A stretch of 64,000 bases of DNA, from positions 62,001-126,000 of the forward strand of contig NZ_JPWI01000006.1 in NCBI RefSeq assembly GCF_003326795.1, in the 5' to 3' direction. Below are positions 1 through 64,000 of this stretch, in pieces; the first letter of the stretch is position 1; the number at the start of each line of letters is the position of its first letter. Under the pieces are notes generated by a model, which worked only from the letters and a program-made list of their open reading frames with translations, was not told the DNA's origin and ran no database searches. This stretch comes from Thalassospira profundimaris (GTDB taxonomy: Bacteria > Pseudomonadota > Alphaproteobacteria > Rhodospirillales > Thalassospiraceae). The position numbers and the translations under genes are program-made.

Positions 1-1
1 G

Positions 2-304
2 CGCCTTGAAAGCGCTTTGGCTGAAATGATGAAGTCAGCCGGGATCGGCATGGTCGCGGTTCTTCCCATCCTTTGTCTGTTGCTATGGCTGATGAACCGG
101 CGGCATCGGGTCTTTGTCAGTCTGAATAACGATGTCAAACGCGCCATTCTTGGTCAGAACTCCACGGATGATTTCCATGATCGGGACCTGTTGACGGAAA
201 GCGAAATCGAAATGGTCGCGCTGTATCGCGATATCCGTAAAAACCTGCGCGATGGCACGTCATCAGATGCTCCGTCACCGACCAATAACGAGAAGCCGCA
301 ATGA
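2..304 (+). CDS. C-terminal fragment of a membrane protein, cut by the window edge
   Basis: The frame is open from base 2, so the 5' end of this gene lies outside the window; the TTG at 17 is probably not the real start. The visible 100 or so residues have one hydrophobic segment (GMVAVLPILCLLLWLM), then a charged cytoplasmic tail ending in a low-complexity Ser/Pro/Asn stretch. The layout resembles the last membrane helix and short cytoplasmic tail of an extracytoplasmic sensor. The stop overlaps the next start (ATGA at 301-304), so it is translationally coupled to the sensor-MFS gene. I cannot assign a family from this fragment. Confidence 0.6.
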   Translation, partial: RLESALAEMMKSAGIGMVAVLPILCLLLWLMNRRHRVFVSLNNDVKRAILGQNSTDDFHDRDLLTESEIEMVALYRDIRKNLRDGTSSDAPSPTNNEKPQ

Positions 305-2319
305 CCCATCCCGATAAGCAGACTTTGTTAACAGATCAGGCCAAGTCCGGCGCGCCACGTGGGCGTATGTTGCCCAAGGGGACGGTCTGGATTTTGTCAT
401 TGTTCAGCATCCTGATGCTGTGCGTTGCACTGATCGGTATTTCCTGGCGGGCTGCGGAACTTGCACGCAGTGACCTGCAACTCGAAATCAGTCAAAAGGC
501 CGAGATCGAGGCCGAAACACTGGCAGGCAAGATCAATCGCGCGATCAATCTGGGTATTCCACTCGCGGAAATTGTCGGCTTCTCTGATGTTCTTGTTCAG
601 TTAAAGCAAGCAGACCCGGATTTGCGATTTGCAGCTGTTGTCCATGATGGCGATCTTCTTCATACGGGCGGCCTCGGCAAAGGTGCCTTGGAAAGTGCGC
701 TTGCCGATCAGCATGACGGGCTGAGCAACGATTACATCATCACCCAAATCAGTCTTCCTCACGAGATCGATAATACCGACGATATTGAAATTATAATCGG
801 GCATGACCGGGCCGCACTGATGCGGCCCCTGACGGATAATCTTTTTGATATTGCGGTGATCCTGATCATTTCGCTTGCCCTGTCGTTTGAGCTGGTCCTT
901 CTGGTTTTGACGGTGAATGTCGCCTTGCCGGTGCGTGTGGCGCAGCGGGTTTTGACCAGTGTTCGCGAAAAGCAGTTCACGCTTCTGCACGGGCAATCGT
1001 CGCGGGACGAAATCGGCAAGTTCATGGAAAACATCAATGCCGTCGTCACCCAGACGGCAAGGAAGCGCGGAACAACCCCGCGGTCCGAACGCGAGGTCAA
1101 GCTGATCGGTGTCAGGTTGCTGGCATTCCTGTTTGTTCTGGCCGAGGAACTTGCACGTCCGATCATGCCAACCTTCTTTGGCAAGGTGACGTCGAGCATG
1201 GCCGATGGAAATATGGCGGCCGGTATCATCATGGCGGTTCACTTGCTGATGGTGGCGATTGCCATGCCGGTTTGCAGCCTGTTTCAGGAACGTGTCGGAT
1301 CGCTTCGTATGTATCTCACGGGGGCGTTTCTGGCGACGATTGGTCTTTGTGGAACGGCCTTTGCCACCGGCATGTGGGATTTGCTGATCTGGCGGGCATT
1401 TTCGGGTATCGGCTATGCCACGACGTTTGTCGCCTGTCAGGCCTATGTGATTGATGCAACAACCGAGCGCAATCGTACCCAGGGTACAGCGATGATGGTT
1501 AGCGGGATCATGCTTGCAGATATTTGCGGGCCGGCAATCGGCGGGATTTTCGCGGGGCATTTTGGCGAGGCAACAACATTCATTGCCGGTGCCGTTGTCG
1601 CAAGTCTTGCTGTATTTCTGGCCTTTTTCCTTCTTGATACGCATGTGCGCGGACAAACACCGCTCCCCGTTCCGACACGCAAAGCCATGAAGGCATTACT
1701 GGCAAACCGGCAGTTCCAGGTGCTTATCCTGTTTGCTGCGGTTCCTGCCAAAATGATCCTTAGTGGATTTTTATTCTACCTGACCCCGCTGATCCTGATC
1801 GAACAGGGGGCAACAATCGCTGAGACCGGCCGGGTGATCATGCTCTATGGTCTTGTCGCATTGCTGACGGGATGGAGTGTCGCGCGCTGGACGGATAGCA
1901 AACAGCGCGAAACCCGGGCGGTCGGAATTGGTGGTGGATTGACAGCACTTGGTCTTCTTCTGGCGGGTTTCATGCCGCTTTACGGTGTGTTTGCGGTGGC
2001 CGTCGGATTGCTGGGACTGGCACAGGCGACGTCAATTCCGGCTCAGGTTTCGGCAAGTTTGAAGATCAGCCGCGACTTTACCGAAGAACACGGTACGGGG
2101 GCTGTGCTTGCGGTGTTGCGGTTGGCTGAACGTCTGGGGGGCGCGACCGGACCATTGCTTGCTGCGGGACTTGCCTTGTGGCTTGGAACGATTGGTGCCG
2201 TGACTGTTTTTGGCGTGATAGCACTTGTTTCGGTTTTGTGTTTCGAATTGTTGATCGGGCATGTTGACGCAAGCCCCAAGAAACAGTCCGAACCGCTAGA
2301 AGAAGGGGCGTCATCGTGA
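301..2319 (+). CDS. Sensor/HAMP-like domain fused to an MFS transporter
   Basis: This 672-residue protein has two parts. Residues about 30-50 and 183-206 are membrane helices flanking a periplasmic domain of about 130 residues, followed by a HAMP-like linker (around 207-255, with SRDEIGKFMENINAVV). From about residue 267 on it is a 12-helix major facilitator domain similar to drug/metabolite exporters. HAMP linkers normally connect periplasmic sensing to kinases or cyclases, so joining one to a transporter is unusual and suggests ligand-gated transport; that role is inference. It overlaps both neighbours by 4 bases, in one operon with a periplasmic binding protein. The substrate is unknown. 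Confidence 0.75.
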   Translation: MTHPDKQTLLTDQAKSGAPRGRMLPKGTVWILSLFSILMLCVALIGISWRAAELARSDLQLEISQKAEIEAETLAGKINRAINLGIPLAEIVGFSDVLVQLKQADPDLRFAAVVHDGDLLHTGGLGKGALESALADQHDGLSNDYIITQISLPHEIDNTDDIEIIIGHDRAALMRPLTDNLFDIAVILIISLALSFELVLLVLTVNVALPVRVAQRVLTSVREKQFTLLHGQSSRDEIGKFMENINAVVTQTARKRGTTPRSEREVKLIGVRLLAFLFVLAEELARPIMPTFFGKVTSSMADGNMAAGIIMAVHLLMVAIAMPVCSLFQERVGSLRMYLTGAFLATIGLCGTAFATGMWDLLIWRAFSGIGYATTFVACQAYVIDATTERNRTQGTAMMVSGIMLADICGPAIGGIFAGHFGEATTFIAGAVVASLAVFLAFFLLDTHVRGQTPLPVPTRKAMKALLANRQFQVLILFAAVPAKMILSGFLFYLTPLILIEQGATIAETGRVIMLYGLVALLTGWSVARWTDSKQRETRAVGIGGGLTALGLLLAGFMPLYGVFAVAVGLLGLAQATSIPAQVSASLKISRDFTEEHGTGAVLAVLRLAERLGGATGPLLAAGLALWLGTIGAVTVFGVIALVSVLCFELLIGHVDASPKKQSEPLEEGASS

Positions 2320-3359
2320 AACACATTCAGTTTGCGCGAAATGCTGCCCGGTCTTTGAGCAGTGTTGTCTTGTTTTTGCTGTGCCTTGTCGCCGTGAACT
2401 TTTTTAGTGCTCAGGCAGTCCAGGCCAAGGGCGAGAAAGACGATCCCCTGAGGATTGCGATGATCCTTTGGCGCGGAGAGACCCGGGTCGAGGAAGGATT
2501 CCGTGCCTACTTCAAGGACCGCGACATTGCGATTGATCTGCAAGTTCATGATATTGCCCGCGATCTTGACAAGATACCTGCGATCATCGAGAAAATTCGC
2601 AAAGACCCGCCTGATCTGGTTTACACTTGGGGAACTGGCGTAACCTCGCGGGTGGTTGGAAAATATAATGACTTTGATCCGGCCAAGAACATCACCAAGC
2701 TGCCGGTGGTTTTCGTCATGGTGTCTGCACCCTGGAAAACAGGCATTGCTGCGCCTCGCGGCCAATGGCGCCCCAACGTCACCGGGGCAGCCCATATCGC
2801 ACCGCTATCGGCGCAAATTCAGGCCATTCGCGCCTATCGTCCGATGACGAAGCTTGGCGTGGTTTACAATGCCGAGGAAGACAATTCCCTGTCCAATATC
2901 AGCGATCTTAAGGTGCTTGGCGAAGAAATGGGGTTCGAAGTCCTTGAAGCACCGTTGGGCCAGAATGCAAAACCCAAACCCGAAGACATTGCCCCGGCGG
3001 TCAAAATGCTGGCGGAAAATGGGGCTGATTTCCTTTATATCGGGCCGGATAACTTCATCGGGACGTATCGTGATGAACTGACCGAGGCAGGATTTGTCAA
3101 TGGTCTTGCTGCCTTTAGTGCCACCGAACTTGAAGTCCGTGACGGTCAGGCGATGCTGGGGCTGGTCAGTCGATATGAGCTTGTCGGGCGACTGGCCGCC
3201 AGCAAGGTTGAAGACATTCTGGTCAACCAGATTTCACCCGCCGATATACCGGTTGAAACGCTTGATCGGTTTTCCTATCTGATCAGGCTTTCATCGGCAC
3301 GCAGGCTTTCGCTTTATCCGCCTTTGTTGCTTCTTGATTATGCGGAAATCATCGAATGA
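2316..3359 (+). CDS. ABC_sub_bind (TrpX-like) periplasmic binding protein
   Basis: The 347-residue product starts at GTG 2316, overlapping the preceding TGA. A signal peptide is visible (hydrophobic SVVLFLLCLVAVNFF, cleavage near AQAVQA). The mature part, from PLRIAMILWRGETRVEEGF through LVYTWGTGVTSRVVGKY, has the pattern of the ABC_sub_bind family that includes TrpX-type binding proteins. No ABC permease or ATPase is present beside it. Its partner may be the coupled sensor-MFS protein, either as ligand presenter or as a regulator of transport; this is inference. The ligand is unknown. Confidence 0.75.
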   Translation: MKHIQFARNAARSLSSVVLFLLCLVAVNFFSAQAVQAKGEKDDPLRIAMILWRGETRVEEGFRAYFKDRDIAIDLQVHDIARDLDKIPAIIEKIRKDPPDLVYTWGTGVTSRVVGKYNDFDPAKNITKLPVVFVMVSAPWKTGIAAPRGQWRPNVTGAAHIAPLSAQIQAIRAYRPMTKLGVVYNAEEDNSLSNISDLKVLGEEMGFEVLEAPLGQNAKPKPEDIAPAVKMLAENGADFLYIGPDNFIGTYRDELTEAGFVNGLAAFSATELEVRDGQAMLGLVSRYELVGRLAASKVEDILVNQISPADIPVETLDRFSYLIRLSSARRLSLYPPLLLLDYAEIIE

Positions 3360-4033
3360 CGGCGGTCATCAGGCGACTGGATGAAACGCATCTTGATGCG
3401 GTGATAGCACTTCATCATGACGTTATTGCCGATATGCCTGCCGGAACGGTTGCAAGCGAAACAGACGCATTTTTCCAGTCCCACATGAACGATTGCGGTC
3501 AGATTTTTGGTGCTCTGTCGGACGGTGACCTGATTGCCTATAGTGTATTGGGTCTACCGCGTATTGGGGATCCGAATTTCGGGATTGATCATCACTTGTC
3601 AGCCGGGGACTTGCAACAGGTCGCCCATATTGACGGGGTCGCCGTTCGCAAGGACCATCGCGGATCAAAGTGGCAGCAACGCATGGTGATACACCGGCTA
3701 GAAGCCGCACGGGCATGCGGCCGGGCCATTGCGCTAAGTACGGCGGCACCCGGAAATGTACCAAGTGTGATTAACCTTCTGGCCGCCGGAATGCGGATTT
3801 GCGGGGTGAAGGAAAAATTTGGCGGTGTGCGATATTTGTTTCGATGTGACCTGACGGGCGATAAACCGGCAAAGTTACAGGAATCGCTCCACATGGATGA
3901 CTGGTCACCGGTTTCAGATGTCACATCTGGCAAGAACATGATCGCAGATGGAATGGTTGGTGCTGGGTATCGTCAAGGGCAGGCCGGGAATAGTGGTCCG
4001 GATATTGGTTGGATGCGCAGAGAGCGGGTTTGA
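3356..4033 (+). CDS. GNAT-family N-acetyltransferase
   Basis: The 225-residue protein overlaps the binding-protein gene by 4 bases (ATGA) and is the last gene of the operon. Its first 170 residues follow a GNAT fold; VDGVAVRKDHRGSKWQQRM is the beta4-alpha3 acetyl-CoA pyrophosphate-binding segment (an RxxGxx-like variant). The C-terminal 45 residues are Gly/Asp-rich and probably disordered. The acceptor substrate cannot be read from sequence. It ends 12 bases before the stop of the convergent TAXI gene. Confidence 0.75.
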   Translation: MTAVIRRLDETHLDAVIALHHDVIADMPAGTVASETDAFFQSHMNDCGQIFGALSDGDLIAYSVLGLPRIGDPNFGIDHHLSAGDLQQVAHIDGVAVRKDHRGSKWQQRMVIHRLEAARACGRAIALSTAAPGNVPSVINLLAAGMRICGVKEKFGGVRYLFRCDLTGDKPAKLQESLHMDDWSPVSDVTSGKNMIADGMVGAGYRQGQAGNSGPDIGWMRRERV

Positions 4034-4045
4034 TCCGTTCCGGCC

Positions 4046-5431
4046 CTATTGCATTGTCCGGCGATAAGCAGGCTGGTTGCTGCCATTAACAGCAACCGGT
4101 TGCTGATAATGCGATTGCCAGTCACAGGCATGCGGATCGGTTTCCCAATAGCATGCTGCACCTTTGTGGAAGGTTAGAAAGTTACCCTTTTTAAAGAGAT
4201 CGTCGCCATTCACACTGCGGAAGGTCGGGTTCTCGGCCTTAAGCTGTTCAATATTTTCGTGGATGATGCGGGTGATCCAGTAAACCACATAAGGGTCGGC
4301 TGGTTCATAGGCGATCAGCGATGCCTTGAACCCGTAAGATTCAATATCGGCTTCCTGTCCGGCATAGGTGCGCGCAGGAAGAACCTGATTGAAGAAATAA
4401 TTGTTGGCTTCGACCAGTTTCTGGGTCAAAGGGCCACCCATGCCGACAACTTCGGCGTCGCAATCAAGGCTTTCCTCAATCAGGGATGCCGGGTGACCGA
4501 TCCACAACCCATAGGCATCGATATAATTCTCGCAGATGCCAAGCCGGTTGTAGTCCTGTGCAACATTATAGACGGTTTCGAGGTCGTCTTGCGCAATGCC
4601 ATATTGCTTGAGAAGTTCCAGCCACAACTCACGGGTTGCGGATCCTTCCGGCCCGATATTGATGCGCTTGCCCTTAAGGTCGGCGACACTGTTGATACCT
4701 GAATCTTTTCGGACAACCAGCAATCCCATTTCATCATGGAGCGACATGACCGATTGCGCACCGGGGATCGGATTGATGTCCTTGAAGGCTTCCCAGTTAT
4801 TATTGGACTGCACCAGTGCCAGTTGGACGCGGCCTTCCTTCATCAGGCGGATATTGCTGCCCACACCTTGCGAGCGCAACGGAACACAATGAATTCGATG
4901 CCGCTTGTAAGTACGTTTCATCATGTCACAGATGGTAGCGGCTACCTGAAAATAGACGCCATTGGTACTGCCGCTATAGATCGCTGCGTAATAGGATTTT
5001 TCACGTGACCCATTTCCGGTGATTTCCGCGTTATTGCTGAAATTGGCAAGGCCATCTTCCACCAGCGAATTCCGTCGATACTGTGATAAGGGAATGGCGT
5101 CAGGCTTATAAACATAACCATCGACGATATCCTGCGGTAACGCGACATTCGCCGGGCTATCGTCAAAATTGTCGATATCAAGTTGATCCCCATCATAAGC
5201 CTCTATGGCCTCAGTCGATGACAGGGACTGTGTGTTTTCCATATTCGAGGGATTGGGGGCTTGTGCGATGGCGGGCCTTCCGGCAAGCGTGGCCAACAAC
5301 GTCCCGAGAACGAAACATCCAGTGAGCGATGCAGATCGACGGGCGGAGCTTTGCAAGTTGATAACGTCCGAAAGCAGTTTGCGCGATAGTGGGTAGTCTA
5401 AAGGATTTGACACACGCCCGTCGAGATTCAA
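4046..5431 (-). CDS. TAXI-family TRAP transporter solute-binding protein
   Basis: The protein carries the TAXI-type binding core: AAIYSGSTNGVYFQVAATIC, then LRSQGVGSNIRLMKEGRVQ and ALVQSNNNWEAF, and later LKGKRINIGPEGSATRE. A signal peptide lies at about residues 30-57 (core CFVLGTLLATLAG, cleavage near AIAQA), so the start used here (TTG) may be too far upstream; an internal GTG or TTG before the signal peptide is possible. TAXI proteins deliver C4-dicarboxylate, glutamate or related solutes to a fused DctQM permease, but none is encoded nearby. An N-terminal extension of about 60 residues precedes the family core. Confidence 0.82.
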   Translation of the reverse strand: MNLDGRVSNPLDYPLSRKLLSDVINLQSSARRSASLTGCFVLGTLLATLAGRPAIAQAPNPSNMENTQSLSSTEAIEAYDGDQLDIDNFDDSPANVALPQDIVDGYVYKPDAIPLSQYRRNSLVEDGLANFSNNAEITGNGSREKSYYAAIYSGSTNGVYFQVAATICDMMKRTYKRHRIHCVPLRSQGVGSNIRLMKEGRVQLALVQSNNNWEAFKDINPIPGAQSVMSLHDEMGLLVVRKDSGINSVADLKGKRINIGPEGSATRELWLELLKQYGIAQDDLETVYNVAQDYNRLGICENYIDAYGLWIGHPASLIEESLDCDAEVVGMGGPLTQKLVEANNYFFNQVLPARTYAGQEADIESYGFKASLIAYEPADPYVVYWITRIIHENIEQLKAENPTFRSVNGDDLFKKGNFLTFHKGAACYWETDPHACDWQSHYQQPVAVNGSNQPAYRRTMQ

Positions 5432-5575
5432 TATCGCTTAAACATACGTTTCTCAGATAGTTGCGTCTTTTTGCAGTATGCCTCGCCACCTAAACCAATC
5501 ATTATGCGCAGGTTGATCGGCGGGGTGACCTGCCCCTACCATAGAGATGCCGTTGTCGGCCGTCAGGAGTAAAGC

Positions 5576-6649
5576 ATGAGCCCAAAGGACACCTTCGAAC
5601 CGACAGGGGCAGAAATCGCTCAGGCATTTTCCCTGATTTCGTCCTGGCCGGAATATGGTGAAAGCCCGCTCATCTGTGCGCAGGGGCTGGCAAAGGAACT
5701 GGGCGTGCGCACCATCTGGATCAAGGACGAAAGCAAGCGTTTCGGGTTGGGCGGGGTAAAGGCACTGGGGGCGCCCTATGGCCTTAAGAAACAGCTTTTG
5801 CAACAGGGGCTGGAGCCGGGTAGTGCCGCGTGCAACGCATTTGTCGCTGTGGCGGCAACCGACGGCAATCACGGTCTTGCCGTTGTCTGGGCGGCAAGAA
5901 AGTTTAACTGCCGGGCCAGGATTTTTGTCGGGGAGGATGTCGATCCGGCTCGCATGCGCAGGATTGTTGATTGTGGTGGTGAACTTGTCACCATCAACGG
6001 AACCTATGATGATGCCGTGCTTGCCGCCGAGGAATATGCCAGGGCCGATCATGTTTTGCTGATCACGGATACCGATTATCACGGTGATCTTGTGGTGACC
6101 CGCGATATCATGGCGGGCTACGCCGTTCTGGGTGTCGAATGTGCCCGTCAGTTACGTGCTTTTGGTGCGGATATCGACAAGTTCTATTTGCAATGTGGTG
6201 TGGGTGGCATGGCGGCCGGCTGTGCGATTGGCTTTTGGCATGAAAGTGGCACCAAGCCACAAGTCTGTAGCGTCGAGCCGGAGACAGCTGCCTGTGTTAA
6301 GGCAAGTATTGAAAATGGTCGGCCAACGCGCGTGCCGGGAAAGTTGCTGACACGCATGGTCGGGCTTTCTTGCGGATATCCCAGCCTGCCGGCTTTGAGA
6401 ATTCTTGAAGATGTCTGTTTTGACAGCATCGCGATTGACGATGCCTGCGCCAAGGAAGCGCAAGACGCGCTTATGTCGGGTATCGGGGGTGATGATCCTG
6501 TGGATACTTGGGATACCGGTATTTCAGGCCTCGCGGGGCTTTGGCATGTGGCGCGCGATCCGGAACTTCGTCGCAAACACGGGCTTGATGCCGATAGTCG
6601 TATTCTGGTGGTAAACAGCGAAGGCCGAATACCGCCCGAATATCTTTAG
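5576..6649 (+). CDS. Diaminopropionate ammonia-lyase (PLP-dependent)
   Basis: This fold-type II PLP enzyme of 357 residues is expected to convert 2,3-diaminopropionate to pyruvate and two ammonia. The segment IKDESKRFGLGGVKALG contains the likely PLP lysine (Lys62), and ATDGNHG is the phosphate/asparagine loop. The glycine-rich loop QCGVGGMAAGCAIGFW also fits. It is somewhat shorter than the E. coli YgeX type (about 400). AGGAG lies 6 bases before the ATG. It is divergent from the TAXI protein gene and precedes two peptide-exporter ABC genes. Diaminopropionate is a building block of some siderophores and peptide antibiotics, so the neighbourhood is suggestive but not proof of a link. Confidence 0.85.
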   Translation: MSPKDTFEPTGAEIAQAFSLISSWPEYGESPLICAQGLAKELGVRTIWIKDESKRFGLGGVKALGAPYGLKKQLLQQGLEPGSAACNAFVAVAATDGNHGLAVVWAARKFNCRARIFVGEDVDPARMRRIVDCGGELVTINGTYDDAVLAAEEYARADHVLLITDTDYHGDLVVTRDIMAGYAVLGVECARQLRAFGADIDKFYLQCGVGGMAAGCAIGFWHESGTKPQVCSVEPETAACVKASIENGRPTRVPGKLLTRMVGLSCGYPSLPALRILEDVCFDSIAIDDACAKEAQDALMSGIGGDDPVDTWDTGISGLAGLWHVARDPELRRKHGLDADSRILVVNSEGRIPPEYL

Positions 6650-6754
6650 GTCACCGTGTGTTCATAAAAGTGAAGCGTCGCTGGACACATTTCATACCGG
6701 TGGTTACAGTTGAAACGGTCGACAATCGGTCGGTTCTTGGGGGCTGTTAAATCA

Positions 6755-8407
6755 ATGAAGTTGCTGGAATTGTTATCTTTGGAAGATAACAAACTAAAGC
6801 TCCGGCTTGCCGTATCCGGGCTGCTTTCCGGATTGGGAAGTGCAGCCCTTCTGGGGTTGGTAAATACCGCCGCCCAAGAAATCAGTGACAATGGTCTGGA
6901 TCGTGTCAACTGGGTGTTGGCAGGCAGTTTTGTCGCCATCACACTCATTTACTTCTTTGCCGAGGTTTTCCTTCTGAGCAACATCGCGCGCCAGATCGAA
7001 CAGGGCATTGACCGCATTCGTCAAAGATTGTTCACCCAGATCGCCATGGCCGACTTCGTCAAGCTTGAGGCAATCGGGCAGGAACGACTGTTCAAGAATA
7101 TCACCCAAAGCACACAGGTCATTTCGCAAAACGCGCATCTGATCGGCATGTGTTTCCGCAGTGTGATGTTGCTGATTGCGGTGATGATCTATGTGTTCTG
7201 GATTTCAAGTCTGGCCTTTTTCCTGATCATTGGTGTGATCGGGATTGGGATCGTCATTTATTTGCGGATGGGGCGTGCGCTTGGTGAATGGTTTGGCAAG
7301 CTGCTGCAGGTCGAAGCCGAGATGTTTGAAAAGATTGCCGATCTGTTCCGGGGCATCAAGGAAGTCCGGATGTGGTCAAAGCGCAGTGACAGGCTTTACG
7401 CAGCATTTGATGCTTCTTCGACGAAAAAGGCAGAATATGGTCATAAGGCCCACGACCTGATTTCGCGTCAGATGATCATGGGGATGTCGGCATTTTACAT
7501 TCTGCTGGCCATTGTTGTTTTCATTGTCCCGGTTTATTCCAGCAGTTTGACCTCTGATATTCCCAAAATCAGTGTTGCGATCCTGTTCATGATCGGCCCG
7601 ATTTCGGTGATGGTTCAGTCGATGTCGGTTTTTAGCCAGATCGAAGGTTCTGCATCGCGGATGCTGGCATTGTCCGATGATCTGGCCGAGATCCGTGAAG
7701 AGGCCGACGAAGAAAACGCCAAGGAACTTCCCGCGGAATTCGGGCATATCGACTTCGAAGCTGTGACATTCACCTATCCCAACCGCGACCCGCGACACGG
7801 GTTTGTCCTTGGGCCGATTGATCTTTCGGTCAAATCCGGCGAACTTTTGTTTGTGACCGGCGGGAACGGTTCGGGGAAATCGACCCTGGTCAAACTTCTG
7901 ACCGGTCTTTATCGTCCGGAAAGCGGGAAAATCAGTATCGACAAGACCCAGCTTGGTGTGCACAGCATTGCGCCGTACCGCAATTTGATTGCGACGGTGT
8001 TCTCCGACTTCCATCTTTTTGCTGAATTGCACGGCGTCGATACGCTTGATACGGACGAGGCAAATTTCTGGCTTGAACGGTTTGAAATTTCGCATGTTAC
8101 AGCAATCCGTGAGGGCCGGTTTGTAACAACGGCCCTGTCATCGGGGCAGCGTAAACGTCTTGGCCTGATTTCGGCCATTCTGGAAAAACGGCCGATCCTG
8201 GTTCTGGATGAATGGGCCGCCGATCAGGACCCGTATTTCCGCAAAAAGTTCTATACAGAAATCCTGCCGGATCTGAAAAAGCGCGGCATCACGGTAATTG
8301 CTGTGACCCATGACGATCACTATTTCGAAATGGCAGACAGAAGACTTCATCTCGAAAACGGCAAGCTTTCTGAAGTCACCCTTGATGATCCGCGCGGGAG
8401 GATCTGA
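6755..8407 (+). CDS. SyrD/PvdE-type cyclic peptide export ABC transporter, first of a pair
   Basis: One polypeptide of about 550 residues combines six membrane helices (roughly residues 15-310) and an ATPase domain. Walker A is GGNGSGKST near residue 370, the signature is LSSGQRKRLGL near 460 and Walker B is LVLDEWAADQDP near 480. The DEWAADQDP variant and overall length match the cyclic peptide/siderophore exporter family (SyrD, PvdE). I prefer the ATG at 6755 (MKLLELLSLEDNK) to the in-frame TTG at 6710 because family members begin with this hydrophobic segment. It is followed after 3 bases by a paralogue, so a heterodimer is plausible. No peptide synthetase is in the window. Confidence 0.85.
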   Translation: MKLLELLSLEDNKLKLRLAVSGLLSGLGSAALLGLVNTAAQEISDNGLDRVNWVLAGSFVAITLIYFFAEVFLLSNIARQIEQGIDRIRQRLFTQIAMADFVKLEAIGQERLFKNITQSTQVISQNAHLIGMCFRSVMLLIAVMIYVFWISSLAFFLIIGVIGIGIVIYLRMGRALGEWFGKLLQVEAEMFEKIADLFRGIKEVRMWSKRSDRLYAAFDASSTKKAEYGHKAHDLISRQMIMGMSAFYILLAIVVFIVPVYSSSLTSDIPKISVAILFMIGPISVMVQSMSVFSQIEGSASRMLALSDDLAEIREEADEENAKELPAEFGHIDFEAVTFTYPNRDPRHGFVLGPIDLSVKSGELLFVTGGNGSGKSTLVKLLTGLYRPESGKISIDKTQLGVHSIAPYRNLIATVFSDFHLFAELHGVDTLDTDEANFWLERFEISHVTAIREGRFVTTALSSGQRKRLGLISAILEKRPILVLDEWAADQDPYFRKKFYTEILPDLKKRGITVIAVTHDDHYFEMADRRLHLENGKLSEVTLDDPRGRI

Positions 8408-8410
8408 GCC

Positions 8411-10075
8411 ATGTTGATGTTCCGTCTGCTCAAATCTCGTGTCGGTCTGAACCTTCGGACTGTTTTTGCACTTTCATCCATGTCGGCGATTGCCACGACA
8501 CTTGTGCTGGTGGTGGTCAATCTGGCCTCGGATCAGGCGCAGGAACATAAGGTCAATCTACAACTGTTGCTGATGATGGTTGTGTCGCTGGGCGGCTATA
8601 TGTGGGCACAGCACAAGTCCGATGTGATGGTTTCAGACGAAGTCGAAGCCATGCTGCACGAATATCGTGTCAGGCTGTTTGATCAGGTGCGAAAAGCCGG
8701 CCCCGATGTTCTGGCAAAGGTCGGGCAGGGATCGGTTCATGCCGCCATCACGTCGGAAATGCAGACGATCTCTAACAGCTTGCCGATTATGCTTAACGGT
8801 GCACAGCAGATCGTGCTGGTCGTTTGTGTCGGGCTGTATCTGGCATGGTTGTCTATCTTTGCCTTTGTCATGCTGGCGGTGCTTGTTGTTCTGGCAGGCT
8901 TTATCCATGTGCATCGCATCAACCGGGTCAATGCTGCGACCCGTGCGTCCGAAGACGACGAAGCCAAACTGTTTGACGGCCTGAATGATCTGCTTGCCGG
9001 GTTCAAGGAAGTCAAAATGAATACCCGGCGCAGGAATGCGCTCGTCGAACAGCTTGGGGAACGCTCGAAACGGGCGTGTAGCGCAAAGGCGCTGTCCAAG
9101 GCGCAATGGTCGCGCGAAAGCGCCAGCATTCAGCTGGCCTTCTACGCGATGATGGCGGCCATGGTGTTTATCGTTCCGATCTTTACCTCGGATTATCATG
9201 ATGTTGCTGTGCAGGTCACAACCGCGACCATGTTCCTGATCGGGCCAATCGGCACCGTAATCATGACATTCCCAAGTTTTAATAATGCTGAAACATCGCT
9301 TGGCCGGATTGTTGAACTTGAAAACAATCTGTCGGGGGTCATTGATGCGCAAGAAGCGGAAATGCGCGAAAAATCAGGATCAATGCCACAGGAAAGCAGT
9401 CCGTCAGCATCGTCAGACTGGCATGAGAAGATCGATGAAATTGCCCTTGAGGATGTGCGCTTTGCCTATCGGTCTTCGACAAACGGATTTGCGGTCGGGC
9501 CACTGGACGCTGTGTTCAGGCGGGGTGAAATTACCTTTATCAGTGGTGGGAACGGGGCCGGGAAATCAACGATCATTTCCTTGCTCACCGGCCTTCGAGA
9601 TGTCGATAGCGGATCGATCCGGATCAATGGTCATGCGTTACGACCCGACGACATGCAGGCCTATCGCGACAGTTTTGCCACAGTGCTTTCGGACTATCAT
9701 CTGTTTTCCGAGCTGTATGGTATTGAGCAGGTTGACGAGGAAAAGGTCAACGCGCTGCTGCGCGAAATGGAGGTTGATCACAAGGTCACCCTTGATGGCC
9801 TGTCATTCTCGACCACAGCGCTTTCGCAGGGGCAACGCAAACGTCTGGCACTGATTGCAGCACGCCTTGAAGGTAAGCCTGTTCTGGTTCTTGATGAATG
9901 GGCCGCCGATCAGGATCCGCATTTCCGCAAGGTGTTTTACGAGGAAATCCTGCCCGCCATGCGCAAGCTGGGCAAGGTCATCATTTGTGTGACCCATGAT
10001 GATCGCTGGTTCCATATCGCCGATCAGGTTTGTCACGTCCGCGACGGCATCATTGATGCGGTGCGCAGCCAATAA
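8411..10075 (+). CDS. SyrD/PvdE-type cyclic peptide export ABC transporter, second of a pair
   Basis: This 554-residue paralogue of the preceding gene also fuses a six-helix membrane domain to one ATPase. Walker A is GGNGAGKST (about residue 378), the signature LSQGQRKRLAL (about 470) and Walker B LVLDEWAADQDP (about 490), with a VTHDD switch histidine. Between the membrane and ATPase parts is an acidic, Ser-rich linker (around residues 310-345) that the first copy has in shorter form. The gene starts 3 bases after the first copy's stop, so they are probably co-translated. Both ATP sites look complete. An in-frame ATG six bases downstream is an alternative start. Confidence 0.85.
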   Translation: MLMFRLLKSRVGLNLRTVFALSSMSAIATTLVLVVVNLASDQAQEHKVNLQLLLMMVVSLGGYMWAQHKSDVMVSDEVEAMLHEYRVRLFDQVRKAGPDVLAKVGQGSVHAAITSEMQTISNSLPIMLNGAQQIVLVVCVGLYLAWLSIFAFVMLAVLVVLAGFIHVHRINRVNAATRASEDDEAKLFDGLNDLLAGFKEVKMNTRRRNALVEQLGERSKRACSAKALSKAQWSRESASIQLAFYAMMAAMVFIVPIFTSDYHDVAVQVTTATMFLIGPIGTVIMTFPSFNNAETSLGRIVELENNLSGVIDAQEAEMREKSGSMPQESSPSASSDWHEKIDEIALEDVRFAYRSSTNGFAVGPLDAVFRRGEITFISGGNGAGKSTIISLLTGLRDVDSGSIRINGHALRPDDMQAYRDSFATVLSDYHLFSELYGIEQVDEEKVNALLREMEVDHKVTLDGLSFSTTALSQGQRKRLALIAARLEGKPVLVLDEWAADQDPHFRKVFYEEILPAMRKLGKVIICVTHDDRWFHIADQVCHVRDGIIDAVRSQ

Positions 10076-10111
10076 TATTCCGCGAGAGTACGTCATCCAT
10101 GGCGTGAAACT

Positions 10112-10145
10112 GTAATCGGCCCGGACTTGAAGTCGGGCCGATTAC
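10112..10145. terminator. Bidirectional stem-loop terminator between convergent genes
   Basis: GTAATCGGCCCG at 10112-10123 pairs perfectly with CGGGCCGATTAC at 10134-10145; a further 3 base pairs with one bulged G extend the stem. It sits between the converging exporter and hydrolase genes. There is no long T tract on either side, so termination strength is uncertain. Confidence 0.6.
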
Positions 10146-10158
10146 GTATCAATGCGTG

Positions 10159-11046
10159 TCACGTCAGATATTTATTGAACCAGTCGATGGTGCGTTGCCA
10201 GGCCAGCTCGGCAGCATCCTTGTCGTAACGCGGCGTGGAATCATTGTGGAAACCATGATTGGCCCCGGGATAGATATAGGCCTCATAGACCTTGTTATTG
10301 GCCTTTAGCGCCTCTTCATAGGCGGGCCATCCGGCATTAATCCGTTCATCAAGCTCGCCATACTGCAACAGGATCGGGGCCTGAATGCGTGGCACGTCCT
10401 CGACCGCAGCCTGACGTCCATAAAACGGAACGGCCGCACCAAGTTCGGGATAGGCAACGGCTGCGGCATTTGCCACGCCGCCGCCATAACAAAATCCGGT
10501 AATCCCGGTTTTCTCGGTGGTGGCTTCATGCGCAGTCAGGAATTCGATCGCGGCAAAGAAATCATTCATCAGTTTGGTCGGATCGACAGTACGCTGGAGT
10601 TCGCGCCCCCTGTCATCATTGCCCGGATAACCACCAACCGATGTCAGGCCATCCGGGGCAAGTGCAATGAAGCCCGCCTTGGCGACGCGGCGCGCGACAT
10701 CTTCGATATAGGGGTTAAGGCCACGGTTCTCGTGCACGACGACAACACCGGGAACCTTGCCTGCAAGATTGGCCGGTTTGACCATATAACCACGTACTTC
10801 GCCATGACCATTGGGCGAAGGATACATGATATATTCAGCGACAATGTCGGGATCGGTAAAATCGACCTGATGGGCCATCGCATAATTCGGGCTCATGGCA
10901 TTCAGGATCGCAAGTGCGGTCATGCCCCCCACTGCATATCGACCGGCACGATCCAGAAATTCGCGGCGATCAATCATGCCATGGGCATAGAAATCATATA
11001 GCTCAAGAAGTTCAGGCGAAAAATCCTTGGCAGTCAAACGTTCCAT
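10159..11046 (-). CDS. Dienelactone hydrolase family protein with Tat-like signal
   Basis: An alpha/beta hydrolase with the dienelactone hydrolase triad: nucleophile in GFCYGGGVANAA (Cys), Asp in YGELDERINAGWP and His in YPGANHGFHND. The N-terminus has a twin-arginine-like segment (DRREFLDRAGRYAVGGMTAL) ending near AMA, so export by the Tat route is likely. I start it at the ATG whose GGAG is 6 bases upstream; an adjacent ATG at 11049 is equally in frame, while the long upstream extension has no support. Family members hydrolyse cyclic esters, but many have unknown substrates. It lies downstream of, and in the same direction as, the LysR gene. Confidence 0.82.
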   Translation of the reverse strand: MERLTAKDFSPELLELYDFYAHGMIDRREFLDRAGRYAVGGMTALAILNAMSPNYAMAHQVDFTDPDIVAEYIMYPSPNGHGEVRGYMVKPANLAGKVPGVVVVHENRGLNPYIEDVARRVAKAGFIALAPDGLTSVGGYPGNDDRGRELQRTVDPTKLMNDFFAAIEFLTAHEATTEKTGITGFCYGGGVANAAAVAYPELGAAVPFYGRQAAVEDVPRIQAPILLQYGELDERINAGWPAYEEALKANNKVYEAYIYPGANHGFHNDSTPRYDKDAAELAWQRTIDWFNKYLT

Positions 11047-11288
11047 CATGCGCTCCTGTCCTGAATGACATGGGGAATGGGGGCTGGTGGTGACGGTATC
11101 AATGACAAGTAAGTGCAAGGCAATGCACGTCGGCGCCACCCGCTTCGCGGCGCGCCAAGATGTGCGAATGAGTTTCATCCAAGCCGGACTTTTCGCAAAT
11201 CACAAACGCGCTATTGGCCTTGATTAAGTAAACGAGTTCACATACGGCCTGCGAATGCCGGGTGGATCACCGGGAAGGTCGGATTGGA

Positions 11289-12206
11289 TCAGAAAACACC
11301 CTCGCGGGTGATCTGATAATCCTTGAGTGCAGTGGCAAGTTGCATGGCAAAACGTGCCGAGGCCACAGGCAGAGTACGACCACGCATCTGCCCAAGGATC
11401 AGATTTCCCGGTGGTACGTCGCGTTCCGAAATCGGCCGAAAGACCAAGGAACCATCATCAGGTACTTGAAGGCCAATCGGGATTTGGAAGCCGATGGCGT
11501 TTTCATGCAGAATATAGTGGCGAATAAGTTCGAAACTTTCGGTTTCGACCACCGGGGAAACCTGTCGTGATCCGCGCCGGGCTGCAAAATCAAGGAGATG
11601 GCGTACGCCAAACCGGTGTGTCGGTGCGACATGCGGAACATCCAGACAATCCCGCAAGCGGATTTCGTCGCGTGCGCACAGCGGATGGTCGGCGCGCATG
11701 ACAACATCAACTGTTTGCGGGATGGCATGAATGACTTCGAAATCCACCAGATAGATCGGTTCGAACACAAGTGCCAGATCGCTTGAATAGCTGGCAAGTT
11801 CCTGTTCTGCCTGTGCGCGGTCCCGGACATTGACGCTAAATGTCACGCCCGGATGGGCCGCACGATAGATCGCAATCTGTTCTGGTAGAAAATAGGGCAA
11901 CATTGCCTGCGAACAGGCGATTGATACGTGACCGCGCCGTTCGCCGCTAAGATCGGCAACCTGTCCCTGTACGCGCTCAAGGTCGGACGCCATGGCGCGA
12001 TAGTGATGCAGCAAAAGTTCGCCTGCCGGATTAAGACGCACACCACTGGGCAGACGTTCAAAAAGTTCTGCGCCGAATTCTTCTTCAAACCCGTTGATGC
12101 GGCGGTTCAACGCTGATGCCGTCAGGTTCATATCCTCGGCTGCTTTGCGCATTGAGCCCGCCCGTGCAACAGCTTCGATCAGTCGGAAGGTTTGCAAGTA
12201 TCTCAT
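11289..12206 (-). CDS. LysR-family transcriptional regulator
   Basis: The 305-residue protein has an N-terminal winged helix-turn-helix (FRLIEAVARAGSMRKAAED, then SALNRRINGFEEEFGAELFE) and a LysR-type substrate-binding C-terminal half. It is transcribed divergently from the Tat-signal binding protein of the ABC importer/allophanate hydrolase operon, with about 130 bases between starts. The usual LysR arrangement makes that operon its most likely target; the downstream hydrolase gene could be another. The effector is unknown. Confidence 0.88.
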   Translation of the reverse strand: MRYLQTFRLIEAVARAGSMRKAAEDMNLTASALNRRINGFEEEFGAELFERLPSGVRLNPAGELLLHHYRAMASDLERVQGQVADLSGERRGHVSIACSQAMLPYFLPEQIAIYRAAHPGVTFSVNVRDRAQAEQELASYSSDLALVFEPIYLVDFEVIHAIPQTVDVVMRADHPLCARDEIRLRDCLDVPHVAPTHRFGVRHLLDFAARRGSRQVSPVVETESFELIRHYILHENAIGFQIPIGLQVPDDGSLVFRPISERDVPPGNLILGQMRGRTLPVASARFAMQLATALKDYQITREGVF

Positions 12207-12224
12207 ATCTCAACCATTTTCGAT

Positions 12225-12244
12225 GGTGTTGCATTTTTTGCACC
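12225..12244. promoter_or_regulatory. Candidate LysR operator in a divergent promoter
   Basis: GGTG at 12225-12228 and CACC at 12241-12244 flank an inner TGCA/TGCA pair (core TTGCATTTTTTGCA), forming an imperfect dyad between the divergent LysR and binding-protein genes. Position and symmetry suit a LysR-type site, but no binding data exist. Confidence 0.35.
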
Positions 12245-12336
12245 GGATTGGTGAAAACATAGCAGTTTTCGCGAACGCAAAATACTGCAAACTGACAGCA
12301 ACGGATTCTAAAAAGCTGTTCATGGGGGTTTTCACG

Positions 12337-13941
12337 ATGGTTACCAGACGTAATTTTCTAAAAGGTAGTGCTGTTCTTGCCGGTACCTTGCCTTTCGCCC
12401 GGACATTTTCCGCACTTGCTGCCGGAAGCGACACGCTGGTCGCCGTATCGTCGCAAACGGTCAACAGTCTTGATCTTCACCGCACCGGGACCAACCGTGC
12501 GTCCTATCAGATTGCGGTAAACTGCTATGACCGGCTGGTGTCGTTCGGCTCCAAACCGGCTGAAGGCGGCGGACTTTCCTATGATTATTCAACCATTGTG
12601 CCGGAACTGGCGGAAAGCTGGACCTTCTCCGAAGATGGCATGACCATCACCTTCAAGCTGAAATCCGATGCCGTATTCAATGATGGCAGCAAAGTCACCG
12701 CAGCAGACGTCAAATGGTCGTTTGACCGTGCCGTCAGTGTCGGTGGTTTCCCGACGGTTCAGATGAAGGCAGGCGGCTTTACCCGCCCGGAACAGTTCGA
12801 AGCCATCGACGATGAAACCTTTGTCGTGAAGCTTGATCAGGCATCAAAACTTTCATTGCCCGATCTGGCGGTGCCGGTGCCCTTTATCATCAATTCCAAG
12901 GTCGCCAAGGAAAATGCGACCACCGATGATCCCTGGGCGATGGAATATCTGCACACCCACACCATCGGTTCGGGTGCCTATAGCGTTACCCGTTGGGATG
13001 CCGGTCAGCAGGTTGTCTTTGAACGCAATGACAAATGGGTTGGTGGTCCGACCCCGCCGGTACGCCGCGTGATCATGCGTGAAGTTCCGTCTGCGGCAAC
13101 CAGCCGTGCACTGATTGAACGTGGTGACGTTCAGGTTGCCTTTGATATTCCCGACAAGGATGCAGCCGAGCTGGCAGGGAAGGTCACCGTGCATTCAACC
13201 CCGATTGAAAACTGCATCCATGCGCTTTGCCTGAACACCAAGTTCGAACCGTTCCAGGACCCGGATGTGCGCAAGGCCATTGCCTTTGCCGTGCCCTATG
13301 AGGCGATCTTTAATGCGGCGGCCTATGGACGTGGTGCCCCGCTTTGGGGTGGCGAACCAAAAGCAACCGACATCGCATGGCCGCGCAAGTCGCCCTATGA
13401 CACCGACCTTGAAAAGGCCAAGGAACATATGGCCAAGTCCGGCTTCGCCGACGGATTTGAAACGAAGCTTTCGATTTCGACCGATCTGTCATCATGGATG
13501 GAGCCCGCAGCCCTTCTTATTCAGGAAGCGGTTGGCAAGCTTGGCATCAAGGTTGAGATTGAAAAGATCCCGGGTGCCAACTGGCGTACGGCGGCACTGG
13601 TTGAAAAGCGCCTTGATTTCCATCTGGAAAACTTTGGCGGTTGGCTCAATACCCCGGACTACTATTTCTTCTGGGCCTATCAGGAAGGTCATCTGTTCAA
13701 CTCGTCAAACTACTCCAATGCCGAGGTCGAACAACTGACCAATGAAACCCTGCACATGGCCATGGATGATCCGGAATATGCGCCGAAAATCATGCGCATG
13801 ATCGACATCGTTCATGAAGACCTGCCGCGTATTCCGTTGTGGCAGCCTGCCCTTAACGTCGCACTTAACGGGGCGGGTGGATATGAATTCTGGTTCCACC
13901 GTCAGCTTGATATCCGTGGCCTGACAACGGTGGAAAGCTAG
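12337..13941 (+). CDS. Dipeptide-type (SBP_bac_5) ABC binding protein with Tat signal
   Basis: The 534-residue protein begins with a twin-arginine signal (TRRNFLKGSAVLAGTLPF) and matches the extracellular solute-binding family 5: ELAESWTFSEDGMTITFKLK, FNDGSKVTAADVKWSFDRA and SGAYSVTRWDAGQQVVFERN. The ATG at 12337 is chosen because it places the twin-arginine motif near the N-terminus and has GGGGGT about 8 bases upstream; the open frame extends to 12094 but that part overlaps the LysR gene. It is the first gene of an importer operon ending with allophanate hydrolase. The operon partner hints at a ureido- or amide-containing solute; this is inference. Confidence 0.88.
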   Translation: MVTRRNFLKGSAVLAGTLPFARTFSALAAGSDTLVAVSSQTVNSLDLHRTGTNRASYQIAVNCYDRLVSFGSKPAEGGGLSYDYSTIVPELAESWTFSEDGMTITFKLKSDAVFNDGSKVTAADVKWSFDRAVSVGGFPTVQMKAGGFTRPEQFEAIDDETFVVKLDQASKLSLPDLAVPVPFIINSKVAKENATTDDPWAMEYLHTHTIGSGAYSVTRWDAGQQVVFERNDKWVGGPTPPVRRVIMREVPSAATSRALIERGDVQVAFDIPDKDAAELAGKVTVHSTPIENCIHALCLNTKFEPFQDPDVRKAIAFAVPYEAIFNAAAYGRGAPLWGGEPKATDIAWPRKSPYDTDLEKAKEHMAKSGFADGFETKLSISTDLSSWMEPAALLIQEAVGKLGIKVEIEKIPGANWRTAALVEKRLDFHLENFGGWLNTPDYYFFWAYQEGHLFNSSNYSNAEVEQLTNETLHMAMDDPEYAPKIMRMIDIVHEDLPRIPLWQPALNVALNGAGGYEFWFHRQLDIRGLTTVES

Positions 13942-13945
13942 GATC

Positions 13946-14971
13946 ATGGCAGTCCGGGGAACCAGCGTTTTGACGCGCATCGCACAGGCCATTCCGGTCC
14001 TGTTCGGGGTCATCGTTATCAGCTTTGTCCTGACGCGCGCCTTGCCTGGTGACCCGGCTGTCCAGTTTGCCGGGATCATGGCAACGCCCGAAACCATCGA
14101 AGAAACACGGGCGAAGCTTGGTCTTGATAAACCCCTGCCAGAACAGTTCGTGGTCTATCTGGGGCAATTGTTTCAGGGGGACCTTGGGCAGTCGGTTTCG
14201 ACCGGGCGACCGGTTCTGACCGAACTTGCAAGCCGACTTCCGGCGTCGCTTGAATTGACGTTAAGTGCGCTTTTGCTGTCCTGTCTGGTAGCTGTGCCGC
14301 TGGGTGTTCTGGCGGCAACGCGACCGGGAAGCTGGATTGACCAGATCTGTCGATTGCTGGTGACCATGGGGGTTTCGCTTCCGACCTTTTTCACCGGCGT
14401 GATGCTGATTTACATTTTCTATTATCTGCTGGGCGTTTCGCCATCCCCGCTTGGGCGACTTGATTTCATCTATCTTGATCCGCCCCATGTGACCGGCTTC
14501 TTCCTGATTGATGCGGCACTGGACGGGGATTGGGAAACATGGTTCGGCGCACTTAAACAATTGATCCTGCCAGCGGTGACGCTGGCGCTGTTTACGCTGG
14601 CCCCGATTGCCCGCATGACCCGTGCCGCGATGCTTTCGGCATTGTCATCGGATTATATCCGGACCGCGCGTGCGGCGGGCCTTGGATCGGGTCGCATTCT
14701 TTATGGCTATGCGTTTCGCAATGCGCTGCTTCCGGTCGTAACCACGCTAGGCATGGTGTTTTCCTTTGTACTGGGCGCGAATGTACTGGTCGAAAAGGTC
14801 TTTGCCTGGCCGGGGATCGGATCATATGCGGTCGAAGCCCTGATTGTTTCGGACTATGCCGCGGTTCAGGGATTTGTCCTGGCGATGGCGTTTCTTTTCG
14901 TCTTCCTTAATCTGGTGATTGATCTGGCCTATTCGCTGATTGATCCGCGTTTCGGGACATCTGGCAAATGA
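13946..14971 (+). CDS. ABC importer permease, DppB type
   Basis: A 341-residue permease with an N-terminal helix, the DppB/OppB-type start (VLTRIAQAIPVLFGVIVISF, RALPGDPA) and the EAA loop region AARAAGLGSGRILYGYAFRN. It begins 4 bases after the binding-protein stop and overlaps the next permease gene by 4 bases. Together with the DppC-type subunit it should form the membrane channel of the importer. A loop of about 50 residues around residues 165-195 lies between the second and third parts, as in other DppB proteins. Confidence 0.9.
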   Translation: MAVRGTSVLTRIAQAIPVLFGVIVISFVLTRALPGDPAVQFAGIMATPETIEETRAKLGLDKPLPEQFVVYLGQLFQGDLGQSVSTGRPVLTELASRLPASLELTLSALLLSCLVAVPLGVLAATRPGSWIDQICRLLVTMGVSLPTFFTGVMLIYIFYYLLGVSPSPLGRLDFIYLDPPHVTGFFLIDAALDGDWETWFGALKQLILPAVTLALFTLAPIARMTRAAMLSALSSDYIRTARAAGLGSGRILYGYAFRNALLPVVTTLGMVFSFVLGANVLVEKVFAWPGIGSYAVEALIVSDYAAVQGFVLAMAFLFVFLNLVIDLAYSLIDPRFGTSGK

Positions 14972-15897
14972 ACAAGATCGTTTCATCCGCGTCTGATGCC
15001 GCATCGGTTCAAGTGGCGACGGCCAATGGCCCCGTGACCCCGGCAAAATCGAAATCGGGTGCCTTTGCCCATCTGATCTATGTGCTGCGTGAAAATCCGG
15101 TGACGGGCATTGCCTTTGCCATGTTCGGGATTTTGATCTTTGCTGCGATCTTTGGTCCGATGATCGTGCCCTATGATCCACTTGCCACCGATGCCAGCAG
15201 CGTCCTGCAGCCGCCATCCTTTGCCCACTGGTTCGGGACCGACAATCTGGGCCGCGATGTGTTTAGCCGTGTGGTGGTGGCAACCCGTCTTGATCTGGTG
15301 ATTTCGGTGGCCGCTGTTGCCTTGTCCTTTGTGATCGGATCATTCCTTGGCGCGGTTGCCGGGTATCGCGGCGGCTGGACGGACATTACGCTGAACCGTG
15401 TGCTTGATACCATCATGGCCTTTCCGCTGTTTGTTCTCGCGATGGGGGTGGTTGCGGCCCTTGGCAATTCGGTTGCCAACATCATTTACGCAACCGCGAT
15501 CATCAATATCCCGTTCTATGCCCGACTGGTCCGGGCCGAGGTCAATATTCGTCGCAATGCGGGCTTTACCCTTGCCGCCAAGCTTTCGGGCAATAGTGAT
15601 GCGCGCATTCTGGCCTTTCACATCTTCCCCAATGCGCTGCCGCCGATGATGGTGCAGGTGTCGCTTAATCTGGGTTGGGCGATCCTGAATGCCGCAGGGC
15701 TCAGCTTCATCGGGCTGGGTGTCCGCCCGCCGACCCCGGAATGGGGGATCATGGTGGCCGAAGGCGCGAATTTCATCGTTTCGGGCGAATGGTGGCTGGC
15801 ACTGTTTCCGGGGCTTTCACTGATGATTGCGGTTTTGACCTTTAACCTGATGGGCGATGGACTGCGCGATATCGTCGATCCCCGCCGGAGGACATGA
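14968..15897 (+). CDS. ABC importer permease, DppC type
   Basis: The 309-residue protein shows the DppC/OppC pattern: an N-terminal cytoplasmic tail, first helix at about residues 45-65, the motif HWFGTDNLGRDVFSRVV, the EAA-like segment AAKLSGNSDARILAFHIFPN and the C-terminal FNLMGDGLRDIVDPRRRT. It overlaps the genes on both sides by 4 bases, which supports stoichiometric expression with the DppB partner. Confidence 0.92.
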   Translation: MNKIVSSASDAASVQVATANGPVTPAKSKSGAFAHLIYVLRENPVTGIAFAMFGILIFAAIFGPMIVPYDPLATDASSVLQPPSFAHWFGTDNLGRDVFSRVVVATRLDLVISVAAVALSFVIGSFLGAVAGYRGGWTDITLNRVLDTIMAFPLFVLAMGVVAALGNSVANIIYATAIINIPFYARLVRAEVNIRRNAGFTLAAKLSGNSDARILAFHIFPNALPPMMVQVSLNLGWAILNAAGLSFIGLGVRPPTPEWGIMVAEGANFIVSGEWWLALFPGLSLMIAVLTFNLMGDGLRDIVDPRRRT

Positions 15898-17528
15898 TCA
15901 TGCTTTCGATCAAGGGATTAAGCGTTGCCTTCCGGACGCGAAACGGCGAAGTCAACGCAGTCAAAGGGATCGATTTCGAACTGGCAAAGGGCGAACGCCT
16001 TGGCATTGTCGGGGAAAGTGGATCGGGCAAGTCGGTGACGTCCTATGCGCTGATGCGCATTCTTGATGCCGGTGGACAGATCAAGGCGGGGGATGCGATC
16101 TATAGCGGGATCGATCTTCGCAATGCATCCGAACGCGATATGCGTGACATTCGCGGGCGTGAAATCAGTATGATTTTCCAGAACCCGCGCGCAGCACTCA
16201 ATCCGATCCGCAAGGTCGGCCATCAGATCGAAGACGTTTTGCGCCGTCATAGCCGGGCAACCCGCCACAATGCCAAAGCCAAGGCGATTGAAGCACTCGA
16301 AGCGGTTAAAATCCGCGATGCCGCTGCCCGTTATGAGGCCTATCCGTTCGAACTTTCGGGTGGCATGTGTCAGCGCGTGGTGATTGCCCTTGCGCTGGCG
16401 TGCGATCCGAAACTGATCATTGCCGATGAACCGACCACGGGGCTTGATATCACCACCCAAAAGGCGGTGATGGATCTGGTCGATGATCTGGTGCGTGCAC
16501 GCGGCATGTCATCAATCCTGATCACCCATGACCTTGGACTGGCATCGCAATATTGCGACAGGATTGTCGTGATGAAGGATGGCCTGATCGTCGAGGCTGG
16601 TGATCCGGTGACCCTGTTTACCGATCCGCAACATGCCTATACCCGCAAACTGGTCAATGCCACGCCACGCCGGACCGGTTCGATCCGTGCCTTGTTGCCG
16701 GAAGGAGAACGCACCGAGCTTGCGCCGCATGTGGTTGGTCAGAAGCCGCTGATTGATGTGGTCAATCTTGCCAAGACCTATCAGGGCAAAAGCGGCCCGG
16801 TTCATGCGGTCAAGAAAATCAGCTTTACCATCCACGAAGGCGAAAGTGTCGGTCTGGTCGGTGAATCCGGTTGTGGAAAATCGACCACGTCCTCAATGCT
16901 GGTACGGTTGCTTGATGCCACATCGGGCAGCATCTTTTACCGTGGCGAAGATATTGCCAGCCTCCCGGCGGCGAGCTTTGCCAGGCATCCGTTGCGTTCG
17001 AAAATCCAGATGGTTTTTCAGGATGCAACGGATAGCCTCAATCCGCGCTTTACCGCCCGCCAGGCCATTGCCGACCCATTATACCGGTTGATGGGGATGC
17101 GCGGGGATGCGGTGACCAAACGGACCGAGGAACTGGCCGAAATGACCGGCTTCCCTGCCCATCTTCTGGACCGGTTTCCCCATCAGCTTTCCGGTGGGCA
17201 AAAGGCCCGTGTGGGAATTGCGCGCGCCCTTGCCACTGAACCCGATTTTCTGATCCTTGATGAACCGACCGCTGCCCTTGATGTGTCGATCCAGGCGCTG
17301 GTTTTGAACCTTCTGGCGGATCTTCGTGTGCGTCTTGGTATCAGTTACCTGTTTGTCAGTCATGACCTTAACGTTGTGCGGTTGCTGTGTGATCACGTCA
17401 TCGTCATGCAGAACGGTGCAATCGTTGAATCCGGTCCGGTCGCGACCGTGATGGAAACCCCGCAACATGCCTATACCCGCGAATTGCTTTCGGCCGCCCC
17501 ACAGGCTCCGGAACGTGAAATCGCCTGA
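15894..17528 (+). CDS. Fused double ATP-binding subunit (DppD-DppF) of the importer
   Basis: This 544-residue protein contains two complete ABC domains in one chain. The first has Walker A GESGSGKS (near residue 42), signature LSGGMCQRVVIAL and Walker B LIIADEPTTGLD. The second has GESGCGKST (near residue 325), LSGGQKARVGIAR and LILDEPTAALDVS. Each half ends with the peptide-importer C-terminal segment (QHAYTRKLVNATP and QHAYTRELLSAAP). One protein therefore replaces separate DppD and DppF subunits, energising uptake of the solute delivered by the Tat-signal binding protein. It overlaps the DppC gene by 4 bases. Confidence 0.92.
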   Translation: MIMLSIKGLSVAFRTRNGEVNAVKGIDFELAKGERLGIVGESGSGKSVTSYALMRILDAGGQIKAGDAIYSGIDLRNASERDMRDIRGREISMIFQNPRAALNPIRKVGHQIEDVLRRHSRATRHNAKAKAIEALEAVKIRDAAARYEAYPFELSGGMCQRVVIALALACDPKLIIADEPTTGLDITTQKAVMDLVDDLVRARGMSSILITHDLGLASQYCDRIVVMKDGLIVEAGDPVTLFTDPQHAYTRKLVNATPRRTGSIRALLPEGERTELAPHVVGQKPLIDVVNLAKTYQGKSGPVHAVKKISFTIHEGESVGLVGESGCGKSTTSSMLVRLLDATSGSIFYRGEDIASLPAASFARHPLRSKIQMVFQDATDSLNPRFTARQAIADPLYRLMGMRGDAVTKRTEELAEMTGFPAHLLDRFPHQLSGGQKARVGIARALATEPDFLILDEPTAALDVSIQALVLNLLADLRVRLGISYLFVSHDLNVVRLLCDHVIVMQNGAIVESGPVATVMETPQHAYTRELLSAAPQAPEREIA

Positions 17529-17576
17529 CCGATATCTGCCTTCAAACTTCAATTACGCCACAGACGGAATGCAAAA

Positions 17577-19361
17577 ATGATTGCTGATCTTCCTTTTACA
17601 CTTGCCGCCCTGCGGCAGGCATACGCATCAGGTGTGAGTCCGACGCAAGTCATCGAAGAGGCGTTTCGTCGACTGGATGCCACCAATGATCCGGGCATCT
17701 TTATTCATACTGCACGCGATGCAGCCCTTGCCGCGGCCAGGGAACTTGGCAGTTATGACGGACGTCCTCTTTGGGGAGTGCCCTATGTCGCCAAGGACAA
17801 TATCGATGTTCTTGGCATGCCAACTACGGCAGCCTGTCCTGATTTTGCCTATGATGCGACGCGTGATGCATTTGTAGTGGCCCAGCTTCGTGCGGCCGGT
17901 GCGATCTGCCTTGGCAAAGCCAATCTTGATCAGTTCGCAACGGGTCTTGTCGGGGTGCGCAGCCCCTATCCGGTGCCACTGAATGCGGTTGATCCAGCAA
18001 TTGTGCCCGGTGGTTCATCGTCGGGATCAGCCGTTGCGGTTGCGCACGGGATTGCGACATTCTCGCTTGGAACCGATACGGCGGGGTCGGGGCGTGTACC
18101 CGCAGCGCTAAACAGCATTGTCGGCCTTAAACCGACCCTTGGTGCCTTTTCGGCAAGCGGGGTGGTTCCGGCCTGTCGTACCCTTGATACGATTTCGATC
18201 TTTGCGTTGAACGTGTCAGATGCGTGGGACGTGTTCGAGGTTTCCGCGAAATATGACCCCAAGGATGCCTATTCCCGCGACTTCCCGGCAATGGGCGGGT
18301 TGTGCTCTGTTGTACCGACGCGGGTTGCCGTGCCCAATGCCAACACCCTTGAAACATTTGGCGATGACATTCAGGCCAGCCATTTCCACAAGGACGTCAA
18401 AAAGCTGTCCGAGCTTGGATGCGAAGTCACCGAGATCGATTTCACGCCGTTCTACAATGTCGCGAAGATGCTTTATGAAGGCGCATGGGTGGCAGAACGG
18501 GTTGCCGCGGTTGGATTGCGTCTGACCGAAAAGCCCGAAACCATGCATCCAACCACGCGCGCCATTCTTGAACCGGGTTTAAAGCTTTCAGCTGCCGATG
18601 CCTTTAACGGTATGTATCGCCTTAAGGATCTGGCGCGGGAATGCGAATTTGCGATGGCCGGGATTGATGCTATCTGTGTGCCGACCATTCCGCATTTCGT
18701 ATCGGTCGAGGATATTACCGCCGATCCGATCGGGCCGAATTCCCGTCTGGGGACCTATACCAATTTCGTCAATTTGCTTGATATGTGCGGGATTGCCGTG
18801 CCCACGGGGGCGCGCAGCGATGGCCGCCCGGGCAGTCTGACCATCCTTGCGCGTAAGGGCGAAGATGCCATGGTTGCCTCGCTGGCAGCGCGTATGGAAG
18901 ACGGCATGGTTGGTGCGACCGGTTGGGATCGGGCTAAACCGTTGCTTCCTTCTGATACGGTCGGGGCCGATGAAATCGGCATGGTGGTTTGTGGGGCGCA
19001 TATGTTGGGCCTGCCACTTAATCCCGAATTGACCGGGCGCGGGGCACGGTTGCTGCGCAAAACCAAGACGGCCGCAAAATACAGCTTCTACGCTCTTGCC
19101 GGTGGTCCGCCCAAACGTCCGGGCATGGTCGCGGTTGCGGAGGGGGGAGCTGCGATTGAGGTCGAGGTTTGGGCATTGCCGAAATCGGAAGTCGGTGGTT
19201 TCCTTGCCGGGATTCCGTCCCCGTTATGTCTTGGCTCGGTAGAGCTTGAAGATGGCACCTTCGAGAAGGGCTTCCTGTGTGAAAGTGCCGGTCTGGTCGG
19301 TGCAACCGAAATCACCGATCTTGGAAGCTGGCGTGCCTTTATCACCAAGATGGCGGGCTAA
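17577..19361 (+). CDS. atzF: Allophanate hydrolase (amidase signature family)
   Basis: The 594-residue length and two-part structure match allophanate hydrolase (AtzF), which converts allophanate to ammonia and CO2. The amidase Ser-cisSer-Lys triad is visible: Lys73 in PYVAKDNID, cis-Ser in PGGSSSGSAVAVAHG (147/148) and the nucleophile Ser171 in GTDTAGSGRVP. From about residue 450 the small C-terminal domain typical of this family follows. Urea carboxylase, biuret hydrolase and cyanuric acid hydrolase genes are absent here. It is the last gene of the importer operon (48 bases after the ATPase), so the imported solute may be degraded through allophanate. Confidence 0.88.
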   Translation: MIADLPFTLAALRQAYASGVSPTQVIEEAFRRLDATNDPGIFIHTARDAALAAARELGSYDGRPLWGVPYVAKDNIDVLGMPTTAACPDFAYDATRDAFVVAQLRAAGAICLGKANLDQFATGLVGVRSPYPVPLNAVDPAIVPGGSSSGSAVAVAHGIATFSLGTDTAGSGRVPAALNSIVGLKPTLGAFSASGVVPACRTLDTISIFALNVSDAWDVFEVSAKYDPKDAYSRDFPAMGGLCSVVPTRVAVPNANTLETFGDDIQASHFHKDVKKLSELGCEVTEIDFTPFYNVAKMLYEGAWVAERVAAVGLRLTEKPETMHPTTRAILEPGLKLSAADAFNGMYRLKDLARECEFAMAGIDAICVPTIPHFVSVEDITADPIGPNSRLGTYTNFVNLLDMCGIAVPTGARSDGRPGSLTILARKGEDAMVASLAARMEDGMVGATGWDRAKPLLPSDTVGADEIGMVVCGAHMLGLPLNPELTGRGARLLRKTKTAAKYSFYALAGGPPKRPGMVAVAEGGAAIEVEVWALPKSEVGGFLAGIPSPLCLGSVELEDGTFEKGFLCESAGLVGATEITDLGSWRAFITKMAG

Positions 19362-19537
19362 GCTATCGGGTTTTGTGCGGTGCTAGCACGAAATCAAATG
19401 TGGATTTCCAAATGGTCGTGCCGTTATCAACTTTGTCAAACGGCGCGACCAGACTTTCCTTCACGCCAAAGACCGTATCGGCCGGATATGCACCGGGCGA
19501 TGGGGCTATCGTGGGGCTGGTCGCAGCACAAGGATAC

Positions 19538-20491
19538 TCAATCGGAACTGACGCGGATCGGCTTTCCATTGATCCATGCCAGAACGGCCTCAACGGTTTG
19601 ACCGTAAAACACTTCCCAAGTGTGGCGCGTGACATAGCCAAGATGGGGTGTCAACAACAACCGCTCACATTTGCGCAGCGGATGCGATGGCGGCAAAGGT
19701 TCGCGGTCATAGACATCAATTCCGGCGCCTGCGATCTCGCCCTTGTTAACGGCATCAATCAGGGCAACGTCATCGACAATCGGTCCGCGTGATGTGTTGA
19801 TCAGGAAGGCGGTTTTCTTCATCTGTGCGAATTCAGCACTGCCGATCAGCCCGCGTGTCCGGTCCGAAAGACGCTGATGAATGGTGACGAAATCGGCATC
19901 ACGCAAAAGGGTTTCCTTGCTGTCCATGTATTCGACTCCCAGTTCTTCGCAGCGTTCTCTGGTCAGGTTGGCGCTCCAGGCAGTGACACGCATCTCAAAG
20001 GCCTGCGCGATTTTGGCAATCTTTGCGCCAAGCCGTCCCAGACCAACGATCCCCAGTGTCGAACCGGCAAGGTCCTGTCCAAGACCAATCTGCCAACCGC
20101 CACCGCGCATGGAAGCGTTCTCGTCGACGATATTGCGCGCCAGTCCCAGCATCAGGGCAAAGGTCAGTTCAGGTGTTGCGGTGGACGGGCTTTCTGTGCC
20201 GCAAACAGTGATGCCAAGTTGATTGGCAGTTGCGACATCAATCGCGTCATTGCGCTTGCCGGTCGTCACAATCAGTTTCAGGTTTGGTAATGCGCGTATC
20301 AGTTCGCCGGATATCGGGGTGCGTTCGCGCATGACGCACAAGACATCAAAGGGCATCAAACGATCACGAAGGGCATCCGGATGAATGATCGTGTCATTAA
20401 ACACCGTGATTTCGCCGTGAGCAGTCACGCCTGACCAGTCCGCAGCTTGCAGGGCAAGATTCTGGTAATCGTCAAGAATGGCAATGCGCAT
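19538..20491 (-). CDS. D-2-hydroxyacid dehydrogenase family protein
   Basis: The 317-residue NAD-dependent oxidoreductase has the Rossmann motif GLGRLGAKIAKIA and the family catalytic residues: Arg in INTSRGPIVDD, Glu in DVYDREPLPP and His in LLTPHLGYVTRHTWEVF. The family reduces 2-keto acids or oxidises D-2-hydroxy acids; substrate choice cannot be read. It lies alone between the allophanate hydrolase gene (convergent) and the aryl polyene operon (same strand, about 30 bases before it), so read-through from that operon into this gene's promoter region is not excluded in the opposite sense. Confidence 0.88.
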   Translation of the reverse strand: MRIAILDDYQNLALQAADWSGVTAHGEITVFNDTIIHPDALRDRLMPFDVLCVMRERTPISGELIRALPNLKLIVTTGKRNDAIDVATANQLGITVCGTESPSTATPELTFALMLGLARNIVDENASMRGGGWQIGLGQDLAGSTLGIVGLGRLGAKIAKIAQAFEMRVTAWSANLTRERCEELGVEYMDSKETLLRDADFVTIHQRLSDRTRGLIGSAEFAQMKKTAFLINTSRGPIVDDVALIDAVNKGEIAGAGIDVYDREPLPPSHPLRKCERLLLTPHLGYVTRHTWEVFYGQTVEAVLAWINGKPIRVSSD

Positions 20492-20521
20492 AGTGTGGTC
20501 GTTCCCGTTTCGGCCCGCGTT

Positions 20522-21751
20522 TTACGCTCTGGCAAGGATCAGTGACGTATTGATACCGCCAAAGGCGAAATTGTTGCTCATCAGATATTCCGCAGCAATG
20601 GCGCGCGGCTTGTCCCGGATATAGTCAAGCTCGGCACAATCGGGGTCGGGGGTCACAAGGTTTGCGGTCGGAACAAAGGTTCCTTCGCGCATCATCTCAA
20701 GACCAAGCCAGGCTTCAATGGCGCCGCATGCCCCAAGAGTATGGCCAAAATGACCTTTCAGGGTATGGATCGGAACGGCACGTTCAAACACGGCGCGCGT
20801 GGCTTTGCTTTCTGCGAGGTCGCCATGATCGGTTGCGGTGCCGTGACCGTTGACGATGTCGATATCAGCCGGTGACAGGCCCGCATCTTCAAGCGATTTG
20901 CGCAGGGCGATTTCCATCTTGTCGGCCTGTGGCTGGGTGATGTGTGCCCCATCGGAATTGGATGCAAATCCGACAATCTCGCCAAAGATGGTCGCACCGC
21001 GCGCGACGGCATGTTCATATTCTTCAAGGATCAGGGTCCCGGCCCCTTCACCGATCACCAGACCATCACGGTTCTGATCATAGGGGCGCGGGGTGATTTC
21101 CGGATGATCGTTATTGTCGCTGGTGGCAAACAGGGTATCAAACACGGCCACCATGGTGGGGCAAAGTTCTTCGGCACCACCGGCAATCATGACGTCCTGC
21201 ATCCCGTATTTGATGGCCTCATAGGCATAACCGATCCCCATGCTGCCCGATGTACAGGCGGTTGATGTGGGAATGATCCGCCCGCAAATACCATAAAGGA
21301 CACCAATATTGACCGCTGATGTGTGGCTCATCATCTGGATATAGCTGGTCGCGGTAATCGCGTTGCTGTCACCGGTTTCCATCAGTCGGGTAAAGCCAAG
21401 AACGGGCGGGGTGCTTCCGAATGAAGACCCATAGGCAATGCCAAGGCGTCCCCCCTGCAGGATTGATTTTTCGTCGCGCAGGCCCGCCATTTCAAGTGCC
21501 CGGTCGGTTGCGGCAACCGACATCTGGGCAACGCGGCCCATGCTGCGCAGCTGTTTGCGGTTGAACTTCCCCTTAAGGCTGAAATCTTCTACCGGACCGG
21601 CAAGGCGGGTTCGGAGATCATATTTCCCGTCCCATTCATCCATGCGTTTGATGCCGGTTTCACCCGCATTCATCCGTGATGAAATGGTTTGCCAGTCATT
21701 GCCCAATGCGGTGATCCCGGCCATGCCGGTTACAACAACCCGTCTGGTCAT
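20522..21751 (-). CDS. Beta-ketoacyl-ACP synthase of the aryl polyene cluster (first)
   Basis: A FabF-like ketosynthase with an intact Cys-His-His triad: Cys166 in PTSTACTSGSMG, His in NGHGTATDHGD and His in GHFGHTLGACGAIEAWLG. It should extend the polyene by decarboxylative condensation with malonyl-ACP. The start at 21751 (MTRRVVVTGM) overlaps the ketoreductase stop as ATGA; a 20-residue upstream extension is in frame but lies inside the ketoreductase gene. It is the last gene of the cluster. A chain-length-factor homologue at the opposite end of the operon may be its partner. Confidence 0.92.
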   Translation of the reverse strand: MTRRVVVTGMAGITALGNDWQTISSRMNAGETGIKRMDEWDGKYDLRTRLAGPVEDFSLKGKFNRKQLRSMGRVAQMSVAATDRALEMAGLRDEKSILQGGRLGIAYGSSFGSTPPVLGFTRLMETGDSNAITATSYIQMMSHTSAVNIGVLYGICGRIIPTSTACTSGSMGIGYAYEAIKYGMQDVMIAGGAEELCPTMVAVFDTLFATSDNNDHPEITPRPYDQNRDGLVIGEGAGTLILEEYEHAVARGATIFGEIVGFASNSDGAHITQPQADKMEIALRKSLEDAGLSPADIDIVNGHGTATDHGDLAESKATRAVFERAVPIHTLKGHFGHTLGACGAIEAWLGLEMMREGTFVPTANLVTPDPDCAELDYIRDKPRAIAAEYLMSNNFAFGGINTSLILARA

Positions 21752-22473
21752 AGCATCCCCCCGTTCACGCTGATGACCTGCCGGGTGATATAGGACGCAT
21801 CGGCACTGCACAGGAAGGCCACGGTTGCCGCAATTTCATCAGCGGTGCCGTAACGACGCATCGGGATCATGGCCTTGACCTCGTCTTCGGGCAGGTCATC
21901 GGTCATTTGCGTTTCAATAACCCCCGGTGCCACGGCATTGACGGTGATCTTGCGTTTGGCAAGTTCAAGTGCCAGCGATTTAACCGCACCAATGATACCC
22001 GCCTTGGATGCGGCATAGTTCACCTGACCGCGATTGCCAGCAAGTCCGGCAATCGACGTCAGTGCAACGATACGTCCACCTTTGCGACGCTGGATGATCG
22101 GCATGATCACGGGTTTCAGGACATTGTAAAAGCCATCAAGATTGGTGTGCAAGACACTGTCCCAATCTTCATCTTCAAGTGCGGGAAAGGCATTGTCACG
22201 CGTCAGACCGGCATTGAGAACCACGCCATAAGGCGCGCCAAATTGTGCGATATCTTCCTCAAGCGCGGTGCGTGTTGCGTCACGATCTGCAATGTCAAAG
22301 CAGATCAGACGGCCCTGACGACCAGTCGCAATGACATCATCAAGAACCTTTTGCGCGCCAATCTGATCGGAATTGTAATGCACGATGACGTCAAATCCGT
22401 CGCGGGCAAGGCGTCTTGCGGTGGCGGCACCAATGCCTTTGCTGGCACCGGTTACCAGTATGGTTTCTGTCAT
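21748..22473 (-). CDS. 3-oxoacyl-ACP reductase (FabG type) of the aryl polyene cluster
   Basis: A 241-residue short-chain dehydrogenase with NADPH motif TGASKGIGAATARRLA and active-site Ser-Tyr-Lys in LTSIAGLAGNRGQVNYAASK. The C-terminal AFLCSADASYITRQVISVNG is typical of FabG. In polyene synthesis it would reduce the 3-keto intermediate before dehydration. It overlaps the ketosynthase downstream and the dehydratase upstream by 4 bases each. Confidence 0.93.
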   Translation of the reverse strand: MTETILVTGASKGIGAATARRLARDGFDVIVHYNSDQIGAQKVLDDVIATGRQGRLICFDIADRDATRTALEEDIAQFGAPYGVVLNAGLTRDNAFPALEDEDWDSVLHTNLDGFYNVLKPVIMPIIQRRKGGRIVALTSIAGLAGNRGQVNYAASKAGIIGAVKSLALELAKRKITVNAVAPGVIETQMTDDLPEDEVKAMIPMRRYGTADEIAATVAFLCSADASYITRQVISVNGGML

Positions 22474-22967
22474 GGCTTTGCCGTGTCCTGATTAATGGTC
22501 GTCGTGTTTTCTTGTTGTGCGTCGTTTTCCGAAGCGGGCTGATAGACATTGATCTGTGCAAAGACCAGAACAGTTTCCCTGTTTCTGACTTCGCCTTCAA
22601 AGACGCCCATCTGTTCATCTTCGAAGATGTTTTTTACAAAGACATCAAGACAACTGCCAGCCTGAAACCAATCGCATGCAAGGGTCATTTTGCGCGTTCC
22701 CAGAAGATAGCCGATCCGGGGCGGCGAGGTCGGGTCTTCCTGCTTGCCGCGCCAGCCGCTATAGGCGGCAACGGCCTGCGCGATATATTCAATCCCGACA
22801 TAGGCCGGAACCCCAAGTCCTTCCTCGAAAAACATGCTGTTTTTGTGAATGGTGACGCGGGCATGGAGTGTTTGCGGATCAGCCGAACATACCTCGTCAA
22901 TCAGCAGCATCGGGGATGCATGCGGGACCAGTTCATCAACAGCAGGGATGGCAGAATGTTCATTCAT
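22470..22967 (-). CDS. Hotdog-fold 3-hydroxyacyl-ACP dehydratase
   Basis: The 165-residue protein begins with DELVPHASPMLLIDEVCSA, the signature of FabA/FabZ-like dehydratases (His in PHASPM), followed by the helix region VGIEYIAQAVAAYSGW. It resembles the ApeP-type dehydratase of aryl polyene clusters, which removes water after ketoreduction to leave each conjugated double bond. The C-terminal 20 residues are polar and probably disordered. It sits between a ketosynthase and the ketoreductase with 4-base overlaps. Confidence 0.88.
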   Translation of the reverse strand: MNEHSAIPAVDELVPHASPMLLIDEVCSADPQTLHARVTIHKNSMFFEEGLGVPAYVGIEYIAQAVAAYSGWRGKQEDPTSPPRIGYLLGTRKMTLACDWFQAGSCLDVFVKNIFEDEQMGVFEGEVRNRETVLVFAQINVYQPASENDAQQENTTTINQDTAKP

Positions 22968-24190
22968 GATGACGGGCCACTATTGTTAAAACCGCGCCCG
23001 AGAATTACGGACACATTGCTGCCGCCAAAGGCAAAGGAATTGCTCATCATTGCAGACTGATCAGCTGGCGCAAGACGCTGACCGACGGTTTCGACCAGAT
23101 TGATGGCAGGAATCCCGGGATCAATAACACCATCCCAGATATGGCGGGGCAGCGGTGCACCATCATGCATCTGGTTGAGCGACAACCAAAGAATTGCAGC
23201 CTCGATCGCCCCCGCCGCACCAAGGGTGTGACCGGTCATTGGTTTGGTGGAACTTACTGCGACCGGGTGATCAAATATGGTGTGAACCGCGCGGGCTTCC
23301 ATGCTGTCATTAAGCGGGGTCGCTGTACCATGCAGATTGACATAGGAAATGGCGTCTGTTGGCAAACCTGATTGTTCAAGGGCTGCGCGCATTGCCGCCA
23401 TCGCCCCGATCCCGTCAGGATGTGGTGCGTTCGGATGATGGGCATCGGACGTTTCGCCGACCCCCATAACAGCAATCTTGCCGCGATCCGGACGCATGAC
23501 AAACAATGCTGCCCCTTCGCCAATATTGATCCCGTCACGATTGATACTCAGCGGATTACAGATGCCTGTTGCAACCGAACTCAGCGAATGGAAACCGCGC
23601 ACGGTCAGGCGGCATAGGCTATCAACACCGCCAACCAGAACCGCATCACACAAACCCGCCCGGATCAGGCGCTGGGCCGCGCCAAACGCCTTGGCACTTG
23701 ATGAACATGCCGTTGAAATCACATAGGCCTGGTTTTGCAGATCAAGCGCATCGCGCAGGAATTCGGCAGGTGATCCGATTTCCTGATCCTCATAACGGAA
23801 ACTTTCCGCCCAATGGCCGGTCGTCAGCCGGTCGCGATAGCCAGAAGTGCCTTCTTCGATCCCTGATGTACTCGTTCCAAGAATGACAGCGACCCGGTCC
23901 TTGCCAAATGTTGCAATAACATCGGAAATTTCGTCAGAAATCTGGTTTGCCGCAGTCCAGAGCAAACGGTTGTTGCGCGTATCGTAATGACCAAGATGAT
24001 CGGGTAAAGGATCAACCGCCCCGGTAAAAGTCCCCAATATGGTGCTTTCACCAACCAGATAGTCCTCATGCAGACGCATGTCTGCCGGGCGATCACCAAA
24101 CAGCGTTTCCGATGATTGGGCGATCCCCGTACCGAGGGCCGATACCATGCCCAACGCGGACAGAAATGCGGGTTTTTCGGTCACGTTCAT
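22964..24190 (-). CDS. Beta-ketoacyl-ACP synthase of the aryl polyene cluster (second)
   Basis: A 408-residue ketosynthase with intact triad: Cys162 in VISTACSSSAKAFG, His in NLHGTATPLND and His in KPMTGHTLGAAGAIEA. It differs clearly from the other ketosynthase of the cluster and is likely the second condensing enzyme (for example for the acyl-lipid part or the first elongation). Its start overlaps the preceding lipoprotein gene's stop by 4 bases. Confidence 0.9.
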   Translation of the reverse strand: MNVTEKPAFLSALGMVSALGTGIAQSSETLFGDRPADMRLHEDYLVGESTILGTFTGAVDPLPDHLGHYDTRNNRLLWTAANQISDEISDVIATFGKDRVAVILGTSTSGIEEGTSGYRDRLTTGHWAESFRYEDQEIGSPAEFLRDALDLQNQAYVISTACSSSAKAFGAAQRLIRAGLCDAVLVGGVDSLCRLTVRGFHSLSSVATGICNPLSINRDGINIGEGAALFVMRPDRGKIAVMGVGETSDAHHPNAPHPDGIGAMAAMRAALEQSGLPTDAISYVNLHGTATPLNDSMEARAVHTIFDHPVAVSSTKPMTGHTLGAAGAIEAAILWLSLNQMHDGAPLPRHIWDGVIDPGIPAINLVETVGQRLAPADQSAMMSNSFAFGGSNVSVILGRGFNNSGPSS

Positions 24191-24822
24191 GGCGTCATCC
24201 GCCTTGAATTAATGGCAAGATCATAGCCAAGTGCCAAATTGCGCAACGTTGCCTGACCCTGCCAGGGATCACCATCAGGACGGTTGATCTGCATGAAGAT
24301 ATCGCCATCATTTTGGGTCTTGATCATGCGTTTGTTGCCTGTCTCCGAAATCGACAAATCAGTGCCAAGGGCGCTGCGCACAACATCGACCGGCCAATAG
24401 GTCATGATCATATCGGCAAGCAGGCGACGCCCGTCAACCATTCCGGAAACCCAGTCTGCGGTGGTGATATCAAGTGCATTTTCTGTCCAGTCGATATCAA
24501 GGGCACGGCGTCCCAGATCGTCAAGTACCGTGATTTTGACGCGGTCGGCATTGATGGCAATGCGGGCAATAAAGGTTGCGCGATCCTGCCCGGATTGGGG
24601 GGGCGGGTTCTTCCATTTTGCCGAAACCTGCTGGGTGACATTGATGACCGTGTCTTTCAGCCAGGGCTGATCGGGAAGTGTCAGCGCAGCACCACTGACC
24701 TGATCAAGCACGATCACGTTATACGCACTTGTCCGCGCCATTTCCGAAGTGGAACTGGTCGATATTTGCGTACTACATGCACCGAGCATCACGGCGGTCA
24801 ACAAGGTCAGGACTGATCGCAT
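24187..24822 (-). CDS. DUF3261-type lipoprotein of the aryl polyene cluster
   Basis: The 211-residue product starts with a lipoprotein signal (VLTLLTAVMLGAC; lipobox Leu-Gly-Ala-Cys) and then a beta-rich domain resembling DUF3261, a family regularly found in aryl polyene clusters. It is predicted to be anchored in the outer or inner membrane and to help move the finished lipid to the outer membrane. It overlaps the oxidoreductase gene by 16 bases and the ketosynthase gene by 4. Confidence 0.75.
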   Translation of the reverse strand: MRSVLTLLTAVMLGACSTQISTSSTSEMARTSAYNVIVLDQVSGAALTLPDQPWLKDTVINVTQQVSAKWKNPPPQSGQDRATFIARIAINADRVKITVLDDLGRRALDIDWTENALDITTADWVSGMVDGRRLLADMIMTYWPVDVVRSALGTDLSISETGNKRMIKTQNDGDIFMQINRPDGDPWQGQATLRNLALGYDLAINSRRMTP

Positions 24823-26036
24823 AGGTCGTGCAACATCTTAAGGTAATGGTCGGTTTTGCTTACCAGTGGATTGTCGATATTCCAGGCGTAACCGGCAAGG
24901 ATCGAGACAACCATGCGCTTGATCTGTGTGTCGTCGGTCGGCTGATTGAAAATGATCGTCTGAAGGCGCTCGTCATACCATGCGTCAACATAGGAACGAA
25001 AGGTCGCAACCCCCTTTTCGAGCGGGTCGGCATAGTCCTTTTGCCAATCCACGTCTTTGCCCTGATGATGTTCGATCAGAACCTTGGCGGCCATTTCGGC
25101 TGACTGCAGGGCGATGGTTACCCCCGATGAGAAAACGGGATCAAGGAACCCGGCGGAATTACCCAGCAGGGCATACCCATCCCCGAATAGCTGGTCGGAC
25201 TGGGCACTGTACCCGGCAATCGCATTCAGCGGCCGGGTTGGTTTGGCGTCGGCCAGCAACGTGCCCAGTCGGGTCTCGTTGATCAGTGTGTCAAAGATAT
25301 CCTGCTGTTCCATGGCTGACCATTTGGGGTCTTGGTCCGGAAAGATAACCCCGACCGATGACGTGCCGTCCGAAAACGGGATCAGCCAATACCAGATTTC
25401 ATGATGGGTCGGATGAACCGTAATCAGGATCTTGTTCCGGTCATAGTCCGGATCGGTAATGTTGTCCTGAATATGGGTAAAGAGTGCCCGCCGCTCTGTC
25501 GAATGGTCCGACCGTGCAATGCCCAGCATGCGGGGCAATACGCGTCCGTAACCACTGGCATCAAGGACAAATCCGGATCGAAGATGCTCGACCGCGCCCT
25601 GATCATTTTCAAATGTCAGTTGGCATTCGCCCTTGGCAAGTTCGGCACGGGTTACCTTGTGACCAAAACGGATATCAATGCCCGCATTTGTCGCATGATC
25701 GGTCAGGATTTTGTCAAACCGGGCGCGTTGGACCTGAAAGGTTGTTCCCCAGCCGTCGGTTTCGAAATTCTCGCGAAAATCGATGGCCTGATATTGCGGG
25801 CCGCGTTCAAAGACAGCACCATTTTTGAACTGGAACCCGGCTTCTTCGACAGCATCCAGAAGACCTGCACGTTCAAGAATATTCATGCAATTGGGCAAAA
25901 GGCTTTCGCCAATCACAAAACGTGGAAAGGTTTGTGCTTCCAGGACAATAACACTGAGCCCGGCATCATGCAGAAACTTGGCTGCAACCGCACCCGCCGG
26001 TCCGGCACCGATAATCGCAACATCGCAATCGCGCAT
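24807..26036 (-). CDS. FAD-dependent oxidoreductase with halogenase-like WxWxIP motif
   Basis: The 409-residue protein has the FAD-binding motif VAIIGAGPAGAVAAKFLHDA, then FPRFVIGESLLPNCM, and the second FAD motif YALLGNSAGFLDPVFSSG. It belongs to the tryptophan-halogenase-like/geranylgeranyl-reductase superfamily. EIWYWLIPFSDG contains WYWLIP, which fits the WxWxIP signature of flavin-dependent halogenases. Homologues are common in aryl polyene clusters, where their reaction is not settled; I do not infer halogenation from this motif alone. It lies 18 bases after the exporter gene. Confidence 0.82.
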   Translation of the reverse strand: MRDCDVAIIGAGPAGAVAAKFLHDAGLSVIVLEAQTFPRFVIGESLLPNCMNILERAGLLDAVEEAGFQFKNGAVFERGPQYQAIDFRENFETDGWGTTFQVQRARFDKILTDHATNAGIDIRFGHKVTRAELAKGECQLTFENDQGAVEHLRSGFVLDASGYGRVLPRMLGIARSDHSTERRALFTHIQDNITDPDYDRNKILITVHPTHHEIWYWLIPFSDGTSSVGVIFPDQDPKWSAMEQQDIFDTLINETRLGTLLADAKPTRPLNAIAGYSAQSDQLFGDGYALLGNSAGFLDPVFSSGVTIALQSAEMAAKVLIEHHQGKDVDWQKDYADPLEKGVATFRSYVDAWYDERLQTIIFNQPTDDTQIKRMVVSILAGYAWNIDNPLVSKTDHYLKMLHDLCDQS

Positions 26037-26054
26037 TTGTGTTCTTCCTTTCGA

Positions 26055-28364
26055 TTACCGGCTGTCGGTAGTGTCAGCTTGTGCGGGTATTGAACACATC
26101 CAGTAGGAAAGTATCCAGGCACAGGCCAGACCGATTGAAATGATGGTGCCGATGGTATTGACCACCGGTACCGAGCTTGTCGCCAAAAGCCCAAAGGCCA
26201 GAATGCTGCTGATCAGGGACAGGAACACGGCAAAGCGGGTTTCCGTCTGTTGGCCGTGATGTCGACTTTCAGAGGTGAAAATCGCGTAATCCGCCCCGAT
26301 GGCAAACACCAGAAACAGCGCCATGATTGCAAAGAAATTGATCGTCACACCCAATGCGAATGCTCCGATAACGGCAATCAGGATGGCAATCAAGGGTGCG
26401 GCAAGGACGTTCAAACCGGCATATGCACCATATCTTATGATGGCAAGGATACCGGCAACGATCAGTGATGCCGCAAGCGCAATCGTGGCCCAGTTCCGGT
26501 AATGCGCGAACTGGGCTGTGATGGTTTCGCGCGGATTGATCAGCCGGGCATTGCCAATGTCTGCAATTGCGTCGCGAATGGCATCGGCATCTTTAACGGC
26601 ACCAAGCCGGATAATATCGGTTTCCCCGTGCTGCAAGCTCGCAAGGGCCGGGATGGTCCCCAAAATATCCGGATCAGGTTCCAGAAAATCACTTTCGGTA
26701 TGTTGGGTGGGAGTTTGGACCGGTAATGATGCCCGCAGCTTTGCCCCAAAGGGTTCTTCCAGTTCCTTAGCCACCAGTTCGCGGTTTTCTTGCTGTCGTT
26801 TAATCGATGGAATGACATCGGACAGACCAAACAGACTTCCCAGAATACTGTCCCGGATAATCGGGGTGAGGGCGGTGCGTACAGCTTCACCTGTTTCGAG
26901 GCGGTCCTGAACAAGACTGCCATCAATGCGGATGAATTGCGGATTGCCCCCTATCCCCAGCGTTTCGCCAATCTCGCGGGCATCTTCGATCAGGGCTGCA
27001 TTGCCGTGACCAAGGGCCGCTATATCGTCATTGGCGGGCAGGGAATAGACGGTTGTAATCAGGCCGATGACCGCACATGCCAGAACCGCCAGACGTTGTT
27101 TCTGAGGGATGCGGACTTTCAGCAAAGCGTTATCAATATGGGCATAGATCGTGCGGATGGCTGACCGGTCCCTTGCATCACGATGGGGCAGAACGGGCAG
27201 GATCGTCACCACAGTGACATAGGCCGCAATCAGTCCGGAAATGGAATAAAGCGATATCTGTGCAAGCAAGACTGTCGGCGTCACGGCAAGGGCAGCAAAG
27301 CCGCAAACAGTGGTCAGAAGCCCAAGCCGCAAGCCCGGACGAATATGCGCAAGCCGTACGCTGGCAGCCCCGACCGACTTTGGCAGAACCAGAAAATGCA
27401 GCGCATAATCAATCGAAATGCCAATCAGGCTTGCACCAAACACCAGTGCAATGGCGTGGATGCTGTCAAAGACGACAACAAGGGCGGTAATCCCGGCAAG
27501 CAATCCACTGCCCACGGTCAGCAGTGTCGCAACCAGTGGAAGTGTCGACATAAATACACCAACCACCATCATGATCACACCGATGGTGGCAATTATCGCT
27601 ATGCGTTGAACGTCGCTGCGTGCGTGGCTGGCTTCTGATACGGCAAAGAAAACCTGACCGGTTTTTGCGATGTGAAGCGCAGCATCGGATGCGCTTCTTG
27701 TCGCAATCACATCGTTGATCTGTTCCACCCATTGCGCTTCCTGCCCGTTGGTGCGGACATCCGGCGACAGGGTGATGATGATTGGTGTTGCAAACCGGTT
27801 GTCATCCTGAACCAGACCGCTTTGTCCGATCTTGCTGCCAAGCTCGGACAGAAACCCCGGAAGAAGCGAAAATGGATCGTTTCCAAGCGACTGAGCACTG
27901 ATCATGGATGACGGGGAATAAAGATCCTGCAAGGCACGACGAAACAGTCGCTGCCCGTCACCATTCATCAGACTATCGCGATCCTTTTGCGATAGAAGCC
28001 CGTTGGCATGCTTTTGATAAAGCCCATAAAGGGACTGCGCATCACCGGTTTCAAAGCCCGGCAGGCTGACATTGTTTGTGCCAGCAATGTCACGAAACTC
28101 TTGGGCCATATCCCGGCTTGCGGTCTCAAGGGCATTGCGATTGCCATGTGAGACCATAACGATGGCCTGACGGGCATCGCGTGCCAAAAGATCACGGACA
28201 ATATTGATATCTGAAAACCGTTCGGCGTTTTCCGGACCACTTTCCTGCCCGATCAGGGCAAGAATATCGCCATCAATGCGGCTGTGCTTCGCGCTGATCT
28301 GCCAGACCGTCACGATCCCCATGACCAGCAGACAGATCACCCATATGGTGGCGCGCAGCTTCAT
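26055..28364 (-). CDS. MMPL/RND-family lipid exporter of the aryl polyene cluster
   Basis: This 769-residue protein has the MMPL layout: one N-terminal helix, a periplasmic domain of about 210 residues, six helices (about 240-430), a second periplasmic domain and six further helices to the end. The motif GASLIGISIDYALHFLVLP with a central Asp in helix 4, and IGADYAIFTSESRHHG in the second repeat, are the proton-relay positions of RND pumps. It should move the aryl polyene lipid across the inner membrane. Its start shares one base with the stop of the LolA-like gene. Confidence 0.9.
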   Translation of the reverse strand: MKLRATIWVICLLVMGIVTVWQISAKHSRIDGDILALIGQESGPENAERFSDINIVRDLLARDARQAIVMVSHGNRNALETASRDMAQEFRDIAGTNNVSLPGFETGDAQSLYGLYQKHANGLLSQKDRDSLMNGDGQRLFRRALQDLYSPSSMISAQSLGNDPFSLLPGFLSELGSKIGQSGLVQDDNRFATPIIITLSPDVRTNGQEAQWVEQINDVIATRSASDAALHIAKTGQVFFAVSEASHARSDVQRIAIIATIGVIMMVVGVFMSTLPLVATLLTVGSGLLAGITALVVVFDSIHAIALVFGASLIGISIDYALHFLVLPKSVGAASVRLAHIRPGLRLGLLTTVCGFAALAVTPTVLLAQISLYSISGLIAAYVTVVTILPVLPHRDARDRSAIRTIYAHIDNALLKVRIPQKQRLAVLACAVIGLITTVYSLPANDDIAALGHGNAALIEDAREIGETLGIGGNPQFIRIDGSLVQDRLETGEAVRTALTPIIRDSILGSLFGLSDVIPSIKRQQENRELVAKELEEPFGAKLRASLPVQTPTQHTESDFLEPDPDILGTIPALASLQHGETDIIRLGAVKDADAIRDAIADIGNARLINPRETITAQFAHYRNWATIALAASLIVAGILAIIRYGAYAGLNVLAAPLIAILIAVIGAFALGVTINFFAIMALFLVFAIGADYAIFTSESRHHGQQTETRFAVFLSLISSILAFGLLATSSVPVVNTIGTIISIGLACAWILSYWMCSIPAQADTTDSR

Positions 28365-29032
28365 TATTGTGCCTGCCCGGACAGAAGGATTGCGATATCA
28401 CCGGGCAAGGGCAGGGATGCCTTTGCCTGATTGCCAAGTGTGATGTCATCATAATCGCCAGATGGCTTTTTAATCGTGACATGTTCAACAAACTGATCGC
28501 CCGATGCCGTGATCTCGATGATCTGATCTGCAATCGGAAGACCGGCAAGCGGGACAAGTTTTACGTGCCAGGATGCGTTGTTTTCGCCGGTTTCCGGGGG
28601 CATTTCGGCAATGGTGAAATGTGCCGACAAGGCATCCCAGTTTCCGGCAAGAACGGCAGAAATTAGGGCGATGAATTGATGAAACTGTGCGCCACTTGCA
28701 ATGACTTCTGTGCTGCCATCGTCAAGCACACGGGTAATCCCGCGATCTGTCATCACGGTGGTATCGGGGAATGGTTCCTGATTTTCCCACACCAGCCCGT
28801 CTTTGGGGGACAGGGTAAAGCTGCCCGTTGAAACAAGGGGCTGATCAAACCCGTTCAGGTGCCGGTCCAGTTGAAAGACCCCGGTCAGATAGGCATCATC
28901 GGAAATTGAAAGTGGTGCGGAAATACCCGCACTATCGGCCCGCACAGATGAAACCAAAGCTGAAATTGTCATCAGAATGACAATGCCAAAGGTCACCAAT
29001 ATCTGCTGTGCGATGGTGCGAAGCCTGATCAT
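28364..29032 (-). CDS. LolA-like periplasmic carrier of the aryl polyene cluster
   Basis: After a signal/anchor segment (AQQILVTFGIVILMTISALV) the protein has a LolA-like beta-barrel half: LTGVFQLDRHLNGFDQPLVS, then GSFTLSPKDGLVWENQEPFP. LolA-type proteins shuttle lipids between membranes, so this one probably accepts the polyene lipid from the MMPL exporter. I use the ATG at 29032, which overlaps the thioesterase stop as ATGA; a start 30 bases upstream is possible. The combination of LolA-like carrier and MMPL pump is a hallmark of aryl polyene loci. Confidence 0.82.
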   Translation of the reverse strand: MIRLRTIAQQILVTFGIVILMTISALVSSVRADSAGISAPLSISDDAYLTGVFQLDRHLNGFDQPLVSTGSFTLSPKDGLVWENQEPFPDTTVMTDRGITRVLDDGSTEVIASGAQFHQFIALISAVLAGNWDALSAHFTIAEMPPETGENNASWHVKLVPLAGLPIADQIIEITASGDQFVEHVTIKKPSGDYDDITLGNQAKASLPLPGDIAILLSGQAQ

Positions 29033-29436
29033 TTTTGTACTTCCAGCTTGGAGATCAGACATTCCGGGCTGGCAAACAGCATTTCGCCGGTCGCCTTTTC
29101 AACGGCAACCTGAATGGTAAAGCCCTTGGTCAGCTTGTCACCGGTTTTGGCGTCGGTAATCAGATAATCAATCTTGAGCCGGTTTTCATATTCCCTGAGT
29201 GTTGCGGTAATGCGGATTTCCTGTCCGAACCGGCAGGGACGGACATATTTGACCCGCATATCGACGACCGGCCACAGATAGCCGCTTTCATCCATCTGCG
29301 GATAGTTATAGTCAATCTTGTCAAGCAGCGCACAGCGGGCATTTTCAAAGAACTGAACGTAATTGCCGTGCCAGACCACATTCATCGGATCAAGATGATA
29401 GAACTGGATGGTTTCGGTGACGGATGCGGCTATCAT
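29029..29436 (-). CDS. 4-hydroxybenzoyl-CoA-type thioesterase
   Basis: A 135-residue hotdog thioesterase. The segment QFYHLDPMNVVWHGNYVQFF carries the catalytic Asp in the usual YDxDxxxHVxNxxY-like position, and YVRPCRFGQEIRI follows. It could release or edit acyl chains on the ACPs of the cluster. It overlaps the ammonia-lyase gene upstream and the LolA-like gene downstream by 4 bases each. Confidence 0.85.
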   Translation of the reverse strand: MIAASVTETIQFYHLDPMNVVWHGNYVQFFENARCALLDKIDYNYPQMDESGYLWPVVDMRVKYVRPCRFGQEIRITATLREYENRLKIDYLITDAKTGDKLTKGFTIQVAVEKATGEMLFASPECLISKLEVQK

Positions 29437-30992
29437 GCGACCTCCCCGTCATAAAGTGCCCAGTGGCGGCCCTGAATACGTGAAATCACCAATCGCAAGG
29501 TCGCTTCAAGTGGCTGGTCTTCATCGATAAAGCCAATGTCTTCCTTAAGCTGGTCGATAAAGCGGACAAGGTCCGGGCCGAGTTGCGCTTGCGTAATCTC
29601 GCCCGATTTCTCCCGCAGGCGGATGGCCTGAAGGGCGGCAATCAGGTTGGCTGCAACCACCTGTTCGGTCAGTTGCAGGACACGCAGGCAATCGCGCGCG
29701 GCAATCGTGCCCATGCTGACCTTGTCCTGGTTATGACATTCGGTGGATCGCGAAAATACGCTGGCCGGCATGGTTTGTTTCAGGGCCTCTGCCGTCCAGG
29801 CTGAGGCACCGATTTGGACGGCCTTCAGGCCATGATTGATCGATGCACGATCAGCCCCCGATCCCGACAGGTTGGATGGGAGGCCGTGGTTGAATCTGGT
29901 ATCAACCAGAAGCGCCATCTGCCGGTCCATCAGATCGGCCAGATTGGCGACCAGTGTCTTCATGCCATCCGCAACAAAGGCAATGTGGCCGCCGTAAAAA
30001 TGACCGCCATGCAAAATGGTGTTTTCACCAACATCAAGCAGCGGATTGTCATTTGCACTATTGAGTTCGATTTCAAGCGTCCTGCGGAAGGTGGGCATCA
30101 TATCGGCCAGCACACCAATCACATGCGGCGCGCAGCGCAATGAATAGCGATCCTGCAAGCGTGCCGGTTCGTAATCCGGTCCAAGATGAGCAAGATCATT
30201 CTCAATCCATGCTGCAATCTGTGCCTGTCCGGGGTGGGGCTTTGCCGCGAAAAGCCGTTTGTCGAAATGTGCGGGATTGCCCAGAAGGCCAATGCTTGCC
30301 ATTGCCGTGATACGGCTGGTCAGTTTGCATAGATATTGCGCGCGAACAAATGCCTGACACATCAGAGCCGTCATAACGGCCGTGCCATTCATGATGGCCA
30401 ATGCTTCTTTGGGGCGCAACACCAGTGGCGTCAGGCCAGCTTGCTCAAGTGCATCCTTGGCTGTTGTTTGGGTGCCACGATAGAGCACATCGCGCTCGCC
30501 GATCAGGGCCGCAGCAACATAGGATAGCGGGGTCAGGTCCCCGGATGCTCCGACCGATCCTTCTTCGGGGATCAGCGGCGTAATGTCATGGGCCAGAAGG
30601 CCGGTCAGCTGATCAAGAAGATCGACACTTACGGCAGAATAGCCACTGCAAAGTGATGCCAGACGGACGGCCAGCACCGCACGCGCCTGATCGGCGGGCA
30701 GGATGTTGCCAAGACCGCAGCCATGAAAACGGCTTAGATGCAGGGGGAGTTCTGCAACCAGTTCGGGGGGCACGCGGCGAGATACTGAATCCCCATAACC
30801 GGTGGTGACCCCGTAAATATGACCATGCTCGCGCAATTCGCGATCAAGGAAGTCCGCGCCGTTCTGGATGCGATTGCGGAACTCTGCGTCACCAGACAGA
30901 ACCGGTTGGGCGCGCTGTTCTGACAGGGCAATCACATCCTCGATCATCAGATCGTTCTCGCCGAAAATGATGTTGATGTGATTATTGGTCAT
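29433..30992 (-). CDS. MIO-type aromatic amino acid ammonia-lyase
   Basis: A 519-residue HAL/PAL/TAL-family enzyme: GSVGASGDLTPLSY holds the Ala-Ser-Gly triad that forms the MIO cofactor, GVTTGYGDSVSRRVPP carries the catalytic Tyr and FYGGHIAFVADGMKT fits the family. In aryl polyene clusters such lyases are thought to provide the aryl acid starter from Tyr or Phe. The start MTNNHINIIFGEN at 30992 is chosen over a longer upstream frame that lies within the preceding gene; it overlaps that gene by 11 bases. At the substrate-selectivity position the sequence reads RFHGCG (Phe-His), unlike the His-Leu or Phe-Leu pairs of characterised tyrosine or phenylalanine lyases. Confidence 0.88.
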   Translation of the reverse strand: MTNNHINIIFGENDLMIEDVIALSEQRAQPVLSGDAEFRNRIQNGADFLDRELREHGHIYGVTTGYGDSVSRRVPPELVAELPLHLSRFHGCGLGNILPADQARAVLAVRLASLCSGYSAVSVDLLDQLTGLLAHDITPLIPEEGSVGASGDLTPLSYVAAALIGERDVLYRGTQTTAKDALEQAGLTPLVLRPKEALAIMNGTAVMTALMCQAFVRAQYLCKLTSRITAMASIGLLGNPAHFDKRLFAAKPHPGQAQIAAWIENDLAHLGPDYEPARLQDRYSLRCAPHVIGVLADMMPTFRRTLEIELNSANDNPLLDVGENTILHGGHFYGGHIAFVADGMKTLVANLADLMDRQMALLVDTRFNHGLPSNLSGSGADRASINHGLKAVQIGASAWTAEALKQTMPASVFSRSTECHNQDKVSMGTIAARDCLRVLQLTEQVVAANLIAALQAIRLREKSGEITQAQLGPDLVRFIDQLKEDIGFIDEDQPLEATLRLVISRIQGRHWALYDGEVA

Positions 30993-32691
30993 TATCTGCC
31001 TTTTTCTTCGCCCAGAAGTCATAGAAATTGAACCATTGCAGCGGTTCATTAACAACAATCTTTTCAAGCCATTGCGCATACAGGCTGGCGTAATTTTTGA
31101 TCGCCTCTTCGCGCTTTGCACGCGGCAGGATCATCTGATCGGCCAGCTTGTGCCAGGCAATCCTGAATTTTTTCCCCGAACGCCATGCCGCAGCCGAGTA
31201 GACCGGGCATTGCAGCAAATAGGCAAGGATAAACGGACCTTGCGGGAATGGTGCGTCATCGCCCAGGAACGGTGTGTGGACCGTTTTGTCGCGTGCGCCA
31301 ATCGCAACGCGGTCGGCGGCAATCACCACCCATTCCCCCCGGTCAACCCGTTCGCGCAGCATCATCGCGGTGTCGGGGCCGATTTCGGTGACTTCAATCA
31401 GGTCGACCTGACTTTCGGGGGCAAATTTCTTCAGGACGCGACCAAACCGGGCGGCATTCTTTTGATGCAGCAACACATTGACGCGAAAATCGCGATCCCG
31501 GCTGGCAATGGCGCGCACCAGTTCCATATTGCCGAAATGCGAAACCAGCAGAACCACTGCCTGATTGCGCGGCAAATAATCAAACAGGCTGGTGGCATCA
31601 TCGGGAAGGTCAAGATTGCTTTCTTTTAGCCGCCCGCTCCAGGCGGCGATCTTGTCGAGTGCGCTTTCACCAAACTGAACAAAATGGCGAAACACATTCA
31701 TGCGCGTTGGTGCAATATCCGCCCCGGCCTTTTGCGCGCGGCTCAGAAAATCATGTGACGCCTGTCGGGCAGCGCGACCGGTCAGGTAGAAGTAAAAAAT
31801 GATCGGCAACATGATCGCCAGACAAAACCGCCGACCGCAATAGCGATACACCATGCCAAGGAACCGCATCCCGAAATAGATGCCCCGTTCATCAATCTCT
31901 GACCAGTGCTCGGACGGTGGGGGTGTTGCGCTGTGTGATCCCGTTTTCCCGGTTTGGACAAATCGCCCGCCCCGGATCACAAATCCCGGCAACCGCCAGA
32001 TCATGCCAAAAACCAGTCTGGTATGCATCCAGCTGATCAGGACATTGTCTTTCCACATCCGGAAGTTTGATGTGTTTCCTTCGGGGTATGTCACCTTGGT
32101 CGGAATATGGATCACCGGCACACCGCGCCAGAACAGACGCACCATCAGTTCGGTGTCAAAATCCATCTTTTTGCCAAGACCCTCTTCGCGCCAGACCGCA
32201 AGGCTTTGTTCAAGCGGATAGACACGAAACCCGCACATGCTGTCGCGGATGGCAAAGGAAAGCGTTTCAATCCACACCCATACATGGGTCACCCAGCGCC
32301 CGATTTTGCGCCCGGTCGGAATGCTGCCGTCATAGATCGGAAGACCGGTGATCAGTGCATCCGGGTTACCATTTGCCGCAGTCAGCATCTCAGGGATCCG
32401 GGCAAGGTCATGCTGCCCGTCGGCATCAATCTGGATGGCGTGGCTAAATCCGGCCTTCCGGGCAATTTCCATTCCTGTCATGACCGCCACACCCTTCCCG
32501 CCATTACGTGGCAGCCGATAACAGATCACGCCATTTTCCGGATCATGAAGGCTTTCGACGACCTGCCGTGTCTGTTCATTTGAGCCGTCATCAATGATGA
32601 ACACACAAAGATCATGGGCGCGGATCGATGCAACGACATCAGCCAGAACGCTATGATGATTATGGGTCGGGATCAGCGCACAGACTTTCAC
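30982..32691 (-). CDS. Family 2 glycosyltransferase fused to LpxL-like acyltransferase
   Basis: The 569-residue protein has two enzymes in one chain. Residues 1-240 are a GT2 domain: ALIPTHNHHSVLADVVA, FIIDDGSNEQTRQV, GGKGVAVMTGMEIARKAG and the metal motif IQIDADGQHD. Residues about 290-565 are a lysophospholipid/lipid A acyltransferase domain of the LpxL type with VSHFGNMELVRA (His-x4-Glu). It probably joins the aryl polyene to a sugar and a fatty acyl group for anchoring in the outer membrane. The same fusion is a known component of aryl polyene clusters. Confidence 0.88.
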   Translation of the reverse strand: MKVCALIPTHNHHSVLADVVASIRAHDLCVFIIDDGSNEQTRQVVESLHDPENGVICYRLPRNGGKGVAVMTGMEIARKAGFSHAIQIDADGQHDLARIPEMLTAANGNPDALITGLPIYDGSIPTGRKIGRWVTHVWVWIETLSFAIRDSMCGFRVYPLEQSLAVWREEGLGKKMDFDTELMVRLFWRGVPVIHIPTKVTYPEGNTSNFRMWKDNVLISWMHTRLVFGMIWRLPGFVIRGGRFVQTGKTGSHSATPPPSEHWSEIDERGIYFGMRFLGMVYRYCGRRFCLAIMLPIIFYFYLTGRAARQASHDFLSRAQKAGADIAPTRMNVFRHFVQFGESALDKIAAWSGRLKESNLDLPDDATSLFDYLPRNQAVVLLVSHFGNMELVRAIASRDRDFRVNVLLHQKNAARFGRVLKKFAPESQVDLIEVTEIGPDTAMMLRERVDRGEWVVIAADRVAIGARDKTVHTPFLGDDAPFPQGPFILAYLLQCPVYSAAAWRSGKKFRIAWHKLADQMILPRAKREEAIKNYASLYAQWLEKIVVNEPLQWFNFYDFWAKKKADNDQ

Positions 32692-34400
32692 GCGACGTCA
32701 CCTTGGTATGTATCGGGCGTGCGTAACTTCAGGGTGCCCGAACTATGCAGATCGGCTTCGTCGGATCGGTAACAGAATTTAAGGCGCCCTGCCGCTGCGT
32801 CATAATCAAGTTCAAGTTTGATGACGTCGGTGGGTGTTATTGGTTTGCGGAATTTAAGCTGGCTCACCTCGGACACATTGCGTGATGACCCGAAAAGTGA
32901 CGCGCCAAAAAGGGCGGCCCAATGAAGCTGTACGACGCCGGGAAGGATCGGTTGCCCCGGGAAATGCCCCTTGAAGCAGGTCATGCCGGAATTAAGTGCA
33001 AGCGTCATCGAAAGGCTGTTGCCATCGCGTGTCTGACTTGAAACCGCCGGAAGAGTATTGCCATTGTCATCAAATAGTGCGCGCAACAGATGCAGGGGCT
33101 TCTTGCCCTGACTGTCTGTCGGAAGGGCATCAACAAATCGCCAGCGCTGTGGTAATGCCGCGTCATCTTCAAATTGCGCAAGATCGCGGCGCAAAAGGCG
33201 ACCCATCCGGAAACGGCCGCGCTTTTGCAACTCTGTCTGGCCCGTGTCGGTCAGAACCGCCACAACGGCCAGTCTTTGATCATCTTCATGGGCCAGAAGT
33301 GCAACAGCGTCTTCGACAAGGTCGCTTTGACGAAGGTGTTCTTCCACTGCTCCAAGCGAAACACGCTTGCCCTCGATCTTTACCACCCGGTCGGCACGAC
33401 CTTTAAGCACGAAGCTATGGTCATCGATGTTAATGTCGACCCTGTCCTGTGTCTGATACCAGTCATCCCCGGCAATATGGTTTGCACGCACGCGCAGACA
33501 GCCGTCATCATTCAGTCCGGTATCCAGCCCCGGAAGCGGATGCCATGGTGTGTTTTCACCTTGCTGTTGACGCCAGGCAATGCCACCGGTTTCGGTGCTT
33601 CCATAAATTTCGGTCGGGCAGGTGCCAAGCATCTTGGTGGCGGCCTGTGCCGTCGGTAAATCAAGTGGTCCGCCAGAACTCAGGACAAGTGCCGGGCGTG
33701 GCGCATGGATCAGATCGGGATGAAGGTTTTTAAGCTGTGCCGGACTGGTAACCAGCATGTCACCAGTTCCCAGTTCGGCAAGAACCATTTCCCAGAACGG
33801 GGCCGGTTCGGCACGGGTGACTTGCCTGTTCATGACCGGCCAGATCACCCGAAAGATCAGACCATAGATATGCTGATGGGAAACAAGTCCGATGACCCGC
33901 GATCTTTCCTGCATCAACGGGCACCAAAGCAGGGACTGGGTTTTGATTTCGTCCTCGATCTGGGCAAGGGTCTTTATGATCGGCTTTGGGATGCCACTTG
34001 ATCCCGACGTAAAGAAGATGGCCTTGCAGGATCTTGCATCCGCAATAGTGTCATGCGGATCATTTGCCGTTTCCGGATCGTTCGGATTGCCAAGCAGATC
34101 AGCGATGCGCACATCATCCAGATGTGTATCAAACTGCTGCCCGATTTCATCGAGATACCCGCTTTTGTCCGTCGCAGGCAGGATTGCGGTCGAACCGGAC
34201 CGCCACACGGCCGCAAGAGCAATCAGGAACAGGCGCGTGGACTGGCAATAGATCGAAACGCGCGATCCCGGTTCAAGCATTGCAGCAAGCTTGTCGATAT
34301 CGGCCTGAACGGTGCCGACATTGATCGTGCTTCCACCTTCGAGAAACAAGGCGGTTTCAGTATTGCGAGGATCACTGAGGTTTGTGAAAAAAACGCTCAT
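32688..34400 (-). CDS. AMP-ligase fused to hotdog dehydratase
   Basis: The 570-residue chain starts as an adenylate-forming ligase: IFFTSGSSGIPKPIIKTL (A3), EIYGSTETGGIAWRQ (A5), YQTQDRVDINIDDHSFVLKG (A7/A8) and SQGKKPLHLL with the C-terminal lysine. From about residue 455 a FabZ/ApeI-like hotdog domain follows, with MTCFKGHFPGQPILPGVVQL containing the catalytic His. The ligase would load an aryl acid (such as 4-hydroxybenzoate or coumarate) on an ACP; the dehydratase would act during elongation. The fusion may couple loading to elongation. Overlaps neighbours by 4 bases on both sides. Confidence 0.87.
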   Translation of the reverse strand: MSVFFTNLSDPRNTETALFLEGGSTINVGTVQADIDKLAAMLEPGSRVSIYCQSTRLFLIALAAVWRSGSTAILPATDKSGYLDEIGQQFDTHLDDVRIADLLGNPNDPETANDPHDTIADARSCKAIFFTSGSSGIPKPIIKTLAQIEDEIKTQSLLWCPLMQERSRVIGLVSHQHIYGLIFRVIWPVMNRQVTRAEPAPFWEMVLAELGTGDMLVTSPAQLKNLHPDLIHAPRPALVLSSGGPLDLPTAQAATKMLGTCPTEIYGSTETGGIAWRQQQGENTPWHPLPGLDTGLNDDGCLRVRANHIAGDDWYQTQDRVDINIDDHSFVLKGRADRVVKIEGKRVSLGAVEEHLRQSDLVEDAVALLAHEDDQRLAVVAVLTDTGQTELQKRGRFRMGRLLRRDLAQFEDDAALPQRWRFVDALPTDSQGKKPLHLLRALFDDNGNTLPAVSSQTRDGNSLSMTLALNSGMTCFKGHFPGQPILPGVVQLHWAALFGASLFGSSRNVSEVSQLKFRKPITPTDVIKLELDYDAAAGRLKFCYRSDEADLHSSGTLKLRTPDTYQGDVA

Positions 34401-35002
34401 GCGTTCTCCTGCCGGGGATTGTTTTGTGATTTCCGGTTATGGCGGGCGCGCAGGATACGGCGCACCGGCCATTCCCCAACGAACAGAACCCCGATCAGGA
34501 CATAGGAAATCAGTCCGTTATAAAGCGTCCATGTTTCGATACTGGTATAAAGGGCAGTCCATGCCGCAACGGTGCCATTCAGAACAAAGAACCCGACCCA
34601 TATGCCGGTCAGTTTGCGGGTGTAAGCGATGGCATAGGCATCAAGTTCACCAGACCGAAGCCGTGCAAACCGTTCAATCATCGGCATCCCGGAAAACAGG
34701 GATAGTCCAAACAGGGCGGCAAGGGTTGAACTGACAATGACCGGATAAAAACGGATTGCCACCAGCGCGCTGGCAATCCCCGCAGAGCTCAGAATGACCG
34801 CAATCACAAGAAAGCTTGCCGCCTGTGCGCGTTTTCCACTGCCAAGAAACAGGGCGGCACGCAGGACGACAGCAACAATCAGCATGATAAGGATCAGACG
34901 TGGCGAAAAGATCGAAAGCCCGAAATAAACCAGTACCGGATAGGCAATACCCAGTATCGCAAGCAGAATGGCGCCGACGCGACTAGGAGCTGACCAGGTC
35001 AT
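34397..35002 (-). CDS. COG4648-type integral membrane protein of the aryl polyene cluster
   Basis: About 200 residues with five or six hydrophobic segments, beginning with VGAILLAILGIAYPVLVYFG and including FLVIAVILSSAGIASALVAI and GFFVLNGTVAAWTALYT. Membrane proteins of this kind (COG4648) are constant members of aryl polyene loci, with unknown function. The ATG at 35002 overlaps the ACP gene by 20 bases; one at 35023 is also in frame. The C-terminus is basic and cytoplasmic. Confidence 0.75.
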   Translation of the reverse strand: MTWSAPSRVGAILLAILGIAYPVLVYFGLSIFSPRLILIMLIVAVVLRAALFLGSGKRAQAASFLVIAVILSSAGIASALVAIRFYPVIVSSTLAALFGLSLFSGMPMIERFARLRSGELDAYAIAYTRKLTGIWVGFFVLNGTVAAWTALYTSIETWTLYNGLISYVLIGVLFVGEWPVRRILRARHNRKSQNNPRQENA

Positions 35003-35231
35003 GAATTTTCTCGACCACGTCATCGACGGTTCTGACCGATTTGAATTCAGTGGCCGGGATTTTCTTGCCGGTAAGTTCCTGGAATTTGACGATCAGATCG
35101 ACAGCATCGATGCTATCAAGATCAAGGTCTTCCATCAGGCGGGCATCGGGCGTGATGTCTTCGGCCGGGACCTCGAACAGTTCGACCAGATAATGCTGCA
35201 ACTGGTTATAGACTTCGTCGCGACTATGCAT
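34983..35231 (-). CDS. Acyl carrier protein (first of two)
   Basis: An 82-residue acidic ACP with the phosphopantetheine site DLDLDSIDAVDLI (Ser40). It carries the growing chain between the ligase, ketosynthases, ketoreductase and dehydratase. The gene sits 2 bases after the other ACP gene. The divergent phosphopantetheinyl transferase near the promoter end of the operon is the likely activator. Confidence 0.92.
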   Translation of the reverse strand: MHSRDEVYNQLQHYLVELFEVPAEDITPDARLMEDLDLDSIDAVDLIVKFQELTGKKIPATEFKSVRTVDDVVEKIHDLVSS

Positions 35232-35233
35232 GG

Positions 35234-35494
35234 TTACGCCCCTTTCGCTGACTGAATGAATTTGGCCAGGTTCTGAACGGACGCAAAATGTGTTTTGACG
35301 TTTTCGTCTTTGGCATCGATACGGACATCATATTTTTTCTGAAGCGCGACGCCAAGTTCAAGCGCATCAATAGAATCAAGACCCAAGCCATCAACAAAAA
35401 GGGCTTCGGTACTATCAATGTCATCGACCTGCACATCTTCGAGATTAAGCGTCTCGATGATGAATGCTTTAAGTTCTGTTTCCAGCGAAGTCAT
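35234..35494 (-). CDS. Acyl carrier protein (second of two)
   Basis: An 86-residue ACP with the 4'-phosphopantetheine motif GLGLDSIDALELGV (Ser41) and three acidic stretches. The two ACPs differ in sequence, so they probably carry different intermediates (for instance the aryl starter chain and a separate acyl chain). The gene overlaps the 3' end of the acyltransferase gene by 26 bases. Confidence 0.92.
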   Translation of the reverse strand: MTSLETELKAFIIETLNLEDVQVDDIDSTEALFVDGLGLDSIDALELGVALQKKYDVRIDAKDENVKTHFASVQNLAKFIQSAKGA

Positions 35495-36308
35495 ATGTCA
35501 ATCTGCTCAAGAAGTATTCTTTGATGAACCGGGTCAACGCACGCGATTGTTTGGCACGCGGCAACTCGGGATCATGAATATCGTTGAATATTATTGGTGG
35601 ATCAATTTCCAGCCGGTATTGGATTTTTGACGGCGGAATACGATACCACGGAACCCCTTTTTTCAAGGTATCGTGATTACAATGTACAACCACAGGAATC
35701 AAGTCGGCTTGTGTTTCTATCGCTATGTTTGCGGCTCCGCGCTGAAGCTTGCCAAGCTTGTGTTTTGGCGGGGTTCGGGTGCCTTCCGGGAAAATCATGA
35801 TGTTGGCACCGGACGCCAGATGGTGACGTGCCTGGGTGATCAGGTTTTCCGGATTGTCGTCATTCCGGATAAAGCCCGCCGCCCGAACAACCCCGAACAG
35901 GAACGGATTGCGAAACAGTTCATGTTTGACCACACACTGGCACCGGTCCATCCGTGACAGGATCATCACAACATCCAGAAGTGTCGGGTGATTGGCGATA
36001 ATCAACGTACCCTGCGCATCCTTAAGCCGGTCAAGGTTATATGCCTGAACCCCGGCAACCCCGGTGATATCCAGCATCCAGGCAAACAGCCGAAAACCCC
36101 GACAGATGACAAACTGGGCATATTGACGGCGTTTTGCGCGATTGCGCAGAATGACCATCATGGCCGGAAAAATTGTCAGGGCCATAAACAACCCGCCAAG
36201 ACCAAAGCTGCCAAATGCAAAGCCGGTTGCAATCAGCCGCCAATACCAGTTCAGGCCGCGGACTGGTTTCGGATGGGAGGGTGTCGGGGCCAGGGCGGAA
36301 TCAGTCAT
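35469..36308 (-). CDS. 1-acyl-glycerol-3-phosphate-type acyltransferase
   Basis: A PlsC-like membrane acyltransferase of about 279 residues: a hydrophobic helix pair at about residues 22-55, the catalytic NHPTLLDVVMILSRMD (NHx4D), and FPEGTRTPPKH. The ATG at 36308 lies inside the end of the chain-length-factor gene (8 bases overlap) and is preferred to a much longer open frame with no family similarity. In aryl polyene loci this enzyme is thought to acylate the lipid anchor. Confidence 0.88.
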   Translation of the reverse strand: MTDSALAPTPSHPKPVRGLNWYWRLIATGFAFGSFGLGGLFMALTIFPAMMVILRNRAKRRQYAQFVICRGFRLFAWMLDITGVAGVQAYNLDRLKDAQGTLIIANHPTLLDVVMILSRMDRCQCVVKHELFRNPFLFGVVRAAGFIRNDDNPENLITQARHHLASGANIMIFPEGTRTPPKHKLGKLQRGAANIAIETQADLIPVVVHCNHDTLKKGVPWYRIPPSKIQYRLEIDPPIIFNDIHDPELPRAKQSRALTRFIKEYFLSRLTYDFAGNRT

Positions 36309-37062
36309 GTCTTGAAAGTGTCCAGGCGGTGGTTTTGCCGACAATATTAATGCGCTCTGTGCGTGATGACAAAAGCTCGACCATCGCTTTTGCCTGATCG
36401 AATGCTTTGCCGGGCAAAAGCATATTGCGTTCTTCCGGGGCAAGGTTTGCGAAACCAAACAGATTGTCCGTGCCGGATCCCGCCTTGTCATGTGGATCAA
36501 AGCGAATGGCAAGCGCCATGCCCGTATCGGATTGTTCAATATGGTCCTGATAAATATCAGGTAGAGGCAGATCAACGAAGCACAGGACAACCGGTCGCGG
36601 GTCGGTAGCAAGTTGTGCAAGTGTTTCAGTCATTGCTGCGATCAGGGTGTCATCACCTGCTGAAATGGCCGTATGGCTTGCGGTGATTGACCAGTTGATG
36701 GATGCAACTCCGATAAAGGCATTATGGACCGACATGCTGAAATCAGCTGGCGACAGAGCCTCGTCCGTTGCGACCTGATGGAGCAGTTTGACGGTTCGTT
36801 CGATATTGCCATGTCGGGAACAGAATACGATGCGCGGATTGTCTGTTCCGGCAAGTGTGTGTGCAAGAACCTCGGCGGCGGCGCGACCAAACAGGTCAAG
36901 ACGCCGCCGCCAGGCCGGTTTTATACTTTGCGCCAGTTTGGCCGGATCCGACTGTTCATGCGCAATCAGGTCTTCCCCGTTGCGTTTTACGGTCAGCGTA
37001 GCCTGACCATCGGTATTTTCCCAAAAGGCCCATTGCGGCATGTGGGCGCAAAGCAGCGTCAT
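36301..37062 (-). CDS. Beta-ketoacyl synthase-like chain-length factor
   Basis: A 253-residue protein similar to the N-terminal half of ketosynthases (Ketoacyl-synt_2 family) but without the active-site cysteine: the position corresponds to ISAGDDTLIAAMTETL. It retains SRHGNIERTVKLLHQVA and SMSVHNAFIGVASINWSI. In aryl polyene systems such a protein (ApeC) pairs with an active ketosynthase and affects chain length. It begins 8 bases after the lipoprotein gene, with AGGA before the ATG. Confidence 0.85.
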   Translation of the reverse strand: MTLLCAHMPQWAFWENTDGQATLTVKRNGEDLIAHEQSDPAKLAQSIKPAWRRRLDLFGRAAAEVLAHTLAGTDNPRIVFCSRHGNIERTVKLLHQVATDEALSPADFSMSVHNAFIGVASINWSITASHTAISAGDDTLIAAMTETLAQLATDPRPVVLCFVDLPLPDIYQDHIEQSDTGMALAIRFDPHDKAGSGTDNLFGFANLAPEERNMLLPGKAFDQAKAMVELLSSRTERINIVGKTTAWTLSRHD

Positions 37063-37070
37063 CTGAAGTC

Positions 37071-37469
37071 CTAGTTGGCAAGGGCTGCGCGGGCAGAGAC
37101 CGCACGCAGGATATCCTGTCTCAGGTTATTGACCCAACGGTTATAGTTCCGATGAATTTGAGTGCCATTATAGTTCAGATTGGCGCTGTCGACATAAATG
37201 ATCGAATACTTCTTTTGATCAAACGCGATCGCGACTTCAGCACTATGAGAGCGCGGGTTATAGGTCGCCTTGAGGTGACCTTCACTTTCGCGCTGAACGA
37301 TCCAGTCACGTGCAGATGCGGTCTCAATGATGGTTGCCTCGATTTCTGCCATGCTGAGCTTTTCAACATCGCTCGGGAAAGGCTGGTTCGAGAAATTCTG
37401 AACGGTTGCCGTGCACGCGCCAAGTGCCACCAATACAATGGCAACAGCTGCAAGTTTCAAGCTACGCAT
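37071..37469 (-). CDS. Small lipoprotein, first gene of the aryl polyene operon
   Basis: A protein of about 132 residues with a lipoprotein signal (SLKLAAVAIVLVALGACTA; lipobox Leu-Gly-Ala-Cys). The mature domain has KKYSIIYVDSANLNYNGTQI and HRNYNRWVNNLRQDI, a pattern seen in small lipoproteins linked to aryl polyene loci. The ATG at 37469 has AAGGCAG upstream; a 23-residue upstream extension lacks a signal-peptide logic. Only 8 bases separate it from the chain-length-factor gene, so it appears to lead the operon. Its function is not known. Confidence 0.75.
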   Translation of the reverse strand: MRSLKLAAVAIVLVALGACTATVQNFSNQPFPSDVEKLSMAEIEATIIETASARDWIVQRESEGHLKATYNPRSHSAEVAIAFDQKKYSIIYVDSANLNYNGTQIHRNYNRWVNNLRQDILRAVSARAALAN

Positions 37470-37593
37470 TTTGATCTGCCTTGATTCTTTGTTGAAAACG
37501 AATTCAATTGATCGCGTTGATTGTCGGTCGAATGACATGATTTTTATGGAAGTCGACCGTGCTCGTGTGACCAGATTTCAGCAATAATGGATT

Positions 37594-38166
37594 GTGTTGG
37601 TGGCGACAAGTACCACTTTCGGGATAGAGGGCGCAGACGGGATTGAGCCGACATATTGTTGTGACGGCAATGTGGTTTATGTGCTTTACGTCCTTGATGA
37701 TTATCGGGAAATATCCCGGCCGCCGCGCAAGATGATCTCGGCAGTGGCGCACGAAATCCTCGAAAGCCTTGTGGCGATGATTGCCGGCGGATCTGATGGC
37801 CGGGTGTTCAAGGATCAGGACGGGCGTCCATGGGGTGAGATTGCAGGCGCGTCATTGGCGGTATCAATAAGCCATTCACGCAATGTCATTGCCGTGGTGC
37901 TTGCGACACAAGCTGACCTCGGGGTTGGCATTGATGTCGAATATATCGATCCCAGAAGGCCCGTGGCTGAAATGGCTGTCCAGATCGGTATGCCATCCTC
38001 AGCAGAAATCGGTGACTTTTACGATGGCTGGTGCCGTTATGAGGCACTTTTCAAGGCAACCGGCATTGTCGACCCTGAACAGCAGGGGCGTTTGGTTGAA
38101 TTCATGGAAATTGATCTTCAGATGCCCGCTGGTTTTGCCGGGAAACTCGTTGTTGGTCGAGGTTGA
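37594..38166 (+). CDS. 4'-phosphopantetheinyl transferase (Sfp-like)
   Basis: The protein of about 190 residues has the Sfp-type motifs SISHSRNVIAVVLA, GVGIDVEYIDPRRP (the Asp-x-Glu metal pair) and GWCRYEALFKATG. Here the usual Lys/Arg of the WxxKEAxxK motif is Tyr. It should convert the two ACPs of the adjoining aryl polyene operon to holo form. It is divergent from that operon by about 125 bases. The start is a GTG; no ATG is suitable in frame. Confidence 0.8.
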   Translation: MLVATSTTFGIEGADGIEPTYCCDGNVVYVLYVLDDYREISRPPRKMISAVAHEILESLVAMIAGGSDGRVFKDQDGRPWGEIAGASLAVSISHSRNVIAVVLATQADLGVGIDVEYIDPRRPVAEMAVQIGMPSSAEIGDFYDGWCRYEALFKATGIVDPEQQGRLVEFMEIDLQMPAGFAGKLVVGRG

Positions 38167-38640
38167 CCACAGGTCTCTGCTCAGCTGTCTGCTCCGCGAT
38201 GAGTTGTTGCGGATTTGTGAAATGTTTCCCGCTCTGGCCCGGTGACATCTGCGGTCAAACAGCAAGAACGGCATATTTGAATTCGGCCAGGGCCAAAAAA
38301 GGACGCATTGCCATGCTCGGAGCGTCCAGACAAGTCTCAGACAGTGCTTCTGGTAAGCTATTGTATTTAATTGATTTGTTGCGGTGCATTTGCGGGCCGA
38401 GCCGATCTTTTCAACAGTGTTTTTGATTTTTTCAAAAAAAAATTGCCCGAACGGGTTGCGATATTCGGAATTTGCGACATTTTCCGCTTTAGAAAATGTG
38501 TGCTTTCCAGTAGAGCTCACATCTAAGTGACTGATGGTCACTATTGTCGCGTGCATCTGTTCTGTGCTATGCATGCGACAGGGGTATTGGGGAATTCGTC
38601 TGGCGCATTATTTGCGCCATAGGAAGAAATAGGTTTGCGC
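38167..38640. other. Intergenic region with AT-rich stretch
   Basis: No gene is supportable in this 474-base stretch. It contains an AT-rich run near 38421-38445 (poly-T and poly-A tracts that could form a weak hairpin) and, near its end, the inverted repeat described separately. The promoter of the DUF2218-like gene must be here. Confidence 0.5.
38601..38619. promoter_or_regulatory. 7-bp inverted repeat upstream of the DUF2218-like gene
   Basis: TGGCGCA at 38601-38607 and TGCGCCA at 38613-38619 flank a 5-base spacer, 21 bases before the ATG at 38641. The perfect dyad at this place suggests an operator or, if transcribed, a small hairpin covering the ribosome-binding region. Confidence 0.4.
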
Positions 38641-39045
38641 ATGTCTGACCGGATAGTCACGGCACAGGATACCGGTGAGGATGAAGGTGATGACCCGTCG
38701 TTGGAATCATCGGAGATAGCAAGCCATCCGGATATGGAATTGGATCAGGATATGGACGCCAATTATTGTTTTGCGGATATCTATGTACGTAACGCCCCCA
38801 GCTATCTGAAAGGTTTTCTCGGCTCTGTGCAGGAACCTATTCATGGTGAACTGCGCGACCCGAATACTGGTCTTCTGGCCTTCGAGGACGGCGTTTGTGA
38901 AATCTCAGCCACTTCGTCATTTCTGACGGTTGCGATGTCGGCCTCGGATGACAAGGGGCTTGATCAGATCCGTGGTTATTTCGAAGAAAAATTGCGGAGC
39001 CTGTCTGATCAGCAGATCATCGAATTTGACTGGCGCAAACATTGA
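38641..39045 (+). CDS. DUF2218-like protein with acidic N-terminal extension
   Basis: The 134-residue product has an acidic, probably disordered first 40 residues followed by a domain resembling DUF2218: APSYLKGFLGSVQ, the GLLAFEDGVCEISA beta strand pair and a C-terminal QIIEFDWRKH. DUF2218 proteins are small domains of unknown function, often about 95 residues. The ATG at 38641 is used; a TTG six bases upstream is in frame. It stands alone between the transferase and a convergent LysR gene. The family match is by eye only. Confidence 0.6.
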   Translation: MSDRIVTAQDTGEDEGDDPSLESSEIASHPDMELDQDMDANYCFADIYVRNAPSYLKGFLGSVQEPIHGELRDPNTGLLAFEDGVCEISATSSFLTVAMSASDDKGLDQIRGYFEEKLRSLSDQQIIEFDWRKH

Positions 39046-39115
39046 CCAACGGTCATTAACAGATCATCTGGCAGTTCAAAAGGTTGCCAGATTGCTGTCT
39101 GATCAGCACCTCATG

Positions 39116-39148
39116 CAGGCACAAAGACGCAAACGGTCTTTGTGCCTG
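39116..39148. terminator. 13-bp stem-loop between convergent genes
   Basis: CAGGCACAAAGAC at 39116-39128 pairs perfectly with GTCTTTGTGCCTG at 39136-39148 around a 7-base loop. It lies between the convergent DUF2218-like and LysR genes, so a bidirectional terminator is likely, although no T tract follows. The rest of 39046-39353 shows nothing else. Confidence 0.55.
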
Positions 39149-39353
39149 ATGTCGTTCGGGAGCTGTTTGATCCACCAGGATGTTGCCCTTCATCATCTTG
39201 GGATAAAAGGCATAAAGCCGCGAACGCCCGGTATTCGGTGAACTGAATCAGTTCGATGCTGCCGAACTGGTGCATTGATCCACAAGGTGGAAGTAACCAG
39301 AGGTGATCGGGGCCGGACGTGAGTTGAAGGCTGATGGATGAGTTTTGGGTGTT

Positions 39354-40241
39354 CTAATCAACGACGAACCGATCCCGCGCCCCGCGGACAACTCGCGTAA
39401 CATATTCCGCGATTGCCGCAACACTTCTTGTATCCTTGGTGTCTGGATGCTGGAGCATCCAGTAATTTCGGGTGAAGCGGATTTCAGGCAGCAGACGGAC
39501 AAGGTCGGGCACGCCTTCGGTGGCGTAGTCATGCAGGATGCCGATCCCATGCCCGTTGCGCACAGCCTCCATCTGGGCGACCACGCTGCCGCATTCAAAG
39601 CGGCGGCGCATCAGTTTGCCAAGGCGGGCTGCGTAGTCAAGGGCGCGGCTGTAAATCAGGTCTTCGATATGGGTGACAAACAGGCGGTCTGAAAGATCGG
39701 CCTCGGTCCGTACATCGCCATAACGTTCAATATAATCCCGGCTGGCATAGACGCTCAGCGTATAGTCGGTCAGTTTCTTGATGACCAAGCGCCCCTGTTT
39801 GGGGCGATCAAGGGTGATGGCAATGTCGGCTTCGCGCTGGGACAGCGAAAATGTCCTTGGTAGTGGCACAATCTGAATCACCAGATCAGGGTTTTGCGCC
39901 GCAAAGTGAGCCAACTCACTTGCAAGAAAATAGTTTCCCAAGCCGTCGGGGACGCCAACGCGCACCGTGCCGCTGATGGTTTCGGACTGGTTTGAAACGG
40001 CAGTTCCGGCACGCAGAAAGGCGGATTCAGCGGCCTCTGCTGCAGCCATTAGTTCCTGTCCCGCCGTGGTTAATTCCGATCCGGTGGTGCGCCGTTCAAT
40101 CAGCTTGGTGCCGAGTTCCTGTTCCAGTGCGGTAAGCTGTCGGCCAACCGTTGCATGGTTAAGGCCAAGCTGGCGGGCGGCTGCAAGGATTTGCCCCTGT
40201 CTGGCGACGGCAAGGAAGATACGGAAACGATCCCAGTCCAT
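39354..40241 (-). CDS. LysR-family transcriptional regulator next to mmsA
   Basis: The 295-residue protein starts [18 protein letters not shown] and has the helix-turn-helix [20 protein letters not shown] followed by [20 protein letters not shown], then a substrate-binding domain. It is divergent from the methylmalonate-semialdehyde dehydrogenase gene (about 150 bases between starts), its most likely target. The inducer cannot be inferred. Confidence 0.9.
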
Positions 40242-40273
40242 GGTAGCAACTGACCTTTGATGACTTTAATTTT

Positions 40274-40310
40274 TGCACATCGAATTTGCAGGAATGATAA
40301 TTGATGTGCA
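40274..40310. promoter_or_regulatory. Candidate LysR site between the regulator and mmsA
   Basis: TGCACAT at 40274-40280 and ATGTGCA at 40304-40310 form a widely spaced inverted repeat; GTGCAT is repeated at 40306-40311 and 40316-40321. This cluster of TGCA half-sites in the divergent promoter is a plausible regulator-binding region. Confidence 0.35.
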
Positions 40311-40392
40311 TCGCAGTGCATAGTCATAATGGGTTACTTTGCCGGTCATGAAATCAGGCAATCCGAAATCAGGTTTAGTCGGGAGGAACCCC

Positions 40393-41892
<1,500 letters not shown>

Positions 41893-41914
41893 CTTTTGCT
41901 ATCGTGGCAAAAAG

Positions 41915-41946
41915 AAAGGCGCGCAAGGAGTGCTTTGCGCGCCTTT
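41915..41946. terminator. Bidirectional rho-independent terminator
   Basis: AAAGGCGCGCAA at 41915-41926 pairs with TTGCGCGCCTTT at 41935-41946; the loop is 8 bases. T-rich sequence follows on the plus strand (TTTAGTTT) and, on the minus strand, CTTTTTG follows. It lies between mmsA and the convergent cysG gene and can serve both. Confidence 0.85.
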
Positions 41947-41996
41947 AGTTTATGTGGAATACGGGGAGCCATATATCCACAGGGTGATTTCGCGGC

Positions 41997-43007
41997 CTAA
42001 TGCGTGATTGGCTGGGTCAGGGTGACGATATTGAAACCCTGTCGGGCAAAGATCTTGGTTTGTTGATGGATGCTTTCGCGTTTGTTCGCCGGATTTTCAT
42101 CCAGACTGATGCAACCAATCGGGATCAGGGTGGCATCACGCCGGGCAAGCGTCAGGATATCTTCGGCAATGTGGTCCTCGTGAAACACGATATCAGCCGT
42201 TTCAATCGCACGCGCGATGCCATGGGGCAGGTCAAAAGCGGTATCGGCATGGATTTCGGTATTCATGATCTGACCACTGGGCACCGTTGCGCTGCTGCCA
42301 TCCGGAACGAAGTGTCTCAGAGCATCATCAATATCCTCATGCCCGGTGGGGCGGTTTGTACTGCCCTGTAATCCGCGCTGGAAAAAATGGGTCCAGAACC
42401 GCTGGCGCGAGACATTGTCATGGAGATGATCGGCAACCTTTTGCCGTGCATCGCGGGCAATGCGGGCCAGTTGTGACATTGATGCCGGCAGAACGGTTTC
42501 TAGGCGTTGACGAATGATGCGCGCCAGGGCCGGGGCGCAGGCCCCGGTTGAAATCGTGATCATCACCGGTGCACGGTCAAGGATCGCCGGAACAATGAAA
42601 TCGCAATGCGGGGTTTTGTCGACCACGTTCAAAAGGATATTGCGTCGTTTGGTGGCGGCCTGAACCCGCGCCGTCAGATATGGATCATCGGTAGCATCAA
42701 ACACCATGACCGCACCATTGATCATGGTGTCAACAAAGGGCGCGCTTTTCCAGGCGATCCGCCCTTCGTTCACCATCAGGGCAATCTCGTCGCAAATTTC
42801 GGGCGCGATGACCGTGATGACAGCCTGGCTGCGCGCAAGCAGACGCAGCTTGCCAAGGGCGACTTCGCCGCCACCCAGCACCAGTACCTTCTTGCCCGTT
42901 ACATGGATGAAGGCCGGGAAATAGGCAAAGTTTTCTGCTGTGTCAGGCAGGGGATGTATGCCTGCCTGTGGCGCGTGACTATTCTGCGGCGCGCGGTAAT
43001 GCGTCAT
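41997..43007 (-). CDS. cysG: Siroheme synthase with truncated C-terminal methyltransferase domain
   Basis: The first 210 residues are a complete CysG N-terminal half (precorrin-2 dehydrogenase/ferrochelatase): KVLVLGGGEVALGKLRLLA, DATDDPYLTARV and ISTGACAPALARIIRQRLE. After a linker, residues about 260-336 (LPHGIARAIETADIVFHED to GFNIVTLTQPITH) resemble only the start of a SUMT uroporphyrinogen methyltransferase domain and stop about where the VRLKGGDP motif should be. Siroheme for NirB could be made here if a separate CobA supplies precorrin-2. It overlaps nasA by 29 bases and ends the operon. Confidence 0.85.
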   Translation of the reverse strand: MTHYRAPQNSHAPQAGIHPLPDTAENFAYFPAFIHVTGKKVLVLGGGEVALGKLRLLARSQAVITVIAPEICDEIALMVNEGRIAWKSAPFVDTMINGAVMVFDATDDPYLTARVQAATKRRNILLNVVDKTPHCDFIVPAILDRAPVMITISTGACAPALARIIRQRLETVLPASMSQLARIARDARQKVADHLHDNVSRQRFWTHFFQRGLQGSTNRPTGHEDIDDALRHFVPDGSSATVPSGQIMNTEIHADTAFDLPHGIARAIETADIVFHEDHIAEDILTLARRDATLIPIGCISLDENPANKRESIHQQTKIFARQGFNIVTLTQPITH

Positions 43008-45687
43008 CGAGAATCTCCTTTATCTCCGGCAGGCAGGATCCGCATCCCGTCCCGGCCTGAAGCAAGCGGCCAATATCGACCGCCGATACGGCGTTCTGTT
43101 CGGTGATAGCCTTACTTATCGCAGCCAGTCCGACCGAGAAGCACGAGCAGATCAGGCGATCATTTATCGCCCCGGCATCAGGCATGCGTCCGGCCAGAAG
43201 GGCATTGCGTTCAGGTGGTGCTATTTGAGCAGAGGCAAACAGGTTTGATACCCAGTCCCGGCCAAGGGCCTGTCGGTCCGGACCGACGAAAAGCGCACCC
43301 GTGATGCGATCCCCGTTCAGACGGGCAAAGCGATGAATGCCTTTTTTGCTGTCACTATATTCAATGACCTGCTGGTCATCTTCGTTGGCCGCAATTGGCA
43401 ACAGGGATTTGAACATCATCGGCTCAGACCCGGCGATTTCATAAATCATGCTGCCCGGTCCGGTTGCTGCCACCCAATAGGGAAGTCCGGATAAATCGAC
43501 CGGCGTGCTTGAAAACAGCAATCCTTGCCATTTTGGAACAAAGGGTTCCAGTGTGACGGGGATATGCTTGCTTTCGGGTTGGCCGGAATGGGGGTCGACA
43601 TTGGGGGGCAAAAGCCGACCAATCCCACCCGCGGCCGAAAAGACATCGTTCCAGTGCATCGGAACGAAAACCTGTCCGGGCATTTGTGCGTCACTGATTG
43701 CAATCCGCATCAGGGACGCGCCTTGTTTGCTTGTGATCCGCGCAATACCGCCATCCGAAAGCCCAAAACGGGCTGCGTCATCGGGATGAATTTCAAGCAA
43801 CGGTTCCGGACGATGGGCCGAAAGGCGTGCCGCCGTTCCGGTGCGTGTCATGGTGTGCCATTGATCGCGATAACGTCCACTATTGGCGATCAGCGGGAAA
43901 TCATGGCTGGTTTGTGATTGCGGTGGGATGTGGGCCACGCCCAGCATTTTTGCCCGACCGCTTGAGGTGGTGAAGATTCCGTCACCATAAAGGCGTTCGG
44001 ATCCGCTCGCAGGCTGATTCTTGCGTGATGCAGGCCATTGGAACGGCTGCATGGCGTCATAGGCCGACTTCTTGGCCTTGCGCCAAATGCCGATGTCAAA
44101 GGCGCGCATTCCGTCATTTTCAAATTCCGACAGGGCGGCATGTTCGGCAAAAATGTCGCTGGGATCCCTGTATTTGAACGACTTGTCAAAGCCCATGGAC
44201 TTGGCAACTTCGGTCATGATCCACCAGTCGGGCTTGGCGTTGCCCTGTGTGTCACGGAACGGGCGCTGGCGTGAAATGCGGCGTTCGGAATTGGTCACCG
44301 TACCCGATTTTTCGGCCCAGCCCGATGCGGGAAGCTTGATATGGGCATGGCGCAGCGTGTCAGTGTCATTAACGACATCCGATACGATCACCAGCGGACA
44401 GCGCGACAGCGCAAGACGTACCCGATCTGCATCGGGCAGGCTGACTGCCGGGTTGGTCGCCATGACCCAGACCGCCTTGATTTCGCCGGTCTCAATCGCG
44501 CGAAACATATCGACGGCCTTATATCCTTCGCCCGGTTCAAGGGCATCCGATTTCCAGAACCGCCGGACGCGGTCCACATCGACCGGATCGTTCGGGTTCA
44601 TATGGGCGGCAAGCTGATTGGCAAGGCCGCCAACTTCGCGTCCGCCCATGGCGTTGGGTTGACCGGTGACGGAAAACGGGCTGGAACCCGGTTTTCCGAC
44701 ACGGCCAGTTGCCAGATGGCAATTGAGGATCGAATTGACTTTATCCGACCCGCTAGAGGACTGGTTTACACCTTGCGAAAACACCGTGACGGTGCGTTCA
44801 AAGGCCGCAAACCAGTTAAACAACGTTTCCAGTTTTCCCAGACCTGAGCCGGTTTCATCGGCACTGTCTTGCAAATCGAGCCCGCATTTTTTCGCGGTTG
44901 TCTCGATATCCGGGCAGTCGGCACGGGCCTCTGCCACGGCTTGTTCGTAGCCGCTGACATGGCGGGCTACGTAACGAAGGTCGGTATTGCCCGTCTGGTC
45001 AAGCCAGGCCAGCAACCCGTTAAACAGGGCAACGTCACTGCCCGGTTTGATGGCAAGGTGCAGATCGGCAATATCGCAACTTGCCGTCTTGCGTGGATCA
45101 ATCACGACAATCTTGGTGCCGTGTTTTTCCCTGGCTGCACGCAGGCGCTGGTTAAGCACCGGGTGGCACCATGCCAGATTTGATCCGGTCAGAATGACCA
45201 GATCGGCGATTTCAAGGTCTTCGTAACATCCCGGCACCACATCGGCGCCAAAGGCGCGCTTGTGCCCGACCACGGTCGAGGCCATGCACAGACGTGAATT
45301 GGTGTCGATATGAGGCGATCCGATGAAACCCTTGATCAGCTTGTTGGCGACGTAATAATCCTCGGTCAGAAGCTGACCAGAGACATAAAAAGCCACCGAT
45401 TTCGGACCATGCTTTTCAATGGTGTCGCGCAGACGGTCGGCCGTTTCGGCAATGGCCGTTTTCCAGCTGACCTGTTTGCCATCGACTTCCGGTTCAAGCA
45501 GACGAAAATCGCGCTTGGTTTCGGCCATGATGGTATCGATCAGGGCCGCCCCCTTGGAGCAAATGCGCCCAAGATTGGCTGGATGATCTGGATCACCGCC
45601 AACAGCCCATCCGTCACGGGTTGGCGAAATGATCAGGCCACAGCCAACGCCGCAATAGGGGCAGGTTGTTTTGACCTCATCCCGCAT
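42979..45687 (-). CDS. nasA: Assimilatory nitrate reductase catalytic subunit
   Basis: This 902-residue molybdoenzyme reduces nitrate to nitrite in the cytoplasm. The N-terminus TTCPYCGVGCGLIISP with RICSKG supplies the four cysteines of a 4Fe-4S cluster; the molybdopterin domains follow (for example AMGGREVGGLANQLAAHMNP and the C-terminal dinucleotide-binding region). The last 60 residues hold a BFD-like 2Fe-2S domain, ICSCFSVGLAA and TGCGSCLPEI, typical of NasA. It overlaps nirD at its start and cysG at its end. Confidence 0.95.
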   Translation of the reverse strand: MRDEVKTTCPYCGVGCGLIISPTRDGWAVGGDPDHPANLGRICSKGAALIDTIMAETKRDFRLLEPEVDGKQVSWKTAIAETADRLRDTIEKHGPKSVAFYVSGQLLTEDYYVANKLIKGFIGSPHIDTNSRLCMASTVVGHKRAFGADVVPGCYEDLEIADLVILTGSNLAWCHPVLNQRLRAAREKHGTKIVVIDPRKTASCDIADLHLAIKPGSDVALFNGLLAWLDQTGNTDLRYVARHVSGYEQAVAEARADCPDIETTAKKCGLDLQDSADETGSGLGKLETLFNWFAAFERTVTVFSQGVNQSSSGSDKVNSILNCHLATGRVGKPGSSPFSVTGQPNAMGGREVGGLANQLAAHMNPNDPVDVDRVRRFWKSDALEPGEGYKAVDMFRAIETGEIKAVWVMATNPAVSLPDADRVRLALSRCPLVIVSDVVNDTDTLRHAHIKLPASGWAEKSGTVTNSERRISRQRPFRDTQGNAKPDWWIMTEVAKSMGFDKSFKYRDPSDIFAEHAALSEFENDGMRAFDIGIWRKAKKSAYDAMQPFQWPASRKNQPASGSERLYGDGIFTTSSGRAKMLGVAHIPPQSQTSHDFPLIANSGRYRDQWHTMTRTGTAARLSAHRPEPLLEIHPDDAARFGLSDGGIARITSKQGASLMRIAISDAQMPGQVFVPMHWNDVFSAAGGIGRLLPPNVDPHSGQPESKHIPVTLEPFVPKWQGLLFSSTPVDLSGLPYWVAATGPGSMIYEIAGSEPMMFKSLLPIAANEDDQQVIEYSDSKKGIHRFARLNGDRITGALFVGPDRQALGRDWVSNLFASAQIAPPERNALLAGRMPDAGAINDRLICSCFSVGLAAISKAITEQNAVSAVDIGRLLQAGTGCGSCLPEIKEILDDALPRAAE

Positions 45688-46027
45688 GGCGCAATCCAGC
45701 TTGCAGTTCGGTCAGGCCAACGCGGACGATCCCGTCAACGACCTGGCATTCGACCTTGGCGGCACATCCGTCATCGGGGCCTTGTGCCTCGCCGGTTTCA
45801 AGCGAAAACACCATGTTATGAAGCGGGCAGGTCACGAAATGGCCATGCACAATGCCCTGCGCCAGCGGCCCCTGTTTGTGGGGGCAGCGATCAAGAAGGG
45901 CAAAGACCTGGTCATCAAGGGTTCTGAAAATTGCGATCCGGTCAGTTTGGGTCTGAAGGGTGCGTGCACCTTGCTGCGGGATGTTGGCAGCGGGGCCGAC
46001 TTCTACCCATGTCAGATTGTTTGTCAT
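45677..46027 (-). CDS. nirD: Nitrite reductase small subunit (Rieske-type)
   Basis: A 116-residue Rieske-fold protein; DRCPHKQGPLAQG and FVTCPLHNMVFSLETGEA contain the Cys-x-His and Cys-x2-His pairs, so a cluster may be bound (some NirD proteins have lost it). It partners NirB in NADH-dependent nitrite reduction to ammonium. It lies 5 bases after nirB and overlaps the nasA start by 11. Confidence 0.93.
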   Translation of the reverse strand: MTNNLTWVEVGPAANIPQQGARTLQTQTDRIAIFRTLDDQVFALLDRCPHKQGPLAQGIVHGHFVTCPLHNMVFSLETGEAQGPDDGCAAKVECQVVDGIVRVGLTELQAGLRHAG

Positions 46028-46032
46028 GGCTC

Positions 46033-48504
46033 TTACTCCGCTGCGATCATCGAAAGGGGTTTGAACTCATGGGCATCAACGCCCTCGGATGCGCGTTCGG
46101 CCCATGGGTCGATCTGGGCGGTTTGCTGGCTGATCATGAAGCGATCAAACAGGGCCTTGCGATTATCGGCATCATCAACAACCCGTTCCTGAACATGTTT
46201 CAGGCCAACGCGTTCGATCCATGGTGCCGTGCGTTCAAGGTAACGGGCCTCTTCGCGGTAAAGCTGGATGAAGGCGCCGCAATATTCCCTGACCTCTTCA
46301 TCGGTTGTGACCTTGCACAAAAGCTCGGTCGCGCGGACGTGAATGCCGCCATTGCCGCCCACATGCAGGTCCCAGCCGCCATCGGTTGCGACCACGCCGA
46401 AATCCTTGATGGTGGCTTCGGCGCAATTACGCGGGCAGCCTGATACGGCCATTTTGAATTTGTGGGGCATCCATGATCCCCAGGTCATTTTTTCCAGCTC
46501 GACGCCCATGCTCATCGACATCTGGGTGCCAAAGCGACACCATTCCTGCCCGACGCATGTTTTGACCGTACGAAGCGATTTGCCATAAGCGTGACCCGAA
46601 ACCATGCCTGCGGCATTAAGGTCCGCCCAGACCGCCGGAAGGTCTTCTTTTTTCACACCCAGCAGGTCGATACGTTGCCCACCGGTAACCTTGACCGTGG
46701 GAATGTCGAATTTGTCGGCAACATCGGCGATGGCGCGCAATTCGCGCGGATTGGTCAACCCGCCCCACATGCGCGGCACGACCGAATAGGTGCCGTCTTT
46801 CTGGATATTGGCGTGCACGCGTTCATTAATAAAGCGCGACGCGCCATGGTCGACATATTCGCCCGGCCAGGCGGCCAACAGGTAATAGTTCAAAGCCGGA
46901 CGGCAGACATGGCAGCCATCCGATGATTTCCATTCCAGTTCCTGCATCACAGCAGGCATGGATTTCAGGTTCTTGGCAATGATCAGGCGGCGCACGCTGT
47001 CATGATCATGCTCTGTGCAGGTGCAGATCGGCTTTACGGTTGCGGCCTGGTAATCACCGCCAAGCGTCGCTGCCAGAAGGTTTTCGACAAGGCCCGAACA
47101 TGATCCACAAGATGCGGATGCCTTGGTGTGACCTTTGACGTCATCAAGGGTCGTCAGGCCCTTTTCGGTGATGGCAGCAACGATGGAACCTTTGCAAACG
47201 CCGTTACAGCCACAAATTTCTGCGTCATCTGGCAGGGCTGCAACGGCGTCAAGAGGGTTTCCGGCGGATCCCCCGGCAAATGCCTGGCCAAAGGCAAGGG
47301 TGTCACGCAGTTCGGTGACATCCTGCCCCTCTTTCATCAGCTGGAAATACCAGCCGCCATCGGATGTGTCGCCATACAGGACCGCACCCTTGATCTTGCC
47401 GTCTTCAAGAACAATGCGTTTGTAAACACCGCGTCCGGCATCGCGGAACACGATTTCCTCGGTATTGCCACCACCGGAAAAGTCACCGGCCGAAAACACA
47501 TCAACACCGGTAACCTTCAGTTTGGTCGAGGTCACCGAACCGGCATAGCCATCGGTTTCGATCTCGGCCAGATGGTCGGCACAGGATTTCGCCATTTCAA
47601 ACAAAGGTGCCACAAGGCCATAGCACTGACCGCGATGCTGGACGCATTCGCCAACCGCAAAGATGGCCGGATCACTGGTGGTCATGACATCATCAACGAC
47701 AATGCCACGTTCGACTGAAAGTCCCGTGTCGGCGGCAAGACGCCCGTTGGGGCGAATACCAACAGCCATGACCACCAGATCAGCCGGGATCATGCGCCCG
47801 TCCTTAAGGCGAACGCCGGTTACTGTGTCCGTGCCGACGATTTCTGCGGTGTCGGCCTCTGTAATCACGGTGATGCCGCGCCGTTCAAGTTCCTGTGCAA
47901 GAAGATAACCGGCCGACGGATCAAGCTGGCGTTCCATGACGTGCCCTGCCAGATGCAGAACCGTGACATCCATGCCCCGCGATTGAAGGCCGACCGCGGC
48001 TTCAAGTCCCAAAAGACCACCGCCAATAACCACAGCCGGGCCGCCCTTGGCGGCGGCGCCAAGCATGACATCGACATCATCAACATCGCGGAAGGTGACA
48101 ACGCCATCAAGTTTGTGACCGGGAACCGGAATGATGATCGGGTCGGAGCCGGTGGCAAGCAGCAGTCGGTCATATTCGGTTTCGGTGCCGCTTTTGGAAA
48201 TGACCACTTTACGGATGCGGTCGATTTCAATCACCGGATCGCCGGAATAAAGATGGATGTTGTTTTCCCTGTACCATTCCGGGGTGTTGATGACGATTTC
48301 GTCGAAATCCTTTTCACCGGACAGTAATGGCGAAAGCATGATGCGGTTATAGTTCACACGCGGTTCGGCACCGAAAACGGTGATGTCATATTTGTCGGGC
48401 GTGCGGTTGAGAATCTCTTCAACGGTTCTCATGCCGGCCATGCCGTTGCCAATGACAACCAGGCGGGCTTTTGCGGCTTTTATATTTGCAGGGACGTGGT
48501 TCAT
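46033..48504 (-). CDS. nirB: NAD(P)H nitrite reductase large subunit
   Basis: The 823-residue NirB has, in order, an FAD/NADH oxidoreductase part (LVVIGNGMAGMRTVEEI, VVIGGGLLGLEAAVGL), a BFD-like iron-sulfur domain (ICGCNGVCKGSIVAAI, SCGSCSGLVENLL, ICTCTEHDHD), and the siroheme/4Fe-4S domain with TCVGQEWCRFGTQ and SGCPRNCAEATIKD. The ATG at 48504 has GAGGAG upstream; the open frame extends 29 more codons without support. It heads the nirB-nirD-nasA-cysG operon behind a leader with the ANTAR-type hairpins and a terminator. Confidence 0.95.
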   Translation of the reverse strand: MNHVPANIKAAKARLVVIGNGMAGMRTVEEILNRTPDKYDITVFGAEPRVNYNRIMLSPLLSGEKDFDEIVINTPEWYRENNIHLYSGDPVIEIDRIRKVVISKSGTETEYDRLLLATGSDPIIIPVPGHKLDGVVTFRDVDDVDVMLGAAAKGGPAVVIGGGLLGLEAAVGLQSRGMDVTVLHLAGHVMERQLDPSAGYLLAQELERRGITVITEADTAEIVGTDTVTGVRLKDGRMIPADLVVMAVGIRPNGRLAADTGLSVERGIVVDDVMTTSDPAIFAVGECVQHRGQCYGLVAPLFEMAKSCADHLAEIETDGYAGSVTSTKLKVTGVDVFSAGDFSGGGNTEEIVFRDAGRGVYKRIVLEDGKIKGAVLYGDTSDGGWYFQLMKEGQDVTELRDTLAFGQAFAGGSAGNPLDAVAALPDDAEICGCNGVCKGSIVAAITEKGLTTLDDVKGHTKASASCGSCSGLVENLLAATLGGDYQAATVKPICTCTEHDHDSVRRLIIAKNLKSMPAVMQELEWKSSDGCHVCRPALNYYLLAAWPGEYVDHGASRFINERVHANIQKDGTYSVVPRMWGGLTNPRELRAIADVADKFDIPTVKVTGGQRIDLLGVKKEDLPAVWADLNAAGMVSGHAYGKSLRTVKTCVGQEWCRFGTQMSMSMGVELEKMTWGSWMPHKFKMAVSGCPRNCAEATIKDFGVVATDGGWDLHVGGNGGIHVRATELLCKVTTDEEVREYCGAFIQLYREEARYLERTAPWIERVGLKHVQERVVDDADNRKALFDRFMISQQTAQIDPWAERASEGVDAHEFKPLSMIAAE

Positions 48505-48542
48505 TTGTCTCTGGCTCCTCGTCGCGGGATGCGAAGTTGGCA

Positions 48543-48598
48543 CAAAAAAAAACGCCCGATGCGGCCTGCCCTTTAAAAAGGCATTTCGCAACGGACGT
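48543..48598 (-). terminator. Intrinsic terminator in the nirB leader
   Basis: Read on the minus strand, ACGTCCGTTGCG (48598-48587) pairs with CGCATCGGGCGT (48563-48552) with one wobble and one mismatch; an inner stem (TGCC...GGCA) continues it. Nine T residues follow (48552-48544). It ends about 40 bases before the nirB ATG, so transcription would stop before the gene unless the structure is avoided. Confidence 0.8.
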
Positions 48599-48609
48599 CG
48601 TTATCCGGT

Positions 48610-48679
48610 GAACCCGTCTTTGGATTCTTTATATATAGGATCGGCTTTTCGGGCCGGAGCTGCAGGCGACACTGCCCGC
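48610..48679 (-). promoter_or_regulatory. Two-hexaloop (ANTAR-target) RNA motif in the nirB leader
   Basis: On the minus strand, hairpin 1 is GCGGGC-AGTGTC-GCCTGC (48679-48662) and hairpin 2 is GAATCC-AAAGAC-GGGTTC (48627-48610). Both are 6-bp stems with hexaloops having A at position 1 and G at position 4, the features recognised by ANTAR proteins such as NasT/NasR. They precede the leader terminator, and nasT/nasS are encoded 2 kb away. The 34-base gap between the hairpins is longer than in many examples. Confidence 0.7.
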
Positions 48680-48697
48680 GCTCATACCCCTCTATAT

Positions 48698-48712
48698 TCA
48701 AGCGCCGTGCCA
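48698..48712 (-). promoter_or_regulatory. Sigma54-type promoter element of nirB
   Basis: The minus strand reads TGGCACG-GCGC-TTGA (48712-48698): the -24 element is perfect and the -12 element differs from TTGC by one base, with the right 4-base spacing. A transcript would start about 48687, just before hairpin 1, giving a leader of about 180 bases. NtrC-dependent nitrogen control is implied. Confidence 0.65.
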
Positions 48713-48962
48713 GAATGAAAAATATACGAGATTATCTTTCAAGGTGCTGGAATATAACGGGGAATCAAATCCCTTCGGTTGAAGGGTATTTCACCTGAGA
48801 CACATTAATGATTAAAAAATAAACAGCACAAAAGTGGTGAGGTTAAAATTTGTGCAAACTTTGCGCATCTTGCGACATCTGAAATTGTTCGTTGCATGCG
48901 CGATCACTTAAAACACATGGATTCCAGTGATTTATGACTTTTATCCCGCATCGCGGAAAAAC

Positions 48963-48978
48963 TGGCGCGATGTTTGCA
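48963..48978 (+). promoter_or_regulatory. Sigma54-type promoter element of narK
   Basis: TGGCGCG-ATGT-TTGCA at 48963-48978 fits the sigma54 consensus with one change and correct spacing; the GG and GC cores are present. The start would be near 48989, leaving a leader of about 235 bases before the narK ATG at 49225. The 250 bases between this and the nirB element contain no gene; possible enhancer sequences (GCAC/GGTG near 48826-48838) are weak. Confidence 0.65.
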
Positions 48979-49041
48979 CCATGTTTTCTGCGTGAGCGGC
49001 TTTGACGAAAGCATGCCTAATGACGGGTGGCTCACAGTTCT

Positions 49042-49059
49042 TCGTCCAACGGCGGACGA
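49042..49059 (+). promoter_or_regulatory. A1/G4 hexaloop hairpin in the narK leader
   Basis: TCGTCC (49042-49047) and GGACGA (49054-49059) enclose the hexaloop AACGGC, with A at position 1 and G at position 4 as in ANTAR-recognised hairpins. A weaker candidate partner with loop AATGAC lies at 49019-49024 (stem mostly wobble pairs). I did not find a convincing terminator with a T tract downstream. Confidence 0.5.
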
Positions 49060-49224
49060 TCAGACGTTTGGAACAGCAGCGCGACGAACGCGCAGCCTTT
49101 CCAAGACGAATGACGGGTCGCCTGCGGAATCCATCTGATGACGCATGAGGCCCATGGGGAAAAACCGTCGGTCGTACACAGCATCTCGCAAGCTCTGCGC
49201 GACCTAAACGAAGGGCTTCACATT

Positions 49225-50589
49225 ATGGAAATCAAGAACAAGGCTACACGCATAAATCTCTTCAGTCTCAAGACTGTCCAGATGCGTACTTTTCACCTCA
49301 CCTGGCTTTCATTTTTCCTGTGCTTCTTTGGCTGGTTCGGGATCGCACCCTTGATGCCGCTGGTCCGTGATGATCTCGGCCTGAGCAAAAGCGAAATCGG
49401 CAGCACGATCATCGCCTCTGTTGCAATCACGGTCCTTGTGCGTCTTCTGATCGGTCCGCTTTGCGACAAGATCGGCCCGCGCAAGACTTATACAGGTCTT
49501 TTGGTTCTGGGGTCGCTTCCGGTCATGCTGATCGGTCTTGCTGACAGCTATGAAACCTTCCTGCTTGCCCGTCTTGCGATCGGTTCGATCGGAGCATCCT
49601 TTGTCATCACGCAGTATCATACCTCGATGATGTTTGCGCCAAATGTCGTCGGCACGGCAAATGCAACGACGGCAGGCTGGGGTAACCTTGGTGGTGGTGT
49701 CACCCAGATGGTCATGCCGGCAATCCTTGCCATGGTGCTTGGTTTTGGCGTTGCGGAAACCATGGGCTGGCGGCTGGCGATGGTCTTCCCGGGGGCAATC
49801 ATGCTGGTTGTTGCCGTGCTGTACTGGGTGTTCACCACCGATTGCCCGGATGGCAACTATGATGAAATGCGTAAAAGCGGTGCGCTCAAGCCCGAAGACG
49901 ACCATGCCGGTGCTGCCAAGGGCATGCTGGCTGCGGTTTCCGATTACCGTGTCTGGGCATTGTTCCTGGTCTATGCTGCGTGCTTTGGTGTCGAGCTGAC
50001 CATCAACAACATCGCTGCGATCTATTTCTTCGACAAGTTTGAACTGTCTCTGGCGACGGCGGGCATGATTGCCGGTCTGTTTGGCTTGATGAACATTTTT
50101 GCCCGGACGCTGGGTGGTGTGTTCTCTGACAGGTTTGCGGCCAAGGGCGGCCTTTCGGGACGCGTCAAGTTTCTGTTCATGGCGCTGTTCATCGAAGGTG
50201 TTGCACTGGTTGCATTCTCGCAGATGGAAGCACTGGTCATTGCCGTTTCGGTCATGATCGTCTTTTCGCTGTTTGTGCAGATGTCAGAAGGTGCGACATT
50301 CGGGATCGTTCCGTTTGTCAATCGCAAGGCACTTGGTTCGGTTGCCGGTATCGTTGGTGCTGGCGGCAATGCCGGGGCAGTTGCGGCAGGCTTCCTGTTC
50401 AAGTCCGAAGCGCTTACATATCAGGAAGGTTTGCTTTATCTCGGATGTGCGGTGATTGTTTGCTCGTTTGCGGCCCTTGCAGTTCGCTTCTCGGCGGCTA
50501 CACAGGCCGAGGAAAAGGCACGGTTCGAAGCTGCACAGTCAGAACGTCTTGGTACCGCATCGGCGGCACAGCCGGTTCCGGCAGAGTAA
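49225..50589 (+). CDS. narK: Nitrate/nitrite MFS transporter (NarK/NasA family)
   Basis: A 12-helix nitrate-nitrite porter of about 454 residues: KATRINLFSLKTVQMRTFHL and FFLCFFGWFGIAPLMPLVRD are the characteristic start, and the nitrate signature motifs appear as GWGNLGGGVTQ and VGAGGNAGAVAAGFLF. It imports nitrate for NasA. I use the ATG at 49225 (AAGGG upstream) because homologues begin at this point; an ATG at 49138 would add 29 polar residues. It leads the narK-nasT-nasS group, divergent from nirB. Confidence 0.93.
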   Translation: MEIKNKATRINLFSLKTVQMRTFHLTWLSFFLCFFGWFGIAPLMPLVRDDLGLSKSEIGSTIIASVAITVLVRLLIGPLCDKIGPRKTYTGLLVLGSLPVMLIGLADSYETFLLARLAIGSIGASFVITQYHTSMMFAPNVVGTANATTAGWGNLGGGVTQMVMPAILAMVLGFGVAETMGWRLAMVFPGAIMLVVAVLYWVFTTDCPDGNYDEMRKSGALKPEDDHAGAAKGMLAAVSDYRVWALFLVYAACFGVELTINNIAAIYFFDKFELSLATAGMIAGLFGLMNIFARTLGGVFSDRFAAKGGLSGRVKFLFMALFIEGVALVAFSQMEALVIAVSVMIVFSLFVQMSEGATFGIVPFVNRKALGSVAGIVGAGGNAGAVAAGFLFKSEALTYQEGLLYLGCAVIVCSFAALAVRFSAATQAEEKARFEAAQSERLGTASAAQPVPAE

Positions 50590-50608
50590 CAAAGACGTTG
50601 AAGATATC

Positions 50609-50636
50609 TCGGGATGCGGTTAATGCCGCATCCCGA
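50609..50636 (+). terminator. Stem-loop after narK
   Basis: TCGGGATGCGG at 50609-50619 pairs perfectly with CCGCATCCCGA at 50626-50636 around a 6-base loop (TTAATG). No T tract follows, so it may be a partial terminator or a 3'-end stabiliser separating narK from nasT. Confidence 0.5.
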
Positions 50637-50709
50637 ACATTCAATCCGGATCCGCAAACGGACCGGAAGATAAAAAACAAGTCAGAGAGGCGCGGCCGTC
50701 TAGTGCAAC

Positions 50710-51333
50710 ATGCTCTTAGGCTGTCGGGGAGTTGGGGATACTTTGGTAAGGCTGGAAGAATACAACATTCTGGTAATCGACGAGAATCCCGACCGTGCGG
50801 CGATTGTCGAACGCGGTCTGGTCGAAAGCGGCTATACCCGCGTTGCACGTATCGGCACCTCGCACAATCTGGTCGAACGCATTCAGGCGTTGGCACCTGA
50901 TATCATCATCATTGATCTTGAAAACCCGGATCGCGACACGCTTGAGCAGATGTTTCAGGTGTCACGCGCCATTGCGCGTCCGATTGCGATGTTTGTTGAT
51001 CAAAGCGACGCCTCGATGATCCAGGAGGCCATTTCGGCAGGGGTCAGTGCCTATGTGGTCGATGGTCTGCGTCAGGACCGTATTCGCCCGATCGTCGATA
51101 TGGCCATTTCACGTTTCAATGTTTTTGATCAGCTCCGCCGGGAACGCGACGAGGCACAGGCCAAGCTGAACGAACGTAAACTGATTGAGCGGGCGAAGGG
51201 TATCCTGATGAAGGAAAAAGGCCTGTCGGAAGAAGATTCTTATGCGCTGCTGCGCAAGAACGCCATGAAGCAAAATCGCAAGATCTACGAGATCGCCCAA
51301 AGCGTCATCACGGCGTTTCAGTTGGAGTTTTAA
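50710..51333 (+). CDS. nasT: ANTAR-domain antiterminator (NasT)
   Basis: The protein of about 200 residues has a degenerate receiver domain (NILVIDENPDRAAIVERGLV, IIIIDLENPDRDTLEQMF) followed by a C-terminal ANTAR domain (KLIERAKGILMKEKGLSEED, YALLRKNAMKQNRKIYEIAQ). NasT binds two-hexaloop RNA leaders and prevents termination when nitrate is present and NasS releases it. The exact start is uncertain: the ATG at 50710 has little ribosome site, and a TTG at 50743 following GGGGA is an alternative. It is followed after 3 bases by nasS. Confidence 0.92.
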   Translation: MLLGCRGVGDTLVRLEEYNILVIDENPDRAAIVERGLVESGYTRVARIGTSHNLVERIQALAPDIIIIDLENPDRDTLEQMFQVSRAIARPIAMFVDQSDASMIQEAISAGVSAYVVDGLRQDRIRPIVDMAISRFNVFDQLRRERDEAQAKLNERKLIERAKGILMKEKGLSEEDSYALLRKNAMKQNRKIYEIAQSVITAFQLEF

Positions 51334-51336
51334 GGA

Positions 51337-52518
51337 ATGGCTGAAAAGGTTCGTCTTGGTTTTGTTCCTCTGGTCGATTGTGCAATCCCGGTTGTGGCGC
51401 GCTCGATGGGCTTTGCCGAGCAGGAAAACATTGATCTGGAGCTGGTTCGGGAAATGTCCTGGGCGGCCATTCGCGACAAGCTGTCTTATGGCGTCTACGA
51501 AGCGGCCCATCTGCTGGCCGGTATTCCGATTGCGGCCCGGCTGGGGCTTGGCGGTGTGCCGGTTCAGCATATTGTGGTGCCGATGGCGCTTGGGCGCGGC
51601 GGGAATGCGATTACGGTTTCTACCCGCCTGTATCAGCGCATGCTGGAAGCCGATCCGGCCGCCATGCATGGGCCGCGTGGATTATCTGCCCGTGCGCTTA
51701 AAAAGGTGATTGATGAGGATCGCGTTGCCGGTCGTCCGGTTATGTCCTTTGCGACGGTCTTTCCGTTTTCAAGCCATAATTACGAGCTGCGCTACTGGAT
51801 GGCGGCAGCCGGCATTGATCCCGACAAGGATGTAAATATCGGGGTGATTGCACCGCCACGGATGTTTGACAGTCTGCGCAATGGCTGGGTTGATGGTTAT
51901 TGTGTTGGTGAACCATGGAACCAGCGCGCGGTGTTCCACGGGGACGGTGTGATTGTCGCCCTTAAGGAAGATATCTGGCCGCGCAGCCCGGAAAAGGTTC
52001 TGGGCGTGCGCGAGGACTGGGTCAATTCAAATCCCGATACCGCTTCAGCCCTTGTGCGTGCGCTGGTGCGTGCAGCCGAATGGGCCGATCAGCCCAAAAA
52101 CCGTGCCGAGCTTGCCCAGATGCTGTCGGCAGAAGCCAATGTCGGTGCCCCGTTCGAGGTTCTCAAGGCATCGCTAAGTGGAAGGCCGGTTCTCCGTCCG
52201 GGCGAAGCACCAACCGAGGTGCCGGACCGTCATGTGTTCTATCGCTACACCGCGACCTTCCCATGGTTGTCACAGGGCAGCTGGGTGGGCACACAGATGA
52301 AGCGCTGGGGGCAGGTGCCTGCGGATGCGGATCTGAATGCTGTTGTGCGCCAGGTCTATCGACCGGATCTGTATCGCATTGCCGTCCGCGATCTCGATGT
52401 TGCCGTGCCAAAACATGACTGGCGGGTCGAGGGTGTCAATAATGCCGATGATCGTGCCTTTGTCGGACCCGACAGCTTCCTTGATAATTCGATCTTTGAT
52501 CCGGAGACGGTTAGCTAG
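51337..52518 (+). CDS. nasS: Nitrate/nitrite sensor protein (NasS)
   Basis: A 393-residue member of the NrtA/CmpA binding-protein family: VRLGFVPLVDCAIPVVARSM, AHLLAGIPIAARLGLGG, GGNAITVSTRLYQRML and VGEPWNQRAVFHGDGVI. It lacks a signal peptide and starts directly with the binding fold, so it is cytoplasmic, as expected for NasS, which sequesters NasT until nitrate or nitrite is bound. No NrtBC permease or ATPase is nearby. It ends 2 bases before the stop of the convergent kinase gene. Confidence 0.9.
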   Translation: MAEKVRLGFVPLVDCAIPVVARSMGFAEQENIDLELVREMSWAAIRDKLSYGVYEAAHLLAGIPIAARLGLGGVPVQHIVVPMALGRGGNAITVSTRLYQRMLEADPAAMHGPRGLSARALKKVIDEDRVAGRPVMSFATVFPFSSHNYELRYWMAAAGIDPDKDVNIGVIAPPRMFDSLRNGWVDGYCVGEPWNQRAVFHGDGVIVALKEDIWPRSPEKVLGVREDWVNSNPDTASALVRALVRAAEWADQPKNRAELAQMLSAEANVGAPFEVLKASLSGRPVLRPGEAPTEVPDRHVFYRYTATFPWLSQGSWVGTQMKRWGQVPADADLNAVVRQVYRPDLYRIAVRDLDVAVPKHDWRVEGVNNADDRAFVGPDSFLDNSIFDPETVS

Positions 52519-52520
52519 GA

Positions 52521-55286
52521 TCAGGTGCCAAAGCTTTCAGGTTTGGCGGCGTCGATGGCCTCCATGATCTGGCCGGGGATGAAAACGCGGAAAGTCGCCC
52601 CTTTGCCGGGTGGGCTTTCCGCCCAGATTTTGCCCTGACAATGTTCGACAACATGGCGTGCAATCGCAAGTCCCAGCCCCGAACCTGACGGTTTGGGCTG
52701 ATCATCGGCGTATTTGCCGCTGCGTGAAAACTTGTCAAAGATGGTTTCAAGCTCGTTCAGGGCAACGCCCGGGCCATTATCCGTGATCGATACCAGATAA
52801 CCGCCATCCATTGCTTCGCCCCTGACCGTGACACTCGGGAAGTCCGGGTCCGAGAACTTGGCCGCATTGGACAGCAGATTGATAAAGACCTGTGTCAGGC
52901 GGTCCCGGTCGACATGCAGCATGACCGATTGCCGTGAAAGTTCGGTGGTTAGTGAAACGCCTTTGCTGTCAAACAGGCCTTTGACGGCCTCGACACTTTC
53001 ATCAAGGACCGTGCGCGGATCGACATCAACCGCCCGCCAGTCAGAATGACCGGCTTCCAGTCTTGCAAGATCAAGATGATCGTCAATCAGGCGGGTCAGA
53101 CGTTCGCTTTCGCGGACAATGATGCTCAGGAAGTGCTCGACCTTGTCATGTTCAAGGTTCGGGGTATCAACCAGAATTTCCGAAAATGACCGGATCGATG
53201 TCAGCGGCGTTCTGAATTCATGGCTGACCATGGTCAGGAATTCATCCTTGAGCTTGTCCAGTTCCTTGAGCCGGTCATTGGCGGCCCGTAATTCGGCGGC
53301 TGCCTGTTCAAGTTCGTGGGATTTCTGCTCAAGGCGCTGGGAATATTCAATCACATGTGAGGTTTCCTCAAGAATTTCGAGAACCTCCTCAAGGCTGACC
53401 ATTTCCCCCTTGGCAACCGAAGAAACCATCACACGCGCCGATGCTGCCCCGATAGAACCGGCCAGAAGCCGCTCGGTAAAGGCGATCATATCAGCATTGG
53501 CTTCGCCCTTGCCCCGCCAGGCGGTATCCTTTTGCCAGCCAAATTCACGGAACGAATTAAAGGCGCGCTCGCGTCCCAGGAACCGTTCGACCAGTTCATA
53601 AAGATCGTCAATTGATGCCGATGATCGCCAGATCACCGTATCCTGCCCTTTGCGCGAAAAGGCATCGACAAAAAGGGTCGCCTGAATACGTTCAAGCGCA
53701 CTCGGCTGGGTAAACAGGCTGATCAGGATGTAAAAGCCGGTATTGAGCGAAATCGACCAGATCAGTGCATGGGTCAGCGGGGCAAAATCGCTCAGTCCCA
53801 ACAGGCTCTCGGGACGCAACCAGGGGTGCCCGAATGCGCCATTCTGGATGAATGCCGGGTCCATCCAGCCGCTATCGGCAAGCGATGGAAGCAGCAGGGT
53901 ATAGGCCCAAAGTGCAAAGCCGACGACCAGCCCGACCTGTGCGCCGGTTTTGGTGCCGCCCTTCCAGTAAAGTCCGCCGATCATGATCGGGATGAATTGC
54001 GCGGTGGCGGCAAAGGAAATCAGGCCGATCTCGGCCAGTGCATCGGTTGCCCCGGCCGACCGGTAATAGGCAAATCCAAGGAACACCACGACCACGATAG
54101 ATGCCCGGCGAATGAAAATCAAAAGTCCGGTCAGATCATCGCGCTCGGTCAGGCGAAGCGGCTTGATGCGTAAAAGCGCCGGGACGATCAGGTCGTTACA
54201 GACCATAGTCGAAAGGGCGATGGTCGCGACAATCACCATGCTGGTGCTGGCCGAAAGTCCCCCGACATAGGCAAGCAAAGCAAGAAGCGACTGGTTTTCA
54301 AAAAGCGGAACCGAAATCACGAAGAAGTCCGGGTCAGCCCATGCTGGCAGGGCGCCAAGCCCGGCAAGGGCAATCGGCAAGACAAACAGGTTCATCAACA
54401 ACAGATAAAGCGGAAATGCCCAGCTGGCAGTCGCCAGATGGCGTTCATCGACATTCTCGACAATGATCACCTGAAACTGGCGGGGCAGACACAGGATGGC
54501 TGCCATGGACAGCATCATCAGGGTCAGCCAGCGTGGGGCGCCATCCTCGGGCAGTCGCAAAAGCTTGGCCGTGTCGGGATTGCTTGCGGCCTGGGTGAAC
54601 AGGTCCCCGATGCCGCCATACATCACAAAGCAGACAAAGATGCCAACCGCAAGAAGGGCAAACATCTTGACCAGACTTTCAAAGGCGATGGCGGCAACCA
54701 TGCCTTCGTGATGTTCGTCTGCGTCAATGAAGCGGGTGCCAAACAGAATGCCAAACAGCGCCAGTCCAAGGGCGGCCCAGAAGCCGCTGTCGGAAAAGAC
54801 GCTGAGGCCGTGCTGGGCAGTATCGACAATCCCGGGATCAATGGCGGTCAGAACCGTATAGCTGGTCGCAATCGCCTTAAGCTGAAGTGCGATATAGGGG
54901 GTTGTCCCGATCACAGCGATCAGGGTCACGAGCACCGATAGCTGGGTGCTTTTGCCATAACGCGATGAAATGAAATCGGCGATGGATGTGATGCGGTGGG
55001 CTTTCGAAATACGCAGCATCTTGCGCAGTAAAAACCACCATCCCAGAAAGATGACGGTCGGCCCAAGATAGATCGTCAGATATTCAAGACCGTTGCGTGC
55101 AGCCGTACCGACGGCACCATAGAAGGTCCATGACGTACAATAAACCGCAATCGAAAGGGTATAGACCGTCGGGTTCCTGACCCAGGAATGACCGTCGCGT
55201 GCGCGTTTGTCCCCCCACCAGGCAATGGCGTAAAGCAATCCGACATAAAAAAGCGAAACAATGATCACGAGTTCCGAAGACAGCAT
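52521..55286 (-). CDS. CbrA-like sodium/solute-symporter sensor histidine kinase
   Basis: This 921-residue protein joins a sodium:solute symporter domain of about 13 helices (residues about 5-510, with YCTSWTFYGAVGTAARNG and HRITSIADFISSRYGKS) to a cytoplasmic kinase. A STAC-like connector (about 560-640) and a coiled coil with Glu/Leu-rich ELEQAAAELRAANDRLKELD precede the H box VSHEFRTPLTSIRSF, and the ATPase has NLLSNAAKFSD and GSGLGLAIARHVVEH. CbrA-type kinases link carbon-source uptake to gene control. A single-domain response regulator and small membrane protein are encoded just upstream. Confidence 0.92.
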   Translation of the reverse strand: MLSSELVIIVSLFYVGLLYAIAWWGDKRARDGHSWVRNPTVYTLSIAVYCTSWTFYGAVGTAARNGLEYLTIYLGPTVIFLGWWFLLRKMLRISKAHRITSIADFISSRYGKSTQLSVLVTLIAVIGTTPYIALQLKAIATSYTVLTAIDPGIVDTAQHGLSVFSDSGFWAALGLALFGILFGTRFIDADEHHEGMVAAIAFESLVKMFALLAVGIFVCFVMYGGIGDLFTQAASNPDTAKLLRLPEDGAPRWLTLMMLSMAAILCLPRQFQVIIVENVDERHLATASWAFPLYLLLMNLFVLPIALAGLGALPAWADPDFFVISVPLFENQSLLALLAYVGGLSASTSMVIVATIALSTMVCNDLIVPALLRIKPLRLTERDDLTGLLIFIRRASIVVVVFLGFAYYRSAGATDALAEIGLISFAATAQFIPIMIGGLYWKGGTKTGAQVGLVVGFALWAYTLLLPSLADSGWMDPAFIQNGAFGHPWLRPESLLGLSDFAPLTHALIWSISLNTGFYILISLFTQPSALERIQATLFVDAFSRKGQDTVIWRSSASIDDLYELVERFLGRERAFNSFREFGWQKDTAWRGKGEANADMIAFTERLLAGSIGAASARVMVSSVAKGEMVSLEEVLEILEETSHVIEYSQRLEQKSHELEQAAAELRAANDRLKELDKLKDEFLTMVSHEFRTPLTSIRSFSEILVDTPNLEHDKVEHFLSIIVRESERLTRLIDDHLDLARLEAGHSDWRAVDVDPRTVLDESVEAVKGLFDSKGVSLTTELSRQSVMLHVDRDRLTQVFINLLSNAAKFSDPDFPSVTVRGEAMDGGYLVSITDNGPGVALNELETIFDKFSRSGKYADDQPKPSGSGLGLAIARHVVEHCQGKIWAESPPGKGATFRVFIPGQIMEAIDAAKPESFGT

Positions 55287-55289
55287 CTT

Positions 55290-55472
55290 TTATTGCCCTT
55301 CGGAACATGCTGCGTTGCGCAAGGCACGGGTTAACAGTCCGCAGAAAACAATCAAAATCGCCCATCCGGCAAAGAAATAGACAAACAGGATCGGCAGCCC
55401 GAATACCATGCCATCAAGGGAAAACATCCCGACCAGTGGCGGTATCCACAAAAAAAGAGCTGCGAGCGTCAA
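55290..55472 (-). CDS. Small membrane protein upstream of the CbrA-like kinase
   Basis: At least 60 residues with two helices: LAALFLWIPPLVGMFSL and FGLPILFVYFFAGWAILIVF. It ends 3 bases before the kinase start, so the two are coupled; small proteins of this type precede CbrA-like and other symporter genes (compare CbrX). The TTG at 55472 is the only standard start I find, but the frame stays open upstream, where AGGAG stands 8 bases before an in-frame ATC at 55511, giving SSPRRLTERALALT before the first helix. The true start is uncertain. Confidence 0.7.
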   Translation of the reverse strand: MTLAALFLWIPPLVGMFSLDGMVFGLPILFVYFFAGWAILIVFCGLLTRALRNAACSEGQ

Positions 55473-55556
55473 GGCAAGAGCGCGTTCTGTAAGTCTTCGC
55501 GGTGATGAGATGGGAAGTTCTCCTGATTGCGGGGCGTTGGCTTGTTTCTTGACGGG

Positions 55557-55940
55557 TTACTGAGCCGCCCGTTCAAGCAAGGCGCGAACGCGCGAGACAA
55601 CGTCGCGGGTGGAAAACGGTTTGGTCACAAAATCATCCACACCAAGCTCAAGACCCTTGCGGCGGTCGACTTCGCGTGTTTTGGCCGTCAGCATCATGAT
55701 GGGGATCAATCTGGTGTTGGTGTCGTTGCGTACAGCGCGCACGACTTCAAACCCGTCGCAGCCGGGCATCATCACGTCCAGAAGAACCATATCTGGAACA
55801 TCGCGGGCAATCATGGCGATCGCGGATTGGCCATCTGTGGCCACGCGCACATCATAGCCTTCTTTTTCCATAAGAAAGCTTAGCGATTCGACAATGGTTT
55901 CCTCATCTTCAGCAATCAGGACCTTTGGTCTGGCATTCAA
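55557..55940 (-). CDS. Single-domain response regulator
   Basis: A 127-residue CheY-like receiver: KVLIAEDEETIVESLSFLM, phosphoacceptor Asp55 in MVLLDVMMPGCDGFE, Thr in MLTAKTREVD and Lys in FVTKPFSTRDV. It lacks an output domain, so it may relay phosphate or bind a protein partner. It is the first gene of the group with the CbrA-like kinase, its likely phosphodonor. Confidence 0.9.
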   Translation of the reverse strand: MNARPKVLIAEDEETIVESLSFLMEKEGYDVRVATDGQSAIAMIARDVPDMVLLDVMMPGCDGFEVVRAVRNDTNTRLIPIMMLTAKTREVDRRKGLELGVDDFVTKPFSTRDVVSRVRALLERAAQ

Positions 55941-56077
55941 AGGACTCTCTCCCCGATTTTTCTGATTCTTATAGTAGTTATCGTATCTGTTAATTTATCA
56001 AATTATAATGCTACTTTGGGTGATGGCAAATCTGGTGGATTTGTCCTGCGGCTCGCAGGAGATCCATAGCGGCTCGC

Positions 56078-57649
56078 CTAGGGTCTTCCGTCGGCGGTAT
56101 CTGACATTTCATAGGCACGTTGTGCGCAATCATCGCGCGGGCACTGGCGGCAAGCAATCCCGACCGGTACAGCTGAGCCCGTGCGTTCAAGCGGCAGGGC
56201 ATCGGCATAGATGACCTCGTTTGCAAACGCTGTGTCGCACCCGATCATGACCGAATGCACCGATTGCGGGGTGCCATATCCACCCGCACCCGACCGCAAG
56301 GCACGCGCGACAAACAGATATTCGCTGTTATCTGGCAGGCGGACAAATTGTGAAATTACCCGTTCTGGCGCTAGATAGGCCTCATGTACGGCCCAGCGCG
56401 GGCACGCACCGCCATAGCGCGGCAATTGCAGACCGGATGCCGAAAAGCGTTTTGAAATATTCCCGGCAATGTCGGTCCGGATCAGGTGGAACGGAATGCC
56501 TTCTGCGCCGGGGCGACGCAATGTCGTCAGCCGGTGACAGATTTGCTCCCAGCTTGCGGCATAGCGTTGCTGCAAAAGTTCGATGTCATGGCGAAGATCA
56601 TGAGCATCTGCCAGGAACGCATCATAGGGCAGGACAAGGGCAGCAGCACAATATGAGATCAGTGCTTCATAGGCGCGCGCCCGCCCGGCGTCACTGCTGA
56701 TACTGGCCCCCTCAAGAACCGCATTTACCGCATCCCTTGCTTCAAGCTGACAGATGACCCGGGCGGCCTGAAAGCGTGCCGATGTGATGGCAAGGGCGCG
56801 CGAGATGCGCAATGTCCGTTCTGTGCTGTCCCACTGATATCCGTTGGTCGCAAAGATGTTCGAAGGCAGGCGTTCAACCCTGATATCATGCTCGCTTTCG
56901 AGATAATTGATCAGATCCGTCAGATACAAACCGCCATCAGGATCAATTCCGGGGCGCATTTCGGCAGCCTTGTCTTCAAGGGTCGGGAAATAGTTGGCAT
57001 TGTCATACAAAAGATCATCAACTTCCTCGGCGGGATTGTTGGCCGGACGTCCGGCGCTTCCGCGTTCGAGGAAATTGAAAATTTCGGCGGCTGATTCCTC
57101 AAGCCGATGGGATTCCTTGACCAGTGTCGCATTGAACCGTGCGCGCTGTTCGGGTGACAGATTGTCATAATCATCGAAGATTTCAGCAACAGTTCGGATC
57201 GATGTGATCCGGGTCAGGATTGAATGGCTGGCCTCGGTCAGGAACGGGTCGTGACTTAGGCGTTCGGAAAGGGCATCCACTTCATCAAGGCCACTGCGAT
57301 AGGCCCGGTAAAGGGCCAAAAAGGCGCTGATCATCCCCGGAGCAGCGGCGATCATGGCCGGGAATTCCCGGTTTTCGATCGGGGTGTTGTAGAAAACCGG
57401 GTCTGATGCGGCTTCGCTCAGATCGGCAAGTAGTCGTCCTTCCTCGGAGCCTGACAATGTATGCGGGTGAATTTCCAGAACGGCTGCAATCCGCATCAGC
57501 AAACCCCCGCCGATGGAACGCCGGTTATGTTCGATCAGATTAAGATAGCTTGCTGAAATTCCCGCGGCCTTGGCCAGGGCATTCTGGGTCATGCCGATGT
57601 CTTTTCGTCGTCCGCGAATGCGGTGTCCGATCGGGGCCTGACGAGACAT
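56078..57649 (-). CDS. ScfR-type (short-chain fatty acyl) XRE-family regulator
   Basis: The 523-residue protein has an N-terminal XRE helix-turn-helix (RIRGRRKDIGMTQNALAKAA, ISASYLNLIEHNRRSIGGG), a middle region with an ImmA/IrrE-like fold lacking an intact HExxH, and a C-terminal zinc-finger-like part (VPVGIACRQCPRDDCAQRAY). This layout matches regulators such as RamB, PccR and MccR, which sense short-chain acyl-CoAs. It is divergent from the HAAT importer operon, with TTTACAAA boxes in between, suggesting control of that importer. Confidence 0.88.
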   Translation of the reverse strand: MSRQAPIGHRIRGRRKDIGMTQNALAKAAGISASYLNLIEHNRRSIGGGLLMRIAAVLEIHPHTLSGSEEGRLLADLSEAASDPVFYNTPIENREFPAMIAAAPGMISAFLALYRAYRSGLDEVDALSERLSHDPFLTEASHSILTRITSIRTVAEIFDDYDNLSPEQRARFNATLVKESHRLEESAAEIFNFLERGSAGRPANNPAEEVDDLLYDNANYFPTLEDKAAEMRPGIDPDGGLYLTDLINYLESEHDIRVERLPSNIFATNGYQWDSTERTLRISRALAITSARFQAARVICQLEARDAVNAVLEGASISSDAGRARAYEALISYCAAALVLPYDAFLADAHDLRHDIELLQQRYAASWEQICHRLTTLRRPGAEGIPFHLIRTDIAGNISKRFSASGLQLPRYGGACPRWAVHEAYLAPERVISQFVRLPDNSEYLFVARALRSGAGGYGTPQSVHSVMIGCDTAFANEVIYADALPLERTGSAVPVGIACRQCPRDDCAQRAYEMSDTADGRP

Positions 57650-57669
57650 GCTGTGACCTCATTATTGAC

Positions 57670-57712
57670 AAAATTTACAAATTTTCACTCGTTGCGCCAG
57701 TATCTTTACAAA
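57670..57712. promoter_or_regulatory. TTTACAAA boxes in the ScfR/HAAT divergent promoter
   Basis: TTTACAAA occurs at 57674-57681 and at 57705-57712, 31 bases apart (about three helical turns). The first is inside the 16-base dyad AAAATTTACAAATTTT (57670-57685). TTTGCAAA-like sites are known for related regulators (PccR, RamB), so autoregulation and control of the importer are plausible. Confidence 0.45.
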
Positions 57713-57849
57713 AAAAATGTTACATATCAACTACGTGTTGATTCATTTTCAGAACATCCCCCTGTTTTGACAGGTCATGAAAAAAATTAACCAGAAAACA
57801 GACCTCAGATTTCTCTGAAACAGATCCCAAGACATTGGGGAGGAAAACC

Positions 57850-59211
57850 ATGTCGGAGACTAAAAATACCCGAAATGTATCTCGTCGTACGGTCCTGAAG
57901 GGCACTGCTGCGACCACCGGTGCTGCCCTGATCGGCGGTACTTTCCCGATGCATTTCATCAAGAATGCCCATGCCCAGACTTTCCGTGGCGATCCGGGCA
58001 ATGCCAGCAGCGTGAAACTCGGCTTTAACGTACCGCAGACCGGTCCGTATGCCGACGAGGGTGCTGACGAATTGCGTGCCTATCAGCTTGCGGTCAAGCA
58101 CCTGAACGGTGAAGGCGATGGCGGGATGCTCAACACGATCAAGCCGCTTCAGCTCAAGGGGAACGGTATTCTCGGCAAAAAAGTCGAGTTCGTGACAGGT
58201 GATACGCAAACCAAGTCGGATGCCGCACGTGCATCGGCCAAGCGTATGATTGAAAAAGACAATGTTGCAATGATCACCGGTGGTTCGTCATCGGGTGTGG
58301 CTGTTGCCGTTCAGGGTCTTTGTCAGGAAATGGGCGTCATCTTCATGGCGGGTCTGACCCACTCGAACGACACCACCGGCAAGGATAAAAAGCGTTATGG
58401 CTTCCGCCACTTCTTTAACGCTTACATGTCCGGTCAGGCAATTGCGCCGGTTCTTCTGGATGAATATGGCGCAGAACGCCGCGCCTATCACCTTACCGCC
58501 GATTACACCTGGGGCTGGACCCAGGAAGAGTCGATCAAGGCCGCGACCGAGAATATTGGCTGGGAAACCGTCAATACCGTCCGTACCCCGGTTGGTGCAG
58601 GTGACTTCTCCCAGTACATCACTCCGGTTCTGAATTCCGGCGCTGACGTCCTGATCCTGAACCACTATGGCAAGGACATGGTCAACTCGCTGACGCAGGC
58701 CGTTCAGTTCGGTCTGCGCGACAAGATGGTCAATGGCAAGCAGTTCGAAATCGTCGTTCCGCTGTATTCCCGTCTGATGGCACAGGGTGCCGGTGACGCT
58801 GCCAAGGGCATCCTTGGTACCACCAACTGGCACTGGTCGCTGCAGGATCCGGGTTCGCAGGCCTTTGTCAAATCGTTTGGTCAGGAATACGGCTTCCCGC
58901 CGTCCCAGGCTGCACACACCTGCTATGTCCAAGCGCTGCTTTATGCAAACGCCTGCGAAATGGCCGGTACCTTTGCACCTTGGGAAGTCATCAAACAGCT
59001 CGAAGGGTTCGAGTTCGATGGCGCGGGCAACGGTCCGACCCTCTATCGTGCAGAAGACCACCAGTGCTTCAAGGATGTTCTGGTCGTGCGTGGTAAAGAA
59101 AACCCGCAGTCCAACTTCGACCTTCTTGAAGTCGTCAAAGAAGTGCCGCGTGCACAGGTTGAGTATCCGGCCGACATGTTCGGCGGGGAGCTTGGCCCGT
59201 ATCAGGTCTGA
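57850..59211 (+). CDS. HAAT-family ABC binding protein with Tat signal
   Basis: The protein of about 453 residues starts after GGGGAGG with a twin-arginine signal (VSRRTVLKGTAATTGAALIG, cleavage near AHA). The mature domain is a type I periplasmic binding fold of the branched-chain amino acid/amide family: LGFNVPQTGPYADEGADELR, ASAKRMIEKDNVAMITGGSS, and TADYTWGWTQEESIKAATE. It is longer than usual LivJ proteins (about 370). The ligand may be an amino acid, amide or short-chain acid; the ScfR-type neighbour hints at the last. A 120-base gap with no visible signal precedes livH. Confidence 0.9.
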   Translation: MSETKNTRNVSRRTVLKGTAATTGAALIGGTFPMHFIKNAHAQTFRGDPGNASSVKLGFNVPQTGPYADEGADELRAYQLAVKHLNGEGDGGMLNTIKPLQLKGNGILGKKVEFVTGDTQTKSDAARASAKRMIEKDNVAMITGGSSSGVAVAVQGLCQEMGVIFMAGLTHSNDTTGKDKKRYGFRHFFNAYMSGQAIAPVLLDEYGAERRAYHLTADYTWGWTQEESIKAATENIGWETVNTVRTPVGAGDFSQYITPVLNSGADVLILNHYGKDMVNSLTQAVQFGLRDKMVNGKQFEIVVPLYSRLMAQGAGDAAKGILGTTNWHWSLQDPGSQAFVKSFGQEYGFPPSQAAHTCYVQALLYANACEMAGTFAPWEVIKQLEGFEFDGAGNGPTLYRAEDHQCFKDVLVVRGKENPQSNFDLLEVVKEVPRAQVEYPADMFGGELGPYQV

Positions 59212-59329
59212 TACAGCCAAATTGATGCAAGCAGGGCCGACCATCTCCCAATGGTCGGCCCGTTTGCCCTCTGGCCCCGGCCTATACGACTTTTGACTAA
59301 GTCCCTTACGAATACGCGGCGGATAACTG

Positions 59330-60346
59330 ATGGACGCTATATTTCTTCAAATTCTTAATGGTCTGGACAAGGGCGGCGCCTATGCGCTGATCGCGCTTGG
59401 TCTGACTCTGGTGTTCGGCACGCTCGGCGTGGTGAACTTTGCGCATGGTGCCATCTTCATGATGGGTGCCTTTTGTGCGGTTACGGTCGAAAAACTTCTG
59501 ACCCTGTCTGTTCGGGTCAGGGACGAGTCTGTGACCTTCTTTGAAGCCTACAAGGAAACGCCTTATCTCGAAGTGTGGTTTGGCGATACCGGCACGGCAA
59601 TCATTGACTGGTCTGTACCGCTTTCGATCATTCTGGCGATACCCGTGATGCTGTTGATCGGCATCGTGATGGAACGCAGTCTGATCCGCTATTTCTACAA
59701 GCGTCCTCATGCCGAGCAGATCCTTGTGACCTTTGGTCTTGCCATCGTTTTGCAGGAACTGATCAAATCCTTCTTTGGTGCCAATCCGCTGCCGCAAGGC
59801 GCACCCGATATTGTCGCTGGTTCCGCCGCAATCGGCGCTGTGTTCGGTCTTGGGGATGCGGTCGTCTATCCCTGGTGGCGCCTGATCTATCTGGCCTTCT
59901 CGCTTCTGACCATCGGACTTGTCTTCTCGTTCTTGCATTTCACGACCTATGGGATGGTGGTGCGCGCAGGGATGGCTGACCGCGAAACGGTCGAACTGCT
60001 TGGAATCAATATTGAACGCCGGTTTACGATTGTGTTTGGCATTGCAGCCGTGGTTGCAGGTCTTGCCGGGGTTATGTACACGCCTGTCCTGCCACCGGAT
60101 TATCATCTGGGCATGGACTTCCTTGTATTGTCATTTGTTGTGGTGGTCGTCGGGGGCATGGGCTCGTTGCCCGGTGCGGTTCTCGCAGGGTTCCTGCTGG
60201 GTATCTTGCAATCCTTCTCGTCGATGACCGAGGTGAAGGACATCTTCCCGGGTATTGACCAGATCATCATTTATCTAGTTGCCGTCGTCATTCTGCTGAC
60301 CCGCCCGCGCGGTCTGATGGGTCGTCGTGGCGTGATGGAGAGCTAA
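59330..60346 (+). CDS. livH: HAAT importer permease, LivH type
   Basis: A 338-residue permease beginning [20 protein letters not shown], followed by [20 protein letters not shown], the family signature. The EAA-like loop is [20 protein letters not shown]. Residues about 60-95 form a loop ([20 protein letters not shown]) longer than in most LivH proteins. It begins a tight livHMGF group, one base before livM's Shine-Dalgarno region. Confidence 0.93.
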
Positions 60347-60347
60347 A

Positions 60348-61526
60348 ATGACAAACACAAAAATCGTCTCCCCAAAGCAGGACCTCATCTATATGGCGAT
60401 CCTGTCGGCAGTGGTCCTGACCATGCCGATCTGGTTGCAGCCATTTGGTGCGGCCTATCCCGACCTGATGCAGAAATTCATGATCTTTGGCATCTTTGCC
60501 ATCGGCTATAACATTCTGTTTGGTCTGACCGGCTATCTGTCCTTTGGTCACGCGGCCTTTCTGGGGGTTGGTTCCTATACCGCCGTCTGGTCGTTCAAGC
60601 TGTTGTCGATGAATGTCATCCCGGCGTTGATTTTCGGAACGGTTCTGTCGGGACTGTTTGCGTTGGCCATCGGGTTTGTGTCCCTGCGTCGTTCGGGCAT
60701 CTATTTCTCGATCCTGACGCTGGCCTTTGCGCAGATGTCCTATAATCTGGCCTACTCGGTTCTCACCCCGATCACCAATGGTGAAACCGGTTTGCAGCTG
60801 ACACAGGGTGATCCGCGTGTGCTTGACCGTATGTCGGGTATTGAGGCGAATGCGTCTCTTCCGACCCCGAACCTGTTCGGGATCGAGGGGGTAGGCTATT
60901 CCGGTTTCTATATCTGTGCGGCCCTTTTGCTGATTTCGTTCTTCATCTATCTGCGCATCTTCCGTTCGCCCTTCGGGTTGAAGCTGCGTGCGATCAAGTC
61001 GAACCAGAACCGTATGGGTTATACCGGCTTTAGCACACGTCCCTATCTGATGACCGCCTTTGTCATTTCGGGCATGTATGCCGGTCTTGCCGGATCGCTT
61101 CTGGCGGTGACGGATCCGCTGGCCGGTGCTGAACGCATGCAATGGACGGCATCGGGCGAGGTTGTTCTGATCACCATTCTTGGTGGTGTCGGCACCCTTA
61201 TCGGTCCGCTGCTCGGTGCGGGGATCATCAAGTATTTTGAAAATATCTTCTCGGCCTTTAACGAGACGGTCCTTCTCAATGCGTTTTCATTCCTGCCTGA
61301 TTGGCTGGCTCATCCGGTCGCCTCTGTGGTCGGGCTGTTTGTCGGCGAAGGCTGGCATCTGACCCTTGGTCTTGTCTTCATGCTGATCGTGATCTTCCTG
61401 CCAGGGGGCATCATGGAAGGCATCAGCCGCCTCTGGCGACTGGTAACCCGACGCAACAAGGCCGAACCGGTCGCCGGGACACATGAAAACAAAGAAAAAG
61501 AACAAGCATCGGCGGGGGAGGTCTGA
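60348..61526 (+). CDS. livM: HAAT importer permease, LivM type
   Basis: The 392-residue permease has the LivM features [38 protein letters not shown] and [20 protein letters not shown]. The C-terminal 25 residues are highly charged and cytoplasmic. It begins one base after the livH stop and ends three bases before livG. Confidence 0.93.
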
Positions 61527-61529
61527 TCC

Positions 61530-62291
61530 ATGTCCGAATACATTCTTGATGTCACTGACGTCGACAAGAACTTTGGCGGACTGCGCGCCCTTTCCGACAT
61601 CAACCTTCGGGTCAAGAAAGGCACAGTTCACGCGATTATCGGACCAAACGGTGCAGGTAAATCGACACTGCTGAACGTCATTGTCGGGCGTCTGGCCCCG
61701 AACCGTGGTCGGGTGTTGCTGGGTGATCAGGTTTTGACGGGCAAGGAGCCCCACGAAATCAACCAGCTTGGTGTTGCCCGCGTGTTCCAGACGCCGGAAA
61801 TCTTCCCGGAACTGTCGCTTTTGCAAAATGTGATGGTCCCGGCCTTTGCCAAACGTGAAGGCATCTTCAAGATGAACTTCATCAAAAGCCTGTTTGCGGA
61901 AAAGGAAGTGCGCGAACATGCCGAGCATCTTCTTGATGATGTCGGGCTGATTTCGCAAAAGGACAATATTGCCGGTTCGATGTCGCGCGGTGACAAACGC
62001 CGTCTGGAACTTGCAATGTGTCTTGGGCAACAGCCCAAGCTGTTCCTTCTTGACGAACCGACCGCCGGTATGGCCCGTCATGATACCAACCGCACGATTG
62101 ATCTTCTTAAACGGATCAAGGAACGCGGCATGACCAAGGTCATTATCGAACATGACATGCATGTTGTGTTCAGTCTGGCTGACCGCATCAGTGTACTGGC
62201 TCAGGGGGCGATCATTTGCGAAGGCACGCCCGAAGAAGTGCGCAATGATCCACGTGTCAAGGAAGCCTATCTCGGAGGGGAATCAGAATGA
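61530..62291 (+). CDS. livG: HAAT importer ATPase, LivG type
   Basis: A 253-residue ABC ATPase: Walker A IGPNGAGKSTLLNVI, signature SMSRGDKRRLELAMCL and Walker B LFLLDEPTAGMARHDT with IIEHDMHVVFSLADR. The signature is an SRGDKRR variant rather than the more usual SYGxQRRLE. It overlaps livF by 4 bases. Confidence 0.93.
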   Translation: MSEYILDVTDVDKNFGGLRALSDINLRVKKGTVHAIIGPNGAGKSTLLNVIVGRLAPNRGRVLLGDQVLTGKEPHEINQLGVARVFQTPEIFPELSLLQNVMVPAFAKREGIFKMNFIKSLFAEKEVREHAEHLLDDVGLISQKDNIAGSMSRGDKRRLELAMCLGQQPKLFLLDEPTAGMARHDTNRTIDLLKRIKERGMTKVIIEHDMHVVFSLADRISVLAQGAIICEGTPEEVRNDPRVKEAYLGGESE

Positions 62292-63040
62292 ACGCGCTAC
62301 CAAAACAGGAACCTGTACGTAGACAGGGTGGCGATCCGGCATTTTTCTCGGTCTATGATATCCATGCCTATTACGGTGAAAGCTACATCGTTCAGGGGCT
62401 TTCCTTTGACATCCGCGAGGGCGAAATCCTTGCCCTTCTCGGACGTAACGGGGCGGGGAAGACATCGACCCTTCGCACCCTTGCGCGAATGGGTGACCCG
62501 GAACTCAAACATGGTGAAATCTGGCTTGATCACCAGCCGCTGCACAAGATGAAGGCCTGGCAGGCTGCGCGCATTGGTGTGCAGCTTGTCCCTGAAGACC
62601 GCCGGATCATTCCGGGCATGACGGTGCAGCAAAACCTGGAACTGGCCCAGATCGCCGAGCCGATTGGCTGGTCAGTCGAACGCATTTACGAGCTGTTCCC
62701 GCGTCTTGGCGAAAGGGCGGAACAGGAGGCCATCACGCTTTCGGGCGGCGAACAGCAGATGCTGGCGATCGGCCGTGCGTTGGCGCGTGACATCAAGATT
62801 TTGCTCCTTGATGAGCCCTATGAAGGCTTGGCGCCAGTGATCGTTCAGGAAATCGAAAAGACGCTTCAGAACGTCAAGAAACTGGGCATCACCACCATCA
62901 TTGTCGAACAGAACGCGATTGCGGCCCTGAAACTGGCAGACCGTGCCATCATCATGGATAGCGGCGAGATCGTCTTTGACGGGACGGCGCAGGCTGTTCT
63001 GGATGATGCCGAACTGCGTGATCAGTATCTGGCAATCTAG
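62288..63040 (+). CDS. livF: HAAT importer ATPase, LivF type
   Basis: The 250-residue ATPase shows LGRNGAGKTSTLRTLARMG (Walker A), LSGGEQQMLAIGRALARD (signature) and ILLLDEPYEGLAPVIVQEI (Walker B), with VEQNAIAALKLADR as the switch region. It has an N-terminal extension of about 15 polar residues before the first strand. It is the last gene of the importer operon and is followed by a terminator. Confidence 0.93.
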   Translation: MNALPKQEPVRRQGGDPAFFSVYDIHAYYGESYIVQGLSFDIREGEILALLGRNGAGKTSTLRTLARMGDPELKHGEIWLDHQPLHKMKAWQAARIGVQLVPEDRRIIPGMTVQQNLELAQIAEPIGWSVERIYELFPRLGERAEQEAITLSGGEQQMLAIGRALARDIKILLLDEPYEGLAPVIVQEIEKTLQNVKKLGITTIIVEQNAIAALKLADRAIIMDSGEIVFDGTAQAVLDDAELRDQYLAI

Positions 63041-63101
63041 ATCTTGGGACAGGGGGGGCGTCTCCGAAGCTTTGTTGTAAGGGGGGCTTCGGGACAGATG
63101 A

Positions 63102-63128
63102 GGCCGTGCCTTTTGGGCGCGGCCTTTT
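63102..63128 (+). terminator. Rho-independent terminator of the HAAT operon
   Basis: GGCCGTGC (63102-63109) pairs with GCGCGGCC (63117-63124) with one wobble; TTTT and then CCCTTTTT follow. It also lies at the 3' end of the convergent Lrp gene, which could use it in reverse. Confidence 0.75.
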
Positions 63129-63134
63129 CCCTTT

Positions 63135-63605
63135 TTAAGTGTCTATGCCGACGGCCAGCCCCTCGAAATCCTTAAGAACATTAAGCACAATCGATGTTTT
63201 CACATGCTGGACCGAATCATGAGGCAAAAGCACTTCATTGACGAAATGCGACAATGCGGCAAGGTCCCTGGTCGCGACTTTCAGGTGGTAGTCCATTTCG
63301 CCGGTCAGTGAAAAGGCCTCAAGCACTTCAGGCAGATCGGCCAGCAATCTTGCAAACCGTTTGGCATTGTCGCGGTTATGGGTGGCAAGGGTCACCGAAA
63401 TCACCACAAGCAGTCCCAGCCCCATCTTCTGACGGTCGATATCGGCGCGATATCCCCTGATCACCTTGTCTTCTTCAAGGCGGGCACGCCGGCGTGAACA
63501 TTGCGATGCCGACAGCCCGATCCGCTCGGACAGGTCATTGTTGGTCAGGCGCCCGTCCTTTTGCAATTCTGCAAGCAGTTTAAGGTCTATTCGATCAAGT
63601 TGCAT
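63135..63605 (-). CDS. Lrp/AsnC-family regulator next to hppD
   Basis: The protein of 156 residues starts MQLDRIDLKLLAELQKDGRL, then a helix-turn-helix (LSERIGLSASQCSRRRARLE) and a RAM ligand-binding domain (ISVTLATHNRDNAKRFARLL, LTGEMDYHLKVATRDLAALS). A longer start at 63647 is less likely. It is divergent from 4-hydroxyphenylpyruvate dioxygenase, so it probably controls tyrosine/phenylalanine catabolism. Confidence 0.92.
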   Translation of the reverse strand: MQLDRIDLKLLAELQKDGRLTNNDLSERIGLSASQCSRRRARLEEDKVIRGYRADIDRQKMGLGLLVVISVTLATHNRDNAKRFARLLADLPEVLEAFSLTGEMDYHLKVATRDLAALSHFVNEVLLPHDSVQHVKTSIVLNVLKDFEGLAVGIDT

Positions 63606-63719
63606 CTTTTCCGCGTCCAAATGTGGATTGATGCATGATGTGTGCAATCATTTGCAGAAATCAACCCAAAATGCACGCACGTTGCATGCGGTTTGGCGCA
63701 CGATTGGGACATAACAAGA

Positions 63720-63745
63720 ATTCGAATAATTCCAGTAATTCGAAT
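63720..63745. promoter_or_regulatory. Paired palindromes upstream of hppD
   Basis: ATTCGAAT, itself a palindrome, occurs at 63720-63727 and again at 63738-63745, 18 bases apart, 25 to 50 bases before the hppD ATG. They are good candidates for Lrp-regulator half-sites overlapping the promoter. Confidence 0.5.
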
Positions 63746-63768
63746 GTTTCAATCAAAGGAGACTTCCG

Positions 63769-64000
63769 ATGGGTCCGTTCCCCCATGACGCCCCCCGTGC
63801 CACCATCAGTGATGAAAACCCTGCCGGAACTGACGGGTTCGAGTTCGTCGAATTCGCCCATGAAGATGCGCAAAAACTCGAAACCCTGTTTGAGCGCATG
63901 GGCTATAGCCCGGTTGCCCGGCATAAAACCAAAAACATCACCGTCTGGCGTCAGGGCGATATCAACTACATCCTCAATGCCGAGCCGACCTCACACGGCA
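63769..64000 (+). CDS. hppD: 4-hydroxyphenylpyruvate dioxygenase, N-terminal part (cut by window edge)
   Basis: The frame from the ATG at 63769 (AAAGGAG upstream) is open to the end of the window. The 77 visible residues, including GFEFVEFAHEDAQKLETLFE, RMGYSPVARHKTKNITVWRQ and GDINYILNAEP, match the first vicinal-oxygen-chelate domain of bacterial 4-hydroxyphenylpyruvate dioxygenase, which makes homogentisate from tyrosine-derived 4-hydroxyphenylpyruvate. The metal ligands lie in the missing part. Confidence 0.88.
   Translation, partial: MGPFPHDAPRATISDENPAGTDGFEFVEFAHEDAQKLETLFERMGYSPVARHKTKNITVWRQGDINYILNAEPTSHG

Follow-up and report, generated by a model that had tools for sequence, protein, structure and literature searches.

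Among the closest described counterparts of the locus reported here are the SBP-stimulated Cache/HAMP receptors, that is, histidine kinases, chemoreceptors and diguanylate cyclases, which share with it the order TM-Cache-TM-HAMP and a dedicated periplasmic binding protein. Our locus differs in having an MFS transporter in the place of the output and in its pairing with a second receptor that lacks an output domain, which we call SEN and which is present in 75 of 75 cases. TRAP transporters offer another likeness, as they too combine a binding protein with two membrane proteins and perform secondary transport. They are served by DctP-type proteins; to our knowledge, their membrane proteins are unrelated to SEN and the MFS protein and carry neither Cache nor HAMP. 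DctQ and DctM subunits were not found in the operon, whose membrane part consists of MFS_1 and SEN (Cache, and no Dct among the 25 families listed of 35 matched). DHA1 drug:H+ antiporters such as MdfA, NorA, SotB and VMAT2 have the same fold as the MFS half, and we know of none with an N-terminal receptor half, SEN or a binding protein.

Several published systems combine some of these parts. According to the excerpt of PMC9602780, chemoreceptors are stimulated by binding proteins, as are sensor kinases, diguanylate cyclases/phosphodiesterases and Ser/Thr kinases, and the portion of the Cache census consulted names no transporter output (PMC4822843). Ks-Amt5 (PMC5764959, in excerpt) and the SLC5/STAC kinases CrbS, CbrA and RpuS (PMC9100948, in excerpt) likewise hold a transporter fold and a signalling module in one chain; there, however, the transporter fold has a kinase as its output, whereas here the sensor precedes the transporter, which is the reverse order. 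Ks-Amt5 is moreover described in that excerpt as having lost transport. The GlnH-GlnX pair of Corynebacterium (PMC9769921, in excerpt) comprises a binding protein and a chemoreceptor-like membrane protein that, like SEN, has no known output domain; unlike our operon, it controls the kinase PknG, its GlnX is without HAMP and it includes no transporter. Among the open-access literature matches listed, judged by title and the start of the abstract, none described a Cache/HAMP receptor with a transporter output. As far as we searched the open-access literature, no description exists of a sensor-HAMP-MFS module that has a binding protein of its own.

The operon lies at the start of a 64,000-nucleotide stretch of the Thalassospira profundimaris genome (contig NZ_JPWI01000006.1), hereafter the window (Table 1). 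The original prediction, made from the sequence alone, placed a periplasmic sensor, two membrane helices and a HAMP-like linker before a 12-helix MFS transporter, in a gene coupled by overlaps to its neighbors. Both statements hold: the gene is an intact single reading frame with an MFS_1 match, and the overlaps ATGA, GTGA and ATGA are present in the sequence. The AF2 model of the 672-residue protein (mean pLDDT 75.7) begins with a long TM1 helix (25-83) and an alpha/beta domain (~94-169); a TM2 helix (171-222) is then linked through a short connector to a further helix (237-255), after which come the MFS helices. When modelled alone from a 75-row alignment, the sensor half reached a pLDDT of 81.2. 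The HAMP-like linker appears in both models as helix-connector-helix.

Table 1 Features of the sensor-MFS operon (positions in the window).
Feature	Position	Strand	Details
SEN 3' end	1..304	+	full gene L002:9507-10304 = G000:C35:61507-62304, 265 aa
Sensor-HAMP-MFS fusion gene	301..2319	+	single ORF, 672 aa
TM1 of fusion protein	373..465	+	residues ~25-55; AF2 helix 25-83, hydropathy; boundary approximate
Periplasmic Cache-like domain	466..810	+	residues ~56-170; AF2, sCache_3_2 in 23/75 family members, Foldseek
TM2	811..918	+	residues ~171-206; contains E197, invariant (75/75)
HAMP-like linker	919..1071	+	residues ~207-257; P210, connector, DEIG 236-239, helix 237-255
MFS domain, DHA1-like fold	1093..2265	+	residues 265-655; MFS_1, Foldseek
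E282-E283, MFS helix 1	1144..1149	+	kept in 83/84 and 84/84
R365, MFS domain	1393..1395	+	84/84
K484	1750..1752	+	81/84; R in remaining 3
R607, E610, R611 cluster	2119..2133	+	83/84, 80/84 (D in 4), 83/84
Periplasmic binding protein, PF04392 (ABC_sub_bind)	2316..3359	+	347 aa; Pfam 1.6e-17
GNAT-like acetyltransferase, accessory	3356..4033	+	225 aa; Acetyltransf_1

To follow the architecture beyond the window, we took 80 of 105 relatives into a set that, together with L002, L037 and L038, comprised 83 loci and 84 proteins: 75 bearing the sensor, eight from Azospirillum without sensor half and one, L101, truncated where its contig ends. We excluded L039-L042, whose contigs are by their lengths those of L099, L119, L097 and L113, and also the two weak MFS matches L108_3 and L124_8. 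The 75 proteins are not 75 independent cases, since near-identical Thalassospira loci (e.g., L048, L049 and L054) are included, and neighbor counts are lower bounds because loci end at contig ends. The gene is patchy within its genus: of 29 genomes surveyed, 15 carried the window type, two a divergent type and 12 neither. In several relatives, an NRPS cluster adjoins the operon; a necessary link was rejected, as the 11 NRPS-cluster matches in the window genome (best 8.4e-22, 27% identity) all lie on other contigs.

At E ≤ 10, the fusion protein of the window has no Pfam match to HAMP or to the Cache models; among the 75 sensor halves, PF00672 (HAMP) matches 28 (best 2.7e-9) and sCache_3_2 matches 23 (best 1.2e-6), both at E ≤ 0.1. 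Searched against PDB sequences, the sensor-half profile yielded eight matches at E ≤ 0.01, in five of which no single stretch passes alone; judged by their names, all eight are HAMP-bearing signalling proteins. A proline in AS1, a connector and a DExG motif before AS2 are marks of HAMP. The window protein has P210 and D236-E237-I238-G239, and the corresponding positions hold P in 61, D in 43, E in 47 and G in 55 of the 75 proteins. In Foldseek, the top match of the sensor half was the WalK model 9a5d_A (TMq 0.63), an integrative model and the only one to reach E ≤ 0.001; unrelated GTPases follow from rank 4. No recognised signalling output domain was found in the window protein, whose output is MFS_1 by Pfam.

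The transporter half, in turn, is a 12-helix member of the major facilitator superfamily. MFS_1 matches residues 273-582 (6.9e-37; 127.6 bits against a cut-off of 33.4) and is matched by all 15 members of set A1. The closest solved folds are DHA1 members, namely MdfA, NorA, SotB and VMAT2 (E ~1e-10 to 1e-7), the last of which we count as such, with other MFS proteins (FLVCR1, sialin and SPNS2) interspersed among them. The domain has charged residues that 80-84 of the 84 proteins share (Table 1). It also contains a motif-C-like GPxxGG, whose proline is not conserved family-wide; such a stretch is usual in antiporters.

What the original prediction described as a membrane protein fragment proved, once completed from the upstream sequence, to be the end of a full receptor gene, SEN, the main constant partner that its four-gene view had overlooked. 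SEN consists of a TM, a Cache-like domain, a second TM and a cytoplasmic stub without recognised output domain; dCache_1 matches 22 of 69 SENs, and HAMP is not among the 25 Pfam families listed of 35 matched. Aligned by hhalign, the SEN family proved homologous to the sensor half of the MFS proteins (probability 98.8, E 9.3e-17). SEN accompanies every sensor-bearing MFS protein, in 69 cases directly upstream (a profile match ending ≤600 bases before the sensor-half match on the same strand; observed gaps 27-387) and in six fused into one chain, as assigned from domain matches. On the MFS tree, a quick method requires a minimum of three changes between the split and fused states. Six further loci from a draw of 398 genomes, which may overlap the 80, all have SEN, three separate and three fused. 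Homology, the unfailing adjacency and the natural fusions are thus strong support for a partnership of SEN with the MFS protein, and the two would form a heterodimer.

The third constant component is the binding protein, which scores 64.1 bits with ABC_sub_bind (cut-off 25.9). It had been called TrpX-like and without ABC partner; the absence of ABC permease or ATPase genes from the operon stands, whereas the score with the TrpX NCBIfam equivalog, 74.1 bits, stays below its cut-off of 390. An aromatic ligand was not concluded, the nearest solved relatives (6hni, 3lkv and 3lft) scoring only 37.6-44.6 bits. A PF04392 gene lies within 1 kb on the same strand at 72 of the 75 sensor-bearing genes, although in L097 and L113 it is upstream of SEN rather than behind the MFS gene. 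Among 398 Pseudomonadota genomes, searched with profiles built from family members, strong matches (E ≤ 6.8e-94) occurred in exactly the nine transporter-bearing genomes, three of them from the window's genus; ten further genomes had weaker matches only (best 1.3e-34). The GNAT enzyme included in the predicted module passes Acetyltransf_1, weakly (23.2 bits, cut-off 20.7), and falls under the cut-off of Acetyltransf_9 (23.4 against 25); searches of NCBIfam (E ≤ 1) and of the PDB (E ≤ 0.1) gave no match for it, and the GNAT-like protein of the closest relative, L045, gave no match at E ≤ 1e-5. Found at only 35 of 75 loci, it was ruled out as a core part.

The tight association of binding protein and transporter raises the possibility of a binding-protein-dependent MFS importer, in which the PF04392 protein hands its ligand to the MFS domain, much as DctP-type proteins do for TRAP transporters, and the Cache domains of both membrane proteins, SEN and MFS, are a docking platform only. 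The adjacency, the restriction of strong matches to transporter genomes, the lack of an ABC partner and the second membrane partner, separate or fused, in 75 of 75 cases all fit this reading. The DHA1-like fold with its motif-C-like stretch argues against it, as do related receptors outside the family. Eight genomes without such a transporter have strong sensor-half matches, and the five loci opened (G343, G400 and G441 were left out) all look like histidine kinases, four by HAMP, sCache_3_2, HisKA and HATPase and the fifth by eye, with no transporter domain. A PF04392 gene lies directly upstream of four of the five; elsewhere, then, the same pair of sensor and binding protein has signalling as its output. 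Conversely, seven of the eight Azospirillum relatives, which all lack sensor half and SEN, keep the MFS domain without a binding protein (in the eighth, L114, the contig ends behind the gene). Taken together, we consider the importer unlikely.

Another possibility is a transceptor, whose MFS domain senses or carries the substrate while the assembly signals to a cytoplasmic partner, SpoIIE where present, and transport is secondary. SpoIIE occurs anywhere in the locus in 28 of 75 cases (within 2.5 kb in eight), an anti-sigma-type ATPase in 26 and STAS genes in 16, which favors such a role. In the same direction, four sensor paralogues with degenerate or shortened membrane domains, including L078 and L164, precede SpoIIE phosphatases. 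Their charged residues are unrecognisable, in contrast to those kept in the MFS family, which speaks for transport there; this contrast is not clean, because in L070, L097 and L113 an ordinary MFS gene stands directly before SpoIIE, which again suits a transceptor. On the other hand, 47 of the 75 fetched loci are without SpoIIE, with contig ends making single absences uncertain, and none is near the window locus, the only match of that genome being on another contig. We regard this explanation as rather doubtful.

Alternatively, the MFS protein could be an ordinary exporter whose sensor half merely anchors or assembles it, with no gating. The Azospirillum relatives demonstrate that the transporter can exist without the receptor. 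Furthermore, among the 73 of 75 proteins in which the spacing between TM2 and MFS domain was measurable, five fused forms (L094, L096, L111, L116 and L123) have only 33-55 residues, compared with 81-127 in the other 68, and HAMP is thus not essential in these five. Against this explanation, the dN/dS values relative to L045 were 0.101 for TM1-Cache-TM2, 0.056 for HAMP and 0.052 for MFS (dS 1.1-1.5, hence near saturation), and relative to L046, with dS likewise near saturation, 0.131 for Cache and 0.122 for HAMP. Judged from these ratios, the Cache and HAMP parts are under purifying selection; in addition, the SEN and binding-protein partners are constant, and an exporter without gating appears very improbable. 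An assembly error or frameshift joining two genes has practically no standing and nothing that we saw in its favor, since the same layout is found in alpha-, beta- and gammaproteobacteria. The fusion is present in 75 proteins encoded at 74 loci, among other places on a complete Vibrio plasmid and in G217, a genome of a single contig; it measures 649-679 aa in 13 named loci, 12 of them from Thalassospira and one from Fodinicurvata, and has relatives elsewhere at 24-46% identity.

We therefore favor, with somewhat more confidence than doubt, a receptor-gated secondary transporter as the best explanation. Of the signal-gated transporter with its own ligand presenter, proposed originally as a new module, the module and its binding protein are real and conserved, while GNAT drops out of the core and SEN, then missed, enters it. 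We regard the layout of the fusion protein and its partnerships as well supported, and infer its docking, gating, substrate and transport direction as follows. The PF04392 protein would capture a small periplasmic ligand and, once loaded, dock on the Cache domains of the pair formed by SEN and the MFS sensor half. From there the signal would travel along TM2 and on through the HAMP-like linker to MFS helix 1, switching the transporter between its states. The MFS domain, given its DHA1-like fold and motif-C-like GPxxGG, would then probably export a small, probably charged compound, which (or an analogue of which) GNAT may acetylate where present. The receptor would thus act through transport itself rather than through phosphorylation or a second messenger. 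Whether this amounts to a new transport class, with the MFS domain as direct effector of a SEN/MFS Cache receptor read by its own binding protein, we judge to be evenly balanced; the ligand would open or shut the exporter within one complex, with no kinase, messenger or transcription involved.

HAMP linkers are known to drive kinases, cyclases, chemoreceptors and phosphatases, and here an input end of this same kind precedes a transporter. Many MFS transporters function as monomers, and the movement of HAMP might therefore be readable by something besides a cytoplasmic dimer. The sensor-MFS family offers a testable system for such an output, with its natural fusions, short-linker and Cache-less forms as a ready-made series of natural variants. 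If the proposed mechanism is true, external signals can control secondary transport directly.

The fusion gene is a single open frame of 672 codons in a genome of 4.68 Mb (the window is contig 35, 62001-126000), with Thalassospira as its closest named relatives. The dN/dS estimates for the gene come from comparisons in which dS approaches saturation. Pfam placed MFS_1 at residues 273-582 of the product (6.9e-37) and returned nothing significant N-terminal to it, with no direct HAMP or Cache match. In the AlphaFold2 model, a long helix (25-83) that includes the first membrane helix leads into an alpha/beta domain, followed by the second membrane helix (171-222), a connector, a helix at 237-255 and the MFS helices. 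Modelled separately, the sensor half reached a pLDDT of 81.2; its sole Foldseek match at E<=0.001 was the WalK sensor kinase model 9a5d_A (TMq 0.63), followed by two chemoreceptor models (0.0035 and 0.005) and, from 0.02 on, unrelated GTPases. Among 75 related sensor halves, 28 matched HAMP (best 2.7e-9) and 23 matched sCache_3_2 (best 1.2e-6), both at E<=0.1; the two domains score at the level of the family, not for the window protein alone. A profile of these 75 matched eight PDB sequences at E<=0.01, five of them with no single stretch below this limit by itself: two histidine kinase-Gcn4p constructs, an aromatic acid chemoreceptor, two sensory rhodopsin II transducers, Aer2 and two HAMP/EnvZ chimeras. 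The linker proline P210 is kept in 61/75 and the DEIG motif (236-239) as D in 43, E in 47 and G in 55; we take these to be residues typical of HAMP domains at such positions. The original prediction of a sensor and HAMP-like linker preceding a transporter is thus borne out by the open frame, the modelled layout and the family matches, but not by any Pfam match of the window protein itself.

The upstream stretch, previously described as a membrane protein fragment, proved to be the end of a complete gene of 265 residues once the flank was fetched. This partner receptor, SEN, consists of a periplasmic domain between two membrane helices, with no output domain recognised. Profile-profile comparison shows its family to be homologous to the sensor half of the MFS protein (probability 98.8, E 9.3e-17, 214 columns); dCache_1 was found in 22 of 69 SENs, and HAMP was not among the best 25 of 35 families listed for SEN. 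SEN is encoded separately, just upstream, for 69 of the 75 sensor-bearing MFS proteins and within the same polypeptide in six. On an MFS-domain tree built by a quick method, with long branches and 16 of 81 inner branches open, the split and fused states require at least three changes. Five of the six fusions have only 33-55 residues between the second membrane helix and the MFS domain (L058 was not measurable), versus 81-127 in the 68 others measured.

The downstream gene encodes a PF04392 protein; its score of 74.1 bits falls far below the TrpX equivalog cut-off of 390. A second PF04392 gene lies on another contig of the genome. In 72 of 75 cases the binding-protein gene and the transporter gene share a strand and lie no more than 1 kb apart, the exceptions being L051, where it is absent, and both transporters of L070; in L097 and L113 it lies on the far side of SEN. 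As a check on this pairing, 398 Pseudomonadota genomes were searched separately with the two profiles. The transporter profile was positive in nine (E<=1e-60; 5/212 genera), three of them from the window's genus, and the binding-protein profile at E<=6.8e-94 retrieved exactly the same nine, with matches near the transporter by coordinates. Ten more genomes gave only weaker binding-protein matches (1.3e-34 to 8.6e-31; 19 in total at E<=1e-30). All six positive genomes outside the genus carried SEN (three separate, three in the same ORF) and a downstream binding-protein gene. The partnership with SEN and the binding protein, like the architecture, is established at the level of sequence.

Within Thalassospira, 15 of 29 genomes searched carry the window type, two a divergent type and 12 neither. 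The four-gene order SEN-MFS-binding protein-GNAT occurs in 14/14 mapped loci of the genus (L023-L036). The acetyltransferase-like GNAT gene, present in the window type, is accessory across the family (35/75). SpoIIE occurs anywhere in the locus in 28/75 (with GNAT in 8/75), histidine phosphatase in 16/75, alpha/beta hydrolase in 15/75 and a formyltransferase-like protein in 13/75. A 1.7 Mb Vibrio plasmid carries SEN-MFS-binding protein in identical order; where plasmid records annotate such a gene (3/12 hits), they name it an MFS transporter. In the window, the gene before the four is divergent from them and the one after them convergent. The window type has a wider conserved neighbourhood, also seen around the operon (SPFH/DUF697/TAXI/ABC exporters) in Pleomorphomonas and a Rhodocyclaceae MAG, and partly in Pokkaliibacter. 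The NRPS gene of L046 had no match on the window's contig. The divergent Thalassospira version adjoins genes resembling type III export parts (ORFs read by eye).

Location of the operon, its neighbours and related loci (L, fetched loci; L002 is the window's own)
Feature	Location	Remarks
SEN	L002:9507-10304	3' end in window 1-304
Sensor-MFS fusion	window 301-2319	
PF04392 binding protein	window 2316-3359	
GNAT	window 3356-4033	
Conserved neighbourhood	window 4046-10075; L002:6553-9411	SPFH protein, DUF697 proteins, TAXI binding protein, diaminopropionate ammonia-lyase-like enzyme, two cyclic-peptide-type ABC exporters
Two beta-ketoacyl synthase-like genes, FabG-like reductase	window 20522-24190, minus strand	read by eye; possibly a type II fatty acid/polyene-like cluster
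Divergent Thalassospira version	L041:8350-13016 (contig of L097)	GNAT-binding protein-SEN-MFS-SpoIIE, with anti-sigma-type ATPase gene
Relatives' NRPS or NRPS/PKS genes close to the operon	L046:47-3166; L063:422-5164	
Fodinicurvata fenggangensis operon	L051:7962-10743	no binding-protein gene found between MFS and GNAT; other operon genes kept
SEN-MFS in one polypeptide	L058, L094, L096, L111, L116, L123	
Second SEN + sensor-half pair	L164:7846-12008; L078:2343-7189; L071 and L100, ~10700-17500	directly followed by SpoIIE phosphatase
Azospirillum relatives	L106, L107, L109, L110, L112, L114, L118, L121; also L173:3389-5083	

Charged residues are kept almost throughout 84 MFS domains: E282 in 83, E283 in 84, R286 in 82, R365 in 84, K484 in 81, R607 in 83, E610 in 80 and R611 in 83. 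The membrane domains of the four sensor paralogues preceding SpoIIE phosphatases align poorly or are short, being degenerate MFS domains in L164_34 and L078_15 and just five to six helices in L071_48 and L100_43; these pairs look like a transporter turned signal transducer. This difference is the main sequence argument that the window type transports, and it is not a clean one, as an ordinary MFS gene directly precedes SpoIIE in L070, L097 and L113. The nearest folds to the MFS half (VMAT2, MdfA, NorA and SotB) and a GPxxGG stretch at 410-415 point to probable export. Receptor-gated export would best explain these sequence data, and we consider it somewhat probable. An importer fed by the binding protein would also account for the constant pairing of the two genes; given the export-type folds and motif, we regard it as unlikely. 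A transceptor, to which the SpoIIE-coupled paralogues might be likened and against which the kept charges speak, ranks slightly below it.

As for precedents of receptor-gated export, the outputs in the main text of a Cache-domain census are chemotaxis, kinase, cyclic-di-GMP, phosphatase, cyclase, Ser/Thr kinase, transcription factor and ion channel, and the word stem 'transport' is absent from that text (PMC4822843). The receptors stimulated by solute-binding proteins named in the available text of a survey are chemoreceptors, sensor kinases, diguanylate cyclases/phosphodiesterases and Ser/Thr kinases, with no gated transporter among them (PMC9602780). Known transporter-signalling fusions, as far as the available accounts describe them, join a transporter fold to a kinase, the reverse of the window protein (PMC5764959, PMC9100948). 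GlnH-GlnX, a binding protein with an output-less receptor, is the mechanistic analogue (PMC9769921). No description of the architecture was found among the matches listed in the literature, whose coverage was incomplete.

Eight of the 84 proteins, all from Azospirillum, are without sensor half and SEN, so receptor control is not required in every family member. Seven also lack the binding protein; in the eighth, L114, the contig ends behind the transporter gene. Their N-terminal part has about four helices before the MFS domain and no Cache part (5/8 read by eye), and as the first helix resembles that of SEN, this suggests a collapsed SEN-MFS fusion. Several of these genes are followed by an alpha/beta hydrolase, a histidine phosphatase and a chemoreceptor.

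Besides the nine transporter genomes, the sensor-half profile (E<=1e-15) matched eight more, giving 17 of 398 in all. Kinase loci were opened in five of these eight (L155, L156, L157, L159 and L160); the four scanned carry HAMP, sCache_3_2, HisKA and HATPase, and the one in L159 was recognised by eye alone. In four of the five, the gene immediately preceding the kinase is a PF04392 gene; no such gene was found in ~1 kb of upstream sequence in L155. The pair of PF04392 protein and Cache/HAMP receptor therefore also exists with a kinase output, and these kinases likely sense via a binding protein.
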